A DNA stretch of 64,000 bases from Hypomesus transpacificus (Eukaryota; Chordata; Actinopteri; Osmeriformes; Osmeridae): the NCBI RefSeq assembly GCF_021917145.1, contig NC_061063.1, positions 316,715 to 380,714 on the forward strand, in the 5' to 3' direction. Under the pieces are notes generated by a model. The model had not been told where the DNA came from. It saw only the letters and a list, made by a program, of their open reading frames with translations, and made no database searches. Of the stretch, positions 1-64,000 are shown one piece after another (positions within the stretch are counted from its first letter, which is position 1; each line of letters opens with the position of its first letter). A program made the position numbers and the translations under genes.

Positions 1-180
1 GTTAAACTCACAGGACTATAAACACTCCCAGACCACTGAAGCATGTGCTGCCTATGCAAAGTGTCTTCTCTGTTCAGACACACTTTCTTGGACCCACAAA
101 GAAACTGTAGTTGACGAGATGTGTGAACTGAGGCTTGATGCTGTTTCTCACAGTCTCTGTGTCCCTCTAGTGGTCAGTGT
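1..180 (-). promoter_or_regulatory. Promoter region of a V gene lying left of the window
   Basis: This stretch matches the upstream region of the complete V genes in the window (for example 8200-8420). It has a TATA-like ACTATAAA at about 16-23 and the octamer variant ATGCAAAG at 54-61. The leader and V exon would lie at lower coordinates, outside the window. Orientation is inferred from the complete - strand copies. Confidence 0.75.
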
Positions 181-210
181 CATTATCTCAGTCTGTGAGT
201 TGGTTAACAT

Positions 211-271
211 GGAGTCCAGAGAACAGAACGCTGTAACTCAGACTCCTGCAATGAAAACTATTCTCCTTTAA
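211..271 (+). pseudogene. Relic of V-gene FR1, in reverse orientation to the functional V genes
   Basis: On the + strand this reads ESREQNAVTQTPAMKTIL and then stops. That is the first ~18 residues of the V exon ([17 protein letters not shown] in intact genes). The rest of the V exon, the recombination signal and the leader are missing. It is the first of four similar relics (also 8451, 49843, 52292), all followed by an inverted C-gene 3'UTR fragment. Confidence 0.8.
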
Positions 272-370
272 ATCCTTTAAATCAATGTCTCCTTATATGA
301 TACCACACTCCACAAATGAATGTGGAAGAAATATAGGCGCTCTTCAGATTCAACTATTGACAGTAAAAAG

Positions 371-438
371 GGGACTCTAGCAAAGCTTCCTGTTAGTCTG
401 CATGTTAACCATCAGTAGCATACAGAATAGCTGAGCAC
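371..438 (-). pseudogene. Relic of a CL-gene 3'UTR, inverted
   Basis: The reverse complement matches the CL 3'UTR just downstream of the C stop codons (for example 5738-5790). The best-conserved part is the CATGCAGACTAACAGG / AGCTTTGCTAGAGTCC section. No C coding sequence remains. With the FR1 relic at 211-271 it forms an inverted remnant of a C-to-V intergenic junction. Confidence 0.7.
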
Positions 439-573
439 GGAACAATTTCTTGTAGAGAGGTTTTAAAGAAAACTTGAAAAACTGGCAGACTTAACAAATC
501 GTATTCTGTACAAAATGGATGAGACAGTCTTTGTCAGTACTCACTAATATCTGATTTGAAAAAAATATCCTGT

Positions 574-763
574 ACATTTACATTCAGTCATTTAGCAGAT
601 GTTCTTATCCTGAGCGACTTACAGTAAGTACAGGGACATTACCCCCGAGGCAAGTAGGGTGCCTTGCTCAGGGACACAACATTATTTGGCATGCCGGCAA
701 TCGAACTGGCAACCTTCTGATGTAATAGCCCGATTCCCTAACCGCTCAACCATCCAACCCCCA
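574..763 (-). mobile_element. tRNA-derived SINE
   Basis: Read on the - strand the element starts with a tRNA-like head (GGTTGAGCGGTTAGGGAATC, then a B-box-like CAGTTCGATTGCC) and ends in the common teleost SINE tail (AGCGTCTGCTAAATGACTGAATGTAAATGT type). Related copies lie at 8820, 50435 and 52718, each next to a V/C relic unit, so they spread with the unit. Confidence 0.85.
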
Positions 764-950
764 GCTGCCCATTCAGCTTGTTAATTGATACACTGATCAT
801 ATCCTGTTGTACCAAGGTCATAAGTCATGTTGCAGACGTTACTTAGTTCTATAAAAATTCCTCAAGTCTTCCAACTTGATAATGTGAGGAGACAGTAGAG
901 ACTCACAGTACACTGAGTACAGGATGAGTTGAAATGTTGACGTATGGAAC

Positions 951-1537
951 TGTGAAAGAAATGTTGGGCCTGTGTACAATGAATGTGTTTTAGGAGAAGT
1001 TTACAGTTGGTTGAGAAGCTTGATACAATGTATCTTGATTCGAATCATTTGGTAGAGATGCCACCTGTAGTTTTATAACACCTAACTAGGAGACGTGAAG
1101 TCTAGGAGACGCAAAGTCTGGGTGACCTGAAAGAGTTCTTGTCACCTGGGGAGAAGAGACAGTTGTTCTGAAGAAAATGTGGATTCAACTGTATTGTTCT
1201 AAGGATTTAATCAATGACAGAAGAGATTTGGTATAGCTTCATGTCTGTAGGATGGACCAATGACTTTTGAGAACTGTCGTATCTTTAAAATGGTTTGTTG
1301 AAGAATGTTCTGGGGGGTTCAGGGCCATCAGCTGAGTAGTGCTGGTGGGCTGGATTCTCCCGGTTCCATTCTAGAATGCTAGATGGAGCTGTATGGAATT
1401 GTCTTTGTGTTATTGTCTTATGTTTGTGGGCTGATGATGTTAACGTTATTATGTTTGGACCTACGTCAAATAAACATTAACTATACTTCACCCGACTACA
1501 GCTTAAACGATTGATTCTCCCAAAAACTTCCACGACA
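951..1537. mobile_element. Solo LTR-like insertion with 4-bp target duplication
   Basis: A 587-bp insertion begins TGTGAAAG and ends CCACGACA. It is flanked by the direct repeat GAAC (947-950 and 1538-1541). The empty site is seen in the sister repeat at about 9198-9210, where GGAACCCCACTGAG is uninterrupted. An AATAAA lies near 1469. TG...CA ends, a short target duplication and the absence of internal genes fit a solo LTR fossil. The family was not assigned. Confidence 0.75.
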
Positions 1538-1574
1538 GAACCCCACTGAGACTGAGCTCCCATGGTGCCTTCAT

Positions 1575-1758
1575 CACCAGACACACCACCTCCACCCAGC
1601 ACCCAGCTGTCCAAGTTCATCACCAGACACACCACCTTCACCCAGCACCCAGCTCTCCAAGTTCATCACCAGACACACCACCTCCACCCAGCACCCAGCT
1701 CTCCAAGTTCATCACCAGACACACCACCTCCACCCAGCACCCAGCTCTCCAAGTTCAT
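1575..1758. repeat. 46-bp minisatellite, four units
   Basis: Four tandem 46-bp units start CACCAGACACACCACCT and end CCAAGTTCAT (1575, 1621, 1667, 1713). The same array has two units at 9237-9328 and one at 50872-50917. The open frame across it (HHQTHHLHPAPSSPSS-like) is a product of the repeat and is not called as a gene. Confidence 0.9.
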
Positions 1759-2260
1759 CACCCCTCAAGAGCTTTTCGTACCAATCAAGTTGTCAGGGGG
1801 GGCTTTCTACGATGATGGACAGATGAACAACAGTGACGTAATTAACCATGTCACCAAAGAGCGCTTGGGTTGATTTTGTTTTCAACAAACATGGCTGCCG
1901 CTGGAGAGCTAAGATGTGTAGATTCTGCCATCGAGTCTTTTTTAGAAGACATTGACAGTGCAAAATTTTGAAAGATGAACAGAGAAACGCGATCAAGGCA
2001 TTTGTCGATTGAAAATGTTTCTTGCCGTCCATCCTAAGGGATTTGGTAAAAGTTAACATATACGTTGCTCTGATTGGTTGTAGGTCTATCCAATTGAGCG
2101 AATAGTCTTTTTATTCGTGTTCCGTTGAAACACGCCCCTTACTCACAGGCCAAAGGATCGGTATCAGACTCATATTCCGACTAGAACGATGAGAATGACA
2201 ACGTCAGGCTATAAAGGCACAGCTGTGCAAACCTGACTGTCCGATGATCTGCTCTGGCTG
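1759..2260 (+). repeat. Dispersed repeat with a RecQ-like helicase relic
   Basis: A repeat shared with 9329-9800 and 50918-51125. It contains MAAAGELRCVDSAIES and then KDEQRNAIKAF. In the better copy at 9597-9627 a Walker A-like LPTGFGKS follows. This resembles motif I of RecQ/DEAH-family helicases. The frame is broken in every copy here. It is read as a fragment of a multicopy element or processed gene, not a working gene. Confidence 0.5.
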
Positions 2261-2692
2261 CGCTATACAGGTCACTGTGTGATTACACATGGTTCACCCT
2301 TTCAAGGATAAAAGTACACTGTAGTATTCTATGCAGAAACTTGACATCTCATCCCGTACCTTAGAAAGAAGTATTGTATGGAAACTACTGTAATATTGGG
2401 ACTCTAAGCCACGACTTTGTTCCCATTTTTTGACCCTGCGGCTCATAGTCCAGTGCGGCTTATATATGTACACATCATTCAATTTAGCTGCTGCGGCTTA
2501 TATTCAGGTGCGCCTTATACTCCGAAAATTACAGATCATATTGATTATGATGACAATTACTATTATAATGCAATGTTGCAACATTGAAACTATGCAATGA
2601 TCATCATCCTCATCATCATGATGGTTTTCAGGGAGAGACAGAGGGTGTGTACAGTTTGTGATATTTGATGTTTCATGTGACCTCATCAACTG
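2261..2692. other. Non-coding spacer 3' of V1
   Basis: No gene is seen. Positions from about 2520 match spacers 3' of other V genes (11370-11500, 46700-46850), including a CATCATCATGATGGTTTTCA stretch and a GTGTGTACAGTTTGTGATA stretch. The left part seems unique within the window. Confidence 0.5.
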
Positions 2693-2784
2693 ACCAGTGT
2701 TCCATGTCACTGTCTCTTCCCCCTCAGCACCTGCAGTAGGTCCCAGCTGTAGCAGTGCAGTCACTGTGCAGTCTGACTGAGGGA
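2693..2784. promoter_or_regulatory. Conserved E-box block 3' of the V1 recombination signal
   Basis: A ~90-bp block immediately outside the V nonamer holds CACCTG (2728-2733) and CAGCTG (2744-2749), both E2A-type E-box sequences. Near-identical blocks lie next to V4 (11505-11596), V5 (16107-16199), V7 (19950-20033), V9 (36804-36887), V10 (40661-40753), V11 (45410-45500), V12 (47275-47350) and V13 (48947-49037). A regulatory role is inference. Shared duplication history is the alternative. Confidence 0.4.
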
Positions 2785-2812
2785 GGTTTTTGTACGGCTC
2801 TGTATCACTGTG

Positions 2813-3335
2813 TGAACACCCAGTCACTGGTTATGTGTGCACTCTGACAGTAGTAATCTCCTGCATCTTCAGCCTCTACTCCACTGATGGTCAGAGTGAA
2901 GTCCCTATGTGTTCCACTACCACTGAATCTAGAAGGAGTTCCTGTGTACAGGGTTTTAGCGTAGTAAATGAGGAGTTTAGGAGCTTCTCCAGGTTTCTGG
3001 AGGTACCAGGCTAGACGGGGAGAAGAGGAACCTGCATCATACACATCACTGCTGGTTTTACACTGCAGAGAGACTGTCTGTTTTGGGAGAACAGCTTTCA
3101 CTGCAGGAGTCTGAGTCACAGTGATCTGTCCTCTGGACTCTGGAAAAGAGACAACAAAGACCTTGTCACAATGTTGAACAATTACAACACTTCAAATGTA
3201 TTTACTCTTTAATAACTCATGCAGCATCTGATTCACACAAACTGTGTATGTAAACACCTCTGTAAATAATGTGTTTGATTTCTTACCCTGAATAAAGAGA
3301 GTTAGGATCCACACAATGCTGATAATCAAAGTCAT
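2813..3335 (-). CDS. Immunoglobulin light-chain V1 (J-proximal subfamily)
   Basis: Variable domain of an IgL chain, used after joining to a J. The leader exon is 3287-3335 ([16 protein letters not shown], donor GTAAG, phase 1). The V exon is 2813-3139, starting [12 protein letters not shown]. Canonical Cys in [13 protein letters not shown], Trp in [17 protein letters not shown] and Cys in [18 protein letters not shown] are present. The 12-bp-spacer signal is perfect in the heptamer: CACTGTG 2806-2812, spacer 2794-2805, nonamer GGTTTTTGT 2785-2793 (shown on the + strand). The promoter has a perfect octamer at 3436-3443 and a TATA-like box near 3394-3403. It faces away from J and C of cassette A, so joining is by inversion. 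It looks functional. Confidence 0.93.
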
Positions 3336-3393
3336 GGTTGTTGTAGATTCAGTTGGTGTGAAGAACGGCTCTCAGTCATGAAGTGTTGAGCTC

Positions 3394-3443
3394 ACATATA
3401 AACACTCCCAGACTACTGAAGCTCATACATGCAGCATGCAAAT
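3394..3443 (-). promoter_or_regulatory. V1 promoter: octamer and TATA-like box
   Basis: ATGCAAAT at 3436-3443 is the octamer ATTTGCAT on the coding strand. A TTTATATG box lies ~35 bp nearer the leader ATG (3335). This octamer/TATA layout is typical of Ig V promoters. The same arrangement with perfect octamers occurs at V4 (12232-12239), V10 (41410-41417) and V3 (11000-11007). Confidence 0.8.
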
Positions 3444-3649
3444 AAGTCCAGCATGTGTCATCTATTTCAGTTACTGGGGATGTTCCCTGGAGATCTGCAC
3501 GTCAAAATGTCCTTCCCCATTATGTCTACGTGGATGTTATATAACCACAACAACACATTTACTAATTAATTTAGGTACAAAAAACAGCCCTGTGTAGTAC
3601 AAGTGTATTATAATTTAAGTGGATTATACAGCATATTGAGAAATGTGTG

Positions 3650-4287
3650 TGGAAATGTAGGGACAGTCAGACATTCATGTCAATAACCTTCTGTCTACAT
3701 GAACATTGTTGACTTGTCTCCTTGTTATTCTGATCTTGATAACAAGACCATCAGCAGAGATAGTCTTCCTCATGTGGTCATGTATTCTATCATCAGCCTG
3801 TTCACTCATGCTTGGACTAAGTTCCTCAAATCAGTCAGTGAACACTTGTGTCAACTAAAGCTGCTGGGATTCTCTGCTAGTGGAGTCTGTCCACTGTGAC
3901 TTCACCCCCACTGTTAAGTCTGGGATCAGCATGTAGAAGAAAGGCATATACAACATGGATCACTGTCCCAGCTGCTCTCTAGCCTGTGGACAATATGGAG
4001 GAATACTAACAGTGGATGTAGTGTTGGACACTGGCTCTGCTGTTGTCATGGAGTCTGATGAGGACGACACATGAGAGGTTCACCAGAGTAGGTCCTGAAA
4101 CATGGAGTAGGAATACGATAAAGACCCAGGTCACATGATGCTGGAGACAGAGCCTCAGCTGCTGTTGAAGAGAGTGTAGTGCAGGATTGTGTAGTCTGCT
4201 GTAGTCCAGTGTTGTGTTGTGTGAGTCCAGGTTGAAGCAGACAGCAGCTGTGGGCTCTGGTAGAGATGCAGCCTCATAACACAGAGA
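3650..4287. other. Conserved non-coding region upstream of the cassette A J segments
   Basis: This ~640-bp stretch is kept at high identity before each J pair (also 12430-13077 and 41620-42263). It contains CAGCTG motifs just before the J signals. A 66-codon open frame recurs in all three copies but has no recognisable product. A germline J promoter or accessibility element is possible, but this is inference. Confidence 0.4.
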
Positions 4288-4326
4288 GGTTTTTGTACGA
4301 CGACTTAACCAGAGTCAATCACTGTG

Positions 4327-4364
4327 GTGGACTTTTGGTGGAGGCACCAGACTGGATGTTGGAA
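4327..4364 (+). CDS. IgL J1 segment, cassette A
   Basis: Encodes WTFGGGTRLDVG followed by one base of a split codon and the donor GTAAGT at 4365. The FGxG J motif is intact. Its recombination signal has nonamer GGTTTTTGT 4288-4296, a 23-bp spacer 4297-4319 and heptamer CACTGTG 4320-4326, complementary to the 12-bp V signals. It splices in phase 1 to the C exon at 5339, giving ...DVGSNRAPTL. Confidence 0.95.
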
Positions 4365-4670
4365 GTAAGTATCTGAACAAGATTGAATCTTCTCTGTATT
4401 TAACTAAATACGTCTTGACATCAATACTGAGTGTCACTTTTCTGAATATAGTAATTTTTTCAACCATTTAGAAAATTCTGGAAAACTAGATTTCAGGCTT
4501 AAAATGAAAACACATCTAAAGCTTTTTCACGATTCTGAAAATGAGCTAAAAGCGGTCATTGAGAAATAATTCTTGATGCTTTAACAAAAAGTCTAAATAA
4601 GCTGTGGTGAATCAAGCAGCAATAGGAGGGAGGTTTTTGTACGGGCAGTAATAGAGGTTGAATCACTGTG

Positions 4671-4708
4671 GTACACTTTTGGTGGAGGTACCAGACTAGA
4701 TGTTGGAA
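4671..4708 (+). CDS. IgL J2 segment, cassette A
   Basis: Encodes YTFGGGTRLDVG with donor GTAAGT at 4709. The signal has nonamer 4632-4640, 23-bp spacer 4641-4663 and heptamer 4664-4670, all consensus. It differs from J1 only at the first residue. Confidence 0.95.
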
Positions 4709-5338
4709 GTAAGTAACAATCTTTTCTGAAAGGGATTTCACTTTTTGCATGCTTGATTCTTCATAGAAATTTTTAGGTTCAAGATCATTCAAAGATCGTA
4801 TGTAAAAAAAAAGTATATTTTCTGGTGAATACTGTAAAATTACAAATTTAAACTGTTTAATCCTAGTTTGTGATTTTTACTTCATCTTAATGCTGTTTGT
4901 TCATGGGTGGATGCACTGATCGTCTGATGAGATTTGACATGTTGTTTTGAGTTATTTATGCACCTGCATGATCATATGTTAATATCTATAATGTCAGTTC
5001 ATGAAAAGTATTGAGATTTTTTGATTCGGCCAGACATTTTTTGATACAAACTGCTAGTTGTACACCGACTGTGACCATTTTAGTAATGATCATTTCCCAC
5101 CAAAATACCATAATTGTGTTGCCTTGTACAGTATGACAAATTATTGACTCATGTTCATGTATTAACTTGATTTCATTTCTTTGTTCACACTATGATAATT
5201 TATTGATATTGTGTAATTAATCCAGAAGTAATTTCATCAGTCTTTGGTTGAAATAGCAGAAGTCCATCTCTGTCTTCAAAAACAATCTCTTAAACTGCTG
5301 AGTAGGTTTGTAATCTGACGTATTGTGTTTGTCTCCAG
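4709..5338 (+). other. J-C intron, cassette A
   Basis: An AT-rich intron ending TTTGTCTCCAG at 5338. Counterparts are 13516-14261 (B) and 42694-43365 (C). No enhancer motif stands out. Unlike B and C it lacks the ~43-bp SINE-tail insertion. Confidence 0.8.
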
Positions 5339-5658
5339 GTAACCGTGCCCCCACCCTGACGGTGCTGCCCCCCTCCAGTGAGGAACTGTCCAGTAAGAGT
5401 ACAGCCACGCTGATGTGTCTGGCCAACCAGGGCTTCCCCTCAGACTGGACCCTCAGCTGGAAGGTGGACGGGAGCAGCAAGAAGAGCCAGGAGGCCAGCA
5501 GGGGGCTCTGGGAGAAGGACGGCCAGTACAGCTGGAGCAGCACCCTGACTCTCACTGCCCAGGAGTGGACCAGTGTGCTGGAGGTGACCTGTGAGGCCCA
5601 CCAGAGCTCCCAGCCTACGGTCACTCACACCCTGAAGAGAGAGCAGTGTTCAGAGTAG
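5339..5658 (+). CDS. Immunoglobulin light-chain constant exon, cassette A
   Basis: Constant domain of a secreted or surface IgL chain. The acceptor is TCCAG, and phase 1 entry completes the Ser codon from J. The C domain reads [16 protein letters not shown], then Cys in [14 protein letters not shown], Trp in LSWKVDG, Cys in [11 protein letters not shown], and ends KREQCSE with the penultimate-region Cys for pairing with the heavy chain. It encodes ~106 residues, normal for CL. The polyadenylation signal is AATAAA 5911-5916. Compared with B and C it has Ser in KVDGSSKK. The sequence style and V-J signal spacing fit the teleost L1/L3 kappa-like isotype, an inference from family knowledge. Confidence 0.96.
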
Positions 5659-6099
5659 CCCCAGGCTCACCCAGCCCTGTGGAGAGGGGCTGCTTCCTCT
5701 GCTGGGACTCTGTTCTGGGTTCAGCCGTTCTCTGTCCTGCTGATGGCTCACATGCAGACTAACAGGGAGCTTTGCTAGAGTCCACGTGTCGCTGCTCTCT
5801 GTCCACTGAGCTGTAATCAGTGCTAGTGTCAATGTGTTCTGCTGGAGGTCGCTATTCACTCTGTATGTTGGCTTTGCTTTGATGCTTGAATGTTGTTGTT
5901 TTAGTTAGACAATAAAGAAGTATTATTGAATTTGAAAATAAGGAATTTGACTTTATTCATTAATATGTTGATTACAGTCATGAAATGGAATTACACGTTG
6001 AAATAGTTCATTGCATAACTGTATTTTCATCAGATCATCATGAGATCAGCAACACAAGAAACACTATGATAGATGATAAGACATTAGTGTTTCACTGAT

Positions 6100-6660
6100 A
6101 CTACGATTGTACATGGCTATAAACAGATCTAGACCACACACCAGTCAGGTTCCATTCATCATTGATATTCATCTGTCATCATGACACAGCATACAGCTCT
6201 ATAGGAGAGTTTACCTTCTACCACCATGATACCATGGGATTGTGTTCACACAGTAAGGACAGACTCATCATAAATCACTCATGTTAAAACTGAACAACAT
6301 TTGAATTCAGTTATTAAAGGCAATAGTTTAATGTGCAGTGATACAACATGGTCCCTAATCTGTGGGACCCTGATGATAATCCCCCTTAATCCCCTGGGGT
6401 CAGGTGAGCATCTGGTGACAGTGCTGCTCTATTCTGGGAGTAGCAGAACCAGCCACCCTGAAGATGCAAATCTCAGTTTCACTCCCACAGCTCCCAATGT
6501 ACAGCTGAACAGTTGAGTCTAAACTACCCTGGACTGGGCCAGGTGTGAGGGGGGGCTGGTCTCATTACTGAGGGGGGAGAGGAGGGGGTAGAGTGAGTCA
6601 TCTAACTCCTGTCTGACATGATTGTTACACAGGAATGGAAGTGGGGACTTCCTCTCAGGT
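6100..6660. promoter_or_regulatory. Candidate IgL 3' enhancer, cassette A
   Basis: A block conserved downstream of all three C exons. It holds a perfect octamer ATGCAAAT (6464-6471), E-boxes CAGCTG (6502-6507) and CAGGTG (6540-6545), and a kappaB-like GGGGACTTCC (6643-6652) matching GGGRNNYYCC. The site combination is that of known Ig enhancers. Enhancer function is inferred. Confidence 0.55.
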
Positions 6661-7050
6661 CTTCATGTCAGAGATGTATTTAATACTTTACATTAAATAA
6701 AGTATATGATGCATTTATAAATATTGTCAGTTTATCTTTTGTTTTCAAATGACTAATAAAGACTTATTTCAAAATGTGTAACCCAGCGTTAATAATGTCT
6801 GGTTGTGTTAATGTAAGGGGTTTCCGTGAGTTCTTTATGAACACTTAAAGAACCATGTAATCTGATGTAGACTATGAAATATACTAAAGACACTGTCAAC
6901 CTGATAAGTGTTTGGCATGAGGAACAGTCCTAGACACACATCACAGTGGAATGTTGTACATGCTTGTGTGTATTGCAATGCTTGGCTGAGGGAGACATCT
7001 TTATTTCAGTCATATTTGGTAAATCCTTAAGCAGCTCAATTAATGTATAC
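6661..7050. other. Spacer without recognised features
   Basis: AT-rich sequence between the candidate enhancer and a SINE. No gene, signal or tandem repeat is seen. Confidence 0.5.
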
Positions 7051-7255
7051 TTTTCTTTTTTTTCTTTTTTTTTTATCATGGACCTTTTTAATCTTGATTG
7101 GATGGTTTCAGTTCAAGGTAGACAGGAAAGGCACTGGGAGAGAGAGGGGAAGACCTGCAGCAAAGGGCCCAGGCTGGATCAGAACCCAGGCTGCTGTTTG
7201 AGGGCCTCAGCCCATGTGGTACCAACTCTACCCAATGAGCCAGTGTGGTGCCCGC
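7051..7255 (-). mobile_element. tRNA-derived SINE of a second family
   Basis: On the - strand it begins with an A-box-like TGGCTCATTGGGTAGAG and a B-box-like GGTTCTGATCC, and ends in an A-rich tail (seen as T-runs at 7051-7075). It is distinct from the SINE family at 574 because it lacks that tail. Confidence 0.75.
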
Positions 7256-7662
7256 AGGGTTTCCAGTTCCACTGTGACACCTGATCATCATGATGTCACT
7301 GTCGGTATCTTATGTATTGCTGTCTGGGTTGATGTCTTTAAGAAACAATGTTTGAGTTGTACCCTGGTCAGTCAACAAGCACCAAACCTCTAAATTGAGG
7401 CTTGCAAAACTTAAACTCTCCAAAGACCTTTATATTTTAGTAACAAATCCTTCCTGTAAATTTTATAAGGCAGGTATTTAACTGTGAAGATTTGAGAATA
7501 ATGATGAATTAAATGGAATATAGTGGAAATCTATAATGGTGTATCAATTCAGGAATTAATTGAATCATGGTGTCCAAGAATGTGTCTTGTAACCTGCTAA
7601 TCACTAACCAGATCTGAAGGTTCATGGGGTGGAGCAGCTGCACTTCCTCTAAAGCTGAGGGA
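7256..7662. other. Spacer 3' of V2
   Basis: No gene is seen. Close to the V2 signal it has a CAGCTG E-box (about 7635) but not the full conserved block found next to most V genes. Confidence 0.5.
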
Positions 7663-7690
7663 GGTTTTTGTACAAGTCTGAATCACTGTG

Positions 7691-8184
7691 TGAACGGTAA
7701 CGAATTGTACTGCTGACAGTAGTAATCTCCTGCATCTTCAGCCAGGACTCCACTGATGGTCAGAGTGAAGTCACTCCCAGATCCACTACCACTGAATCTA
7801 GATGGAGTCCCAGACTGAAGTGTTGTAGCGTAGTAAATGAGGAGTTTAGGAGCTTCTCCTGGTCTCTGGAGGTACCAGGCTATAGCTGTATAGACAGAAC
7901 TGCTAACTCTACATCCTACAGAGACTGTATCTCCTGCAGGAACAGCTTTCACTGCAGGAGTCTGAGTCAAAGTGTACTGCCCTCTGGACTCTGTGTGTGA
8001 AGAGAGAAGATGAAAGAAGAGACAAATATTAAGGATACATCTGGATACGTCAAAACATACACATTGCAGTTGTTAACAAGTGGTTAACATTAGAGGTAAT
8101 ACTGAAGTTGATCTTTTATGACAGAACTCTCTTACCCTGTATGTAGACAGCTAGAGTCCAAATGAAGATGGTGATCAGAGTCAT
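7691..8184 (-). CDS. Immunoglobulin light-chain V2
   Basis: IgL variable segment. Leader 8136-8184 ([16 protein letters not shown]), V exon 7691-7990 starting [12 protein letters not shown]. Short CDR1 ([13 protein letters not shown]); FR2 [15 protein letters not shown] and [15 protein letters not shown] are intact. Signal: heptamer 7684-7690, 12-bp spacer 7672-7683, nonamer 7663-7671. The octamer variant ATGCAAAG lies at 8287-8294. It sits between cassettes A and B and could join either by inversion. It looks functional. Confidence 0.92.
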
Positions 8185-8450
8185 GGTTGTTGTGGGTTCT
8201 GTTGTCATGAAGGACAGCTCTCAGTCATGAGGTGTTAAACTCACAGGACTATAAACACTCCCAGACCACTGAAGCATGTGCTGCCTATGCAAAGTGTCCT
8301 CTCTGTTCAGACACACTTTCTTGGACCCACAAAGAAACTGTCGTTGAACAGATGTGTGAACTGAGGTTTGATGCTGTGTCTCAATGATCACAGTTTCTGT
8401 GTTCCTCTAGTGGTAAGTGTCAGTATCTCAGTCTGTGAGTGGCTGAACAT

Positions 8451-8688
8451 GGAGTCCAGAGGACAGAACACTGTAACTCAGACTCCTGCAGTTAATGCTG
8501 TTCTCCTTTAAATCCTTTAAATCAATGTCTCAACTCCTCCTTATATGATACCACACTCCACAAATGAATGTGGAACAATTACAGGCGCGCTTCAGATTCA
8601 ACTATTGACAGTGACAAGGGGACTCTAGCAAAGCTTCCTGTTAGTCTGCATGTTAACCATCAGTAGCATACAGAATAGCTGAGCACGG
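8451..8688. pseudogene. Relic unit: V FR1 (+) facing C 3'UTR (-)
   Basis: Positions 8451-8511 encode [18 protein letters not shown] on the + strand and then stop. Positions 8621-8688 match the CL 3'UTR on the - strand. Same structure as 211-438, including the SINE that follows. Confidence 0.75.
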
Positions 8689-8819
8689 AACCATTTCTTG
8701 TAAAGAGGTTTTAAAGAAAACTTGAAAAACTGGCAGACTTAACAAATCGTATTCTGTACAAAATGGATGAGAGTCTTTGTCAGTACTCACTAATATCTGA
8801 TTTGAAAAAAATATCCTGT

Positions 8820-9008
8820 ACATTTACATTCAGTCATTTAGCAGACGCTCTTATCCAGAGCGACTTACAGTAAGTACAGGGACATTACCCCCAAGGCAAG
8901 TAAGGTGCCTTGCCCAAGGACACTGCATTATTTGGCATGCCGGGAATCGAACTGGCAACTTTCTGATGTAATAGCCCGATTCCCTAACCGCTCAACCATC
9001 TGACCCCC
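8820..9008 (-). mobile_element. tRNA-derived SINE
   Basis: Same family and same position within the relic unit as 574-763. It retains the tail AGCGTCTGCTAAATGACTG on the - strand and a tRNA-like head ending near 9008. Confidence 0.85.
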
Positions 9009-9236
9009 ATCTGCCCATGTAGCTTGTTAATTGATACAGTGTAAAATGTTTTATTTAGGCTCCTGTTGTACCAAGGTCATAAGTCATGTTGCAGACGTTA
9101 CTTAGTTCTATAAAAAAATTCTCAAGTCTTCCAGCTTGATACAGTGAGGAGACAGTAGAGACTCACAGTACAGGATGAGTTAAGATGTTGACATGTGTGG
9201 AACCCCACTGAGACTGATTTCCCATGGTGCCTTCAT

Positions 9237-9800
9237 CACCAGACACACCACCTCCACCCAGCACCCAGCTCTCCAAGTTCATCACCAGACACACCACCTC
9301 CACCCAGCACCCAGCTCTCCAAGTTCATCACCCCTCAAGAGCTTTTCGTACCAATCAAGTTGTCAGGGGGGGCTTTCTACGATGATGGACAGATGATCAA
9401 CAGTGACGTAATTAACCATGTCAACAAAGAGCGCTTGGGTTGTTTTTTTTTTCAACAAACATGGCTGCCGCTGGAGAGCTGAGATGTGTAGATTCTGCCA
9501 TCGAGTCTGTTTTAGAAGACATTGACAGTGCATTCATTTAATAAGAGGAACAGAGAAACGCGATCAATGTATTTGTCGATTGAAAATGTTTCTTGCCGTC
9601 CTTCCTACGGGATTCGGTAAAAGTTAACATATACGTTGTTCTGATTGGTTGTAGGTCTATCCAATTGAGCAAGAGGAATTTTTTTCGGGTTCCGTTGAAA
9701 CACGCCCCATACTCACAGGCCAACGGATCGGTATCAGACTCATATTCTGACTAGAACGATGAGAATGACAACGTCAGGCTATAAAGGCACAGCTGTGCAA
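9237..9800. repeat. 46-bp minisatellite (two units) plus helicase-like relic
   Basis: Two 46-bp units (9237-9282, 9283-9328) are followed by the repeat also found at 1759. Here the Walker A-like LPTGFGKS is readable at about 9600-9627 on the + strand. The frame is broken. Confidence 0.65.
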
Positions 9801-10358
9801 ACCTGACTGTCCGATTCCTCTGCTCTGGCTGTGCATATAGATAGGTCTCTGTGTGATTGTTTCACATGGTACACCCTTTCAAGGATAGAAGTACACTGTA
9901 GTATTCTATGCAGGAACTTGACATCTCATGTTGTACCCTACATGGAAGTATTGTATGGAAACTATGTGTCCTTTTTACTTTAAGGTAAATAAGTCCCTCT
10001 GTACCATGTCCACTTCATTCATTTGACCACCAAGACCCAGGCAGTGATGGATCAATTATCTGTGCTAATGCATTTCTGCAATTAATTCTAAATAAGCATG
10101 TATGTTTTTTCTTGGCAACCAGCGATAGTTTCTTATGAGTTATCATCATTAAATACTGTACATATTCTCATCTTCTACCTTTACTGGAGTCTCCTTAATG
10201 TAAAACAGACAGACACAGAACATCTTCAGTGCTCATCTTCTTGTAACACTGTTGGTTCTAGAAGATAATGATACAGTAGTTGTTGTTGTTGATACATGTG
10301 AGCTGCACTCCAGTGAGTAGATGTGATGCAGAGAGAGTACTTCCTCATAGCTTGGGGA
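9801..10358. other. Spacer 3' of V3
   Basis: No gene is seen. It lacks the E-box block found next to most V genes, in keeping with V3 being a divergent V. Confidence 0.45.
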
Positions 10359-10386
10359 GGTTTTTGTACGGCTGGATTTCACTGTG

Positions 10387-10908
10387 TGAACGGGAAAGCT
10401 TTATGCTGCTGACAGTAGTAATCTCCTGCATCCTCAGCCTGGACGTTATTGATTGTCAACGTGAAATCAATATTAGATCTGGTGCCATGATACCTGCCTG
10501 ATGTAAAGGTATTGTAAAAGTTGATGACGAATTTAGGAGCTTGTCCAGGTTTCTGATGGTACCAGGCAAGTTCGTTATTGATGTTACTGCTGGCTTGACA
10601 GCTGAGAGTGGCAGAACCTCCAGGCTGGACCGACACCGCTGGAGGACTCTGGGTCATCAGGATGTCACCTGCACAGCCTGAGATGAGCAAGGATCAGATT
10701 GTTATTGAGAAAGAAGAAAGAATACAAATCAACAGAAGCAGAAGCAGCCGTCATGTCAACGTCAGCTGTAAGCATCCTCATCTTTAAGGTCTTTAAAGCA
10801 CCAAGGTGTTTTTAGAGAGGGTGGATGAGTTCAGTAAGATCTGATTCTAAATGACTTACCTGTGGAGAGCATGGCCAGTACTACGATGGACAGGGAGCTT
10901 GAAGACAT
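10387..10908 (-). CDS. Immunoglobulin light-chain V3, divergent subgroup
   Basis: Leader 10860-10908 (MSSSSLSIVVLAMLST, donor GTAAG). V exon 10387-10677, if the acceptor CTCAG before GCTGTGC is used; an alternative acceptor lies nine bases further in. The mature start DILMTQSPPAVSV is closer to mammalian kappa than the other V genes. Cys in LSCQASSNINN, Trp in LAWYHQKPGQAPKF and [15 protein letters not shown] are present. FR3 is ~3 residues shorter than usual (RYHGTRSNIDFTL instead of [15 protein letters not shown]). Signal: heptamer 10380-10386, 12-bp spacer 10368-10379, nonamer 10359-10367. Perfect octamer 11000-11007. It can probably rearrange, but folding of the altered FR3 is uncertain. 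Confidence 0.85.
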
Positions 10909-11139
10909 GGCTGTCTTGAGGTTCTGATCCAGTGAGTGATGAGTGTTGGACAGGCAGGGTTATAAACACCGCTGACTACGGAAACAACACAAGCTCGATA
11001 TGCAAATGTTCCAGAGACTCTCATGAAAACACCAGTGTTGCAACAATGTCGTTGATGGTCTGACGCTACCGTGAGTGAATAATAGTGACCAGACTCCCTG
11101 CAGTGCCTCCTGTTGGACCAGTCATTGCTCATGAGGGGC

Positions 11140-11504
11140 ATAAGGATCTTTCTTTACTTTGACAAACTGAGAACAGTTTTTCTTTAAAGTCTGGATCTGT
11201 GTCTTTTACAGACAAGGCAAATAGTTTATATTCCTTAATCTGAATATAGAAAGTATGCATTTAGTAAATTTGTGACTGTTTTAAGAACATGACATTAAGA
11301 AGCACTTATGTAGATTACAGATCAGTAAAGATCAACTGTTGTAAATAATCTCAATCATGAAAAAGGATTGAGATCATATTGATTATGATGACTATCACTA
11401 TAACTGCAATGATCATCATCCTCATCATCATCATGGTTTTCAGGGAGAGACAGAGGGTGTGTACAGTTTGTGATATTTGATGTGTCATGAGACCTCATCT
11501 ACTG
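11140..11504. other. Spacer between V3 promoter and V4
   Basis: AT-rich spacer. The part from about 11370 is the V 3'-flank sequence also present at 2540 and 46700. No gene is seen. Confidence 0.5.
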
Positions 11505-11624
11505 ACCAGTGTTCCATGTCACTGTCTCTTCCCCCACAGCACCTGCAGTAGGTCCCAGCTGTAGCAGTGCAGTCACTGTGCAGTCTGACTGAGGGAGGTT
11601 TTTGTACGGCTCTGTATCACTGTG

Positions 11625-12121
11625 TGAACACACAGCTACTAGGACAGTGTAAACTCTGACAGTAATATTCTCCTGCATCTTTAGCCTGGACTCCACTGAT
11701 GGTCAGAGTGAAGTCACTCCCAGATCCACTACCACTGAATCTAGGAGAAATCCCAGACTCAAGTGTTGTAGCTTCGTAAATGAGGAGTTTAGGAGCTTCT
11801 CCTGCTTTCTGGAGGTACCAGTTTAGACAGGGATGACTTCCTCCACAATCATCATCGACATCACTGCTGGTTTTACACTGCAGAGAGACTGTCTGTCCTG
11901 GGAGAACAGCTTCCATTGCAGGGGTCTGAGTCACAGTGATCTGTCCTCTGGACTCTGGAAACACAATGTTGAACATGACAAAATACCTTCTGATTCTAAA
12001 AAGCCACATGCATCTGAATCACACGTATTGTATATGTAAAAACCCTTGTTATGAATGTCACTGACTTCTTACCCTGAATAAAGAGAGTTAGGATCCACAC
12101 AATGCTGATAATCAAAGTCAT
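11625..12121 (-). CDS. Immunoglobulin light-chain V4 with extra cysteines
   Basis: J-proximal subfamily. Leader 12073-12121 ([16 protein letters not shown]), V exon 11625-11954 starting [15 protein letters not shown]. Besides the canonical pair, CDR1 has two Cys ([13 protein letters not shown]) and germline CDR3 has two more ([12 protein letters not shown]), so extra disulfides are possible. FR2 and FR3 are normal ([24 protein letters not shown]). Signal: heptamer 11618-11624, 12-bp spacer 11606-11617, nonamer 11597-11605. Perfect octamer 12232-12239. It lies next to the cassette B J pair in the same relation as V1 to cassette A. It looks functional. Confidence 0.92.
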
Positions 12122-12429
12122 GGTTGTTGTAGATTCAGTTGGTGTGAAGAACAGCTCTCATTCATGAAGTGTTGAACTCACATATAAACACTCCCAGACT
12201 ACTGAAGCTCATTCATGCAGCATGCAAATAAGTCCAGCATGTGTCATCTCTTTCAGTTACTGGGGATGTTCCCTGGAGATCTGCATGTAAAAATGTCCTT
12301 CCCCATTATGTCTACGTGGATGTTATATAACCACAACAACACATTTACTAATTAATGTAATTAAGTTTGAAAATAGACCTTTGTACTACAAGTCAATTGT
12401 ATTGTAAGTGGAATATACATCATATTGAG

Positions 12430-13077
12430 AAATGTGTGGGGAAATGTAGGGACAGTCAGACATTCATGTCAATAACCTTCTGTCTACATGAACATTGTTG
12501 ACCTGTCTCTTTGTTATTCTGATCTTGATAACAAGACCATCAGCAGAGATAGTCTTCCTCATGTGGTCCTGTATTCTATCATCAGCCTGTTCACTCATGG
12601 TTGGACTAAGTTCCTCAAATCAGTCAGTGAACACTTGTGTCAACTAAAGCTGCTGGGATTCTCTGCTAGTGGAGTCTGTCCACTGTGACTTCACCCCCAC
12701 TGTTAAGTCTGGGATCAGCATGTAGAAGAAAAGGAATATACAACATGGATCACTGTCCCAGCTGCTCTCTAGCCTGTGGACAATATGGAGGAATACTAAC
12801 AGTGGATGTAATGCTGGACACTGGCTCTGCTGTTGTCATGGAGTCTGATGAGGACGACACATGAGAGGTTCACCAGAGTAGGTCCTGAAACATGGAGTAG
12901 GAATACGATACAGACCCAGGTCACATGATGCTGGAGACAGAGCCTCAGCTGCTATTGAAGAGAGTGTAGTGCAGGATTGTGTAGTCTGCTGTAGTCCAGT
13001 GTTGTGTTGTGTGAGTCCAGGTTGAAGCAGACAGCAGCTGTGTGCTCTGGTAGAGCTGCAGCATCACAACACAGAGA
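12430..13077. other. Conserved non-coding region upstream of the cassette B J segments
   Basis: Copy of 3650-4287 with few differences. No independent gene is seen. Confidence 0.4.
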
Positions 13078-13116
13078 GGTTTTTGTACAACGACTTAACC
13101 AGAGTCAAGCACTGTG

Positions 13117-13154
13117 GTGGACTTTTGGTGGAGGCACCAGACTGGATGTTGGAA
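13117..13154 (+). CDS. IgL J1 segment, cassette B
   Basis: WTFGGGTRLDVG, donor GTAAGT at 13155. Signal: nonamer 13078-13086, 23-bp spacer 13087-13109, heptamer 13110-13116, all consensus. Confidence 0.95.
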
Positions 13155-13477
13155 GTAAGTATCTGAACAAGATTGAATCTTCTCTGTATTTAACTAAATA
13201 TGTCTTGACATCAATACTGAGTTTCACATCTCTGAATATAGTTATATTTTTCAATCATTTCGAAAATTCTGAAAAACTAGATTTCAGGCTTAAAATGAAA
13301 ACACATGAAGAAATCTAAAGCTTTTTCACAATTCTGATAAATGAGCTAAAAGCAGTCATTGAGAAAGAATTGTTAATGCTTTAACAAAGAAGCTAAAGTC
13401 TAAATAAGTTGTGGTGAATCCAGCAGCAATAGGAGGGAGGTTTTTGTGCGGGCAGTAATAGAGGTTGAATCACTGTG

Positions 13478-13515
13478 GTCCACTTTTGGTGGAGGTACAA
13501 GACTAGATGTTGGAA
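13478..13515 (+). CDS. IgL J2 segment, cassette B
   Basis: STFGGGTRLDVG, donor GTAAGT. Signal: nonamer 13439-13447, 23-bp spacer 13448-13470, heptamer 13471-13477. The first residue is Ser where cassettes A and C have Tyr. Confidence 0.95.
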
Positions 13516-13926
13516 GTAAGTAACAATATTTACTGAAAGGGATTTCACTTTTTGATTGCTTGATTCTTCATAGACATTTTTAGGTTTTAAGAATTATTTC
13601 CAAAAGTATCCTCTTTTTTTGTAATTTTGTAATTGATATCAACACAGTTAAACCTTTAAATCCTTACAGATCGAAACAATTGTAAAAATTCGGTATATTT
13701 TCTGGTGAATACTGTAAAACTACAAATTTTAACAGTTTAATCCTAGTTTGTGATTTTTACTTCATCTTAATTCTGTTTGTTCATGGGTGGATGCACTGAT
13801 CGTCTGATGAGATTTGACATGTTGTTTTGAGTTATTTATGCACCTGCATGATCATATGTTAATATCTATAATGTCAGTTCATGAAATGTATTTCGATTTT
13901 TTGATTTGGCCAGACTTATTCTGATA

Positions 13927-13969
13927 CTATCGCTCTGGATAAGAGCGTCTGCTAAATGACTAAATGTAC
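13927..13969 (+). mobile_element. SINE 3'-tail fragment in the J-C intron
   Basis: A ~43-bp insertion (CTCTGGATAAGAGCGTCTGC and following) is present at the same intron position in cassette C (43033-43075) but absent from cassette A. It supports B and C as the closer pair. Confidence 0.7.
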
Positions 13970-14261
13970 TAACTGCTATATTTACACCGACTGTGACCAT
14001 TTTAGTAATGATCATTTCCCACCAAAATACTTTAATTATGTTGCCTTGTACAGTATGACAAAAATATTGACTCATGTTCATGTATTAACTTGATTTCATT
14101 TCTTTGTTCACACTATGATAATTTATTGATATTTTGTAATTAATCCAGAAGTAATTGCATTAGTCTTTGGTTGAAATAGCAGAAGTCCATCTCTGTCTTC
14201 AAAGACAATCTCTTAAACTGCTGAGTATGTTTGTAATCTGACGTATTGTGTTTGTCCCCAG

Positions 14262-14581
14262 GTAACCGTGCCCCCACCCTGACGGTGCTGCCCCCCTCCA
14301 GTGAGGAACTGTCCAGTAAGAGTACAGCCACGCTGATGTGTCTGGCCAACCAGGGCTTCCCCTCAGACTGGACCCTCAGCTGGAAGGTGGACGGGAACAG
14401 CAAGAAGAGCCAGGAGGCCAGCAGGGGGCTCTGGGAGAAGGACGGCCAGTACAGCTGGAGCATCACCCTGACTCTCACTGCCCAGGAGTGGACCAGTGTG
14501 CTGGAGGTGACCTGTGAGGCCCACCAGAGCTCCCAGCCTACGGTCACTCACACCCTGAAGAGAGAGCAGTGTTCAGAGTAG
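14262..14581 (+). CDS. Immunoglobulin light-chain constant exon, cassette B
   Basis: Acceptor CCCCAG at 14261, phase 1. Same C domain as cassette A, with Asn in KVDGNSKK and Ile in YSWSITLTL. Canonical Cys/Trp/Cys and terminal KREQCSE are retained. Polyadenylation signal AATAAA 14834-14839. Served by J 13117 and 13478. Confidence 0.96.
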
Positions 14582-15024
14582 CCCCAGGCTCACCCAGCCC
14601 TGTGGAGAGGGGCTGCTTCCTCTGCTGGGACTGTGTTCTGGGTTCAGCCGTTCTCTGTCCTGCTGATGGCTCACATGCAGACTAACAGGGAGCTTTGCTA
14701 GAGTCCACGTGTCGCTGCTCTCTGTCCACTGAGCTGTTATCAGTGCCAGTGTTGATGTGTTCTGCTGGAGGTCGCTATTCACTCTGTATGTTGGCTTTGC
14801 TTTGATGCTTGAATGTTGTTGTTTTAGTTAGACAATAAAGAAGTATTCTTGAATTTGAAAATAAGGAATTTGACTTTATTCATTAACATGTTGATTACAG
14901 TAATCATGAAATGGAATTGCACGTTGAAATAATTCATTGCTTTACTGTATTTTCATCAGATCATTTTAAGCAACACAAGAAACACTATGATAGATTATCA
15001 AACTTTACTGTTTTGCTTATACTT

Positions 15025-15180
15025 TAAATCTGAATCTGAATCAGAAAGGGATTTATTCGCCATGAAAGTTTGCACAGACAAGGAATTTACTTTGGCAGGA
15101 AGGTGCATACAATAAACATATGGAGTCTTACATTTAAATATGTGGTGTAACTATACTAACTGTGCAACTGAACTATACTC
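15025..15180. repeat. Dispersed fish repeat fragment
   Basis: A segment with CAGAAAGGGATTTATTCGCC and AAGTTTGCACAGACAAGGAA resembles a widespread teleost interspersed repeat. It interrupts the post-C region of cassette B only. The family was not assigned. Confidence 0.45.
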
Positions 15181-15745
15181 ACTGTTCATGGCTATAAACA
15201 GATCTAGACCACACACCAGTCAAATTCCAATCATCATTGATATTCATCTGTCATCATGACACAGCATTCAGCTTTACAAGAGAGTTTACCTTCTACCACC
15301 ATGATACCATGGGATTGTGTTAACACAGTAAGGACAAACTTATATAAAATCACTCATGTTCAATCTGATCATCATTTGACTTCAGTCATTAAAGACAATA
15401 GTTTGATATGCAGTGATACAACATGGTCCCTAATCTGTGGGACCCTGATGATAATCCTCCTTAATCCCCTGGGGTCAGGTGAGCATCTGGTGACAGTGCT
15501 GCTCTATTCTGGGAGTAGCAGAACCAGCCACCCTGAAGATGCAAATCTCAGTTTCACTCCCACAGCTCCCAATGTACAGCTGAACAGTTGAGTCTAAACT
15601 ACCCTGGACTGGGCCAGGTGTGAGGGGGGGCTGGTCTCATTACTGAGGGGGGAGAGGAGGGGGTAGAGTGAGTCATCTAACTCCTGTCTGACATGAAGGT
15701 TACACAGGAATAGAAGGAACACAGGAATAGTGGGGACTTCCTCTC
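15181..15745. promoter_or_regulatory. Candidate IgL 3' enhancer, cassette B
   Basis: Counterpart of 6100-6660: octamer ATGCAAAT 15539-15546, kappaB-like GGGGACTTCC 15732-15741, and the same E-boxes between. The left edge of the 10.4-kb duplication (15678) falls inside it, so only the kappaB end is carried into the second copy (26096-26105). Confidence 0.55.
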
Positions 15746-16106
15746 AGGTCTTCATGTCAGAGGTCAGACCAGGACCATGTGACCTGATGCAGAAAACTCT
15801 GAAGAGTTTTCGACTGGTTAACATGATGACAATATGTGGTGAGGTCTCACATGAGGTTTCAATGAGACATATGGCACAATGACAGTGGCAGAAAGGAGTT
15901 GATCATGATAGGGATTATGATCGGTAGCAATGTAGACTAGCATTATTGTGGTATTTTTTATATTTGTAATCCTTTTAAATTAGTTTCACACTTACATAAA
16001 CAGAAATTGTTTTGTTTTTCCATAAGTGGTTTCTAATCTTAACTTCATTATTTAAAATGCTTTAAGGAGTGCTTTGACATGAGGGTGGGTTAGTTAACAT
16101 GTGACC
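15746..16106. other. Spacer 3' of V5
   Basis: No gene is seen. Related sequence occurs 3' of V11 (44700-45300), with GATCATGATAGGGATTATGA-type motifs. Confidence 0.5.
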
Positions 16107-16227
16107 AGTCAGTGTTCCATGTCACTGTCTCTTCCCCCTCAGCACCTGCAGTAGGTCCCAGCTGTAGCAGTGCAGTCACTGTGCAGTCTGACTGAGGGAG
16201 GTTTTTGTACGGCTCTGTATCACTGTG

Positions 16228-16737
16228 TGAACACCCTGTCACTGCCAGGGTAGTGGAAACTCTGACAGTAGTAATCTCCTGCATCTTCAGCCAGGACTCC
16301 ACTGATGGTCAGAGTGAAGTCAGTCCCAGATCCACTACCACTGAATCTAGATGGAGTCCCAGACTGAAGTGTTGTAGCCCTGTAAATGAGGAGTTTAGGA
16401 GCTTCTCCTGGTCTCTGGAGGTACCAGGCTAGATAATTACCATTGAACACAGGACTGCTAACTCTACATCCTATAGAGACTGTATCTCCTGCAGGAACAG
16501 CTTTCACTGCAGGAGTCTGAGTCAAAGTGTACTGCCCTCTGGACTCTGGGTGTGAAGAGAGAAGATGAAAGAAGAGACATATTAGGGATACATCTGGATA
16601 CGTCAAAACATACACATTGCAGTGGTTAACAAGTGGTTAACATTAGAGGTAATACTGAAGTTGATATTTTATGACAGAACTCTGTTACCCTGTATGTAGA
16701 CAGCTAGAGTCCAGATGAAGATGGTGATCAGAGTCAT
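16228..16737 (-). CDS. Immunoglobulin light-chain V5
   Basis: Leader 16689-16737 ([16 protein letters not shown]; donor GTAAC rather than GTAAG). V exon 16228-16545, [12 protein letters not shown] start, CDR1 [18 protein letters not shown]3 [13 protein letters not shown]. Signal: heptamer 16221-16227, 12-bp spacer 16209-16220, nonamer 16200-16208. Octamer variant 16840-16847. It looks functional. Duplicated as 26592-27101. Confidence 0.92.
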
Positions 16738-16847
16738 GGTTGTTGTGGGTTCTGTTGTCATGAAGGACAGCTCTCAGTCATGAGGTGTTAAACTCACAGG
16801 ACTATAAACACTCCCAGACCACTGAAGCATGTGCTGCCTATGCAAAG

Positions 16848-17279
16848 TGTCCTCTCTGTTCAGACACACTTTCTTGGACCCACAGAGAAACTGTAGTTGA
16901 AGAGATGTGTGAACTGAGGCTTGATGCTGTGTCTCAATGATCACAGTCTCTGTGTCCCTCTAGTGGTCAGCTTTGGTACGATGACAATTATAAGGACTGA
17001 TTGCGATGTTTTTTAATTTTTTTAACTTAAAATACTTTGTCATGTCACAGTTGACCTCCTTGACTGTCTAATTTGATATTCAGAGTTAGTGACCTGTTGT
17101 TCAGTGAAAACAGCATTGAAAATATACTGCTTTGAAAACTGATGAATGTGACAGTCATTGATGTGATCTGAGTCTGAGTGAGAAATAGTCAGTAAGGATA
17201 AGTTTCATGCTAATAATTATAGACAATTATATGTATTCTCTAGATGTCAAATCAAAAGATTTTCAACAAGTCTCATCAG
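16848..17279. other. Spacer upstream of V5
   Basis: V-promoter-type sequence to about 16975, then AT-rich sequence without a gene, ending where a LINE fragment begins. Confidence 0.45.
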
Positions 17280-17815
17280 TAACAACAATGAGTCTGCCAA
17301 CTGGAGGGAGGTCAGCCGTCTAGAGTCCTGGTGTGCAGTCAACAACCTAGAGCTCAATGTCAACAAGACAGTGGAGGTGATTGTGGACTTCCGTTATAAG
17401 GTTCCAACACATCTTCCACTTGTCATCAACAACTCACTACTGTCACAGTAGTAGGGCATTTCAAGTTCCTAGGCACAACCATCACCAACACACTAAAATG
17501 GGACAATAACATCACTCCATTAGTGAAGAAAGGCCAGCAGCGCCTGTTCTTCCTCTGGCAGCTGAGAGGACTAAAGTTCAGCCCCCCATCATGGGGCAGT
17601 TCTACAGGGCTATCATTGAGAGTGTGCTTACATCCTCTCACTCTGTCTGGTATGACTCTGCCTCTGCCCGCTCTAAGGCCAGGCTCCAAAGAGTCGTACG
17701 GGCAGCAGAGCGCATCCTCGGCTGCCCTCTTCCCTCCATCAAGGACCTTCACAGCTCCAGATCTCTCAGGAAAGCAATAAAGATCACGGCAGACCCCTCA
17801 CAACAGTGGCAATTT
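17280..17815 (+). mobile_element. Non-LTR retrotransposon fragment, RT C-terminal part
   Basis: The broken reading frame gives WCAVNNLELNVNKTVEVIVD, FLGTTI, PLVKKGQQRLFFL, FYRAIIESVLTSS, VVRAAERILGCPLPSI, which are typical of the RT-distal part of fish LINEs. It lacks the endonuclease and core RT. It ends against a short repeat (17820-17927) that has replaced the V6 recombination signal. Confidence 0.8.
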
Positions 17816-17927
17816 TAGACCCTTTTTAAGGGTGCTCAAGCACCCCTAAACTTCATCTCAGCACCCCTAAAAATAATACAAAATAAATACAAAGTATTAT
17901 TGTTTATTATCATTTGTTTATTATCAT

Positions 17928-18416
17928 ACACTCCACCACTGTGGTAACTCTGACAGTAGTAATCTCCTGCATCTTCAGCCAGGACTCCACTGATGGTCAG
18001 AGTGAAGTCACTCCCAGATCCACTACCACTAAATCTAGATGGAGTCCCAGACTCAAGTGTTGTAGCGTAGTAAATGAGGAGTTTGGGAGCTTCTCCTGGT
18101 CTTTGGAGGTACCAGGCTAGATTAGTAGAGGCAGAACTGCTAACTCTACATCCTATAGAAACTGTATCTCCTGCAGGAATAGCTTTCACTGCTGAGTCAC
18201 AGTGTACTGCCCTCTGGACTCTGGGTGTAATGAGAGAAGATGAAAGAAGAGACGCAAGTGTTAATGATACATCTGGATATGACAAGACATACACATTGCA
18301 GTGGTTAACAAGTGGTTAACATTACAGGTAATACTGAAGTTGATCTTCTATGACAGAACTCTCTTACCCTGTATGTAGACAGCTAGAGTCCAGATGAAGA
18401 TGGTGATCAGAGTCAT
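17928..18416 (-). pseudogene. IgL V6 pseudogene: frameshift and no recombination signal
   Basis: Leader 18368-18416 is intact ([16 protein letters not shown]) and the octamer variant is at 18519-18526. V exon 17928-18220 has a 7-bp deletion in FR1, shifting frame before [16 protein letters not shown]. Downstream FR2-FR3 and CQSYHSGGV are otherwise well preserved. Homology stops at 17928, so heptamer, spacer and nonamer are gone, replaced by repeat sequence. It can neither encode a V domain nor rearrange. Confidence 0.9.
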
Positions 18417-18833
18417 GGTTGTTGTGGGTTCTGTTGTCATGAGGGACAGCTCTCAGTCATGAGGTGTTAAACTCACAGGACTATAAACACTCCCAGACCA
18501 CTGAAGCATGTGCTGCCTATGCAAAGTGTCCTCTCTGTTCAGACACACTTTATTGGACCTACAGAGAAACTGTAGTTGAAGAAATGTGTGAACTGAGGCT
18601 TGATGCTGTGTCTCAATAATCACAGTCTTTGTCTCCCTCTAGTGGTCAATGTTAGTATCTTCAGTCTGTGTGTGGACTCAAAGTGATGCCGCTGACTTCG
18701 GAGACTACATCTCTCTTCAAACAGACTCGGAATACATGTGATTTGCTGAGATATATTTATTATCTGTGACCTGTTGTTCAGTAAAGCCAACAGTGATGAT
18801 ATTCACGCAAAAATCAACATTGGGCTTGCTTGT

Positions 18834-19525
18834 TGGGCTTCCCATCACGACTTTTATCAGATTCAAGACCCTGGTACTGACCTTCCGAGCGGTGAACGGG
18901 ACTGCACCCGACTACATCAAGTCTATGCTCCAGCTTTACACCCCCACTCGCCACCTACGGTCTTCTTCTGACAACCGTCTGGTGGTCCCACCGCTCAAGA
19001 GTGCCCAGACCCAACACAAGCTCTTCTCCTGTCTGGCCCCCCAATGGTGGAATCAACTCCTCACCTCCATCAGAGACACGGACCCACCTTCAAGAAAAGT
19101 CTTAGACGCACTTGTTCCGGGAGTACAACGGTACTTCGGAATGATTGGCTGGACCTGATGTTAGTTTCCTCCATGATCACTAAGACTCTTATTGAGAGAC
19201 TTGTTGATGTTGTTGGTTAATTGTAACTGACATTAAATGATTGTACTTGCTGTTAAATATATTGTTGTTGCTTGCTTTTTCTATAGGTACACTCTTGCTC
19301 TTTTGAGGTTCATGCTGTTTAATTGTAACTTGTCTAACTACATGCTCTTATGGTTCTTTCCTTTGGGACTTATTTGATTTTCACAATGTATGCTTCATGT
19401 TTTGGCTACCCGCAATGTTTGGGGCTATCTCGTTGTTATGATCAGTGACCTATGCACTTTTGTAAAGCTCTATCTTGGAAGTCGCTTTGGATAAAAGCGT
19501 CTGCTGAATGTATACATGTAAATGT
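18834..19525 (+). mobile_element. L2/CR1-type LINE 3' fragment
   Basis: Encodes LPITTFIRFKTLVLTFRAVN and LFSCLAPQWWNQL, conserved near the C-terminus of L2/CR1-type LINEs, then a 3'UTR ending in the SINE-like tail TTGGATAAAAGCGTCTGCTG. Other copies: 29198-29889, 39570-40247, 53048-54120 (-). It has replaced most of the coiled-coil relic in this V unit. Confidence 0.85.
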
Positions 19526-19526
19526 A

Positions 19527-19690
19527 AAGACAGAAAAGGAGAGGCAGGAGAATGTGAGACTGGCAGTCATGAGGAGAACAGAGAGAAGAGCCAGGAGAGA
19601 CCTGGAGCTGGAGAGACAGCAGAACATTCTAGAGGAGCAGAGACCACAAGGACAGGAGGATGGAGAAACAAGACACAAAGTCACAGAGGA
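19527..19690 (+). pseudogene. 3' tail of the E/R-rich coiled-coil relic
   Basis: Open for KTEKERQENVRLAVMRRTER and LELERQQNILEEQRPQGQED. It corresponds to the last part of the longer relics at 36400-36553 and 40253-40447. No start codon, promoter or upstream coding sequence remains here. Confidence 0.6.
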
Positions 19691-20061
19691 AGGTTGATGA
19701 CGGCAGTGATGATGTTCTCTTAAGTCCTGTTAAAAACATAACAGTTACTGATCGACACTGAGTCTGAATGAGTTATTGTGTCAATAGGGACTCCTTTGAG
19801 AACAGCTAAATAATGATTATTGGTGGACAGAATTTCAACATAAACACATGTACATGTTTACATGTTTTAAGGAGTGCTTTGACCTGAGAGTGGGTTAGTT
19901 AACATATGAGCATCACTGATATATTCATCTCAGTGTAACAAAGGCCAGTCAGTGTTCCATGTCTCTTCCCCCTCAGCACCTGCAGTAGGTCCCAGCTGTA
20001 GCAGTGCAGTCACTGTGCAGTCTGACTGAGGGAGGTTTTTGTACGGCTCTGTATCACTGTG

Positions 20062-20564
20062 TGAACACTCCACCACTGTGGTAACTCTGACAGTAGTAAT
20101 CTCCTGCATCTTCAGCCAGGACTCCACTGATGGTCAGAGTGAAGTCACTCCCAGATCCACTACCACTGAATCGAGATGGAATCCCAGACTGAAGTGTTGT
20201 AGCGTAGTAAATGAGGAGTTTAGGAGCTTCTCCTGGTCTCTGGAGGTACCAGGCTAGATAATTACTACTGTACACAGGACTGCTAACTCTACATCCTATA
20301 GAGACTGTATCTCCTGCAAGAACAGCTTTCACTGCAGGAGTCTGAGTCAAAGTGTACTGCCCTCTGGACTCTGGGTGTGAAGAGAGAAGATGAAAGAAGA
20401 GACAAATATTAAGGATACATCTGGATATGTCAAAACATACACATTGCAGTGGTTAACAAGTGGTTAACATTAGAGGTAATACTGAAGAGGATCATGTATG
20501 ACAGAACTCCCTTACCCTGTATGTAGACAGCTAGAGTCCAGATGAAGATGGTGATCAGAGTCAT
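20062..20564 (-). CDS. Immunoglobulin light-chain V7
   Basis: Leader 20516-20564, V exon 20062-20370. CDR1 [17 protein letters not shown]2 [23 protein letters not shown]3 [10 protein letters not shown]. Signal: heptamer 20055-20061, 12-bp spacer 20043-20054, nonamer 20034-20042. Octamer variant 20667-20674. It looks functional. Its body is nearly the same as V8. Confidence 0.92.
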
Positions 20565-21309
20565 GGTTGTTGTGGGTTCTGTTGTCATGAAGGACAGCTC
20601 TCAGTCCTGAGGTGTTAAACTCACAGGACTATAAACACTCCCAGACCACTGAAGCATGTGCTGCCTATGCAAAGTTTCCTCTCTGTTCAGACACACTTTC
20701 TTGGACCCACAAAGAAACTGTCGTTGAACAGATGTGTGAACTGAGGTTTGATGCTGTGTCTCAATGATCACAGTTTTTGTGTCCCTCTAGTGGTCAGTGT
20801 CAGTATCTCAGTCTGTGAGTGGACTTAAAGTGATGCCGCACGGAATACATGTGACTTACTGAGATATATTTATTATCAGTGACTTGTTGTTCAGTAAAGC
20901 CAACAGTGATGATATTCACACAAAAAGCAACGGTCTTGTTGTGCTCTAGCATAGTTTCTAGATTCTCTGCAGTGTAAAGGCAAAGTTGTGTCTTCTATGT
21001 CCGAAACCTGTTTGAATTTGGATTCATTTGTGTTACAGTAATGTCAAAATGTTCATCTTTTGGATGTTAAGGAGGCTGCATGCAGCAGTCTTATTTACTG
21101 CACAGTAGCAGCTGTGTCGTGCCACCATCTCTTTTCGGGGGCTCTGTTAACAGAAGCACATGCTATTTATGTAACTTCACTCAGTTTTTTCCTGGGAATC
21201 CTGAACCGAGTGAACACTGATGTTCTTCTTTGCTCAGCTTGTGAGCTACGTTTTGTGCGCAGATCTCGAGGCCCATCTCCCCTTGCTAACGAGCTAACAG
21301 AGACACACA

Positions 21310-22364
21310 GGTTAATTGGTGAGAGACGGAGAGCTGATGAAAGAATCAATGCAGAGTCACGGCGCCAAGCAGGAAAACAGAAAGATGTTGGAAGGGAAGA
21401 AACGGAGAGACGGAGGAAAGGGCGAGTTAGAAAGACAAAGAGAGCATCAGACAGAGAGAGAGAGGGAAAGGAGAGAAGGACAGCTGAGGCAAAGACAGAC
21501 TGGGAGACAAAAGGAGAGACGAGAGCCTGTGGACACGGACAGGGAGGACCTGCACAGACAACTTGAAAGGGAGAATGACAGACGGAGAGATCTGGAAAGA
21601 CTACGAGCACAGGAGCTCCAGGAGGAGGAGGAAAGACGTAAACAAATAGAAAGAGAGAAAGAGAGGATGCAAGAGAGAAAGAGGATCTAAGAGGGAACTT
21701 GAAAGACAGACAAATATAGACAGTGATGCCAAATGGGATGGAGGGCGCAAGTGAAAAAGAAGCACTGACAAGTGAAGTTGAAACATCTGAAGTGGATAAC
21801 AGACAGAGAGAGATGAAAAATCTGCAAGAACAGGAGCGACAAGAGAAGGAGAGGGAGAGAGCAAAAGGAATATAGAGAGAAGAGAAAAAGACCAAAAGAG
21901 GACCTTCAGAGGGTGATTGAAACACTTGAAAGAGAACCGAGGTGGGAACTTGAATAAAGGGAGGGACAGAAAGAAAGCAGAAGCAGGAAGACAGCAGACG
22001 GATGAGGCAGAGAGAACGGGAGAGTGAGGAAGAGAGACATCAAGAAGGCCTGGAGAAGGAATCTGAAAGACTTCAAGAAAACCAGAGAGACATTAAAAGA
22101 CTGCAGGAACATGAAGTGGACCAATCCAGACAAACAGAGTCCCTGAGTCCCTGCAGAGAGAACTTGGTCTTGTACAGCGCTCAGAGGCTGCTGGACAGAG
22201 GCTTGTTGAGCAAGTGATGGATGATCCAAAGCATGCAGACGAAATGGACAGATCAGAGCAGGAGAGAGTCATGGAGGAGAGACAGGGAGGAAATACAAAT
22301 GGGAGACAAAAGGAGGAAATACAAATGGGAGACAAAAGGAGGAAATACAAATGGGAGACAAAAG
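21310..22364 (+). pseudogene. E/R-rich coiled-coil relic 1
   Basis: Runs of Glu/Arg/Lys/Gln codons are open in pieces on the + strand: about 21316-21690 (LERENDRRRDLERLRAQELQ), 22002-22217 (RESEEERHQEGLEKESERLQ) and 22214-22364 ([20 protein letters not shown]). Stops and frame changes separate the pieces, so it is not a working gene. The family was not recognised; the composition is trichohyalin-like. It ends in three 25-bp repeats that run directly into V8. Confidence 0.6.
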
Positions 22365-22371
22365 GAGTGTG

Positions 22372-22883
22372 TGAACACCCAGACACTGTTAGGGTAGTGT
22401 AAACTCTGGCAGTAGTAATCTCCAGCATCTTCAGCCAGGACTCCACTGATGGTCAGAGTGAAGTCACTTCCAGATCCACTACCACTGAATCGAGATGGAA
22501 TCCCAGACTGAAGTGTTGTAGCGTAGTAAATGAGGAGTTTAGGAGCTTCTCCTGGTCTCTGGAGGTACCAGGCTAGATAATTACTACTGTACACAGGACT
22601 GCTAACTCTACATCCTATAGAGACTGTATGTCCTGCAAGAACAGCTTTCACTGCAGGAGTCTGAGTCAAAGTGTACTGCCCTCTGGACTCTGGGTGTGAA
22701 GAGAGAAGATGAAAGAAGAGACAAATATTAAGGATACATCTGGATATGTCAAAACATACACATTGCAGTGGTTAACAAGTGGTTAACATTAGAGGTAATA
22801 CTGAAGAGGATCATGTATGACAGAACTCCCTTACCCTGTATGTAGACAGCTAGAGTCCAGATGAAGATGGTGATCAGAGTCAT
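22372..22883 (-). CDS. IgL V8: intact V exon without a recombination signal
   Basis: Leader 22835-22883 and V exon 22372-22689 are intact ([40 protein letters not shown]). Octamer variant 22986-22993. At the 3' end only the CACA half of a heptamer remains (22365-22371 reads GAGTGTG on the + strand). No nonamer follows, because the coiled-coil relic is joined there. The frame continues unbroken through ~37 more, strongly hydrophobic codons to a stop at 22253, antisense to that relic. It cannot recombine normally. A germline V-plus-tail product is possible but unproven. Confidence 0.85.
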
Positions 22884-23969
22884 GGTTGTTGTGGGTTCTG
22901 TTGTCATGAAGGACAGCTCTCAGTCCTGAGGTGTTAAACTCACAGGACTATAAACACTCCCAGACCACTGAAGCATGTGCTGCCTATGCAAAGTGTCCTC
23001 TCTGTTCAGACACACTTTCTTGGACCCACAAAGAAACTGTCGTTGAACAGATGTGTGAACTGAGGTTTGATGCTGTGTCTCAATGATCACAGTCTCTGTG
23101 TCCCTCTAGTGGTCAGTGTCAGTATCTCAGTCTGTGAGTGGACTGAAAGTGATGCCGCTCGGAATACATGTGACTTACTGAGATATATTTATTATCAGTG
23201 ACCTGTTGTTCAGTAAAGCCAACAGTGATGATATTCACACAAAAAGCAACGGTCTTGTTGTGCTCTAGCATAGTTTTTAGATTCTCTGTAGTGTAAAGGC
23301 AAAGTTGTGTCATCTATATCCGAAACCTGTTTGAATTTGGATTCATTTGTGTTACAGTAATGTCAAAATGTTCATCTTTTGGATGTTAAGGAGGCTGCAT
23401 GCAGCAGTCTTATTTACTGCACAGTAGCAGCTGTGTCGTGCCACCATCTCTTTTTGGGGGCTCTGTTAACAGAAGCACATGATATCAAGGTAACTTCACT
23501 CATAGTTTTTTCCTGGGAATCCTGAACCGAGTGAACACTGATGTTCTTCTATGCTCAGCTTGTGAGCTACGTTTTGTGCGCAGGTCTTGAGGCCCATCTC
23601 CCCTTTGTTAAGGAGCTAACAGAGACCCACAGGTGAACTGGTGACAGACGGACAGCTGATGAAAGAATCAATGCAGAGTCACGGCGCCAAGCAGGAAAAC
23701 AGAGAGATGTTGGAAAGGGAAGAAACGGAGACACGGTGGAAAGGGCGAGTTAGAAAGACAAAGAGAGCATCAGACAGAGAGAGAGAGGGAAAGGAGAGAA
23801 GGACAGCTGAGGCAAAGACAGACTGGGAGACAAAAGGAGAGACGAGAGCCTATGGACACGGACAGGGGGGACCTGCAGAGACAACTTGAATGAGGGAAGG
23901 ATAGACGGAGAGATCTGGAAAGACGACGAGCACAGGAGCTCCAGGAGCAGAAGGAGAGACGTAAACAAT

Positions 23970-24970
23970 TAGTGCAACGGGCTATCCTCAGTGCCGCACG
24001 CCCATACACACACAAACACATACACGCAGGCACCCTATTATGCTTGGTTCACTCCAGTCCACTAGGGACAGCGAGGTGTCATCGGATGCATTCTGCAAGG
24101 CAGGGAAGGATAAAAAAAGGAATTGGGGAGCTTTTGTTTGAACTCAATGGCTGTGTCTACCACCGCGCACTTTACAAAGTACACTGCAATACAGTGCACT
24201 GCAAAACAGTGCACTTACATATCCAGTGCACTCCGTCACTGATAAGTGCTGTCTCTAATGGAACACTTACGTTAAACACTTGGTAGAAGTGACGGACCCA
24301 AATCTGCTCGCCAAAATGAACGCGCTTCTCCACTCAAGTGGAAAAAGCTGCCGAAAGGGCTCCTCCTTTTCTGCTACGTAGCCAAGATGGCGCCCGTTTA
24401 GGGCGAGTAGTGTCCATCGTTGTACACTGTTTTTTTGGACCAGTTGCAGTGCACCATCCGGGTACTTTCAGTGCACTGAATTCTGCAGGTTTTTTGAGTG
24501 AAGCGCCCTAAGCACTGAAAGTCAGTGCTCGAAGTGCACAAGTGCGCGGAGGTAGACACAGCTCATGCCTTGACACCAGTGTTTGTTCCTTCACTTTTTC
24601 AAGGTAATATAACCTTTTCTTGTGGGTTTTAAACTGCTGCAAATGAGTGTGGATGATCTAAAAACAAGCATGCTGGTATTGGGGTGTTACGTTGGTAAAA
24701 GATGTCTGTGTGTGTGTTTGATGATGTTTTGTATATTGTGATTTCACATGGTTTTAGGCCACGGACGGTGGTCGCCTGTGTTGACTAATTATGCATTTGG
24801 CAGTTAGTATGAAATGATTGTTGTAGCCTGTCTTTTATTGCAGCCTGTTTTTACTGATTGTTAATAAAAGTGAACTCCATGCCTCGACACCTGTGTTTGT
24901 TCCTTCACTTTTCAGGCATAAGGAACCTGTTTGTGCTGGCCCAAGTTCCCCTAGGCTTGAGGCCGGTAAC
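23970..24970. mobile_element. ~1-kb composite insertion in relic 2
   Basis: The relic frame is continuous across this insertion in relic 1 (about 21631-21640), so it is secondary. It includes a MITE (24149-24563) and two ~38-bp direct repeats (CACCAGTGTTTGTTCCTTCA near 24578, CACCTGTGTTTGTTCCTTCA near 24886). The end structure was not resolved. Confidence 0.55.
24149..24563. mobile_element. MITE with ~20-bp terminal inverted repeats
   Basis: The left end GGCTGTGTCTACCACCGCGC and right end (reverse complement AGCTGTGTCTACCTCCGCGC) are inverted repeats. No coding capacity. Multiple CAGTGCAC motifs occur inside. A target duplication was not identified, so the superfamily is open. Confidence 0.7.
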
Positions 24971-26591
24971 AAAATAGAAAGAGAGAGAGGATGCAAGACA
25001 GAAAGAGGATCTAAGAGGGAACTTGAAAGACAGACAAATATAGACAGTGATGCCAAATGGGATGGAGGGTGCAAGAGAAAAAGAAGCACTGACAAGGGAA
25101 GTTGATACACCTGAAGTGGATTACAGACAGAGAGAGATGGAAAGTCTGCAAGAACAGGAGCGACAAGAGAAGGAGAGGGAGGGAGCCAAAGGAATATAGA
25201 GAGAAGACAAAAAGACCAAAAGAGGACCTTCAGAGGGTGATTGAAAGACTTGAAAGAGAACCGAGGTGGGAACTTGAATAAAGGGAGGGACAGAAAGAAA
25301 GCAGAAGCAGGAAGACAGCAGACGGATGAGGCAGAGAGAACGGGAGAGTGAGGAAGAGAGACATCAAGAAGGCCTGCAGAAGGAATCTGAAAGACTTCAA
25401 GAAAACCAGAGAGACATTAAAAGACTGCAGGAACATGAAGTGGACCAATCCAGACAAACAGAGTCCCTGAGTCCCTGCAGAGAGAACTTGGTCTTGTACA
25501 GCGCTCAGAGGCTGCTGAACAGAGGCTTGTTGAGCAAGTGATGGATGATCCAAAGCATGCAGACGAAATGGACTGATCAGAGCAGGAGAGAGTCATGGAG
25601 GAGAGAGAGGGAGGAAATACAAATGGGAGACAAAAGGAGGAAATACAAATGGAGGAGAGAAGGCAAAGAGAAGAGACCAGGGATGGAGGTGAGATGGAGA
25701 CAAGAAGGAGCTTGAGAAACAAGGCACAGAAGAGACAAAACAACCCAAGAAGAAAGGAGGAAAGGAGAAAGAGAGGGAGGAGGAGAAGGAGGAGAGAGTA
25801 AGAGAGATGGAGAAAACCCAGGTAGCAAAGTTGTATGACATGAAAGTGAAAGCTGCAGACAACTATTGTCTCCAAAAAGCATTCAATTCACAAATAGATT
25901 TATTTCAAGAACGGGAGAGAATTGTGAGAGAGGATAAGAAAATGAAACAGTAGAAGAAGAGAAAGGAGGAGGAAGACAGACAACAGCAGGCTTGTGAACA
26001 ACCATCATCTGCAAGGACAGAGAAGGAGAGGCAGGAGAATGTAACTCCTGTCTGACATGAAGGTTACACAGGAATAGAAGGAACACAGGAATAGTGGGGA
26101 CTTCCTCTCAGGTCTTCATGTCAGAGGTCAGACCAGGACCATGTGACCTGATGCAGAAAACTCTGAAGAGTTTTCGACTGGTTAACATGATGACAATATG
26201 TGGTGAGGTCTCACATGAGGTTTCAATGAGACATATGGCACAATGACAGTGGCAGAAAGGAGTTGATCATGATAGGGATTATGATCGGTAGCAATGTAGA
26301 CTAGCATTATTGTGGTATTTTTTATATTTGTAATCCTTTTAAATTAGTTTCACACTTACATAAACAGAAATTGTTTTGTTTTTCCATAAGTGGTTTCTAA
26401 TCTTAACTTCATTATTTAAAATGCTTTAAGGAGTGCTTTGACATGAGGGTGGGTTAGTTAACATGTGACCAGTCAGTGTTCCATGTCACTGTCTCTTCCC
26501 CCTCAGCACCTGCAGTAGGTCCCAGCTGTAGCAGTGCAGTCACTGTGCAGTCTGACTGAGGGAGGTTTTTGTACGGCTCTGTATCACTGTG

Positions 26592-27101
26592 TGAACACCC
26601 TGTCACTGCCAGGGTAGTGGAAACTCTGACAGTAGTAATCTCCTGCATCTTCAGCCAGGACTCCACTGATGGTCAGAGTGAAGTCAGTCCCAGATCCACT
26701 ACCACTGAATCTAGATGGAGTCCCAGACTGAAGTGTTGTAGCCCTGTAAATGAGGAGTTTAGGAGCTTCTCCTGGTCTCTGGAGGTACCAGGCTAGATAA
26801 TTACCATTGAACACAGGACTGCTAACTCTACATCCTATAGAGACTGTATCTCCTGCAGGAACAGCTTTCACTGCAGGAGTCTGAGTCAAAGTGTACTGCC
26901 CTCTGGACTCTGGGTGTGAAGAGAGAAGATGAAAGAAGAGACATATTAGGGATACATCTGGATACGTCAAAACATACACATTGCAGTGGTTAACAAGTGG
27001 TTAACATTAGAGGTAATACTGAAGTTGATATTTTATGACAGAACTCTGTTACCCTGTATGTAGACAGCTAGAGTCCAGATGAAGATGGTGATCAGAGTCA
27101 T
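26592..27101 (-). CDS. IgL V5 copy (V5b)
   Basis: Same translation as V5 (16228-16737). Leader 27053-27101, V exon 26592-26909. Signal: heptamer 26585-26591, nonamer 26564-26572, 12-bp spacer. Octamer variant 27204-27211. Intact. Confidence 0.92.
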
Positions 27102-27643
27102 GGTTGTTGTGGGTTCTGTTGTCATGAAGGACAGCTCTCAGTCATGAGGTGTTAAACTCACAGGACTATAAACACTCCCAGACCACTGAAGCATGTGCTG
27201 CCTATGCAAAGTGTCCTCTCTGTTCAGACACACTTTCTTGGACCCACAGAGAAACTGTAGTTGAAGAGATGTGTGAACTGAGGCTTGATGCTGTGTCTCA
27301 ATGATCACAGTCTCTGTGTCCCTCTAGTGGTCAGCTTTGGTACGATGACAATTATAAGGACTGATTGCGATGTTTTTTAATTTTTTTAACTTAAAATACT
27401 TTGTCATGTCACAGTTGACCTCCTTGACTGTCTAATTTGATATTCAGAGTTAGTGACCTGTTGTTCAGTGAAAACAGCATTGAAAATATACTGCTTTGAA
27501 AACTGATGAATGTGACAGTCATTGATGTGATCTGAGTCTGAGTGAGAAATAGTCAGTAAGGATAAGTTTCATGCTAATAATTATAGACAATTATATGTAT
27601 TCTCTAGATGTCAAATCAAAAGATTTTCAACAAGTCTCATCAG

Positions 27644-28179
27644 TAACAACAATGAGTCTGCCAACTGGAGGGAGGTCAGCCGTCTAGAGTCCTGGTGTGC
27701 AGTCAACAACCTAGAGCTCAATGTCAACAAGACAGTGGAGGTGATTGTGGACTTCCGTTATAAGGTTCCAACACATCTTCCACTTGTCATCAACAACTCA
27801 CTACTGTCACAGTAGTAGGGCATTTCAAGTTCCTAGGCACAACCATCACCAACACACTAAAATGGGACAATAACATCACTCCATTAGTGAAGAAAGGCCA
27901 GCAGCGCCTGTTCTTCCTCTGGCAGCTGAGAGGACTAAAGTTCAGCCCCCCATCATGGGGCAGTTCTACAGGGCTATCATTGAGAGTGTGCTTACATCCT
28001 CTCACTCTGTCTGGTATGACTCTGCCTCTGCCCGCTCTAAGGCCAGGCTCCAAAGAGTCGTACGGGCAGCAGAGCGCATCCTCGGCTGCCCTCTTCCCTC
28101 CATCAAGGACCTTCACAGCTCCAGATCTCTCAGGAAAGCAATAAAGATCACGGCAGACCCCTCACAACAGTGGCAATTT
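27644..28179 (+). mobile_element. Non-LTR retrotransposon fragment (copy of 17280-17815)
   Basis: Identical in translation to the first copy, carried by the tandem duplication and not a separate insertion. Confidence 0.8.
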
Positions 28180-28291
28180 TAGACCCTTTTTAAGGGTGCT
28201 CAAGCACCCCTAAACTTCATCTCAGCACCCCTAAAAATAATACAAAATAAATACAAAGTATTATTGTTTATTATCATTTGTTTATTATCAT

Positions 28292-28780
28292 ACACTCCAC
28301 CACTGTGGTAACTCTGACAGTAGTAATCTCCTGCATCTTCAGCCAGGACTCCACTGATGGTCAGAGTGAAGTCACTCCCAGATCCACTACCACTAAATCT
28401 AGATGGAGTCCCAGACTCAAGTGTTGTAGCGTAGTAAATGAGGAGTTTGGGAGCTTCTCCTGGTCTTTGGAGGTACCAGGCTAGATTAGTAGAGGCAGAA
28501 CTGCTAACTCTACATCCTATAGAAACTGTATCTCCTGCAGGAATAGCTTTCACTGCTGAGTCACAGTGTACTGCCCTCTGGACTCTGGGTGTAATGAGAG
28601 AAGATGAAAGAAGAGACGCAAGTGTTAATGATACATCTGGATATGACAAGACATACACATTGCAGTGGTTAACAAGTGGTTAACATTACAGGTAATACTG
28701 AAGTTGATCTTCTATGACAGAACTCTCTTACCCTGTATGTAGACAGCTAGAGTCCAGATGAAGATGGTGATCAGAGTCAT
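28292..28780 (-). pseudogene. IgL V6 pseudogene copy (V6b)
   Basis: Same FR1 frameshift and same loss of the recombination signal as V6. Leader 28732-28780, V remnant 28292-28584. Confidence 0.9.
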
Positions 28781-29197
28781 GGTTGTTGTGGGTTCTGTTG
28801 TCATGAGGGACAGCTCTCAGTCATGAGGTGTTAAACTCACAGGACTATAAACACTCCCAGACCACTGAAGCATGTGCTGCCTATGCAAAGTGTCCTCTCT
28901 GTTCAGACACACTTTATTGGACCTACAGAGAAACTGTAGTTGAAGAAATGTGTGAACTGAGGCTTGATGCTGTGTCTCAATAATCACAGTCTTTGTCTCC
29001 CTCTAGTGGTCAATGTTAGTATCTTCAGTCTGTGTGTGGACTCAAAGTGATGCCGCTGACTTCGGAGACTACATCTCTCTTCAAACAGACTCGGAATACA
29101 TGTGATTTGCTGAGATATATTTATTATCTGTGACCTGTTGTTCAGTAAAGCCAACAGTGATGATATTCACGCAAAAATCAACATTGGGCTTGCTTGT

Positions 29198-29889
29198 TGG
29201 GCTTCCCATCACGACTTTTATCAGATTCAAGACCCTGGTACTGACCTTCCGAGCGGTGAACGGGACTGCACCCGACTACATCAAGTCTATGCTCCAGCTT
29301 TACACCCCCACTCGCCACCTACGGTCTTCTTCTGACAACCGTCTGGTGGTCCCACCGCTCAAGAGTGCCCAGACCCAACACAAGCTCTTCTCCTGTCTGG
29401 CCCCCCAATGGTGGAATCAACTCCTCACCTCCATCAGAGACACGGACCCACCTTCAAGAAAAGTCTTAGACGCACTTGTTCCGGGAGTACAACGGTACTT
29501 CGGAATGATTGGCTGGACCTGATGTTAGTTTCCTCCATGATCACTAAGACTCTTATTGAGAGACTTGTTGATGTTGTTGGTTAATTGTAACTGACATTAA
29601 ATGATTGTACTTGCTGTTAAATATATTGTTGTTGCTTGCTTTTTCTATAGGTACACTCTTGCTCTTTTGAGGTTCATGCTGTTTAATTGTAACTTGTCTA
29701 ACTACATGCTCTTATGGTTCTTTCCTTTGGGACTTATTTGATTTTCACAATGTATGCTTCATGTTTTGGCTACCCGCAATGTTTGGGGCTATCTCGTTGT
29801 TATGATCAGTGACCTATGCACTTTTGTAAAGCTCTATCTTGGAAGTCGCTTTGGATAAAAGCGTCTGCTGAATGTATACATGTAAATGT
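29198..29889 (+). mobile_element. L2/CR1-type LINE 3' fragment (copy)
   Basis: Second-copy counterpart of 18834-19525, with the same translation and tail. Confidence 0.85.
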
Positions 29890-29890
29890 A

Positions 29891-30054
29891 AAGACAGAAA
29901 AGGAGAGGCAGGAGAATGTGAGACTGGCAGTCATGAGGAGAACAGAGAGAAGAGCCAGGAGAGACCTGGAGCTGGAGAGACAGCAGAACATTCTAGAGGA
30001 GCAGAGACCACAAGGACAGGAGGATGGAGAAACAAGACACAAAGTCACAGAGGA
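29891..30054 (+). pseudogene. 3' tail of the coiled-coil relic (copy)
   Basis: Counterpart of 19527-19690. Confidence 0.6.
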
Positions 30055-30425
30055 AGGTTGATGACGGCAGTGATGATGTTCTCTTAAGTCCTGTTAAAAA
30101 CATAACAGTTACTGATCGACACTGAGTCTGAATGAGTTATTGTGTCAATAGGGACTCCTTTGAGAACAGCTAAATAATGATTATTGGTGGACAGAATTTC
30201 AACATAAACACATGTACATGTTTACATGTTTTAAGGAGTGCTTTGACCTGAGAGTGGGTTAGTTAACATATGAGCATCACTGATATATTCATCTCAGTGT
30301 AACAAAGGCCAGTCAGTGTTCCATGTCTCTTCCCCCTCAGCACCTGCAGTAGGTCCCAGCTGTAGCAGTGCAGTCACTGTGCAGTCTGACTGAGGGAGGT
30401 TTTTGTACGGCTCTGTATCACTGTG

Positions 30426-30928
30426 TGAACACTCCACCACTGTGGTAACTCTGACAGTAGTAATCTCCTGCATCTTCAGCCAGGACTCCACTGATGGTCA
30501 GAGTGAAGTCACTCCCAGATCCACTACCACTGAATCGAGATGGAATCCCAGACTGAAGTGTTGTAGCGTAGTAAATGAGGAGTTTAGGAGCTTCTCCTGG
30601 TCTCTGGAGGTACCAGGCTAGATAATTACTACTGTACACAGGACTGCTAACTCTACATCCTATAGAGACTGTATCTCCTGCAAGAACAGCTTTCACTGCA
30701 GGAGTCTGAGTCAAAGTGTACTGCCCTCTGGACTCTGGGTGTGAAGAGAGAAGATGAAAGAAGAGACAAATATTAAGGATACATCTGGATATGTCAAAAC
30801 ATACACATTGCAGTGGTTAACAAGTGGTTAACATTAGAGGTAATACTGAAGAGGATCATGTATGACAGAACTCCCTTACCCTGTATGTAGACAGCTAGAG
30901 TCCAGATGAAGATGGTGATCAGAGTCAT
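30426..30928 (-). CDS. IgL V7 copy (V7b)
   Basis: Same translation as V7. Leader 30880-30928, V exon 30426-30734. Signal: heptamer 30419-30425, nonamer 30398-30406, 12-bp spacer. Intact. Confidence 0.92.
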
Positions 30929-31673
30929 GGTTGTTGTGGGTTCTGTTGTCATGAAGGACAGCTCTCAGTCCTGAGGTGTTAAACTCACAGGACTATAAAC
31001 ACTCCCAGACCACTGAAGCATGTGCTGCCTATGCAAAGTTTCCTCTCTGTTCAGACACACTTTCTTGGACCCACAAAGAAACTGTCGTTGAACAGATGTG
31101 TGAACTGAGGTTTGATGCTGTGTCTCAATGATCACAGTTTTTGTGTCCCTCTAGTGGTCAGTGTCAGTATCTCAGTCTGTGAGTGGACTTAAAGTGATGC
31201 CGCACGGAATACATGTGACTTACTGAGATATATTTATTATCAGTGACTTGTTGTTCAGTAAAGCCAACAGTGATGATATTCACACAAAAAGCAACGGTCT
31301 TGTTGTGCTCTAGCATAGTTTCTAGATTCTCTGCAGTGTAAAGGCAAAGTTGTGTCTTCTATGTCCGAAACCTGTTTGAATTTGGATTCATTTGTGTTAC
31401 AGTAATGTCAAAATGTTCATCTTTTGGATGTTAAGGAGGCTGCATGCAGCAGTCTTATTTACTGCACAGTAGCAGCTGTGTCGTGCCACCATCTCTTTTC
31501 GGGGGCTCTGTTAACAGAAGCACATGCTATTTATGTAACTTCACTCAGTTTTTTCCTGGGAATCCTGAACCGAGTGAACACTGATGTTCTTCTTTGCTCA
31601 GCTTGTGAGCTACGTTTTGTGCGCAGATCTCGAGGCCCATCTCCCCTTGCTAACGAGCTAACAGAGACACACA

Positions 31674-32728
31674 GGTTAATTGGTGAGAGACGGAGAGCTG
31701 ATGAAAGAATCAATGCAGAGTCACGGCGCCAAGCAGGAAAACAGAAAGATGTTGGAAGGGAAGAAACGGAGAGACGGAGGAAAGGGCGAGTTAGAAAGAC
31801 AAAGAGAGCATCAGACAGAGAGAGAGAGGGAAAGGAGAGAAGGACAGCTGAGGCAAAGACAGACTGGGAGACAAAAGGAGAGACGAGAGCCTGTGGACAC
31901 GGACAGGGAGGACCTGCACAGACAACTTGAAAGGGAGAATGACAGACGGAGAGATCTGGAAAGACTACGAGCACAGGAGCTCCAGGAGGAGGAGGAAAGA
32001 CGTAAACAAATAGAAAGAGAGAAAGAGAGGATGCAAGAGAGAAAGAGGATCTAAGAGGGAACTTGAAAGACAGACAAATATAGACAGTGATGCCAAATGG
32101 GATGGAGGGCGCAAGTGAAAAAGAAGCACTGACAAGTGAAGTTGAAACATCTGAAGTGGATAACAGACAGAGAGAGATGAAAAATCTGCAAGAACAGGAG
32201 CGACAAGAGAAGGAGAGGGAGAGAGCAAAAGGAATATAGAGAGAAGAGAAAAAGACCAAAAGAGGACCTTCAGAGGGTGATTGAAACACTTGAAAGAGAA
32301 CCGAGGTGGGAACTTGAATAAAGGGAGGGACAGAAAGAAAGCAGAAGCAGGAAGACAGCAGACGGATGAGGCAGAGAGAACGGGAGAGTGAGGAAGAGAG
32401 ACATCAAGAAGGCCTGGAGAAGGAATCTGAAAGACTTCAAGAAAACCAGAGAGACATTAAAAGACTGCAGGAACATGAAGTGGACCAATCCAGACAAACA
32501 GAGTCCCTGAGTCCCTGCAGAGAGAACTTGGTCTTGTACAGCGCTCAGAGGCTGCTGGACAGAGGCTTGTTGAGCAAGTGATGGATGATCCAAAGCATGC
32601 AGACGAAATGGACAGATCAGAGCAGGAGAGAGTCATGGAGGAGAGACAGGGAGGAAATACAAATGGGAGACAAAAGGAGGAAATACAAATGGGAGACAAA
32701 AGGAGGAAATACAAATGGGAGACAAAAG
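31674..32728 (+). pseudogene. E/R-rich coiled-coil relic 1 (copy)
   Basis: Counterpart of 21310-22364, with the same broken frames. Confidence 0.6.
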
Positions 32729-32735
32729 GAGTGTG

Positions 32736-33247
32736 TGAACACCCAGACACTGTTAGGGTAGTGTAAACTCTGGCAGTAGTAATCTCCAGCATCTTCAGCC
32801 AGGACTCCACTGATGGTCAGAGTGAAGTCACTTCCAGATCCACTACCACTGAATCGAGATGGAATCCCAGACTGAAGTGTTGTAGCGTAGTAAATGAGGA
32901 GTTTAGGAGCTTCTCCTGGTCTCTGGAGGTACCAGGCTAGATAATTACTACTGTACACAGGACTGCTAACTCTACATCCTATAGAGACTGTATGTCCTGC
33001 AAGAACAGCTTTCACTGCAGGAGTCTGAGTCAAAGTGTACTGCCCTCTGGACTCTGGGTGTGAAGAGAGAAGATGAAAGAAGAGACAAATATTAAGGATA
33101 CATCTGGATATGTCAAAACATACACATTGCAGTGGTTAACAAGTGGTTAACATTAGAGGTAATACTGAAGAGGATCATGTATGACAGAACTCCCTTACCC
33201 TGTATGTAGACAGCTAGAGTCCAGATGAAGATGGTGATCAGAGTCAT
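32736..33247 (-). CDS. IgL V8 copy (V8b), no recombination signal
   Basis: Same V-plus-tail reading frame as V8. Leader 33199-33247, V exon 32736-33053, frame open to 32617. The nonamer is lost in the same way. Confidence 0.85.
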
Positions 33248-33993
33248 GGTTGTTGTGGGTTCTGTTGTCATGAAGGACAGCTCTCAGTCCTGAGGTGTTA
33301 AACTCACAGGACTATAAACACTCCCAGACCACTGAAGCATGTGCTGCCTATGCAAAGTGTCCTCTCTGTTCAGACACACTTTCTTGGACCCACAAAGAAA
33401 CTGTCGTTGAACAGATGTGTGAACTGAGGTTTGATGCTGTGTCTCAATGATCACAGTCTCTGTGTCCCTCTAGTGGTCAGTGTCAGTATCTCAGTCTGTG
33501 AGTGGACTGAAAGTGATGCCGCTCGGAATACATGTGACTTACTGAGATATATTTATTATCAGTGACCTGTTGTTCAGTAAAGCCAACAGTGATGATATTC
33601 ACACAAAAAGCAGCGGTCTTGTTGTGCTCTAGCATAGTTTTTAGATTCTCTGTAGTGTAAAGGCAAAGTTGTGTCATCTATATCCGAAACCTGTTTGAAT
33701 TTGGATTCATTTGTGTTACAGTAATGTCAAAATGTTCATCTTTTGGATGTTAAGGAGGCTGCATGCAGCAGTCTTATTTACTGCACAGTAGCAGCTGTGT
33801 CGTGCCACCATCTCTTTTTGGGGGCTCTGTTAACAGAAGCACATGATATCAAGGTAACTTCACTCATAGTTTTTTCCTGGGAATCCTGAACCGAGTGAAC
33901 ACTGATGTTCTTCTATGCTCAGCTTGTGAGCTACGTTTTGTGCGCAGGTCTTGAGGCCCATCTCCCCTTTGTTAAGGAGCTAACAGAGACCCA

Positions 33994-36553
33994 CAGGTGA
34001 ACTGGTGACAGACGGACAGCTGATGAAAGAATCAATGCAGAGTCACGGCGCCAAGCAGGAAAACAGAGAGATGTTGGAAAGGGAAGAAACGGAGACACGG
34101 TGGAAAGGGCGAGTTAGAAAGACAAAGAGAGCATCAGACAGAGAGAGAGAGGGAAAGGAGAGAAGGACAGCTGAGGCAAAGACAGACTGGGAGACAAAAG
34201 GAGAGACGAGAGCCTATGGACACGGACAGGGGGGACCTGCAGAGACAACTTGAATGAGGGAAGGATAGACGGAGAGATCTGGAAAGACGACGAGCACAGG
34301 AGCTCCAGGAGCAGAAGGAGAGACGTAAACAATTAGTGCAACGGGCTATCCTCAGTGCCGCACGCCCATACACACACAAACACATACACGCAGGCACCCT
34401 ATTATGCTTGGTTCACTCCAGTCCACTAGGGACAGCGAGGTGTCATCGGATGCATTCTGCAAGGCAGGGAAGGATAAAAAAAGGAATTGGGGAGCTTTTG
34501 TTTGAACTCAATGGCTGTGTCTACCACCGCGCACTTTACAAAGTACACTGCAATACAGTGCACTGCAAAACAGTGCACTTACATATCCAGTGCACTCCGT
34601 CACTGATAAGTGCTGTCTCTAATGGAACACTTACGTTAAACACTTGGTAGAAGTGACGGACCCAAATCTGCTCGCCAAAATGAACGCGCTTCTCCACTCA
34701 AGTGGAAAAAGCTGCCGAAAGGGCTCCTCCTTTTCTGCTACGTAGCCAAGATGGCGCCCGTTTAGGGCGAGTAGTGTCCATCGTTGTACACTGTTTTTTT
34801 GGACCAGTTGCAGTGCACCATCCGGGTACTTTCAGTGCACTGAATTCTGCAGGTTTTTTGAGTGAAGCGCCCTAAGCACTGAAAGTCAGTGCTCGAAGTG
34901 CACAAGTGCGCGGAGGTAGACACAGCTCATGCCTTGACACCAGTGTTTGTTCCTTCACTTTTTCAAGGTAATATAACCTTTTCTTGTGGGTTTTAAACTG
35001 CTGCAAATGAGTGTGGATGATCTAAAAACAAGCATGCTGGTATTGGGGTGTTACGTTGGTAAAAGATGTCTGTGTGTGTGTTTGATGATGTTTTGTATAT
35101 TGTGATTTCACATGGTTTTAGGCCACGGACGGTGGTCGCCTGTGTTGACTAATTATGCATTTGGCAGTTAGTATGAAATGATTGTTGTAGCCTGTCTTTT
35201 ATTGCAGCCTGTTTTTACTGATTGTTAATAAAAGTGAACTCCATGCCTCGACACCTGTGTTTGTTCCTTCACTTTTCAGGCATAAGGAACCTGTTTGTGC
35301 TGGCCCAAGTTCCCCTAGGCTTGAGGCCGGTAACAAAATAGAAAGAGAGAGAGGATGCAAGACAGAAAGAGGATCTAAGAGGGAACTTGAAAGACAGACA
35401 AATATAGACAGTGATGCCAAATGGGATGGAGGGTGCAAGAGAAAAAGAAGCACTGACAAGGGAAGTTGATACACCTGAAGTGGATTACAGACAGAGAGAG
35501 ATGGAAAGTCTGCAAGAACAGGAGCGACAAGAGAAGGAGAGGGAGGGAGCCAAAGGAATATAGAGAGAAGACAAAAAGACCAAAAGAGGACCTTCAGAGG
35601 GTGATTGAAAGACTTGAAAGAGAACCGAGGTGGGAACTTGAATAAAGGGAGGGACAGAAAGAAAGCAGAAGCAGGAAGACAGCAGACGGATGAGGCAGAG
35701 AGAACGGGAGAGTGAGGAAGAGAGACATCAAGAAGGCCTGCAGAAGGAATCTGAAAGACTTCAAGAAAACCAGAGAGACATTAAAAGACTGCAGGAACAT
35801 GAAGTGGACCAATCCAGACAAACAGAGTCCCTGAGTCCCTGCAGAGAGAACTTGGTCTTGTACAGCGCTCAGAGGCTGCTGAACAGAGGCTTGTTGAGCA
35901 AGTGATGGATGATCCAAAGCATGCAGACGAAATGGACTGATCAGAGCAGGAGAGAGTCATGGAGGAGAGAGAGGGAGGAAATACAAATGGGAGACAAAAG
36001 GAGGAAATACAAATGGAGGAGAGAAGGCAAAGAGAAGAGACCAGGGATGGAGGTGAGATGGAGACAAGAAGGAGCTTGAGAAACAAGGCACAGAAGAGAC
36101 AAAACAACCCAAGAAGAAAGGAGGAAAGGAGAAAGAGAGGGAGGAGGAGAAGGAGGAGAGAGTAAGAGAGATGGAGAAAACCCAGGTAGCAAAGTTGTAT
36201 GACATGAAAGTGAAAGCTGCAGACAACTATTGTCTCCAAAAAGCATTCAATTCACAAATAGATTTATTTCAAGAACGGGAGAGAATTGTGAGAGAGGATA
36301 AGAAAATGAAACAGTAGAAGAAGAGAAAGGAGGAGGAAGACAGACAACAGCAGGCTTGTGAACAACCATCATCTGCAAGGACAGAGAAGGAGAGGCAGGA
36401 GAATGTGAGACTGGCAGTCAGGAGGAGAACAGAGAGAAGAGCCAGGAGAGACCTGGAGCTGGAGAGACAGCAGAACATTCTAGAGGAGCAGAGACCACAA
36501 GGACAGGAGGAGGATGGAGAAACAAGACACAAAGTCACAGAGGAAGGTTGATG
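33994..36553 (+). pseudogene. E/R-rich coiled-coil relic 2 (copy, with its true 3' end)
   Basis: Counterpart of 23630-26041 with the same ~1-kb insertion at 34334-35334 (MITE 34513-34927). Past 36405 it continues into LELERQQNILEEQRPQGQEE and ends near 36553, showing what the first copy lost. Confidence 0.6.
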
Positions 36554-36915
36554 ACGGCAGTGATGATGTTCTCTTAAGTCCTGTTAAAAACATAACAGTC
36601 ACTGATCGACACTGAGTCTGAATGAGTCATTGTGTCAATAGGGACTCCTTTGAGAACAGCTAAATAATGATTATTGGTGGACAGAATTTCAACATAAACG
36701 CATGTACATGTTTACATGTTTTAAGGAGTGCTTTGACCTGAGAGTGGGTTGGTTAACATATGAGCATCACTGATATATTCATCTCAGTGTAACAAAGACC
36801 AGTCAGTGTTCCATGTCTCTTCCCCCTCAGCACCTGCAGTAGGTCTCAGCTGTAGCAGTGCAGTCACTGTGCAGTCTGACTGAGGGAGGTTTTTGTACGG
36901 CTCTGTATCACTGTG

Positions 36916-37426
36916 TGAACACCCAGACACTGTTATGGTAGTGTGCACTCTGACAGTAGTAATCTCCTGCATCTTCAGCCAGGACTCCACTGATGGTCAG
37001 AGTGAAGTCACTTCCAGATCCACTACCACTGAATCTAGGAGGAATCCCAGACTGAAGTGTTGTAGCGTAGTAAATGAGGAGTTTAGGAGCTTCTCCTGGT
37101 CTCTGGAGGTACCAGGCTAGATAATTACTACTGTACACAGGACTGCTAACTCTACATCCTATAGAAACTGTATGTCCTGCAAGAACAGCTTTCACTGCAG
37201 GAGTCTGAGTCACAGTGTACTGCCCTCTGGACTCTGGGTGTGAAGAGAGAAGATGAAAGAAGAGACAAATGTTAAGGATACATCTGGATATGAAAAAACA
37301 TACACATTGCAGTGGTTAACAAGTGGTTGAATTAGAGGGAATACAGAAGTTGATCTTTTATGACAGAACTCTCTTACCCTGTATGTAGACAGCTAGAGTC
37401 CAGATGAAGATGGTGATCAGAGTCAT
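36916..37426 (-). CDS. Immunoglobulin light-chain V9
   Basis: Leader 37378-37426, V exon 36916-37233. [12 protein letters not shown] start, [17 protein letters not shown]3 with [17 protein letters not shown]3 [13 protein letters not shown]. Signal: heptamer 36909-36915, 12-bp spacer 36897-36908, nonamer 36888-36896. Octamer variant 37529-37536. It looks functional. Confidence 0.92.
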
Positions 37427-37536
37427 GGTTGGTGTGGGTTCTGTTGTCATGAAGGACAGCTCTCAGTAATGAGGTGTTAAACTCACAGGACTATAAACAC
37501 TCCCAGACCACTGAAGCATGTGCTGCCTATGCAAAG

Positions 37537-38189
37537 TGTCCTCTCTGTTCAGACACACTTTCTTGGAGCCACAGAGAAACTGTAGTGTGAAGAGATGTGT
37601 GAACTGAGGCTTGATGCTGTGTCTCAATGATCACAGTCTCTGTGTCCCTCTAGTGGTCAGTGTCAGTATCTCAGTCTGTGTGTGGACTCAAGTGATGCCA
37701 CTGACTTTGCAGACTCAATCTCTCTTCAAACAGACTCGGAATACATGTGATTTACTGATATATATTTGTTATCAGTGACCTGTTGTTCAGTAAAGCCAAC
37801 AGTGATGATATTCACACTAAAAGCAACGGTCTTGTTGTGCTCAAACATAGTTGCTAGATTCTCTGTAGTGTAAACGCGAAGTTGTGTCATCTATGTCCGA
37901 AATCTGTTTGAATTTGGATTAATGTGTGTGAATGTTAGAACGTTCATGTTTTGGATGTTAAGGAGGCTGCATGCAGCAGTCTTATTTACTGCACAGTAGC
38001 AGCTGTGTCGTGCCACCATCTCTTTTTGGGGGCTCTGTTAACAGAAGCACATGATATCAAGGTAACTTCACTCATAGTTTTTTCCTGGGAATCCTGAACC
38101 GAGTGAACACTGATGTTCTTCTATGCTCAGCTTGTGAGCTACGTTTTGTGCGCAGGTCTTGAGGCCCATCTCCCCTTTGCTAACGAGCT
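37537..38189. other. Spacer upstream of V9
   Basis: V-unit spacer shared with 20820-21300 and 23120-23620. It starts as V promoter flank and ends at the coiled-coil relic. A pyrimidine-rich TTTTTTCCTGGGAATCCTGA stretch and upstream open frames are shared by all copies. No gene was identified. Confidence 0.5.
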
Positions 38190-40447
38190 AACAGAGACAC
38201 ACAGGTGAACTGGTGACGGACGGACAGCTGATGAAAGAATCAATGCAGAGTCACAGGGCCAAGCAGGAAAACAGACAGATGTTGGAAGGGAAGAAACGGA
38301 GAGACGGAGGAAAGGGCGAGTTAGAAAGACAAAGAGAACATCAGACAGAGAGAGAGAGGGAAAGGAGAGAAGGACAGCTGAGGCAAAGACAGACTGGGAG
38401 ACAAAAGGAGAGACGAGAGCCTGTGGACACAGACTGCAAAGACAACTTGAAAGGGAGAATGACAGACGGAGAGATCTGAAAAGACGACGAGCACAGGAGC
38501 TCCAGGAGGAGGAGGAAAGACGTAAACAAATAGAAAGAGAGAAAGAGAGGATGCAAGAGAGAAAGAGGATCTAAGAGGGAACTTATAAGACAGACAAATA
38601 TAGACACTGATGCCAAATGGGATGGAGTGCGCTAGAGAAAAAGATGCACTGAAAAGGGAAGTAGAAAGACCTGAAGTGGAATACAGACAGAGAGAGATGG
38701 AAAGTCTGCAAAAACAGGAGCGACAAGAGAAGGAGAGGGAGAGGGCAAAAAGAATATAGAGAGAAGACAAAAAGACCAAAAGAGGACCTTCAGAGGGTGA
38801 TTGAAAGACTTGAAAGAGAACTGAGGTGGGAACTTGAATAAAGGGAGGGACAGAAAGAAAGCAGAAGCAGGAGAGACAGCAGACGGATGAGGCAGAGAGA
38901 ACGGGAGAGTGAGGAAGAGAGACATCAAGAAGGCCTGGAGAAGGAATCTGAAAGACTTCAAGAAAACCAAAGAGACATTAAAAGACTGCAGGAACATGAA
39001 TAGGACCAGTCCAGACAGACAGAGTCCCTGAGTCCCTGCAGAGAGAACTTGATCTTGTACAGCGCTCAAAGGCCGCTGGGCAGCGGCTTGTTGAGCAAGT
39101 GATGGATGATCCAAAGCATGCAGACGAAATGGACAGATCAGAGCAGGAGAGAGTCATGGAGGAGAGACAGGGAGGAAATACAAATGGGAGACAAAAGGAG
39201 GAAATACAAATGGAGGAGAGAAGGCGAAGAGAAGAGACCAGGGATGGAGGTGAGATGGACACAAGAAGGAGCTTGAGAACAAGGCAACCAAAGAGGCAGA
39301 ACAACCCAGGAAGAAAGGAGGAAAGGAGAAAGAGAGGGAGGAGGAGGAGAGAGTAAGAGAAATGGAGAAAACCCAGGTGGCCAAGTTTTATGACATGAAA
39401 GTAAAAGCTGCAGACAACTATTGTCTCCAAAAAGCATTCAATTCACAAATAGATTTCTTTCAAGATTGGGAGAGAATTGTGAGAGAGGATAAGAAAATGA
39501 AACAGTAGAAGAAGAGAAGGGAGGAGGAAGACAGACAACGGCAGGCTTGTGAACAACCATCATCTGCAAAGACCCTGATACTGACCTTCCGAGCGGTGAA
39601 ATGACCTTTGACAGTGAGGGACTGCACCCGACTACATCAAGTTTCTTCTCCAGCCTCACACCTCCACCCGCCACCTACGGTCTTCTTCTGACAACCGTCT
39701 GGTGGACCCACCGCTCAAGAGTGCCCAGACCCAACACAAGCTCTTCTCTTGTCTGGCCCCCCAATGGTGGAATCAACTCCCCACCTCCATCAGAGATACG
39801 GACTCACCTTCAAGAAAAGGTTTAAGACGCACTTGTTCTGAGAGTACAACGGTACTTAGGAATAATTGGCTGGTGCTGATGTTAGTTTCCTCCAGGATCA
39901 CAATTACTCTTATTGAGAGACTTGTTGATGTTGTTTGTTAGTTGTAACTGACTTAAAATGATTGTACTCGCTTTGAAATATATTGTTGTTGCTTGATTTT
40001 TCCACAGCTACCCTCTTGCACTTTTGAGGTTCATGCTGTTTAATTGTAACTTGTCTAACTACATGCTCTTATGGTTCTTTCCTTTGGGAATTATTTGATT
40101 TTCACATTGTATGCTTCATGTTTTGGCTACCCGCAATGTTTGGGGCTATCTTGTTGTTATGATCAGTGACCTATGCACTTTTGTAAAGCTCTCTCTTGGA
40201 AGTCGCTTGGATAAAAGCATCTGCTGAATGTATAAATGTAAATGTAAAGACAGAGAAGGAGAAGCAGGAGAATGTGAGACTGGCATGAGGCAGTCATGAG
40301 GAGAACAGAGAGAAGAGCCAGGAGAGACCTGGAGCTGGAGAGACAGCAGAACATTCTAGAGGAGCAGAGACCACAAGGACAGGAGAAGGATGGAGAAACA
40401 AGACACAAAGTCACAGAGAAGAAGGTTGATAATGCCAGTGATGATGT
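38190..40447 (+). pseudogene. E/R-rich coiled-coil relic 3, split by a LINE fragment
   Basis: Parts 38190-39568 and 40253-40447 flank a LINE 3' end. Reading segments include MLEGKKRRDGGKGELERQRE, ERENDRRR-like stretches and [20 protein letters not shown]. It lacks the ~1-kb insertion of relic 2. Broken. Confidence 0.6.
39570..40247 (+). mobile_element. L2/CR1-type LINE 3' fragment inside relic 3
   Basis: Starts with ACCCTGATACTGACCTTCCG and ends with the tail ATAAAAGCATCTGCTGAATG. Codes in pieces for LKSAQTQHKLFSCLAPQWWN. It is a separate, more diverged copy than 18834-19525. Confidence 0.85.
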
Positions 40448-40781
40448 TCTGCTCTCAGTCACTGATCAACACTGAGTCTGAATGAGTCTGTGTGTCAATA
40501 GGGATACCTTTTATAACAGCTAAATAATGAATATTGGTGGACAGAATTATATCATAAACACGTGTACATGTTTAAATGTTTTAAGGAGTGCTTTGACATG
40601 AGGGTGTATTAGTTAACATATGAGCATCACTGATATATTCATCTCAGTGTAACAAAGACCAGTCAGTGTTCCATGTCACTGTCTCTTCCCCCTCAGCACC
40701 TGCAGTAGGTCCCAGCTGTAGCAGTGCAGTCACTGTGCAGTCTGACTGAGGGAGGTTTTTGTACGGCTCTGTATCATCGTG

Positions 40782-41309
40782 TGAACACATAGACACTGTT
40801 AGGATAGTGAAAACTCTGACAGTAGTAATCTCCTGCATCTTCAGCCTCTACTCCACTGATAGTCAGAGTGAAGTCCCTATGTGTTCCACTACCACTGAAT
40901 CTAGAAGGATTTCCTGTGTACAGGGTTTTAGCATAGTAAATGAGGAGTTTAGGAGCTTCTCCAGGTTTCTGGAGGTACCAGGCTAGACAGGGAGAAGAGG
41001 TTCCTGCTTGATACACATCACTGCTGGTTTTACACTGCAGAGAGACTGTCTGTTTTGGGAGAACAGCTTTCACTGCAGGAGTCTGAGTCACAGTGATCTG
41101 TCCTCTGGACTCTGGAAAAGAGACAACAAAGACATTGTCAAAATGTTGAACAATTACAAAATTTCAAATGTATTTACTCTTTAATGACACATGCAAAGCA
41201 TCTGACTCACACAAACTGTGTATGTAAACACCTCTGTAAATAATGTGTTTGATTTCTTACCCTGAATAAAGAGAGTTAGGATCCACACAATGCTGATAAT
41301 CAAAGTCAT
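40782..41309 (-). CDS. Immunoglobulin light-chain V10, J-proximal, variant heptamer
   Basis: Leader 41261-41309 ([16 protein letters not shown]), V exon 40782-41111. [12 protein letters not shown] start, CDR1 CKTSSDVYQAGTSSPCLAW with one extra Cys, FR3 [18 protein letters not shown]3 CQSFHYPNSVYVF. The 12-bp spacer (40763-40774) and nonamer (40754-40762) are consensus. The heptamer 40775-40781 reads CATCGTG on the + strand, CACGATG on the V strand, keeping only the first three consensus bases in order. Perfect octamer 41410-41417. Coding looks intact, but rearrangement is probably weakened. Confidence 0.9.
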
Positions 41310-41619
41310 GGTTGTTGTAGATTCAGTTGGTGTGAAGAACAGCTCTCAGTCATGAAGTGTTGAACTCACATATAAACACTCCCAGACTACTGAAGCTCAA
41401 ACATGCAGCATGCAAATAAGTCCAGCATGTGTCATCTCTTTCAGTTACTGGGGATGTTCCCTGGAGATCTGCACGTCAAAATGTCCTTCCCCATTATGTC
41501 TACGTGAATGTTATATAACCACAACACACATTTACTAATTAATTTAGGTACATTTGAAAACAGTCCTGTGTAGTACAAGTGTATTATAATGTAAGTGGAA
41601 TATACAGCATATTGAGAAA

Positions 41620-42263
41620 TGTGTGGGGAAATGTAGGGACAGTCAGACATTCATGTCAATAACCTTCTGTCGACATGAACATTGTTGACCTGTCTCCTTG
41701 TCATTCTGATCTTGATAACAAGACCATCAGCAGAGATAGTCTTCCTCATGTGGTCCTGTATTCTATCATCAGCCTGTTCACTCATGCTTGGACTAAGTTC
41801 CACAAATCAGTCAGTGAACACTTGTGTCAACTAAAGCTGCTGGGATTCTCTGCTAGTGGAGTCTGTCCACTGTGACTTCACCCCCACTGTTAAGTCTGGG
41901 ATCAGCATGTAGAAGAAAGGCATATACAACATGGATCACTGTCCCAGCTGCTCTCTAGCCTGTGGACAATATGGAGGAATACTAACAGTGGATGTAATTC
42001 TGGACACTGGCTCTGGTGTTGTCATGGAGTCTGATGAGGACGACACATGAGAGGTTCACCAGAGTAGGTCCTGAAACATGGAGTAGGAATACGATGAAGA
42101 CCCAGGTCACATGATGCTGGAGACAGAGCCTCAGCTGCTGTTGAAGAGAGTGTAGTGCAGGATTGTGTAGTCTGCTGTAGTCCAGTGTTGTGTTGTGTGA
42201 GTCCAAGTTGAAGCAGATAGCAGCTGTGGGCTCTGGTAGAGCTGCAGCATCACAACACAGAGA
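41620..42263. other. Conserved non-coding region upstream of the cassette C J segments
   Basis: Copy of 3650-4287 and 12430-13077. Confidence 0.4.
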
Positions 42264-42302
42264 GGTTTTTGTACGACGACTTAACCAGAGTCAATCACTG
42301 TG

Positions 42303-42340
42303 GTGGACTTTTGGTGGAGGCACCAGACTGGATGTTGGAA
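42303..42340 (+). CDS. IgL J1 segment, cassette C
   Basis: WTFGGGTRLDVG, donor GTAAGT. Signal: nonamer 42264-42272, 23-bp spacer 42273-42295, heptamer 42296-42302, consensus. Confidence 0.95.
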
Positions 42341-42655
42341 GTAAGTATCTGAACAAGATTGAATCTTCTCTGTATTTTACTAAATATGTCTTGACATCAA
42401 TACTGAGTGTCACTTTTCTGAATATAGTTATTTTTTACAACCATTTAGAAAATTCTGAAAAACTAGATTTCAGGCTTAAAATGAAAACACATGAAGAAAT
42501 CTAAAGCTTTTTCACGATTCTGAAAATGAGCTAAAAGCGGTCATTGACAAATAATTCTTGATGCTTTAACAAAAAGTCTAAATAAGCTGTGGTGAATCAA
42601 GCAGCAATAGGAGGGAGGTTTTTGTACGGGCAGTAATAGAGGTTGAATCACTGTG

Positions 42656-42693
42656 GTACACTTTTGGTGGAGGTACCAGACTAGATGTTGGAA
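42656..42693 (+). CDS. IgL J2 segment, cassette C
   Basis: YTFGGGTRLDVG, donor GTAAGT. Signal: nonamer 42617-42625, 23-bp spacer 42626-42648, heptamer 42649-42655. Confidence 0.95.
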
Positions 42694-43365
42694 GTAAGTA
42701 ACAATCTTTTCTGAAAGGGATTTCACTTTTTGCATGCTTGATTCTTCATAGAAATTTTTAGGTTCAAGATCATTCAAAGATCGTATGTAAAAAAAAAAGT
42801 ATATTTTCTGGTGAATACTGTAAAATTACAAATTTAAACTGTTTAATCCTAGTTTGTGTTTTTACTTCATCTTAATGCTGTTTGTTCATGGGTGGATGCA
42901 CTGATCGTCTGATGAGATTTGACATGTTGTTTTGAGTTATTTATGCACCTGCATGATCATATGTTAATATCTATAATGTTAGTTAATGAAAAGTATTGAG
43001 ATTTTTTTATTTGGCCAGACTTATTCTGATACTATCGCTCTGGATAAGAGCGTCTGCTAAATGACTAAATGTACTAACTGCTATATTTACACCGACTGTG
43101 ACCATTTAAGTAATGATCATTTCCCACGAAAATACTTTAATTACGTTGCCTTGTACAGTATGACTATCTATTGACTCATGTTTATGTATTAACTTGATTT
43201 CATTTCTTTGTTCACACTATGATAATTTATTGATATTGTTTAATTAATCCAGAAGTAATTGAGTTAGTCTTTGGTTGAAATAGCAGAAGTCCATCTCTGT
43301 CTTCAAAAACAATCTCTTAAAATGCTGAGTGGGTTTGTAATCTGACGTATTGTGTTTGTCTCCAG
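42694..43365 (+). other. J-C intron, cassette C
   Basis: Contains the SINE-tail insertion at 43033-43075 shared with cassette B. Otherwise close to 4709-5338. Confidence 0.8.
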
Positions 43366-43685
43366 GTAACCGTGCCCCCACCCTGACGGTGCTGCCCCCC
43401 TCCAGTGAGGAACTGTCCAGTAAGAGTACAGCCACGCTGATGTGTCTGGCCAACCAGGGCTTCCCCTCAGACTGGACCCTCAGCTGGAAGGTGGACGGGA
43501 ACAGCAAGAAGAGCCAGGAGGCCAGCAGGGGGCTCCTGGAGAAGGACGGCCAGTACAGCTGGAGCAGCACCCTGACTCTCACTGCCCAGGAGTGGACCAG
43601 TGTGCTGGAGGTGACCTGTGAGGCCCACCAGAGCTCCCAGCCTACGGTCACTCACACCCTGAAGAGAGAGCAGTGTTCAGAGTAG
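43366..43685 (+). CDS. Immunoglobulin light-chain constant exon, cassette C
   Basis: Acceptor TCCAG at 43365, phase 1. Same domain as A and B, with Asn in KVDGNSKK and Leu in SRGLLEKDG where the others have Trp. Cys/Trp/Cys and terminal KREQCSE are present. Polyadenylation signal AATAAA 43938-43943. Confidence 0.96.
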
Positions 43686-44109
43686 CCCCAGGCTCACCCA
43701 GCCCTGTGGAGAGGGGCTGCTTCCTCTGCTGGGACTCTGTTCTGGGTTCAGCCGTTCTCTGTCCTCCTGATGGCTCACATGCAGACTAACAGGGAGCTTT
43801 GCTAGAGTCCACGTGTCGCTGCTCTCTGACCACTGAGCTGTTATCAGTGCTAGTGTTGATGTGTTCTGCTGGATGTCACTATTCACTCTGTACGTTGGCT
43901 TTGCTTTGATGCTTGAATGTTGTTGTTTTAGTTGGACAATAAAGAAGTATTCTAGAACTTGAAAATAAGGAATTTGACTTCATTTATTAACATGTTGATT
44001 ACAGTAATCATGAAATGGAATTGCACATTGAAATAGTTCATTGCATTACTGTATTTTCATCAGATAATTTAAGCAACACAAGAAACACTATGATGGATGA
44101 TAAAACATT

Positions 44110-44676
44110 ACAGTTTCGCTGATACCACGATTGTACATGGCTGTTGACAGATCTAGACCACACACCAGTCAAGTTCTATTCATCATTGATATTCATCTGT
44201 CATCATGACACAGCATTTAGCTCTACAGGAGAGTTTACCTTCTACCACCATGAGACCATGGGATTGTGTTCACACAGTAAGGACAAACTTATATAAAATC
44301 ACTCATGTTCAATCTGATCATCATTTGACTTCAGTCATTAAAGACAAAAGTTTGATATGCAGTGATACAACATGGTCCCTAATCTGTGGGACCCTGATGA
44401 TAATCCCCCTTAATCCCCTGGGGTCAGGTGAGCATCTGGTGACAGTGCTGCTCTATTCTGGGAGTAGCAGAACCAGCCACCCTGAAGATGCAAATCTCAG
44501 TTTCACTCCCACAGCTCCCAATGTACAGCTGAACAGTTGAGTCTAAACTACCCTAGACTGGGCCAGGTGTGAGGGGGGGCTGGTCTCATTACTGAGGGGG
44601 GAGAGGAGGGGGTAGAGTGAGTCATCTACCTCCTGTCTGAGATGAATGTTACACAGGAATGGAAGTGGGGACTTCC
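44110..44676. promoter_or_regulatory. Candidate IgL 3' enhancer, cassette C
   Basis: Counterpart of 6100-6660, with octamer ATGCAAAT 44488-44495 and kappaB-like GGGGACTTCC 44667-44676. Position relative to the C stop is similar in all three cassettes. Confidence 0.55.
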
Positions 44677-45409
44677 TCTCAAGTCTTCATGTCAGAGGTC
44701 AGACCAGGACCATGTGACCTGATGCAGAAAACACTTTTTGACTGGTTAATATGATGACAGTGTGTGGTGAGGTCTTTCATGAGGTTTCAATGAGACATAT
44801 GACAATGACAGAGGAAGAAAGAAGTTGATCATGATAGGGATCATGATCATTAGCAATGGGGACTAGCATAATTGTGGTATTTTTTAATTAGTTTCACACT
44901 AATATAAACAGAAAGTGTTCTGATGTAGAAAACTCTGAAGAGTTTATGACTGGTTAACATGATGACAATGTGTGGTGAGGTCTCACATGAGGTTTTAATG
45001 AGACATATGACAATGAGTTGAAGGAGTTGATCATGAAGGAGTTGATCATGATAGGGATTATGATCATTAGCAATGTAGAGTAGCATGATTGTGGTATTTC
45101 TAAAAAGTGTAATCCTTTTAAATTACATTCAATGTGATTACTGTGCGGTAGATTTTCAGCATCAGGAAAGTACATCAACCAGATGAATGTATAGATGACT
45201 GTATATCAGTCTCTGATGAACACCAGGTCTGAATGATAGAGTCAGTAGAGACAGGTTTCACACTAATATAAAGAGTTTTGTTTTCCTATAAGAGGTTTCA
45301 TATATTAACTTCATGAGCTAAAACGTTTTAAGGAGTGCTTTGACATGAGGGTGGGTTAGTTAACATATGAGCATCACTGATATATTCATCTCAGTGTAAC
45401 AAAGGCCAG
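44677..45409. other. Spacer 3' of V11
   Basis: Contains an internal imperfect direct repeat of about 200-250 bp (CTGGTTAA.ATGATGACA to GATCATTAGCAATG, about 44738 and 44950). No gene is seen. Confidence 0.5.
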
Positions 45410-45528
45410 TCAGTGTTCCATGTCACTGTCTCTCCCCCCTCAGCACCTGCAGTAGGTCCCAGCTGTAGCAGTGCAGTCACTGTGCAGTCTGACTGAGGGA
45501 GGTTTTTGTACGGCTCTGTATCACTGTG

Positions 45529-46031
45529 TGAACACTCCATCACTGTGGTAACTCTGACAGTAGTAATCTCCTGCATCTTCAGCCAGGACTCCACTGATGG
45601 TCAGAGTGAAGTCACTTCCAGATCCACTACCACTAAATCTAGGAGGAATCCCAGACTCAAGTGCTGTAGCGTAGTAAATGAGGAGTTTAGGAGCTTCTCC
45701 TGGTTTCTGGAGGTACCAGGCTAGACGATTACCACTGTACACAGGACTGCTAACTCTACATCCTATAGAGACTGTATGTCCTGCAAGAACAGCTTTCACT
45801 GCAGGAGTCTGAGTCAAAGTGTACTGCCCTCTGGACTCTGGGTGTAAAGAGAGAAGATGAAAGAAGAGACAAATATTAAGGATACATCTGGATACGTCAA
45901 AACATACACATTGGAGTGGTTAACAAGTGGTTAAAATTAGAGGTAATACTGAAGTTGATCTTTTATGAAAGAACTCTCTTACCCTGTATGTAGACAGCTA
46001 GAGTCCAGATGAAGATGGTGATCAGAGTCAT
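45529..46031 (-). CDS. Immunoglobulin light-chain V11
   Basis: Leader 45983-46031, V exon 45529-45837. CDR1 [17 protein letters not shown]2 [22 protein letters not shown]3 [17 protein letters not shown]3 [10 protein letters not shown]. Signal: heptamer 45522-45528, 12-bp spacer 45510-45521, nonamer 45501-45509. Octamer variant 46134-46141. It is the nearest V downstream of cassette C. It looks functional. Confidence 0.92.
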
Positions 46032-46410
46032 GGTTGTTGTGGGTTCTGTTGTCATGAAGGACAGCTCTCAGTCATGAGGTGTTAAACTCACAGGACTATA
46101 AACACTCCCAGACCACTGAAGCATGTGTTGCCTATGCAAAGTGTCCTCTCTGTTCAGACACACTTTCTTGGATCCACTGAGAAACTGTAGTTGAAGAGAT
46201 GTGTGAACTGAGGCTTGATGCTGTGTCTCAGTGAATACAGTCTCTGTCTCTCTCTAGTGGTCAGTGTTGGTAAAATGACAATTATAACGACTGATTGCGA
46301 TGGTTTGGTATTTTTATTACTTAAAATACGTTGTCATGTCACAGTTGACCTGACAACGTAGTTGACCTCCTTGACTGTCTAGTAGAAGGTCAACTGTTAT
46401 GTATTATGTC

Positions 46411-46684
46411 TGTCACGGCCACAGCCGTGCCCCCCTATTGTTTTTGGTTTTGCCCTGTCCTAGTGTTCCCTGTCTCATTGTCGTCACCTGTGTCTCGTTC
46501 AGTTCTCGTTAGTTTCATTGTGTCTTTGTTTCTGCGTATTTAGGTTCCTGTTTTTGTCCAGTCTTGGCATTACCCATTACTCTTTGTCCCTGTGTACCAT
46601 GTCTGTTTTGAGCATTAAACCCTTTCTTCGCAACTCTTGCCGACTCTCCAGCGTTTGGGTCCTACCCCTCCACACACCGTGACA
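46411..46684. mobile_element. Short LTR-like element with TGTCACGG/CCGTGACA ends
   Basis: A 274-bp element with perfect 8-bp inverted ends, TG...CA termini and a TATTTAGG/ATTAAA promoter and polyadenylation-like pair. Flanks ATGTC and ATATC may be an imperfect 5-bp target duplication. It resembles a common teleost solo LTR. Family unassigned. Confidence 0.6.
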
Positions 46685-46859
46685 ATATCAATCATGGAAA
46701 AGTAGTCCAATGATTCAGATCATATTGATTATGATGACTATCACTATTATAACTGCAATGATCTTCATCCTCATGGTTTTCAGGGAGAGACAGAGGGTGT
46801 GTACAGTTTGTGATATTTGATGTGACCTCATCTACTGACCAGTGTTCCATGTCACTGTC

Positions 46860-47274
46860 TGATGTGCAGATGTTCTGTATACACGAAGCTTGTGTCTCAG
46901 AGGTTAAGAGGTCGCTCCGTGTGCCCCTAGAAGGACACACATAGATCTAGGGATGCACTCTGTGCAACCTCTAGAGAGCAAGGAAGTAGATAGTGGTCTC
47001 CAAACTTAGTTATGACCGCATCACCTGTGGACTGTGTTCCATGTGCATCATGCGTGGAATGTGTACTATTTAAGGGAACGTTTTGGTGGTTACTATATCT
47101 GTACTGTCCAGCTCGTGTATATAATTGCTATCTAAGAGACATGTTTCTCACTCATGCTAGCCACTCTGTTGTGGATTGGTGGCATGATCCGACGGCGTTG
47201 CTAATAAAACCGAGTCAACACTTTTATATTGTCGTGCTTCCTTGGCCTGCCTTGACAGACATCTCATCCTTACA
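46860..47274. mobile_element. Solo LTR inserted beside the V12 signal flank
   Basis: A 415-bp insertion begins TGATGTGC and ends CCTTACA, flanked by CTGTC at 46855-46859 and 47275-47279. The uninterrupted target GTCACTGTCTCTTCCCCC is present next to most other V genes (for example 2706-2723). TATTTAAGG and AATAAA lie inside. A solo LTR fossil with a 5-bp target duplication. Confidence 0.85.
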
Positions 47275-47378
47275 CTGTCTCTTCCCCCCTCAGCACCTGC
47301 AGTAGGTCCCAGCTGTAGCAGTGCAGTCACTGTGCAGTCGGACTGAGGGAGGTTTTTGTACGAGTCTGTATCACTGTG

Positions 47379-47927
47379 GGAACGGTCTCGAATAGTGCTG
47401 CTGACAATAGTAATCTCCTGCATCTTAAGTCTGAACTCCACTGATTTTCAACATAAAGTTGGTCCCAGATCTTTCTACAGAAAACCTCCCTGGAGTTCCT
47501 AAGACTCTGCTGCTCTGGGAGGAGAACAGCAGAGTGGGTCTCTCTCCAGGTCTCTGGAGATACCAGGCTAAGCTATTGGTGAAACCAGAGGAGCTGGACT
47601 GACAGTTCAAAGTGACACTCTCTCCTGCAGACACAGTCTTCACTATAGGACTCTGAATCAGAACGATATCAGCCAGAGATCCTGTCAACACAACACAGCA
47701 TGTCATGAAAATCAAACCATCTTGGCAAGGTTGAATTCAACAATGACACAAATACAATTAAGTATTAAAACTCATTTGAATACATATTAAAATTCTGAAA
47801 CCATTAGTCAGACGGAATCTGCCTTTGAGCTGAGGGGAAGATCAAATAAATGTGTTTAGACATGTGACTTCTTCTTACCTGCTGGACAAAGAGCCAGTGT
47901 GCTCAGCAGGAGGGCCAGGGCAGCCAT
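47379..47927 (-). pseudogene. IgL V12, divergent, one nonsense codon
   Basis: Leader 47879-47927 (MAALALLLSTLALCPA), V exon 47379-47681 starting GSLADIVLIQSPIV. Cys in LNCQSSSSGFTN, Trp in [16 protein letters not shown] and [15 protein letters not shown] are present. One TAA (47425-47427) lies in FR3 where kin have Glu/Lys-Asp-Ala-Gly. Signal is intact: heptamer 47372-47378, 12-bp spacer 47360-47371, nonamer 47351-47359. Octamer variant 48162-48169. Recombination-competent but not coding, unless the stop is polymorphic or a sequencing error. Confidence 0.88.
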
Positions 47928-48169
47928 GTTGTCCAACAGCCAGAGAGGGAGAGAGACCAGTAGATGATATTTAGCTATGAGTGAGGAAGAGAGAGAGCTC
48001 CAGGAAGACTATGAAGGTATCAGTGGTGAATAGAAAGGGGGAGACCAGCAGAGATGGTGTGAGGGAGAGAGGGACCCTCAGGCAGCTTTAAAGGCCTCAA
48101 AGAGCAGAGAGACAAGGACAGAGAGACCAGCTGCTCTGAGGAGCAGTGAAGCAGGACCGGTATGCAAAG

Positions 48170-48946
48170 GTCCTTCCTGGAGACACTGTGAATCCTTCAC
48201 GCTTCATGTGTGGGTCAGATACACACTGAAGCCTTCAGACACCAACTGTATGGGCACAAATACAGAGTCTGAATACATTTGATCTACTGAGAGATATTCA
48301 GTATCAGTGACCTGTTCAGTAATAACAGCAGTTCAGTCAAGACACTCATGTTTTGATTTGAGCATTTATTGATCACCATGGACATGGAAATCGGTTTTGT
48401 GGAGTGGATGTATCTAGGGGAAGCACTCTCTGCCTCTATCATTAGCTAGCAACATACATGGACTATGAGGCAGTGAGCAAATAGAGTAATAATCCCCCCT
48501 GATGGATAGTACATACAGACACCACAGGGAGATGGGGATGGTGGAGGGTGGCAGCAGCACAATGATACAACAACCAGGAGTAACTGTGTGCGTATCCGTG
48601 CTGCCTTATAATGCCGCCTTAGCGGACGTGGGCCAATGGGCTTGAAGCAGGCTAACACAGGTGTAGTTAATGAGCTTAATGCAGGGCGCTGGCAGAATGC
48701 CATGGCTGAACTAGGATTCACTCATTGTTGATGTGCTGCTCTGAGTCCTGATGAATGTAAACAGTCAGAGATTCAATCAGTTTGTATGAGTGAGAGCCAA
48801 TAAGGACATATTTTATATAGAATGAATATCTGTGGAAATAATTTCCATTATAAACAACTTAACATGTTGGAGTGCTTTGACATGAGGGTGGGTTAGATAA
48901 CATATGAGCATCACTGATATATTCATCTCAGTGTAACAAAGGCCAG
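48170..48946. other. Spacer between V12 and V13
   Basis: Includes ~360 bp (48360-48720) unlike anything else in the window. Near V13 the usual 3'-flank block appears. No gene was recognised. Confidence 0.45.
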
Positions 48947-49065
48947 TCAGTGTTCCATGTCACTGTCTCTTCCCCCTCAGCACCTGCAGTAGGTCCCAGC
49001 TGTAGCAGTGCAGTCACTGTGCAGTCTGACTGAGGGAGGTTTTTGTACGGCTCTGTATCACTGTG

Positions 49066-49574
49066 TGAACACATACACACTGGGGATGTGTAAACTTTGA
49101 CAGTAGTAATCTCCTGCATCTTCAGCTAGGACTCCACTGATGGTCAGAGTGAAGTCACTCCCAGATCCACTACCACTGAATCGAGATGGAGTCCCAGACT
49201 GAAGTGTTGTAGCCCCGTAAATGAGGAGTTTAGGAGCTTCTCCTGGTCTCTGGAGGTACCAGGCTAGATATGTATTAACGTGCACAGGACTGCTAACTCT
49301 ACATCCTATAGAGACTGTATCTCCTGCAGGAACAGCTTTCACTGCAGGAGTCTGAGTCACAGTGTACTGCCCTCTAGACTCTGGGTGTGAAGAGAGAAGA
49401 TGAAAGAAGAGACAAATGTTAAGTATACATCTGGATACGTCAAAACATACACATTGCAGTGGTTAACAAGTGGTTAACATTAGAGGTAATACTGAAGTTG
49501 ATCTTTTATGACAGAACTCTCTTACCCTGTATGTAGACAGCTAGAGTCCAGATGAAGATGGTGATCAGAGTCAT
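49066..49574 (-). CDS. Immunoglobulin light-chain V13
   Basis: Leader 49526-49574, V exon 49066-49380. [12 protein letters not shown] start, CDR1 [18 protein letters not shown]3 [12 protein letters not shown]. Signal: heptamer 49059-49065, 12-bp spacer 49047-49058, nonamer 49038-49046. Octamer variant 49677-49684. Last intact V in the window, looks functional. Confidence 0.92.
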
Positions 49575-49842
49575 GGTTGTTGTGGGTTCTGTTGTCATGA
49601 AGGACAGCTCTCAGTCATGAGGTGTTTAACTCACAGGACTATAAACACTCCCAGACCACTGAAGCATGTGCTGCCTATGCAAAGTGTCTTCTCTGTTCAG
49701 ACACACTTTCTTGGACCCACAGAGTCAAACTGTAGTTGAAGAGATGTGTGAACTGAGGCTTGATGCTGTGTCTCAATGATCACAGTCTCTGTGTCCCTCT
49801 AGTGGTCATTGTCAGTATCTCAGTCTGTGAGTGGGTTAACAT

Positions 49843-50290
49843 GGAGTCCGGAGGACAGAACACTGTAACTCAGACTCCTGCAGTGAAAGCTGTTCTCCTT
49901 TAAATCCTTTACATCTATATCTCAACTCCTCCTTATATGATACCACATGCCAAGAATGAATGTGGAACAAATATAGGTGCTTTTCAGATTTAACTATTGA
50001 CAGTGACAAGGAGACTCTAGCAAAGCTTCCTGTTAGTCTACATGTTAACACAGGGCCGGCCCAAGCCTTTATCGGACCTTAAGCAAAATTGATTTAGGGG
50101 GCCCTCTGCGTCGCTTATCGTTGCCGATTAAAAAAAAATTATAGATACATTTTTACATAATACATTAAACTGTCATTTCATTTGCTCTTGGGGGCGCTCT
50201 GATAGCCACAGGGGCCCTAAGCAGCCGCTTAGTTCGCTTATGCCTTGGGCCGGCCTTGTGTTAACCATCAGCAGCATACAGAATGGCTGA
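49843..50290. pseudogene. Relic unit: V FR1 (+) facing C 3'UTR (-), with MITE inside
   Basis: 49843-49903 encodes [18 protein letters not shown] on the + strand. The C 3'UTR relic (50011-50290, -) is interrupted by a hAT MITE at 50051-50258. Confidence 0.75.
50051..50258. mobile_element. hAT-type MITE
   Basis: A 208-bp element beginning CAGGGCCGGCCCAAG and ending CTTGGGCCGGCCTTG, flanked by TGTTAACA (50043-50050) and TGTTAACC (50259-50266), an 8-bp target duplication with one difference. The empty target CATGTTAACCATCAG is seen at about 412-426 and 52536-52550. Confidence 0.88.
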
Positions 50291-50434
50291 GCACAGAACA
50301 GTTTCTAGTAAAGAAGTTTTAAAGAAAACTTGAAAACGGGCAGACTGAAAAAATCGTATTCTGTACAAAATGGATGAGACAGTCTTTGTCAGTACTCACT
50401 AATATCTTTAAGTCATTTGAAAAGAATATCCTGT

Positions 50435-50617
50435 ACATGTAGTCATTTAGCAGACGCTTTTACCAAGAGCGACTTACAGTAAGTACAGGGACATAACCCC
50501 CGAGGCAAGTAGGGTGCCTTGCCCAAGGACACACCATTATTTGGCATGCCGGGAATCGACCTGGCAACCTTCTGATGTAATAGCCCGATTCCCTAACCGC
50601 TCAACCATCTGACCCCC
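50435..50617 (-). mobile_element. tRNA-derived SINE
   Basis: Same family as 574-763, with a slightly shortened tail end. Confidence 0.85.
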
Positions 50618-50871
50618 AGCTGCCCATGTGGCTTGATATACTGATAGTATATCTGATAGTTACACTGATACACTGATAGTATTTTTTTTTATTTAGGCTC
50701 CTGTTGTACCAAGGCCAAGTCATGTTGCAGATGCTAATTAGTTCTATAAAAATTCCTCAAGTCTTCCAGCTTGATACAGTGAGGAAACAGTAGAGACTCA
50801 CACTACAGGATGACTTAAGATGTTGATGTGTGTGGAACCCCACTGAGACTGAGCTCCCATGGTGCCTTCAT

Positions 50872-51125
50872 CACCAGACACACCACCTCCACCCAGCACC
50901 TAGCTCTCCAAGTTCATCACCCCTCAAGAGCTTTTCGTACCAATCAAGTTGTCAGGGCGGGCTTTCTATTATGATGGACAGATGATCAACAGTGACGTAA
51001 TTAACGACGTCACCAAAGAGCGCTTGGGTTGAATTTGTTTTCAACAAACATGGCTGCCGCTGGAGAGCTGAGATGTGTAGATTCTGCCATCGAGTCTGTT
51101 TTACAAGACATTGACAGTGCATTAA
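50872..51125. repeat. Single minisatellite unit plus helicase-like relic
   Basis: One 46-bp unit (50872-50917), then the repeat of 1759-1965, cut off at about 51125 by the next element. Confidence 0.6.
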
Positions 51126-52219
51126 TGTCACAGGTGGGGGCGCTGGTGCCTCCACTTAGTCTACTCTTACTCTGAGGAGCAAAACGTATCTCCCACTCAA
51201 AAGATGCCAAAACTCGTAGAATCGAGGTATAAAATGTATTAGGTTTATTGGTAAAAGAAATAAAAAAGAAAAGGAAGTCCTTGTTGTTGATCGCCTCAAG
51301 AGGCTCTGGCAGGAGATAAGGTAGCCTGGTTCCTCTGGTGGCCGCTGATACTGGCCTCCTCCAGCAGGGGGAAGGGGGGTTATCCGGAGACTGCTGGAAT
51401 AGTCCGATTGATTATTCTGCGCACACTGGACGTAATCCTATCGCCCACCCGGGACTGCAGGGTGCTCCAACTAGTGCATGAACGGCAAAATCTGTAAAAC
51501 AGTGGAACATGGGCACACCACACATCGAACTCACGTGTGCAAGCGTAACACAACTGTGGATAAAACCTCAAACTCAGGTGTATCAATAGGCCGAGCAGTC
51601 CGGGCAGCACGTTCCACAAGCTTGACTGCGTAGAATTCACGGTACTCAGCTTCGGCGAAAGTCCGTCTCCGTGCGCGCTGTGTTGCAGTCCCTTGCTCCC
51701 CCAGTCCTCTCTCTCTGCTTCCAGTCCTCTCTCTCTGCTTCCAGTCCTCTCTCCGCCTCCAGTTTCAGTTCTCCTTCCAGTCCCCAACGCTCCCGATTGA
51801 CGGTGATCTGAGTTTAAAAACCCTCCCAATCCCCCGGTTAAAGTCCAACAGCATTGCTTTCATTGCCAAATCTATTGTAATATCTACAAAGTAACACCAA
51901 ATGTTTAGTATGCCAGCATTAAAACCAGTTTTCAGGAGATTTTCTCAGGACACTGAGAGCATTAGGCACGTGTGCACACGCACAGTGCGTGTGTGCCAGC
52001 CCCATGTCCATGTGTGTATGTGCTGATCTGGAGTCAGTTTGGTAGGATTTGGGCATAAATAAATTATTTAATTTAAAATTTAAATTTGTATTTAAAGATA
52101 TTAATGTAATTTGAATGCAAAATAGGTCTACCCGAACCAGCGGACAAAAAAATCAACCCGCGGCAACACTTCAAAAGTAGCCCAATTCCGCGGGAAAACC
52201 ACGGACCTGGCAACACTGG
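51126..52219. mobile_element. Unclassified ~1.1-kb repeat block
   Basis: Sequence alien to the relic unit lies between the helicase-like relic and renewed V-upstream sequence (TCTCAATGATCAC at 52220). It has AATAAA-type and CA-rich segments and a 149-codon - strand frame without recognisable domains. It may be more than one element. Confidence 0.4.
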
Positions 52220-52291
52220 TCTCAATGATCACGGTCTCTGTGTCCCTCTAGTGGTCATAGTCAGTATCTCAGTCTGTGAGTGGGTTAACAT

Positions 52292-52565
52292 GGAGTCCGG
52301 AGGACAGAACTACGGTGGCCCTGAAGTGCAAACAACACCCCCTAATATAAGTACATCCCCCCAAATGAAGACTCCTGCAGTGAAAGCTGTTCTCCTTTAA
52401 ATCCTTTACATCTATATCTCCACTCCTTCTTATATGATACCACATGCCAAGAATGAATGTGGAACAAATATAGGTGCTTTTCAGATTTAACTATTGACAG
52501 TGACAATGAGACTAGCAAAGCTTCCTGTTAGTCTGCATGTTAACCATCAGCAGCATACAGAATGG
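52292..52565. pseudogene. Relic unit 4: V FR1 (+) and C 3'UTR (-)
   Basis: The FR1 relic (52292-52404) carries a ~61-bp insertion (52311-52370). The C 3'UTR relic is 52509-52565. Tandem with the unit at 49843. Confidence 0.7.
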
Positions 52566-52717
52566 CTGAGCACAGAACAGTTTCTAGTAAAGAGGTTTTA
52601 AAGAAAACTTGAAAACGGGCAGACTTAACAAATCGTATTCTGTACAAAATGGATGAGAGAGCCTTTGTCAGTACTCATTAATATGTTCAAGTAAGTCATT
52701 TGAAAAAAACATCCTGT

Positions 52718-52906
52718 ACATTTACATTTAGTCATTTAGCAGACGCTTTTACCCAGAGCGACTTACAGTAAGTACAGGGACATTACCCCCGAGGCAAGTA
52801 GGGTGCCTTGCCCAGGGACACGACATTATTTTGCACGCTGGGAATCAAACTGGCAACCTTCTGATGTAATAGCCCGATTCCCTAACCGCTCAACCATCTG
52901 ACCCCA
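52718..52906 (-). mobile_element. tRNA-derived SINE
   Basis: Same family and unit position as 574-763. Confidence 0.85.
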
Positions 52907-53047
52907 AGCTGCCCATGTAGCTTGTTAATTGATACACTGATCGTAATTTTTTTAATTTAGGCTCCTATTGTACCACAGCCAAGTCATGTTGCAGACGCTA
53001 ATTAGTTCTATAAAAAATCCTCAAGTCTTCCAGCTTGATACAGAAGT

Positions 53048-54120
53048 GACTAGATTTACACTTACATTTATTCATTTAGCAGACGCTTTATTCCAAAGTG
53101 ACTTCCAAGAGAGAGCTTTACAAAGTGCATAGGTCACTGATAATAACAACAAGATAGCCCCACAGCATTGCGAGTAGCCAAAACATGCAGCACATATTGT
53201 GAACAACCAAAAATGAGACCAAAGGTAAGAACCATAAGAGCACGTAATTAAGGAAGTTACAATTAAACAAAATGAATCGTTAAGTGCAGGTGTACCTGTA
53301 GAAAACGGGCAACAGTAAGAAATAAGATTGACTAAAATAAAATATTTTGCAGCAAGTACAACAGTTTAAATCAGTTACCACCAACCAACAAGAGCAACAA
53401 GTCTCTAAGCAAGAGTCATTGTGATTCTTGAGGAAACTAGCATTGGGTGCAGCAAACCATTCCTAAGTACCGTTGTACTCCCGGAACAAGTGCGTCTTGA
53501 GCCTTTTCTTGAAGGTGGAGAGACAGTCTGTGTCTCTGATGGAGGTGGGGAGTTGATTCCACTACTGGGGGGCCAGACAGGAGAAGAGCTTGTGCTGGGA
53601 CCGGGCGGTCTTGAGAGGTGGGACCACCAGGCGGTTGTCTGAAGAAGACCGTAGGTGGCGGGTGGGGGTGTAAGGCTGCAGGAGAGACTTGATGTAGTTG
53701 GGTGCAGTCCTGTTCACTGCTAGGAAGTCAGTATCAGGGTCTTGAATCTGATGAGGGCCGTGATGGGTAGCCAGTGGAGGGAGATGAGGAGCGGAGTAAC
53801 GTGGGAGCGTCTGGGTAGATTGTAGACCAGGCGGGCCGCTGCGTTCTGAATCCTCTGAAGAGGGCGGGTTTCACATGCTGGGAGACCGGCGAGCAGCGAG
53901 TTGCAGTAGTCCAACTTGGAGAGGACCAGTGCTTGGACAAGCAGCTGGGTGGAGTGCTCAGACAGGTATCTCCTGATCTTCCGGATGTTGTAGAGGGTGA
54001 ATCTACACGACCGGGAGACCGCAGCAATGTGGGCCGTGAGGGAGAGCTCGTCATCCATGTTAACCCCAAGGTTCCTGGCAGAGGATGAAGGGGTCACCGT
54101 CGCAGATCCCAGGACGTGAT
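53048..54120 (-). mobile_element. L2/CR1-type LINE 3' end
   Basis: On the - strand it reads ARNLGVNMDDELSLTAHI, LVLSKLDYCNSLLAGLP, LQRIQNAAARLVYNLPRRSH, LHWLPITALIRFKTL, then a broken stretch and a 3'UTR ending in the SINE-like tail near 53048. It is the longest LINE fragment in the window. Its 5' side is cut at 54120 by a DNA transposon. Confidence 0.9.
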
Positions 54121-54122
54121 TA

Positions 54123-56086
54123 CAGTTTTTGTCCATTGCTTACACACTTTTTGCAGAATACGTCAAAACTCTACACACAAGCCAATTAGACATAGGGTGA
54201 ATTCGGGTCCACAGAACTTTTACTATAGGTTTAGCATGGATGTCATGTGACTGAACGAGAGAGAAAAGACAGGGCTCTCTTCAAGAGCCTCAAGTACTAC
54301 TGGAGGCTGGAGGGTAGGGCCATCACCAGGGAGAGTGGGGGGGAATGGCTAGACAGAGCCTTGTTTTTGACACCCTTTTTAAAGGCCTGGAGCAAGGCAG
54401 CAACCCCTTCAAATGCCAGAGCTGGCTGTCGGGGCAGTGTATATTCACTAAACCCAGCCCACATCGATGATGCCCTCTTTGCACCAAGTGAAGCAAGTGA
54501 GAGAGAGAAACAAGTGAGGCCGTTGAGTGCTTCATCAAACCAACAACCTCCAGCTAGCAACCCTCTTCACCTCCGTCCTGAAGCCCATCCACTACACTTA
54601 TACACAAAAGCACCATTTGAACTACCCTTTCATATCACCAGCAACACACTGATGGGCTTTATATAAAACACCAGTCTTTGTGTTTCTATTTTATTGTCAT
54701 TTTCTCAGACTTAGTGTTCTGTAAGACTCAAAAGTAGAATTTATGCAGTAATCAAAGAAGACTTTTTACAAAAAACAAACATTCTTACAGATAAAAAAAT
54801 AAAATAATATAATCACAAATCATCAAATTTAGCCACAAAACAAAGATTAAAAAAAGAACAATTACTGGATAAATTGCTATTGAAAAAAAAACATCAGATA
54901 TATCGCTGTGTTTGCCGAATCCACCTTTGGTTTGATCCCACCTCAATATCTCCGCATGCCTCTTCCATTGCTTGCAGAAGAGGCATGCGGGCGTCTTGTT
55001 GCCGATCATATACTTTCCACTGCCATGCTGAAAAGAATTCCTCGATTGCATTTAGAAAGGGGCTGTAAGGGGGCAGGTATAAAAGTGTGAAATGGTTATG
55101 ATTGTTGAACTACTCTTGGACCGGAGCAGCCCGGTTGAAACTAACCCATCCCAGATGACAACAATCCAGGGCTGCTCTGATCTGTCCTGTATTGTAGGGA
55201 CCTAGAGTGGCATGGTGATGCAGGACTCCTTGGACACTTATTGCAGCACACAAGGTGATATTTCCCCCACGCTGCCCAGGGACATTTACAACGGCCCCTT
55301 GTCCAACTACGTTACGACCCCGACACCTGGTTTTGGCCAGATTAAACCTGCCTCATCCACGTAGATAAAGTCGTGTGGCGGCATCAAAATCCACAACTCT
55401 CTGTATTAGAAAATATGGAAAAGTTGCTAACTGAAAACACATACAGTAACTACGAAACTATATTTTCACACAAGTAGGGGCTGGGTTAAGTCAGTATAGA
55501 CCTACATCATTCCCACATCACAATAGATAGTAAGCTAGGTAAAGTAAAGTGACACATACCTGCACATAATCATGGCGTAGATCCTTGACCCTGACACTGT
55601 TCCTCTCAAATGGCACCCTGTGCAGCTGTTTCATTCTGAAGTTATGTGTCTGTAGGATGTGACTTAGTGTAGAAATGCTGACCCTGTTGATGTTGTTGAA
55701 TAAATTTCCATTTGCAATTATGCGTTGTTGTCACTCACGAAGTCGGATTGAATCATTTTCTCGCACCATTTCAATGATGGCCCACTCTGACTCTCATTGC
55801 CTCCTCGCTTGCAAAGTTCTTAAGATGGCTTGCCTGAGGCCTATTTGTAGTGCTAAGGCTCAGACCGATTGTAGTTCTGTTTTCAGTGCAAGCGTTTTCA
55901 GTTTAAAAGTGTTTAATGTAAGAAAACGTAGTGTTTTGCAATAAGTGTGACAATGTTGACAATGTGTTTTAGCTATGGTACCGCTGTGTGTTTAAGCCTT
56001 GGTTTAAGGTATGCTACAATACGTTTAGGTATTGAGGCTTTGGTCTAAGCATTCTTTTTTAGTGTGTAAGCAATAGGCAAAAACTG
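54123..56086 (-). mobile_element. Degenerate Tc1/mariner-IS630-type DNA transposon
   Basis: Inverted ends CAGTTTTTGTCCATTGCTTA (left) and CAGTTTTTGCCTATTGCTTA (right, reverse complement), flanked by TA on both sides (54121-54122, 56087-56088). The - strand carries remnants of a DDE transposase: DFDAATRLYLRG, LAKTRCRGRNVV, NVPGQRGGNITLCAAIS, NHFTLLYLPPYSPFLNAIEE. Several stops and shifts break it. The right part (55400-56080) also has N-terminal remnants. It abuts the LINE at 53048-54120. Confidence 0.85.
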
Positions 56087-56088
56087 TA

Positions 56089-56738
56089 AACAATAACTAC
56101 TGTAGTTTAAAATTATGTTTGTGTTTGTTTTGTTAAAGCCATTCATATATAGGGATTCCCACGTACCAGTCATGACCTCTTGCCACCCCTTTGCCACCCA
56201 ATGTAAAATGTTATAGATCCGCCACTACCTATGCACTATAGGTTACTACCTATGTAAATAGTGCACGCCCTGGGAGAGTGCGAGGAGGAAGAAGAAACAA
56301 ACGGCAGCTACAGGAGAGTGCGACCGACTTTGCAAACACGAGTCGGGTGCTGAGAAAAGGAATACAACTAAAAAGAAGCAAGAATTTCATAAGTCGATTC
56401 GAGGATCGCTGGATAAATGTGTCAGCACGTCTTACAGAAATGGGGTGGCCGCGTGCGCAGGATATGACTATATAGCTGTCGCGTGTTGAAAGTGATTCTG
56501 GCGCGTTCATCACCGTGTATGTCAATAAGCAGGGCCTCACCCCCTGCAACGGCTCTGGGGTGAGTCCACGGTCTGGGGAACACGAACAGGCCTCAGGACT
56601 AAATTAGTAGATCTAACAGACTTGGACGGACGCAAGGAAGAGGGAACGTTTTGTTATTAGCTTACGAGCCGTATTGTTGAATACCTTAGACAATAACTTA
56701 TTACAGTAAAGAGTTGTCTTCTTATTTACAGTCTAGAT
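56089..56738 (+). promoter_or_regulatory. Upstream region and probable 5'UTR of ccdc127
   Basis: GC-rich between about 56260 and 56560. The coding exon is entered after CTTATTTACAG (acceptor at 56731), so at least one untranslated exon should lie upstream. A ~60-bp segment (56574-56635: CAGGCCTCAGGACTAA, AACAGACTTGGACGG) is repeated at 59118-59175. Confidence 0.45.
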
Positions 56739-58273
56739 ATGAATGATTTGGACAATCCCCAGCAAATGAATATACGTCCAGAGCAGAGGGGTGGAGGCGA
56801 TGGGATCAAGTGGAACCACGCTCTACTGGTTCTGCTGCTGGGGCTGGCGGCCTATCGTAAGCACCTCCACTAGGACACAGACAGTAGCTCACACATAATC
56901 ACTGTCACATAGTCCCTCGAACCAGTCTGGTTGAGACCATGTCACACGTTGTTGGTATGTGGTCATAATTGTTCAAGAAGAGTCTCATTGACCATTGCAG
57001 CGCTCCCAGTCCTTCCAAATCTAGTTCTGCCTCAAATGAATACAGATAAGAGTTATTTTAAAAATAGGTTCCATTGTTCTATCGTTTTCTTCCTATCTCC
57101 CTGTCTCCATTTGTTCTCGCTTCTCCTCCTCCGACAGGGTGGGTATGGTCCAGTGCGTCCCGAAAGGAACTCCAGATGATGAAGATCCAGTACGAGGATA
57201 AGATCATGGGCGTCCGGGCTGAGTACGAGGTTGAGATCATGGGCGTCCGGGCTGAGTACGAGGTTGAGATCATGGGCGTCCGGGCGGAGTACGAGGATAA
57301 GATCATGGGCGTCCAGGCTGAGTACGAGGATAACATCATGGGCGTCCAGGCTGAGTACGAGGATAACATCATGGGCGTCCGGGCTGAGTACGAGGATGAG
57401 ATCATGGGCGTCCGGGCTGAGTACAAGGATAAGATCATGGGCGTCCAGGCTGAGTACGAGGATGAGATCACGGGCGTCCGGGCTGAGTACGAGGATAACA
57501 TCATGGGCGTCCAAGCTGAGTACGAGGATGAGATCACGGGCGTCCGGGCTGAGTACGAGGATAAGATCATGGGCGTCCGGGCTGAGTACGAGGTTGAGAT
57601 CATGGGCGTCCGGGCTGAGCTGGAGAAGAAGCACCTTGAGGATATGGTTAGTGGAGCTGTGGAGATGAAAGGATGTGAGAGGTGTGGGGATGAGGAGGAG
57701 AGGGGAGGAGAGGGGAGTAGGGAAGAGAGGAGGAAGAGAAGAAGAAAGGAGAGATGGAGAAGAGAGGCGGGGGGAGGAGGAGATTGGAAAAGTGAAGAGG
57801 GGAGGAGAGAAGGGAGGAGGATAAGACAGGAAGGAACGAGAGGCATAGAGAGGCAGGTTCTGATTCTGACCCAGGGTCGCCACGGTGACCTGGCCTTCTG
57901 CTTCCTCTCCCAGGTTTACCGCAAGGCCGTGGTCTCCCAGATCCAGCAGCTCCGGGAGGAGAACCAGAGGCTGACGGTGCAGCATGCCCTTGCAGTCCTG
58001 GATACGGTGGAGGAGAGTCTGCTGAGACGGCAGGCGATCTTCTGCATCCTCTTCTCCTACGACTGGCAGCTGGACCTGGAGAGGGAGATCATGGATCGGG
58101 TCGAGAGGGAGAGAGAGGCCCTGGCTGGGCTGGACATAAAGAGGGGTCTGAATGACATCTTCAAAAAAGACGATAGACAGTGTATTTTGCCTGTATTGTA
58201 TTCCGACCTGCTGAGGCAATACATGGAGATCTGGAGGAAACGTGTGTCCCAGAACAAACCAGGGAATAACTAA
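56739..58273 (+). CDS. ccdc127: Coiled-coil domain-containing protein 127 homologue, repeat-expanded
   Basis: Exons 56739-56856, 57138-57646 and 57914-58273 join in frame to ~328 residues. The N-terminus MNDLDNPQQMNIRPEQ, GGDGIKWNHALL and LLGLAAYRWVWS match the CCDC127 N-terminus as I recall it (MNNLNDP..NIRP; LGLAAFRWIWS), including a single membrane segment at about residues 27-45. Then come thirteen 11-residue units (EYEDKIMGVRA type), and a C-terminal part with REENQRLTVQH and GLNDIFKKDD (GLTDIF in the human protein). The middle intron (57647-57913, donor GTTAGT) is in phase and stop-free, so a longer 417-residue form could arise by retention. AATAAA at 58496-58501. CCDC127 is a little-studied, probably mitochondrial membrane protein. 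Confidence 0.82.
57188..57616 (+). repeat. 33-bp coding minisatellite, 13 units
   Basis: Thirteen in-frame 33-bp units encode EYE[DV][KENV]I[MT]GV[RQ]A. Unit differences are few and mostly at two positions, pointing to recent expansion or homogenisation. Open frames in the other five frames here are by-products. Confidence 0.95.
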
Positions 58274-58501
58274 TCTGCTGAATGTGCTGTTGCTTACTAC
58301 AGCCACTGTTTGTTATGATAAGAGAGCATATTCCATGTGTTTTTACATTTTATTACAAGAAATGCATTCCCATGTGACAAAATTCATTACAAACATGAAA
58401 TTGATTTGCCATAAGAATTTTGTTAGAAGAAACTTTGTAAGCTGTAATACATATAGACCTACTATTTGTGTCTTTGGATGAATGTGTCTGTGCTAAATAA
58501 A

Positions 58502-60679
58502 TGAAATGTGATTGCTGGTTAGGAATAAGGACTGAAAATCACCTGGAAATAGGATTGAGCACAACAAATTAAGATTTGATTAAGTGTTCGATCATACATC
58601 TCGAAAGTCTTTAAAGTAAAAATGTATATATTTCACCTAATTTGTTCTCCCAAAGGACTATCTGCATTTTATACAATCCTTGCATTTTTATCATCCATAA
58701 ATTATGTTTTTGTGCTGTCACTTGTAATCCTAAGTATGGACTTGGGGGTGTAATGTGTAGGTTGCACACTAGATGGCGCTTAAGAAACACAACTGAGAAA
58801 AACAGTGTCAATGGGAACCAGATAAGGAACATTTCCCTGGAAAAGACCTTGACTGTTGAGCCACAGACAAACAAACAAACAGCAGAAGCTCATGATATTA
58901 TCGTTGTGGTTTATTGTTGCTCAGTTACACATGGTGGACCAGTGAGAACATCAGTAGAGATCATGTGACACACCTTTGAGTGATTCAACCAGGAAGTAAG
59001 ACACTGTTTTGTAAGACTAACGGTGCGTCCCAATATCAATGCTACCATACTATGTAGCTTTGAAGCATTTTGCCATGGTAAATAGTATTGTAGTATGGGT
59101 GTTGGTCAAGACCCTGGTCTCGTGAACTCCAACAGGCCTCAGGACTAATAGTAGACTAACAGACTTGGACGGGTATAAGAGAGATGGAGAAGCCCTGACA
59201 CACATAGAAGACCAGGAGAAGCGGTGGCCATTTTGTTTAATCCTCTCCAGTACTCTCAATCACCATGTGACTGAGGTGCGTCAACATGTTTGTGGTACAT
59301 CAACAAACACCTCGGAAGACTGCTGTGCCAGGAGTCTGGTTCCTGTTGCACTGAGGATCACCCGTGGAAACCCCTATGTCACGACTACCGTTTCCGTGAC
59401 GATCCCACACAGCATAACATGGCAACCGTCCCCATGGCAACCTTGTAAGTTGTTTTTCTTGTGAGGAGTTCATCTCCATTAGTTAGTTAGCGTTACAGCA
59501 CTATAAGACGCAAAACACATGACGTGGTTAATGTTTAAGCTTATGTATATAGAGACTTGTGGAAGTTTAATATTATTCAGACTATTTACAAGATCATATT
59601 ATGGTATACATTATAGATCGGCTGTGACCAACACATCTACACGGGACATATCACTGTCACAGATAACAGCAACATGGAGTATCATTATAGAGTATAAATA
59701 TATAGTTGCTACATAATATAGTAGAGTATATTTCTGAAAAATAAAATCAGCACTCCAGACAGTGTTACACACTCCAGATATCGCCCACTCTCACACACAT
59801 CAATCTAGAGCCAATAAGAACACAAATTAACAGTGGACACACTAATTGGAACAAATTCAGGAAGCCAACGAATCCTGATTCAACACTGATTCGTCCAGGG
59901 ACGCTGCTCATTGATTGGACACTGGCCCGGCGATGCTGTCTATCGGTTGGTGAGGTCAGTGACAAGCTGTTCACTGGTTGGCCAAAGCCAGAGTGAAGTC
60001 AAGAGGTGAGCCAGGGTCGGTCAGGACCTCAGTTGTTGCAGTCTAGAATGCCGTCAGCATGTTCTAGAAGGTTGTTTTGTCGACGTTGATTGGACGAAGA
60101 TCAATATATATCTGTGACATGACGCTCTGATTGGTGTCCAGGTGACCCAGGTGTAAGAACCTGCACTACTCTGTAATAAGATAGTGATTGGTGTCGTCAC
60201 CCCGCCCCCCCCCCCCCCCCCCGCCGAAAAAAGCATCTACTTATTTTACTACTGTAGCCATGGCAATCTCATATGGCGTGACCAGGCCAGCGTCCTCATG
60301 GCAACCCTGTACGTTGTGAGGAATTCTCCTGTTAGTATTGCACTGCTATAACATGCCTGTCAACCCTGTCTGGACCAGACCACCGTCATGGTCAGTTGTA
60401 TTGCTGTGAGGGCTGGAGGTCAAGGAAGGTTCTAGAAACCGTGGCCCAGCGAAGCAGACGACAGACCTCCTTCTTCTTCTTCCTGTCTCTCAACAGTCAG
60501 CCAGACCGTCGGATCAGTCCACGGACGTTAGGCCGCAACTCTCTATTGTTGGGAAGGTTCTGGAACTCCCACATCTGTATTCTGTTCTTCCTGTTCTACA
60601 CTGGTTACCGATGAAGAACTGAGAGTCAGCCCCCCGCTCAGACAAACCTCGTCTTGGATGAAGGAGCCATAAAGCTTGA
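58502..60679. other. Intergenic region after ccdc127
   Basis: No gene was recognised. Contains a partial repeat of ccdc127 upstream sequence (59118-59175) and a run of 18 C (60205-60222). Open frames are short and unsupported. Confidence 0.5.
60205..60222. repeat. Poly-C run
   Basis: Eighteen consecutive C, likely length-variable and prone to sequencing error. Confidence 0.95.
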
Positions 60680-61130
60680 TTGTTAGCACAACGCTAGCTG
60701 TCCAACATAATCCCAATGGTGTGCATTAGCATAATGCTAGCTGTGCAACATAGGCCTACTCCCAATAGTGAATGTTAACACAATGCCTGCTGTGTACAAA
60801 TATCCCAATGGTGTATGTTAGCCCAATGCTAGCTGCATAGCAGAATCCCAATGGTAAATGTTAACACAATACTTTCTGTGCAAAAAGATACCAATGGTGC
60901 ATATTAGCCCAATGTTAGCTGCATAAAAAGATCCCTATGACTTCAATAGCACAATACTAGCTCAGTAGCAGAATCCCTGCGGTGTATCTTAGCACAATGC
61001 TAGCTATGCAAAAATATACCAATGGTGTGTGTTAGCACAATGCTAGCTGTCCAGCAGGTTGTTTACATTGAATGTTAGCAGAAGGCTAATATTCTGTACA
61101 GGATCCCTATGGTAAATGTTAGCCTGACTG
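60680..61130. repeat. Degenerate ~50-bp tandem repeat
   Basis: About eight or nine diverged units of the form GTTAGCACAATGCTAGCTG ... CCCAATGGTGTAT. No coding sense. Variable unit length. Confidence 0.75.
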
Positions 61131-61291
61131 CTAGCTGAAGCCGAGTTTCCCTGTGGGGTGAGTGTGCAGACAGTTAAGACAGACCAGCGTGGGACAAAAC
61201 ACTGCACCACTTTAAGAGTCCATCATCACGTTCCCCCTCCCTCCATCCTTCCCTCTGTCTCTCTCCACCATCGTCTCCCTCTCTCTGACTC

Positions 61292-63750
61292 CTACTCGAA
61301 CGCCCAGATCTCGATATCCTGCAGGACAAAGTCCTCTTTCTGGGACAGACGCGGGTTCCCGAAGGTCTTGCAGGGGTTGCTGCGTCCATGATACAGGTCT
61401 CCATCCAGCCAAAGACCAAACTCCCCCCTGCAGAGACCAGCAGAGACACTGAACTTTAGACTGTTCTGTTTGATACTTAATTGGTCCGATTTATCCGCTG
61501 TGCGTGTGTGTGTGTGTGTGTGTTACTCACCCTCCCCCTCCGAATGCCAAGGAGTCCACATCTCCCTTCAAGAAAAACATGTTGTCTCCAGTCCACTTAA
61601 ACACCTGAAAAAACACACACACACACACACATTCAGGAGTAGATCCCAGACAGGCTAGTGCTGGATGGTTAAATAAGTATGTTTAGGGTTTTAAGCGTTT
61701 GAAAAGAAATGTAAAGTCTTGACCTAGACTACATGATGTCAGCGGAGAATCTCCATCTAAAACGATTCAGGTCCGTTCACACCAAGGATGGTAACGAGAA
61801 CTATAACAATAACTATAATGTTGTTGTCTTTCATTTCACATCCGCAGGCACTTTAAATTCGGATGGATTCTGATTGGTTGTCAGTGTTTTATCGTTCATC
61901 AGATGGTAGTGATCCCACCGATAACGTTCCGCTATGTAGTTGTCGTAATCGTTGCGGTGTGGACTCTGCTATTGTTTTAAATAAAGAACGATTCTTGAAA
62001 CAGTATCTTTATAGCTATAGCTATCATTCCTGGTGTGGGCGGGCCTTTAGCGTTTGCACAAGTGATGATTTAGCAGAAAAGCTATGAGGGTTGGTGTTTA
62101 GGGGCGTGTGGATGCTGTTGCTAGGCACCTCATACTCCGGGCAGAACGTGAACAGGAATGTCTCCCCAGTGCCATAGAAACTATCGCTCACTTTGAAGGG
62201 CTCGGACGCCAGCGCTCCAAACAGCTGGGGAGAGACAGAGACCGTTGCAGAGAGAGACCGTTACCGAAAGAGACCGGTACATAGAGGTACTGTTACATAA
62301 ATAGACCGTTACAGAGAGAGATACTGTTACACAAATAGTTACAGAGAGAGAGAACGTTACCGAAAGAGAGACAGAGACCTAGAGAGAGAGACTATAACAG
62401 AGAAAGAGGTAGAGAGACCTAGAGAAGGCGAGAGAGAGACAGTTAAAGATAAAAAAAACGGACAGAAAGAGACAGAGACCCCCCCCCCACCTGTCCGTCG
62501 CTGTCCTTGATCACCATGAGGACGGGGGTGTCCTGCCCCCGCATGGTGCGGTACAGACTCTTGATGCTCATGCCGTGTTTGGAGGAGCTGAACGCCAGCT
62601 TCCAGGGGTAGCCAATCGTACGCGGGGGGAGGTTCTTAGCCAGCTGCGGGGAAGGGGGGGGCGGCAGAGAGAGCACTCAGTAGGGTTAAGGTCATCACGT
62701 TAGGTATCACAACACACACGCCCAGAGGAAGTGTTGGAGGACAGGGCATGTTCACTCCTGCTCTGCCTGCAGGGGTGTGCGCGCGCGTGCACATGTAGAT
62801 GACTATATGCGTCTGTGTGTGTCTGTGTACAGTATTTGTGCTTACTCCACCTATGTGTGTCAGGTCCCTCTAGTGGCTAGTATCCTTGGAGGGCTTCATT
62901 AAGGTACAGATCATTAACCCAACACACACACTTCAATGTCGGCAGAGAACAGCCAGCTGCTTGACTGCTACCATCTCCCAGTGGATCATGTACTAGATAC
63001 GGTACTGTAGTATTAGAAATGCAGATACTGTACTATAGCATTAGATATACTGTAATACTGTAGATATAGTACAGTATTAGGTACTATAAGACAGTGGTCA
63101 CCAACCCTGGTCCTCAGGGACCCCCTGTCCTGCACGTTTGAGATGTTTCCCTGCTCCAACACACCTGATTCAAATGAATGGGTTGTTATCTAGTTATGCA
63201 GAAGTCTGTTAACGACCATTCATTTGAATCAGGTGTGTTGGAGCAGAGACCCCTCTAAAACAGGCAGGACAGGGTGCCCTGAGGACCAGATTTGGGAACT
63301 ACTGCTATAAGATTTAAATCCATGATTTCTTTCATACATACATTTATGTATGAACAGCAACATCTCCATGTGGATTTGAGTTCCAGTACAGCAGGAAGTG
63401 TTGTGTTCTGTGGTGTGTGCTGTGTCATGCTGGTTCCGTGTTCTGTCTTGCATGTTATGAGTTCTGCCTTGTGTGTACTGTGTTCCATGTTCTAAGTTAT
63501 TTGTGTTCCGTGTTCTATGTCCCGTGTTCCATGTCCTGTGTGATCCATGTCCTATATTCTGCGAGTTCCGTGTTCTCTATCCCGCGTTCTATGATCCATG
63601 TTTTCATGTGTTCCAGTGTTCTACCTTCTCAATGTGCTCTGGCTGGAGCAGGTCGCTGGGTTCATTCAAACTGGGACGGAACACTTCTGACTCCACATCA
63701 GTTCTTACTGTCGGGCCCAGCTTGGAGTTCACCACCTCCTTGGTGGTGAT
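61292..63750 (-). CDS. oxr1: TLDc-domain protein, C-terminal exons (oxr1-like), partial
   Basis: Five - strand exons in order: 63625-63750 (VFRPSLNEPSDLLQPEHIEK), 62491-62643 (LPPRTIGYPWKLAF, TPVLMVIKDSDGQ), 62129-62224 (LFGALASEPFKVSDSF, YGTGETFLFTFCPEYE), 61531-61604 (VFKWTGDNMFFLKG) and 61292-61427 (EFGLWLDGDLYHGRSNPC, QDIEIWAFE, stop). All phases fit and together give the whole TLDc domain. OXR1/NCOA7/TLDC2 proteins act in oxidative-stress protection and bind the V-ATPase. Wording of the motifs is closest to OXR1; NCOA7 or TLDC2 are alternatives. The donor after EYE is GTGCCT, weak but GT. The N-terminal exons lie beyond the window. Confidence 0.85.
61501..61523. repeat. GT microsatellite in a TLDc-gene intron
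   Basis: About 10 GT units just upstream (in coordinates) of the 61531 exon. A matching AC run lies at 61612-61630 on the other side of the exon. Confidence 0.9.
62225..62490. repeat. Purine-rich low-complexity intron
   Basis: Degenerate repeats of GAGAGACCGTTACAGAGA type within an oxr1-like intron, ending in a C run beside the 62491 donor. Confidence 0.7.
63092..63304. mobile_element. hAT-type MITE in a TLDc-gene intron
   Basis: A 213-bp element with inverted ends CAGTGGTCACCAACCCTGGT / CAGTAGTTCCCAAATCTGGT (right end reverse-complemented) and a perfect 8-bp target duplication CTATAAGA (63084-63091, 63305-63312). Long internal palindrome around CTGATTCAAATGAATG. Confidence 0.93.
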
Positions 63751-63764
63751 CTGATCGGAGAACA

Positions 63765-64000
63765 GGGACAAGTTAGAGGAGAGGAGGAGCAGGAGTACAG
63801 AAGAGAAGAGAGAGAGTAGAGGTTTAGAGGTGTAGAGAAGAGTTCAAAGGAGAGGAAGTGTAGAGGACATGAGTGTAGGAGAGGAGGGTAGAGGAGAGGA
63901 GGATAGAGGAATGTAGGAGAGGAGGGGAGAAGAGGATAGAGGAATGTAGGAGGGTAGAGGAGGGTAGAGGAGAGGAGGATAAAGGAATGTAAGGGAGGAG
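63765..64000. repeat. GA-rich low-complexity sequence
   Basis: Purine-rich GAGGAGAGGAGG/TAGAGGA-type repeats fill the intron to the window edge. Confidence 0.85.

Follow-up and report, generated by a model that had tools for sequence, protein, structure and literature searches.

A 10,364-bp block of immunoglobulin light-chain (IgL) V segments stands twice, head to tail, in the 64-kb stretch of DNA analysed here (the window), and the second copy probably reflects a genuine germline tandem duplication of very recent date, in an IgL locus of the teleost (kappa-like) type. The two copies differ by one substitution, the outer edges of the block are unbroken in paralogous sequence, and the junction between the copies is the derived edge. 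The window corresponds to C4:316715-380714 of a 437-Mb genome in 376 contigs. It was read together with 100 kb on each side, that is over 264 kb, and all positions below are given relative to the window.

Extent of the duplication and its light-chain setting

15678..26041, copy 1 of the 10,364-bp tandem duplication, delimited by base-by-base, BLASTN and offset comparison
26042..36405, copy 2 of the 10,364-bp tandem duplication, with one derived substitution (33613 G)
26041..26042, duplication junction, 1-bp (T) overlap

The copies adjoin in direct orientation, have sharp ends and measure 10,364 bp each. When the sequence was compared with itself at an offset of 10,364, 200-bp windows sampled between 15801 and 25801 in steps of 200 bp were all 100% identical except one at 99.5%, and BLASTN aligned the pair at 99.98% over 10,368 bp. 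Base by base, 15678-26042 equals 26042-36406 with no indels and a sole mismatch, at 23249 (A) and 33613 (G). The next base outward on either side (15677, 26043) no longer matches, so that a single T is common to both edges. Both the constant offset with almost no divergence and the 1-bp overlap at 26041/26042 had been proposed in a sequence-only reading of this DNA, and both were borne out, the former down to one substitution and no indel, the latter by the base-by-base comparison. The mismatch lies in no V exon and precedes the leader ATG of V4 by 366 bp; it falls in three stop-to-stop frames of 40, 50 and 64 codons (cut-off at least 30 codons), which agrees with the earlier remark that all translations compared but one are identical.

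The features copied with the block, and those flanking it, are as follows.

14282..14530, plus strand, constant (C1-set) exon of the left cluster; outside the duplication
15478..15762, element 3' of the C exon, candidate enhancer, with an octamer at 15539, E-boxes at 15577 and 15615 and an AP-1-like site at 15669; duplicated from 15678 onward only
16223..16737, minus strand, V1, with leader ATG at 16737, V exon and RSS-12 heptamer from 16227; intact; copy at 26587-27101
17932..18416, minus strand, V2, pseudogene with a 7-bp deletion, frameshift and lost RSS; copy at 28296-28780
20057..20564, minus strand, V3, with leader, V exon and RSS-12 heptamer from 20061; intact; copy at 30421-30928
22367..22883, minus strand, V4, with intact leader and exon and a broken RSS; copy at 32731-33247
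42303..42700, plus strand, two J segments of the right cluster, each with a 23-spacer RSS (heptamers ending at 42302 and 42655); outside the duplication
43386..43634, plus strand, constant (C1-set) exon of the right cluster; outside the duplication

The window looks like part of a kappa-type (L1/L3) teleost IgL cluster, a teleost being suggested by layout and genome size. All four V exons of copy 1 matched the V-set family above cut-off, and one V query returned 24 matches in the 264 kb, every one on the minus strand; the match near 47392 contains an internal stop. The RSS pattern, which allowed 9 heptamer spellings and asked for a nonamer score of 7 or more out of 9, gave 32 rows in the 264 kb, among which the signals with a 9/9 nonamer comprised 19 with a 12-spacer and 8 with a 23-spacer; the other 5 rows, scoring 7-8, were set aside. 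Five V matches carried no pattern signal (ends 17932, 22367, 28296, 32731 and 40777). The 12-spacer RSSs lie on V and the 23-spacer RSSs on J. The six J segments read, of the form (W/Y/S)TFGGGTRLDVG, are all on the plus strand, as are all four C1-set exons of the locus (at 5359, 14282, 43386 and, outside the window, -9071), which were identified by their match to the C1-set family. V thus runs opposite to J and C. A teleost layout with V opposite J and C, in which rearrangement by inversion is possible, is described in PMC5241823 and PMC3014032. The torafugu and zebrafish L1/L3 (kappa-like) clusters, as portrayed in those two reports, share with the present locus the V12-23J signals, V segments mostly opposite J and C, V pseudogenes, and an arrangement in several clusters on several chromosomes. 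Against that account, what is distinctive here is the single young V-block duplication and not the layout.

Only V segments were copied, because the block is flanked by the C exon at 14282 on its left and by the J pair at 42303/42656 on its right. V1 and V3 splice, read open throughout and end in a full 12-spacer RSS. At V2 the position of the RSS is taken by unrelated sequence, and at V4 the sequence follows the other V segments as far as the heptamer's CACA and then turns into a 26-bp minisatellite. The sequence-only reading had described a doubling of four V segments; the copying stands, and of the four only V1 and V3 combine an intact frame with an RSS. Over the 264 kb the duplication took the number of V segments with a full RSS from 17 to 19, a count of signals in which part of the frames outside the block were tested. 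A frame near V2 matched ALKBH8_N, a domain name common in LINE fragments.

The left breakpoint cuts the element 3' of the left C exon. This element recurs about 0.8-1 kb 3' of IgL C exons beside other IgL clusters, and the octamer, the AP-1-like site and at least one E-box were present in 7 of the 7 element copies read (4 on C4, 3 on C12), a pattern from which an enhancer role may be supposed. No octamer, AP-1-like site or E-box was found in the junction stretch 26000-26241. Copy 2 therefore holds only the far edge of the element, without its motifs, and the candidate enhancer was not doubled. The earlier placement of the junction at the edge of a candidate enhancer was right in that the left break cuts the element, with the qualification that the edge carried into copy 2 is the motif-free one. 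Four frames of the coiled-coil-like regions were scanned against Pfam, one at E 0.01 and three at E 1 (two of these three on the opposite strand), and gave no match.

The junction as the derived edge

If the block was duplicated recently, then paralogous sequence should run unbroken through its outer edges and stop at the junction. At the left edge three other C4 clusters run on without interruption and match at 31 of 31 bases to the left of the breakpoint. A genome-wide search with a left-edge probe gave 10 matches among the best candidates scored, namely the probe site itself, 7 places running through the break (three on C4, one on C15, three on C12), the junction half and one partial piece; the C4 and the three C12 copies were read, and the C15 copy was judged by its probe match. 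The right edge was searched within the 264 kb, where 4 places run through it (-15716, 19523, 29887 and 40243), 19523 and 29887 being one place in both copies. Nothing in the same 264 kb spans the junction except the junction itself, and a 200-bp junction probe searched genome-wide gave one full-length match among 14 matches (best candidates scored). Since paralogs are unbroken across both outer edges and none was found across the junction, the junction is the derived event and the outer edges are ancestral, the right edge within 264 kb, as is expected of a recent tandem duplication. At the mismatch site, A is present in copy 1 and in 8 other aligned places, and G in copy 2 alone; two pairs among the 8 are two copies of one place, which leaves 6 independent places. 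The single substitution is thus derived in copy 2.

The overlap of 1 bp says little about how the ends were joined. Random breakpoint pairs showed an overlap of 0 bp in 56% of cases, of 1 bp in 27% and of at least 1 bp in 44%, and microhomology was rejected as evidence of mechanism because the observed overlap is at chance level. The locus is rich in paralogous repeats and in RSSs, which would offer substrates for non-allelic homologous recombination (NAHR) between repeats or for RAG-mediated joining at cryptic RSSs, yet we consider either route very improbable. NAHR would require long homology, and the edges have just 1 bp in common; the best CAC-anchored RSS-like scores within 60 bp were 8 at the left edge, 6 at the junction and 7 at the right edge, of 16, whereas the RSSs of V1 and V3 score 16/16. 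The 1-bp overlap disfavours a crossover between long repeats; it fits end joining and template switching equally well. According to PMC3447954, nonrecurrent copy-number variants with blunt or microhomology junctions arise also without Xrcc4; the near-homology-free junction here resembles theirs, and one junction cannot reveal the pathway. In the mechanism that we propose, the right end of the 10,364-bp stretch would have been joined to its left end with at most 1 bp of homology, copying it head to tail, either by end joining between sister chromatids or by replicative template switching. The event had been described before as either a very recent end-joining duplication or an assembly artefact; its youth and its homology-poor junction agree with the first description, and the 1 bp does not separate end joining from template switching. 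Purine-rich tracts at the breaks were rejected as a signature, since 7-60% of positions, depending on the window, are equally or more skewed. To the left of the left breakpoint, at a distance of 15-31 bp, there is a G-rich, G4-like run, which is a weak lead only.

Real duplication, assembly artefact or gene conversion

The near-identity of the copies must be weighed against the background of repeats in the locus. Self-comparison of the 264 kb gave 3,871 repeat pairs. Only 4 pairs longer than 150 bp were at least 99% identical; besides the 10,364-bp pair these were two inverted pairs (959 and 720 bp) and one local pair (245 bp). With pairs starting in the satellite array at -93000..-89000 dropped, 49 pairs of at least 1 kb were counted, and the next best after the duplication reached 97.3% over 1,082 bp, none exceeding 97.4%. 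The duplication is therefore an age outlier among many older ones.

The main alternative to a real duplication is an assembly artefact, in which both alleles, or two parts of a single allele that were never merged, ended up head to tail. We regard this as unlikely. The unit is about the length of a long read, a size at which assemblers can fail, and unmerged contig ends would give the same near-identity, tandem layout and homology-free junction. The marks of false duplication named in PMC9516828 are half depth, gaps and discordant reads; as that report has it, a gap usually stands between falsely duplicated copies, and some such copies are connected by wrong gap filling. False duplications of this kind can likewise be near-identical and adjacent. 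Here no gap separates the copies and no N lies at the junction or within 59 kb of it. The 264 kb contain a single N run, of 100 N, at window -43949; copy 1 begins 59.5 kb to the right of it, and no further N follows as far as +164000. If the copies were misplaced alleles, then at 0.1% divergence about 10 differences would be expected, and 1 was found in 10,364 bp; the probability of at most one mismatch is at most 4e-4 at an allelic divergence of at least 0.1%, which speaks against a heterotype error. This argument weighs less if heterozygosity in the region is low. If a homotype mis-assembly had been closed without Ns, the result would look alike but for the one substitution, and the lone substitution could itself be a consensus error; homotype errors are tied in PMC9516828 to error-rich reads, yet no indel is found here. 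There is no second near-identical pair of at least 1 kb in the 264 kb (satellite array dropped), and in the C12 IgL region (40 kb) the best identity among the 25 longest pairs was 95.8%. Further, the junction and left-edge probes matched C4, C12 and C15 and no small contig among the best candidates scored.

An older duplication held identical by gene conversion is a very remote prospect. The locus does contain a tract suggestive of conversion: where it aligns at 96% with a place 52 kb off, no difference occurs between those at 36191 and 36531. That tract covers a few hundred bases, whereas the copies stay identical right up to their terminal bases on either side and differ once in 10 kb. The other paralog pairs of at least 1 kb are 97.3% identical or less with the satellite array dropped. 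A real and very young tandem duplication thus remains the preferred reading. As a general caution, blocks of this kind need read support before their V genes are counted.

Age, with the predicted segregation and effect on V usage

The single difference gives an age of ~8,000 generations (95% 200-45,000) at 6e-9 mutations per generation; at 2e-9 the estimate is ~24,000 generations with an upper bound of 134,000. The mean rate for fish given in PMC9995274 is 5.97e-9 per generation. The duplication would then be about 10^4 generations old, and at most ~4.5x10^4 at the mean fish rate. Should the substitution be an error, the duplication would be younger still. The 18 tandem-repeat rows of copy 1 contained no long microsatellite, and hence no microsatellite clock. 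Neutral variants of such youth usually still segregate, so an age of at most 4.5x10^4 generations predicts a copy-number polymorphism, and the block is probably a segregating copy-number variant. For the fuller proposal, that a V-only copy-number allele segregates in the fish population, in which two V segments that have frame and RSS are doubled together with two broken ones, next to an inversion-type J-C cluster, while J, C and the candidate enhancer stay single, we see the chances as evenly balanced.

Such an allele would be expected to add a second V1 and a second V3, both with frame and RSS and identical to the originals. V usage would then shift by dosage, with no new V sequence, J, C or enhancer added. 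For human light-chain V segments, PMC12753720 reports that usage rises additively with copy number. The human V copy-number variants covered there, such as IGLV5-39, are likewise germline structural variants that alter V copy number, whereas the fish locus is known here from one assembly sequence. If the allele exists as proposed, it would offer a natural test of whether V usage tracks V dosage in an inversion-rearranging locus.

Immunoglobulin loci expand by repeated local duplication, and the present duplication is an ordinary kind of event for such loci. The other large copies in the locus are older and blurred. If the duplication is real, the first step of locus growth is visible here at a stage when the two edges and the junction can still be read, and it would have consisted of a homology-free joining in which V alone was copied and broken V segments were carried along with good ones.

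A difference-free run at the right edge of the duplication

Within a 2.5-kb, 96% alignment to sequence at about -15.7 kb (left of the window; C4 about 301,000), window 36192-36530 forms a difference-free run of ~340 bp. This run exceeds those in nearly all uniform shuffles (0.002, a post hoc figure from a test made after looking), and it is likely a gene-conversion tract. The right edge of the 10,364-bp tandem duplication falls inside the run by coincidence.

Sequences at and between the V segments

The RSS of V4, the fourth V segment of the first duplicate copy, is broken off within the heptamer, at the start of a minisatellite. The coiled-coil-like frames gave no Pfam matches (four frames scanned).

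22286-22367, minisatellite at V4, 26-bp unit, 3.2 perfect units
21000-22300, 23500-26000 and their copies, between V segments, long open frames of repetitive, charged, coiled-coil-like sequence

Conserved element on the 3' side of the IgL C exons

15478-15762, conserved element with octamer, E-box and AP-1-like site
6403, 44427 and -7875, further C4 copies

The element is also present on contigs C12/C15 and is a candidate 3' enhancer.

Dispersed and inverted repeats

Inverted repeats of 959 and 720 bp (99.5-99.9% identity) pair one flank with the other; both pairs are perhaps young transposons.

-31217 to -28131 and 99930 to 101599 (C4, window coordinates), inverted pairs
8828-8881, minus strand, UnaL2-type LINE 3' element
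52726-52779, minus strand, UnaL2-type LINE 3' element
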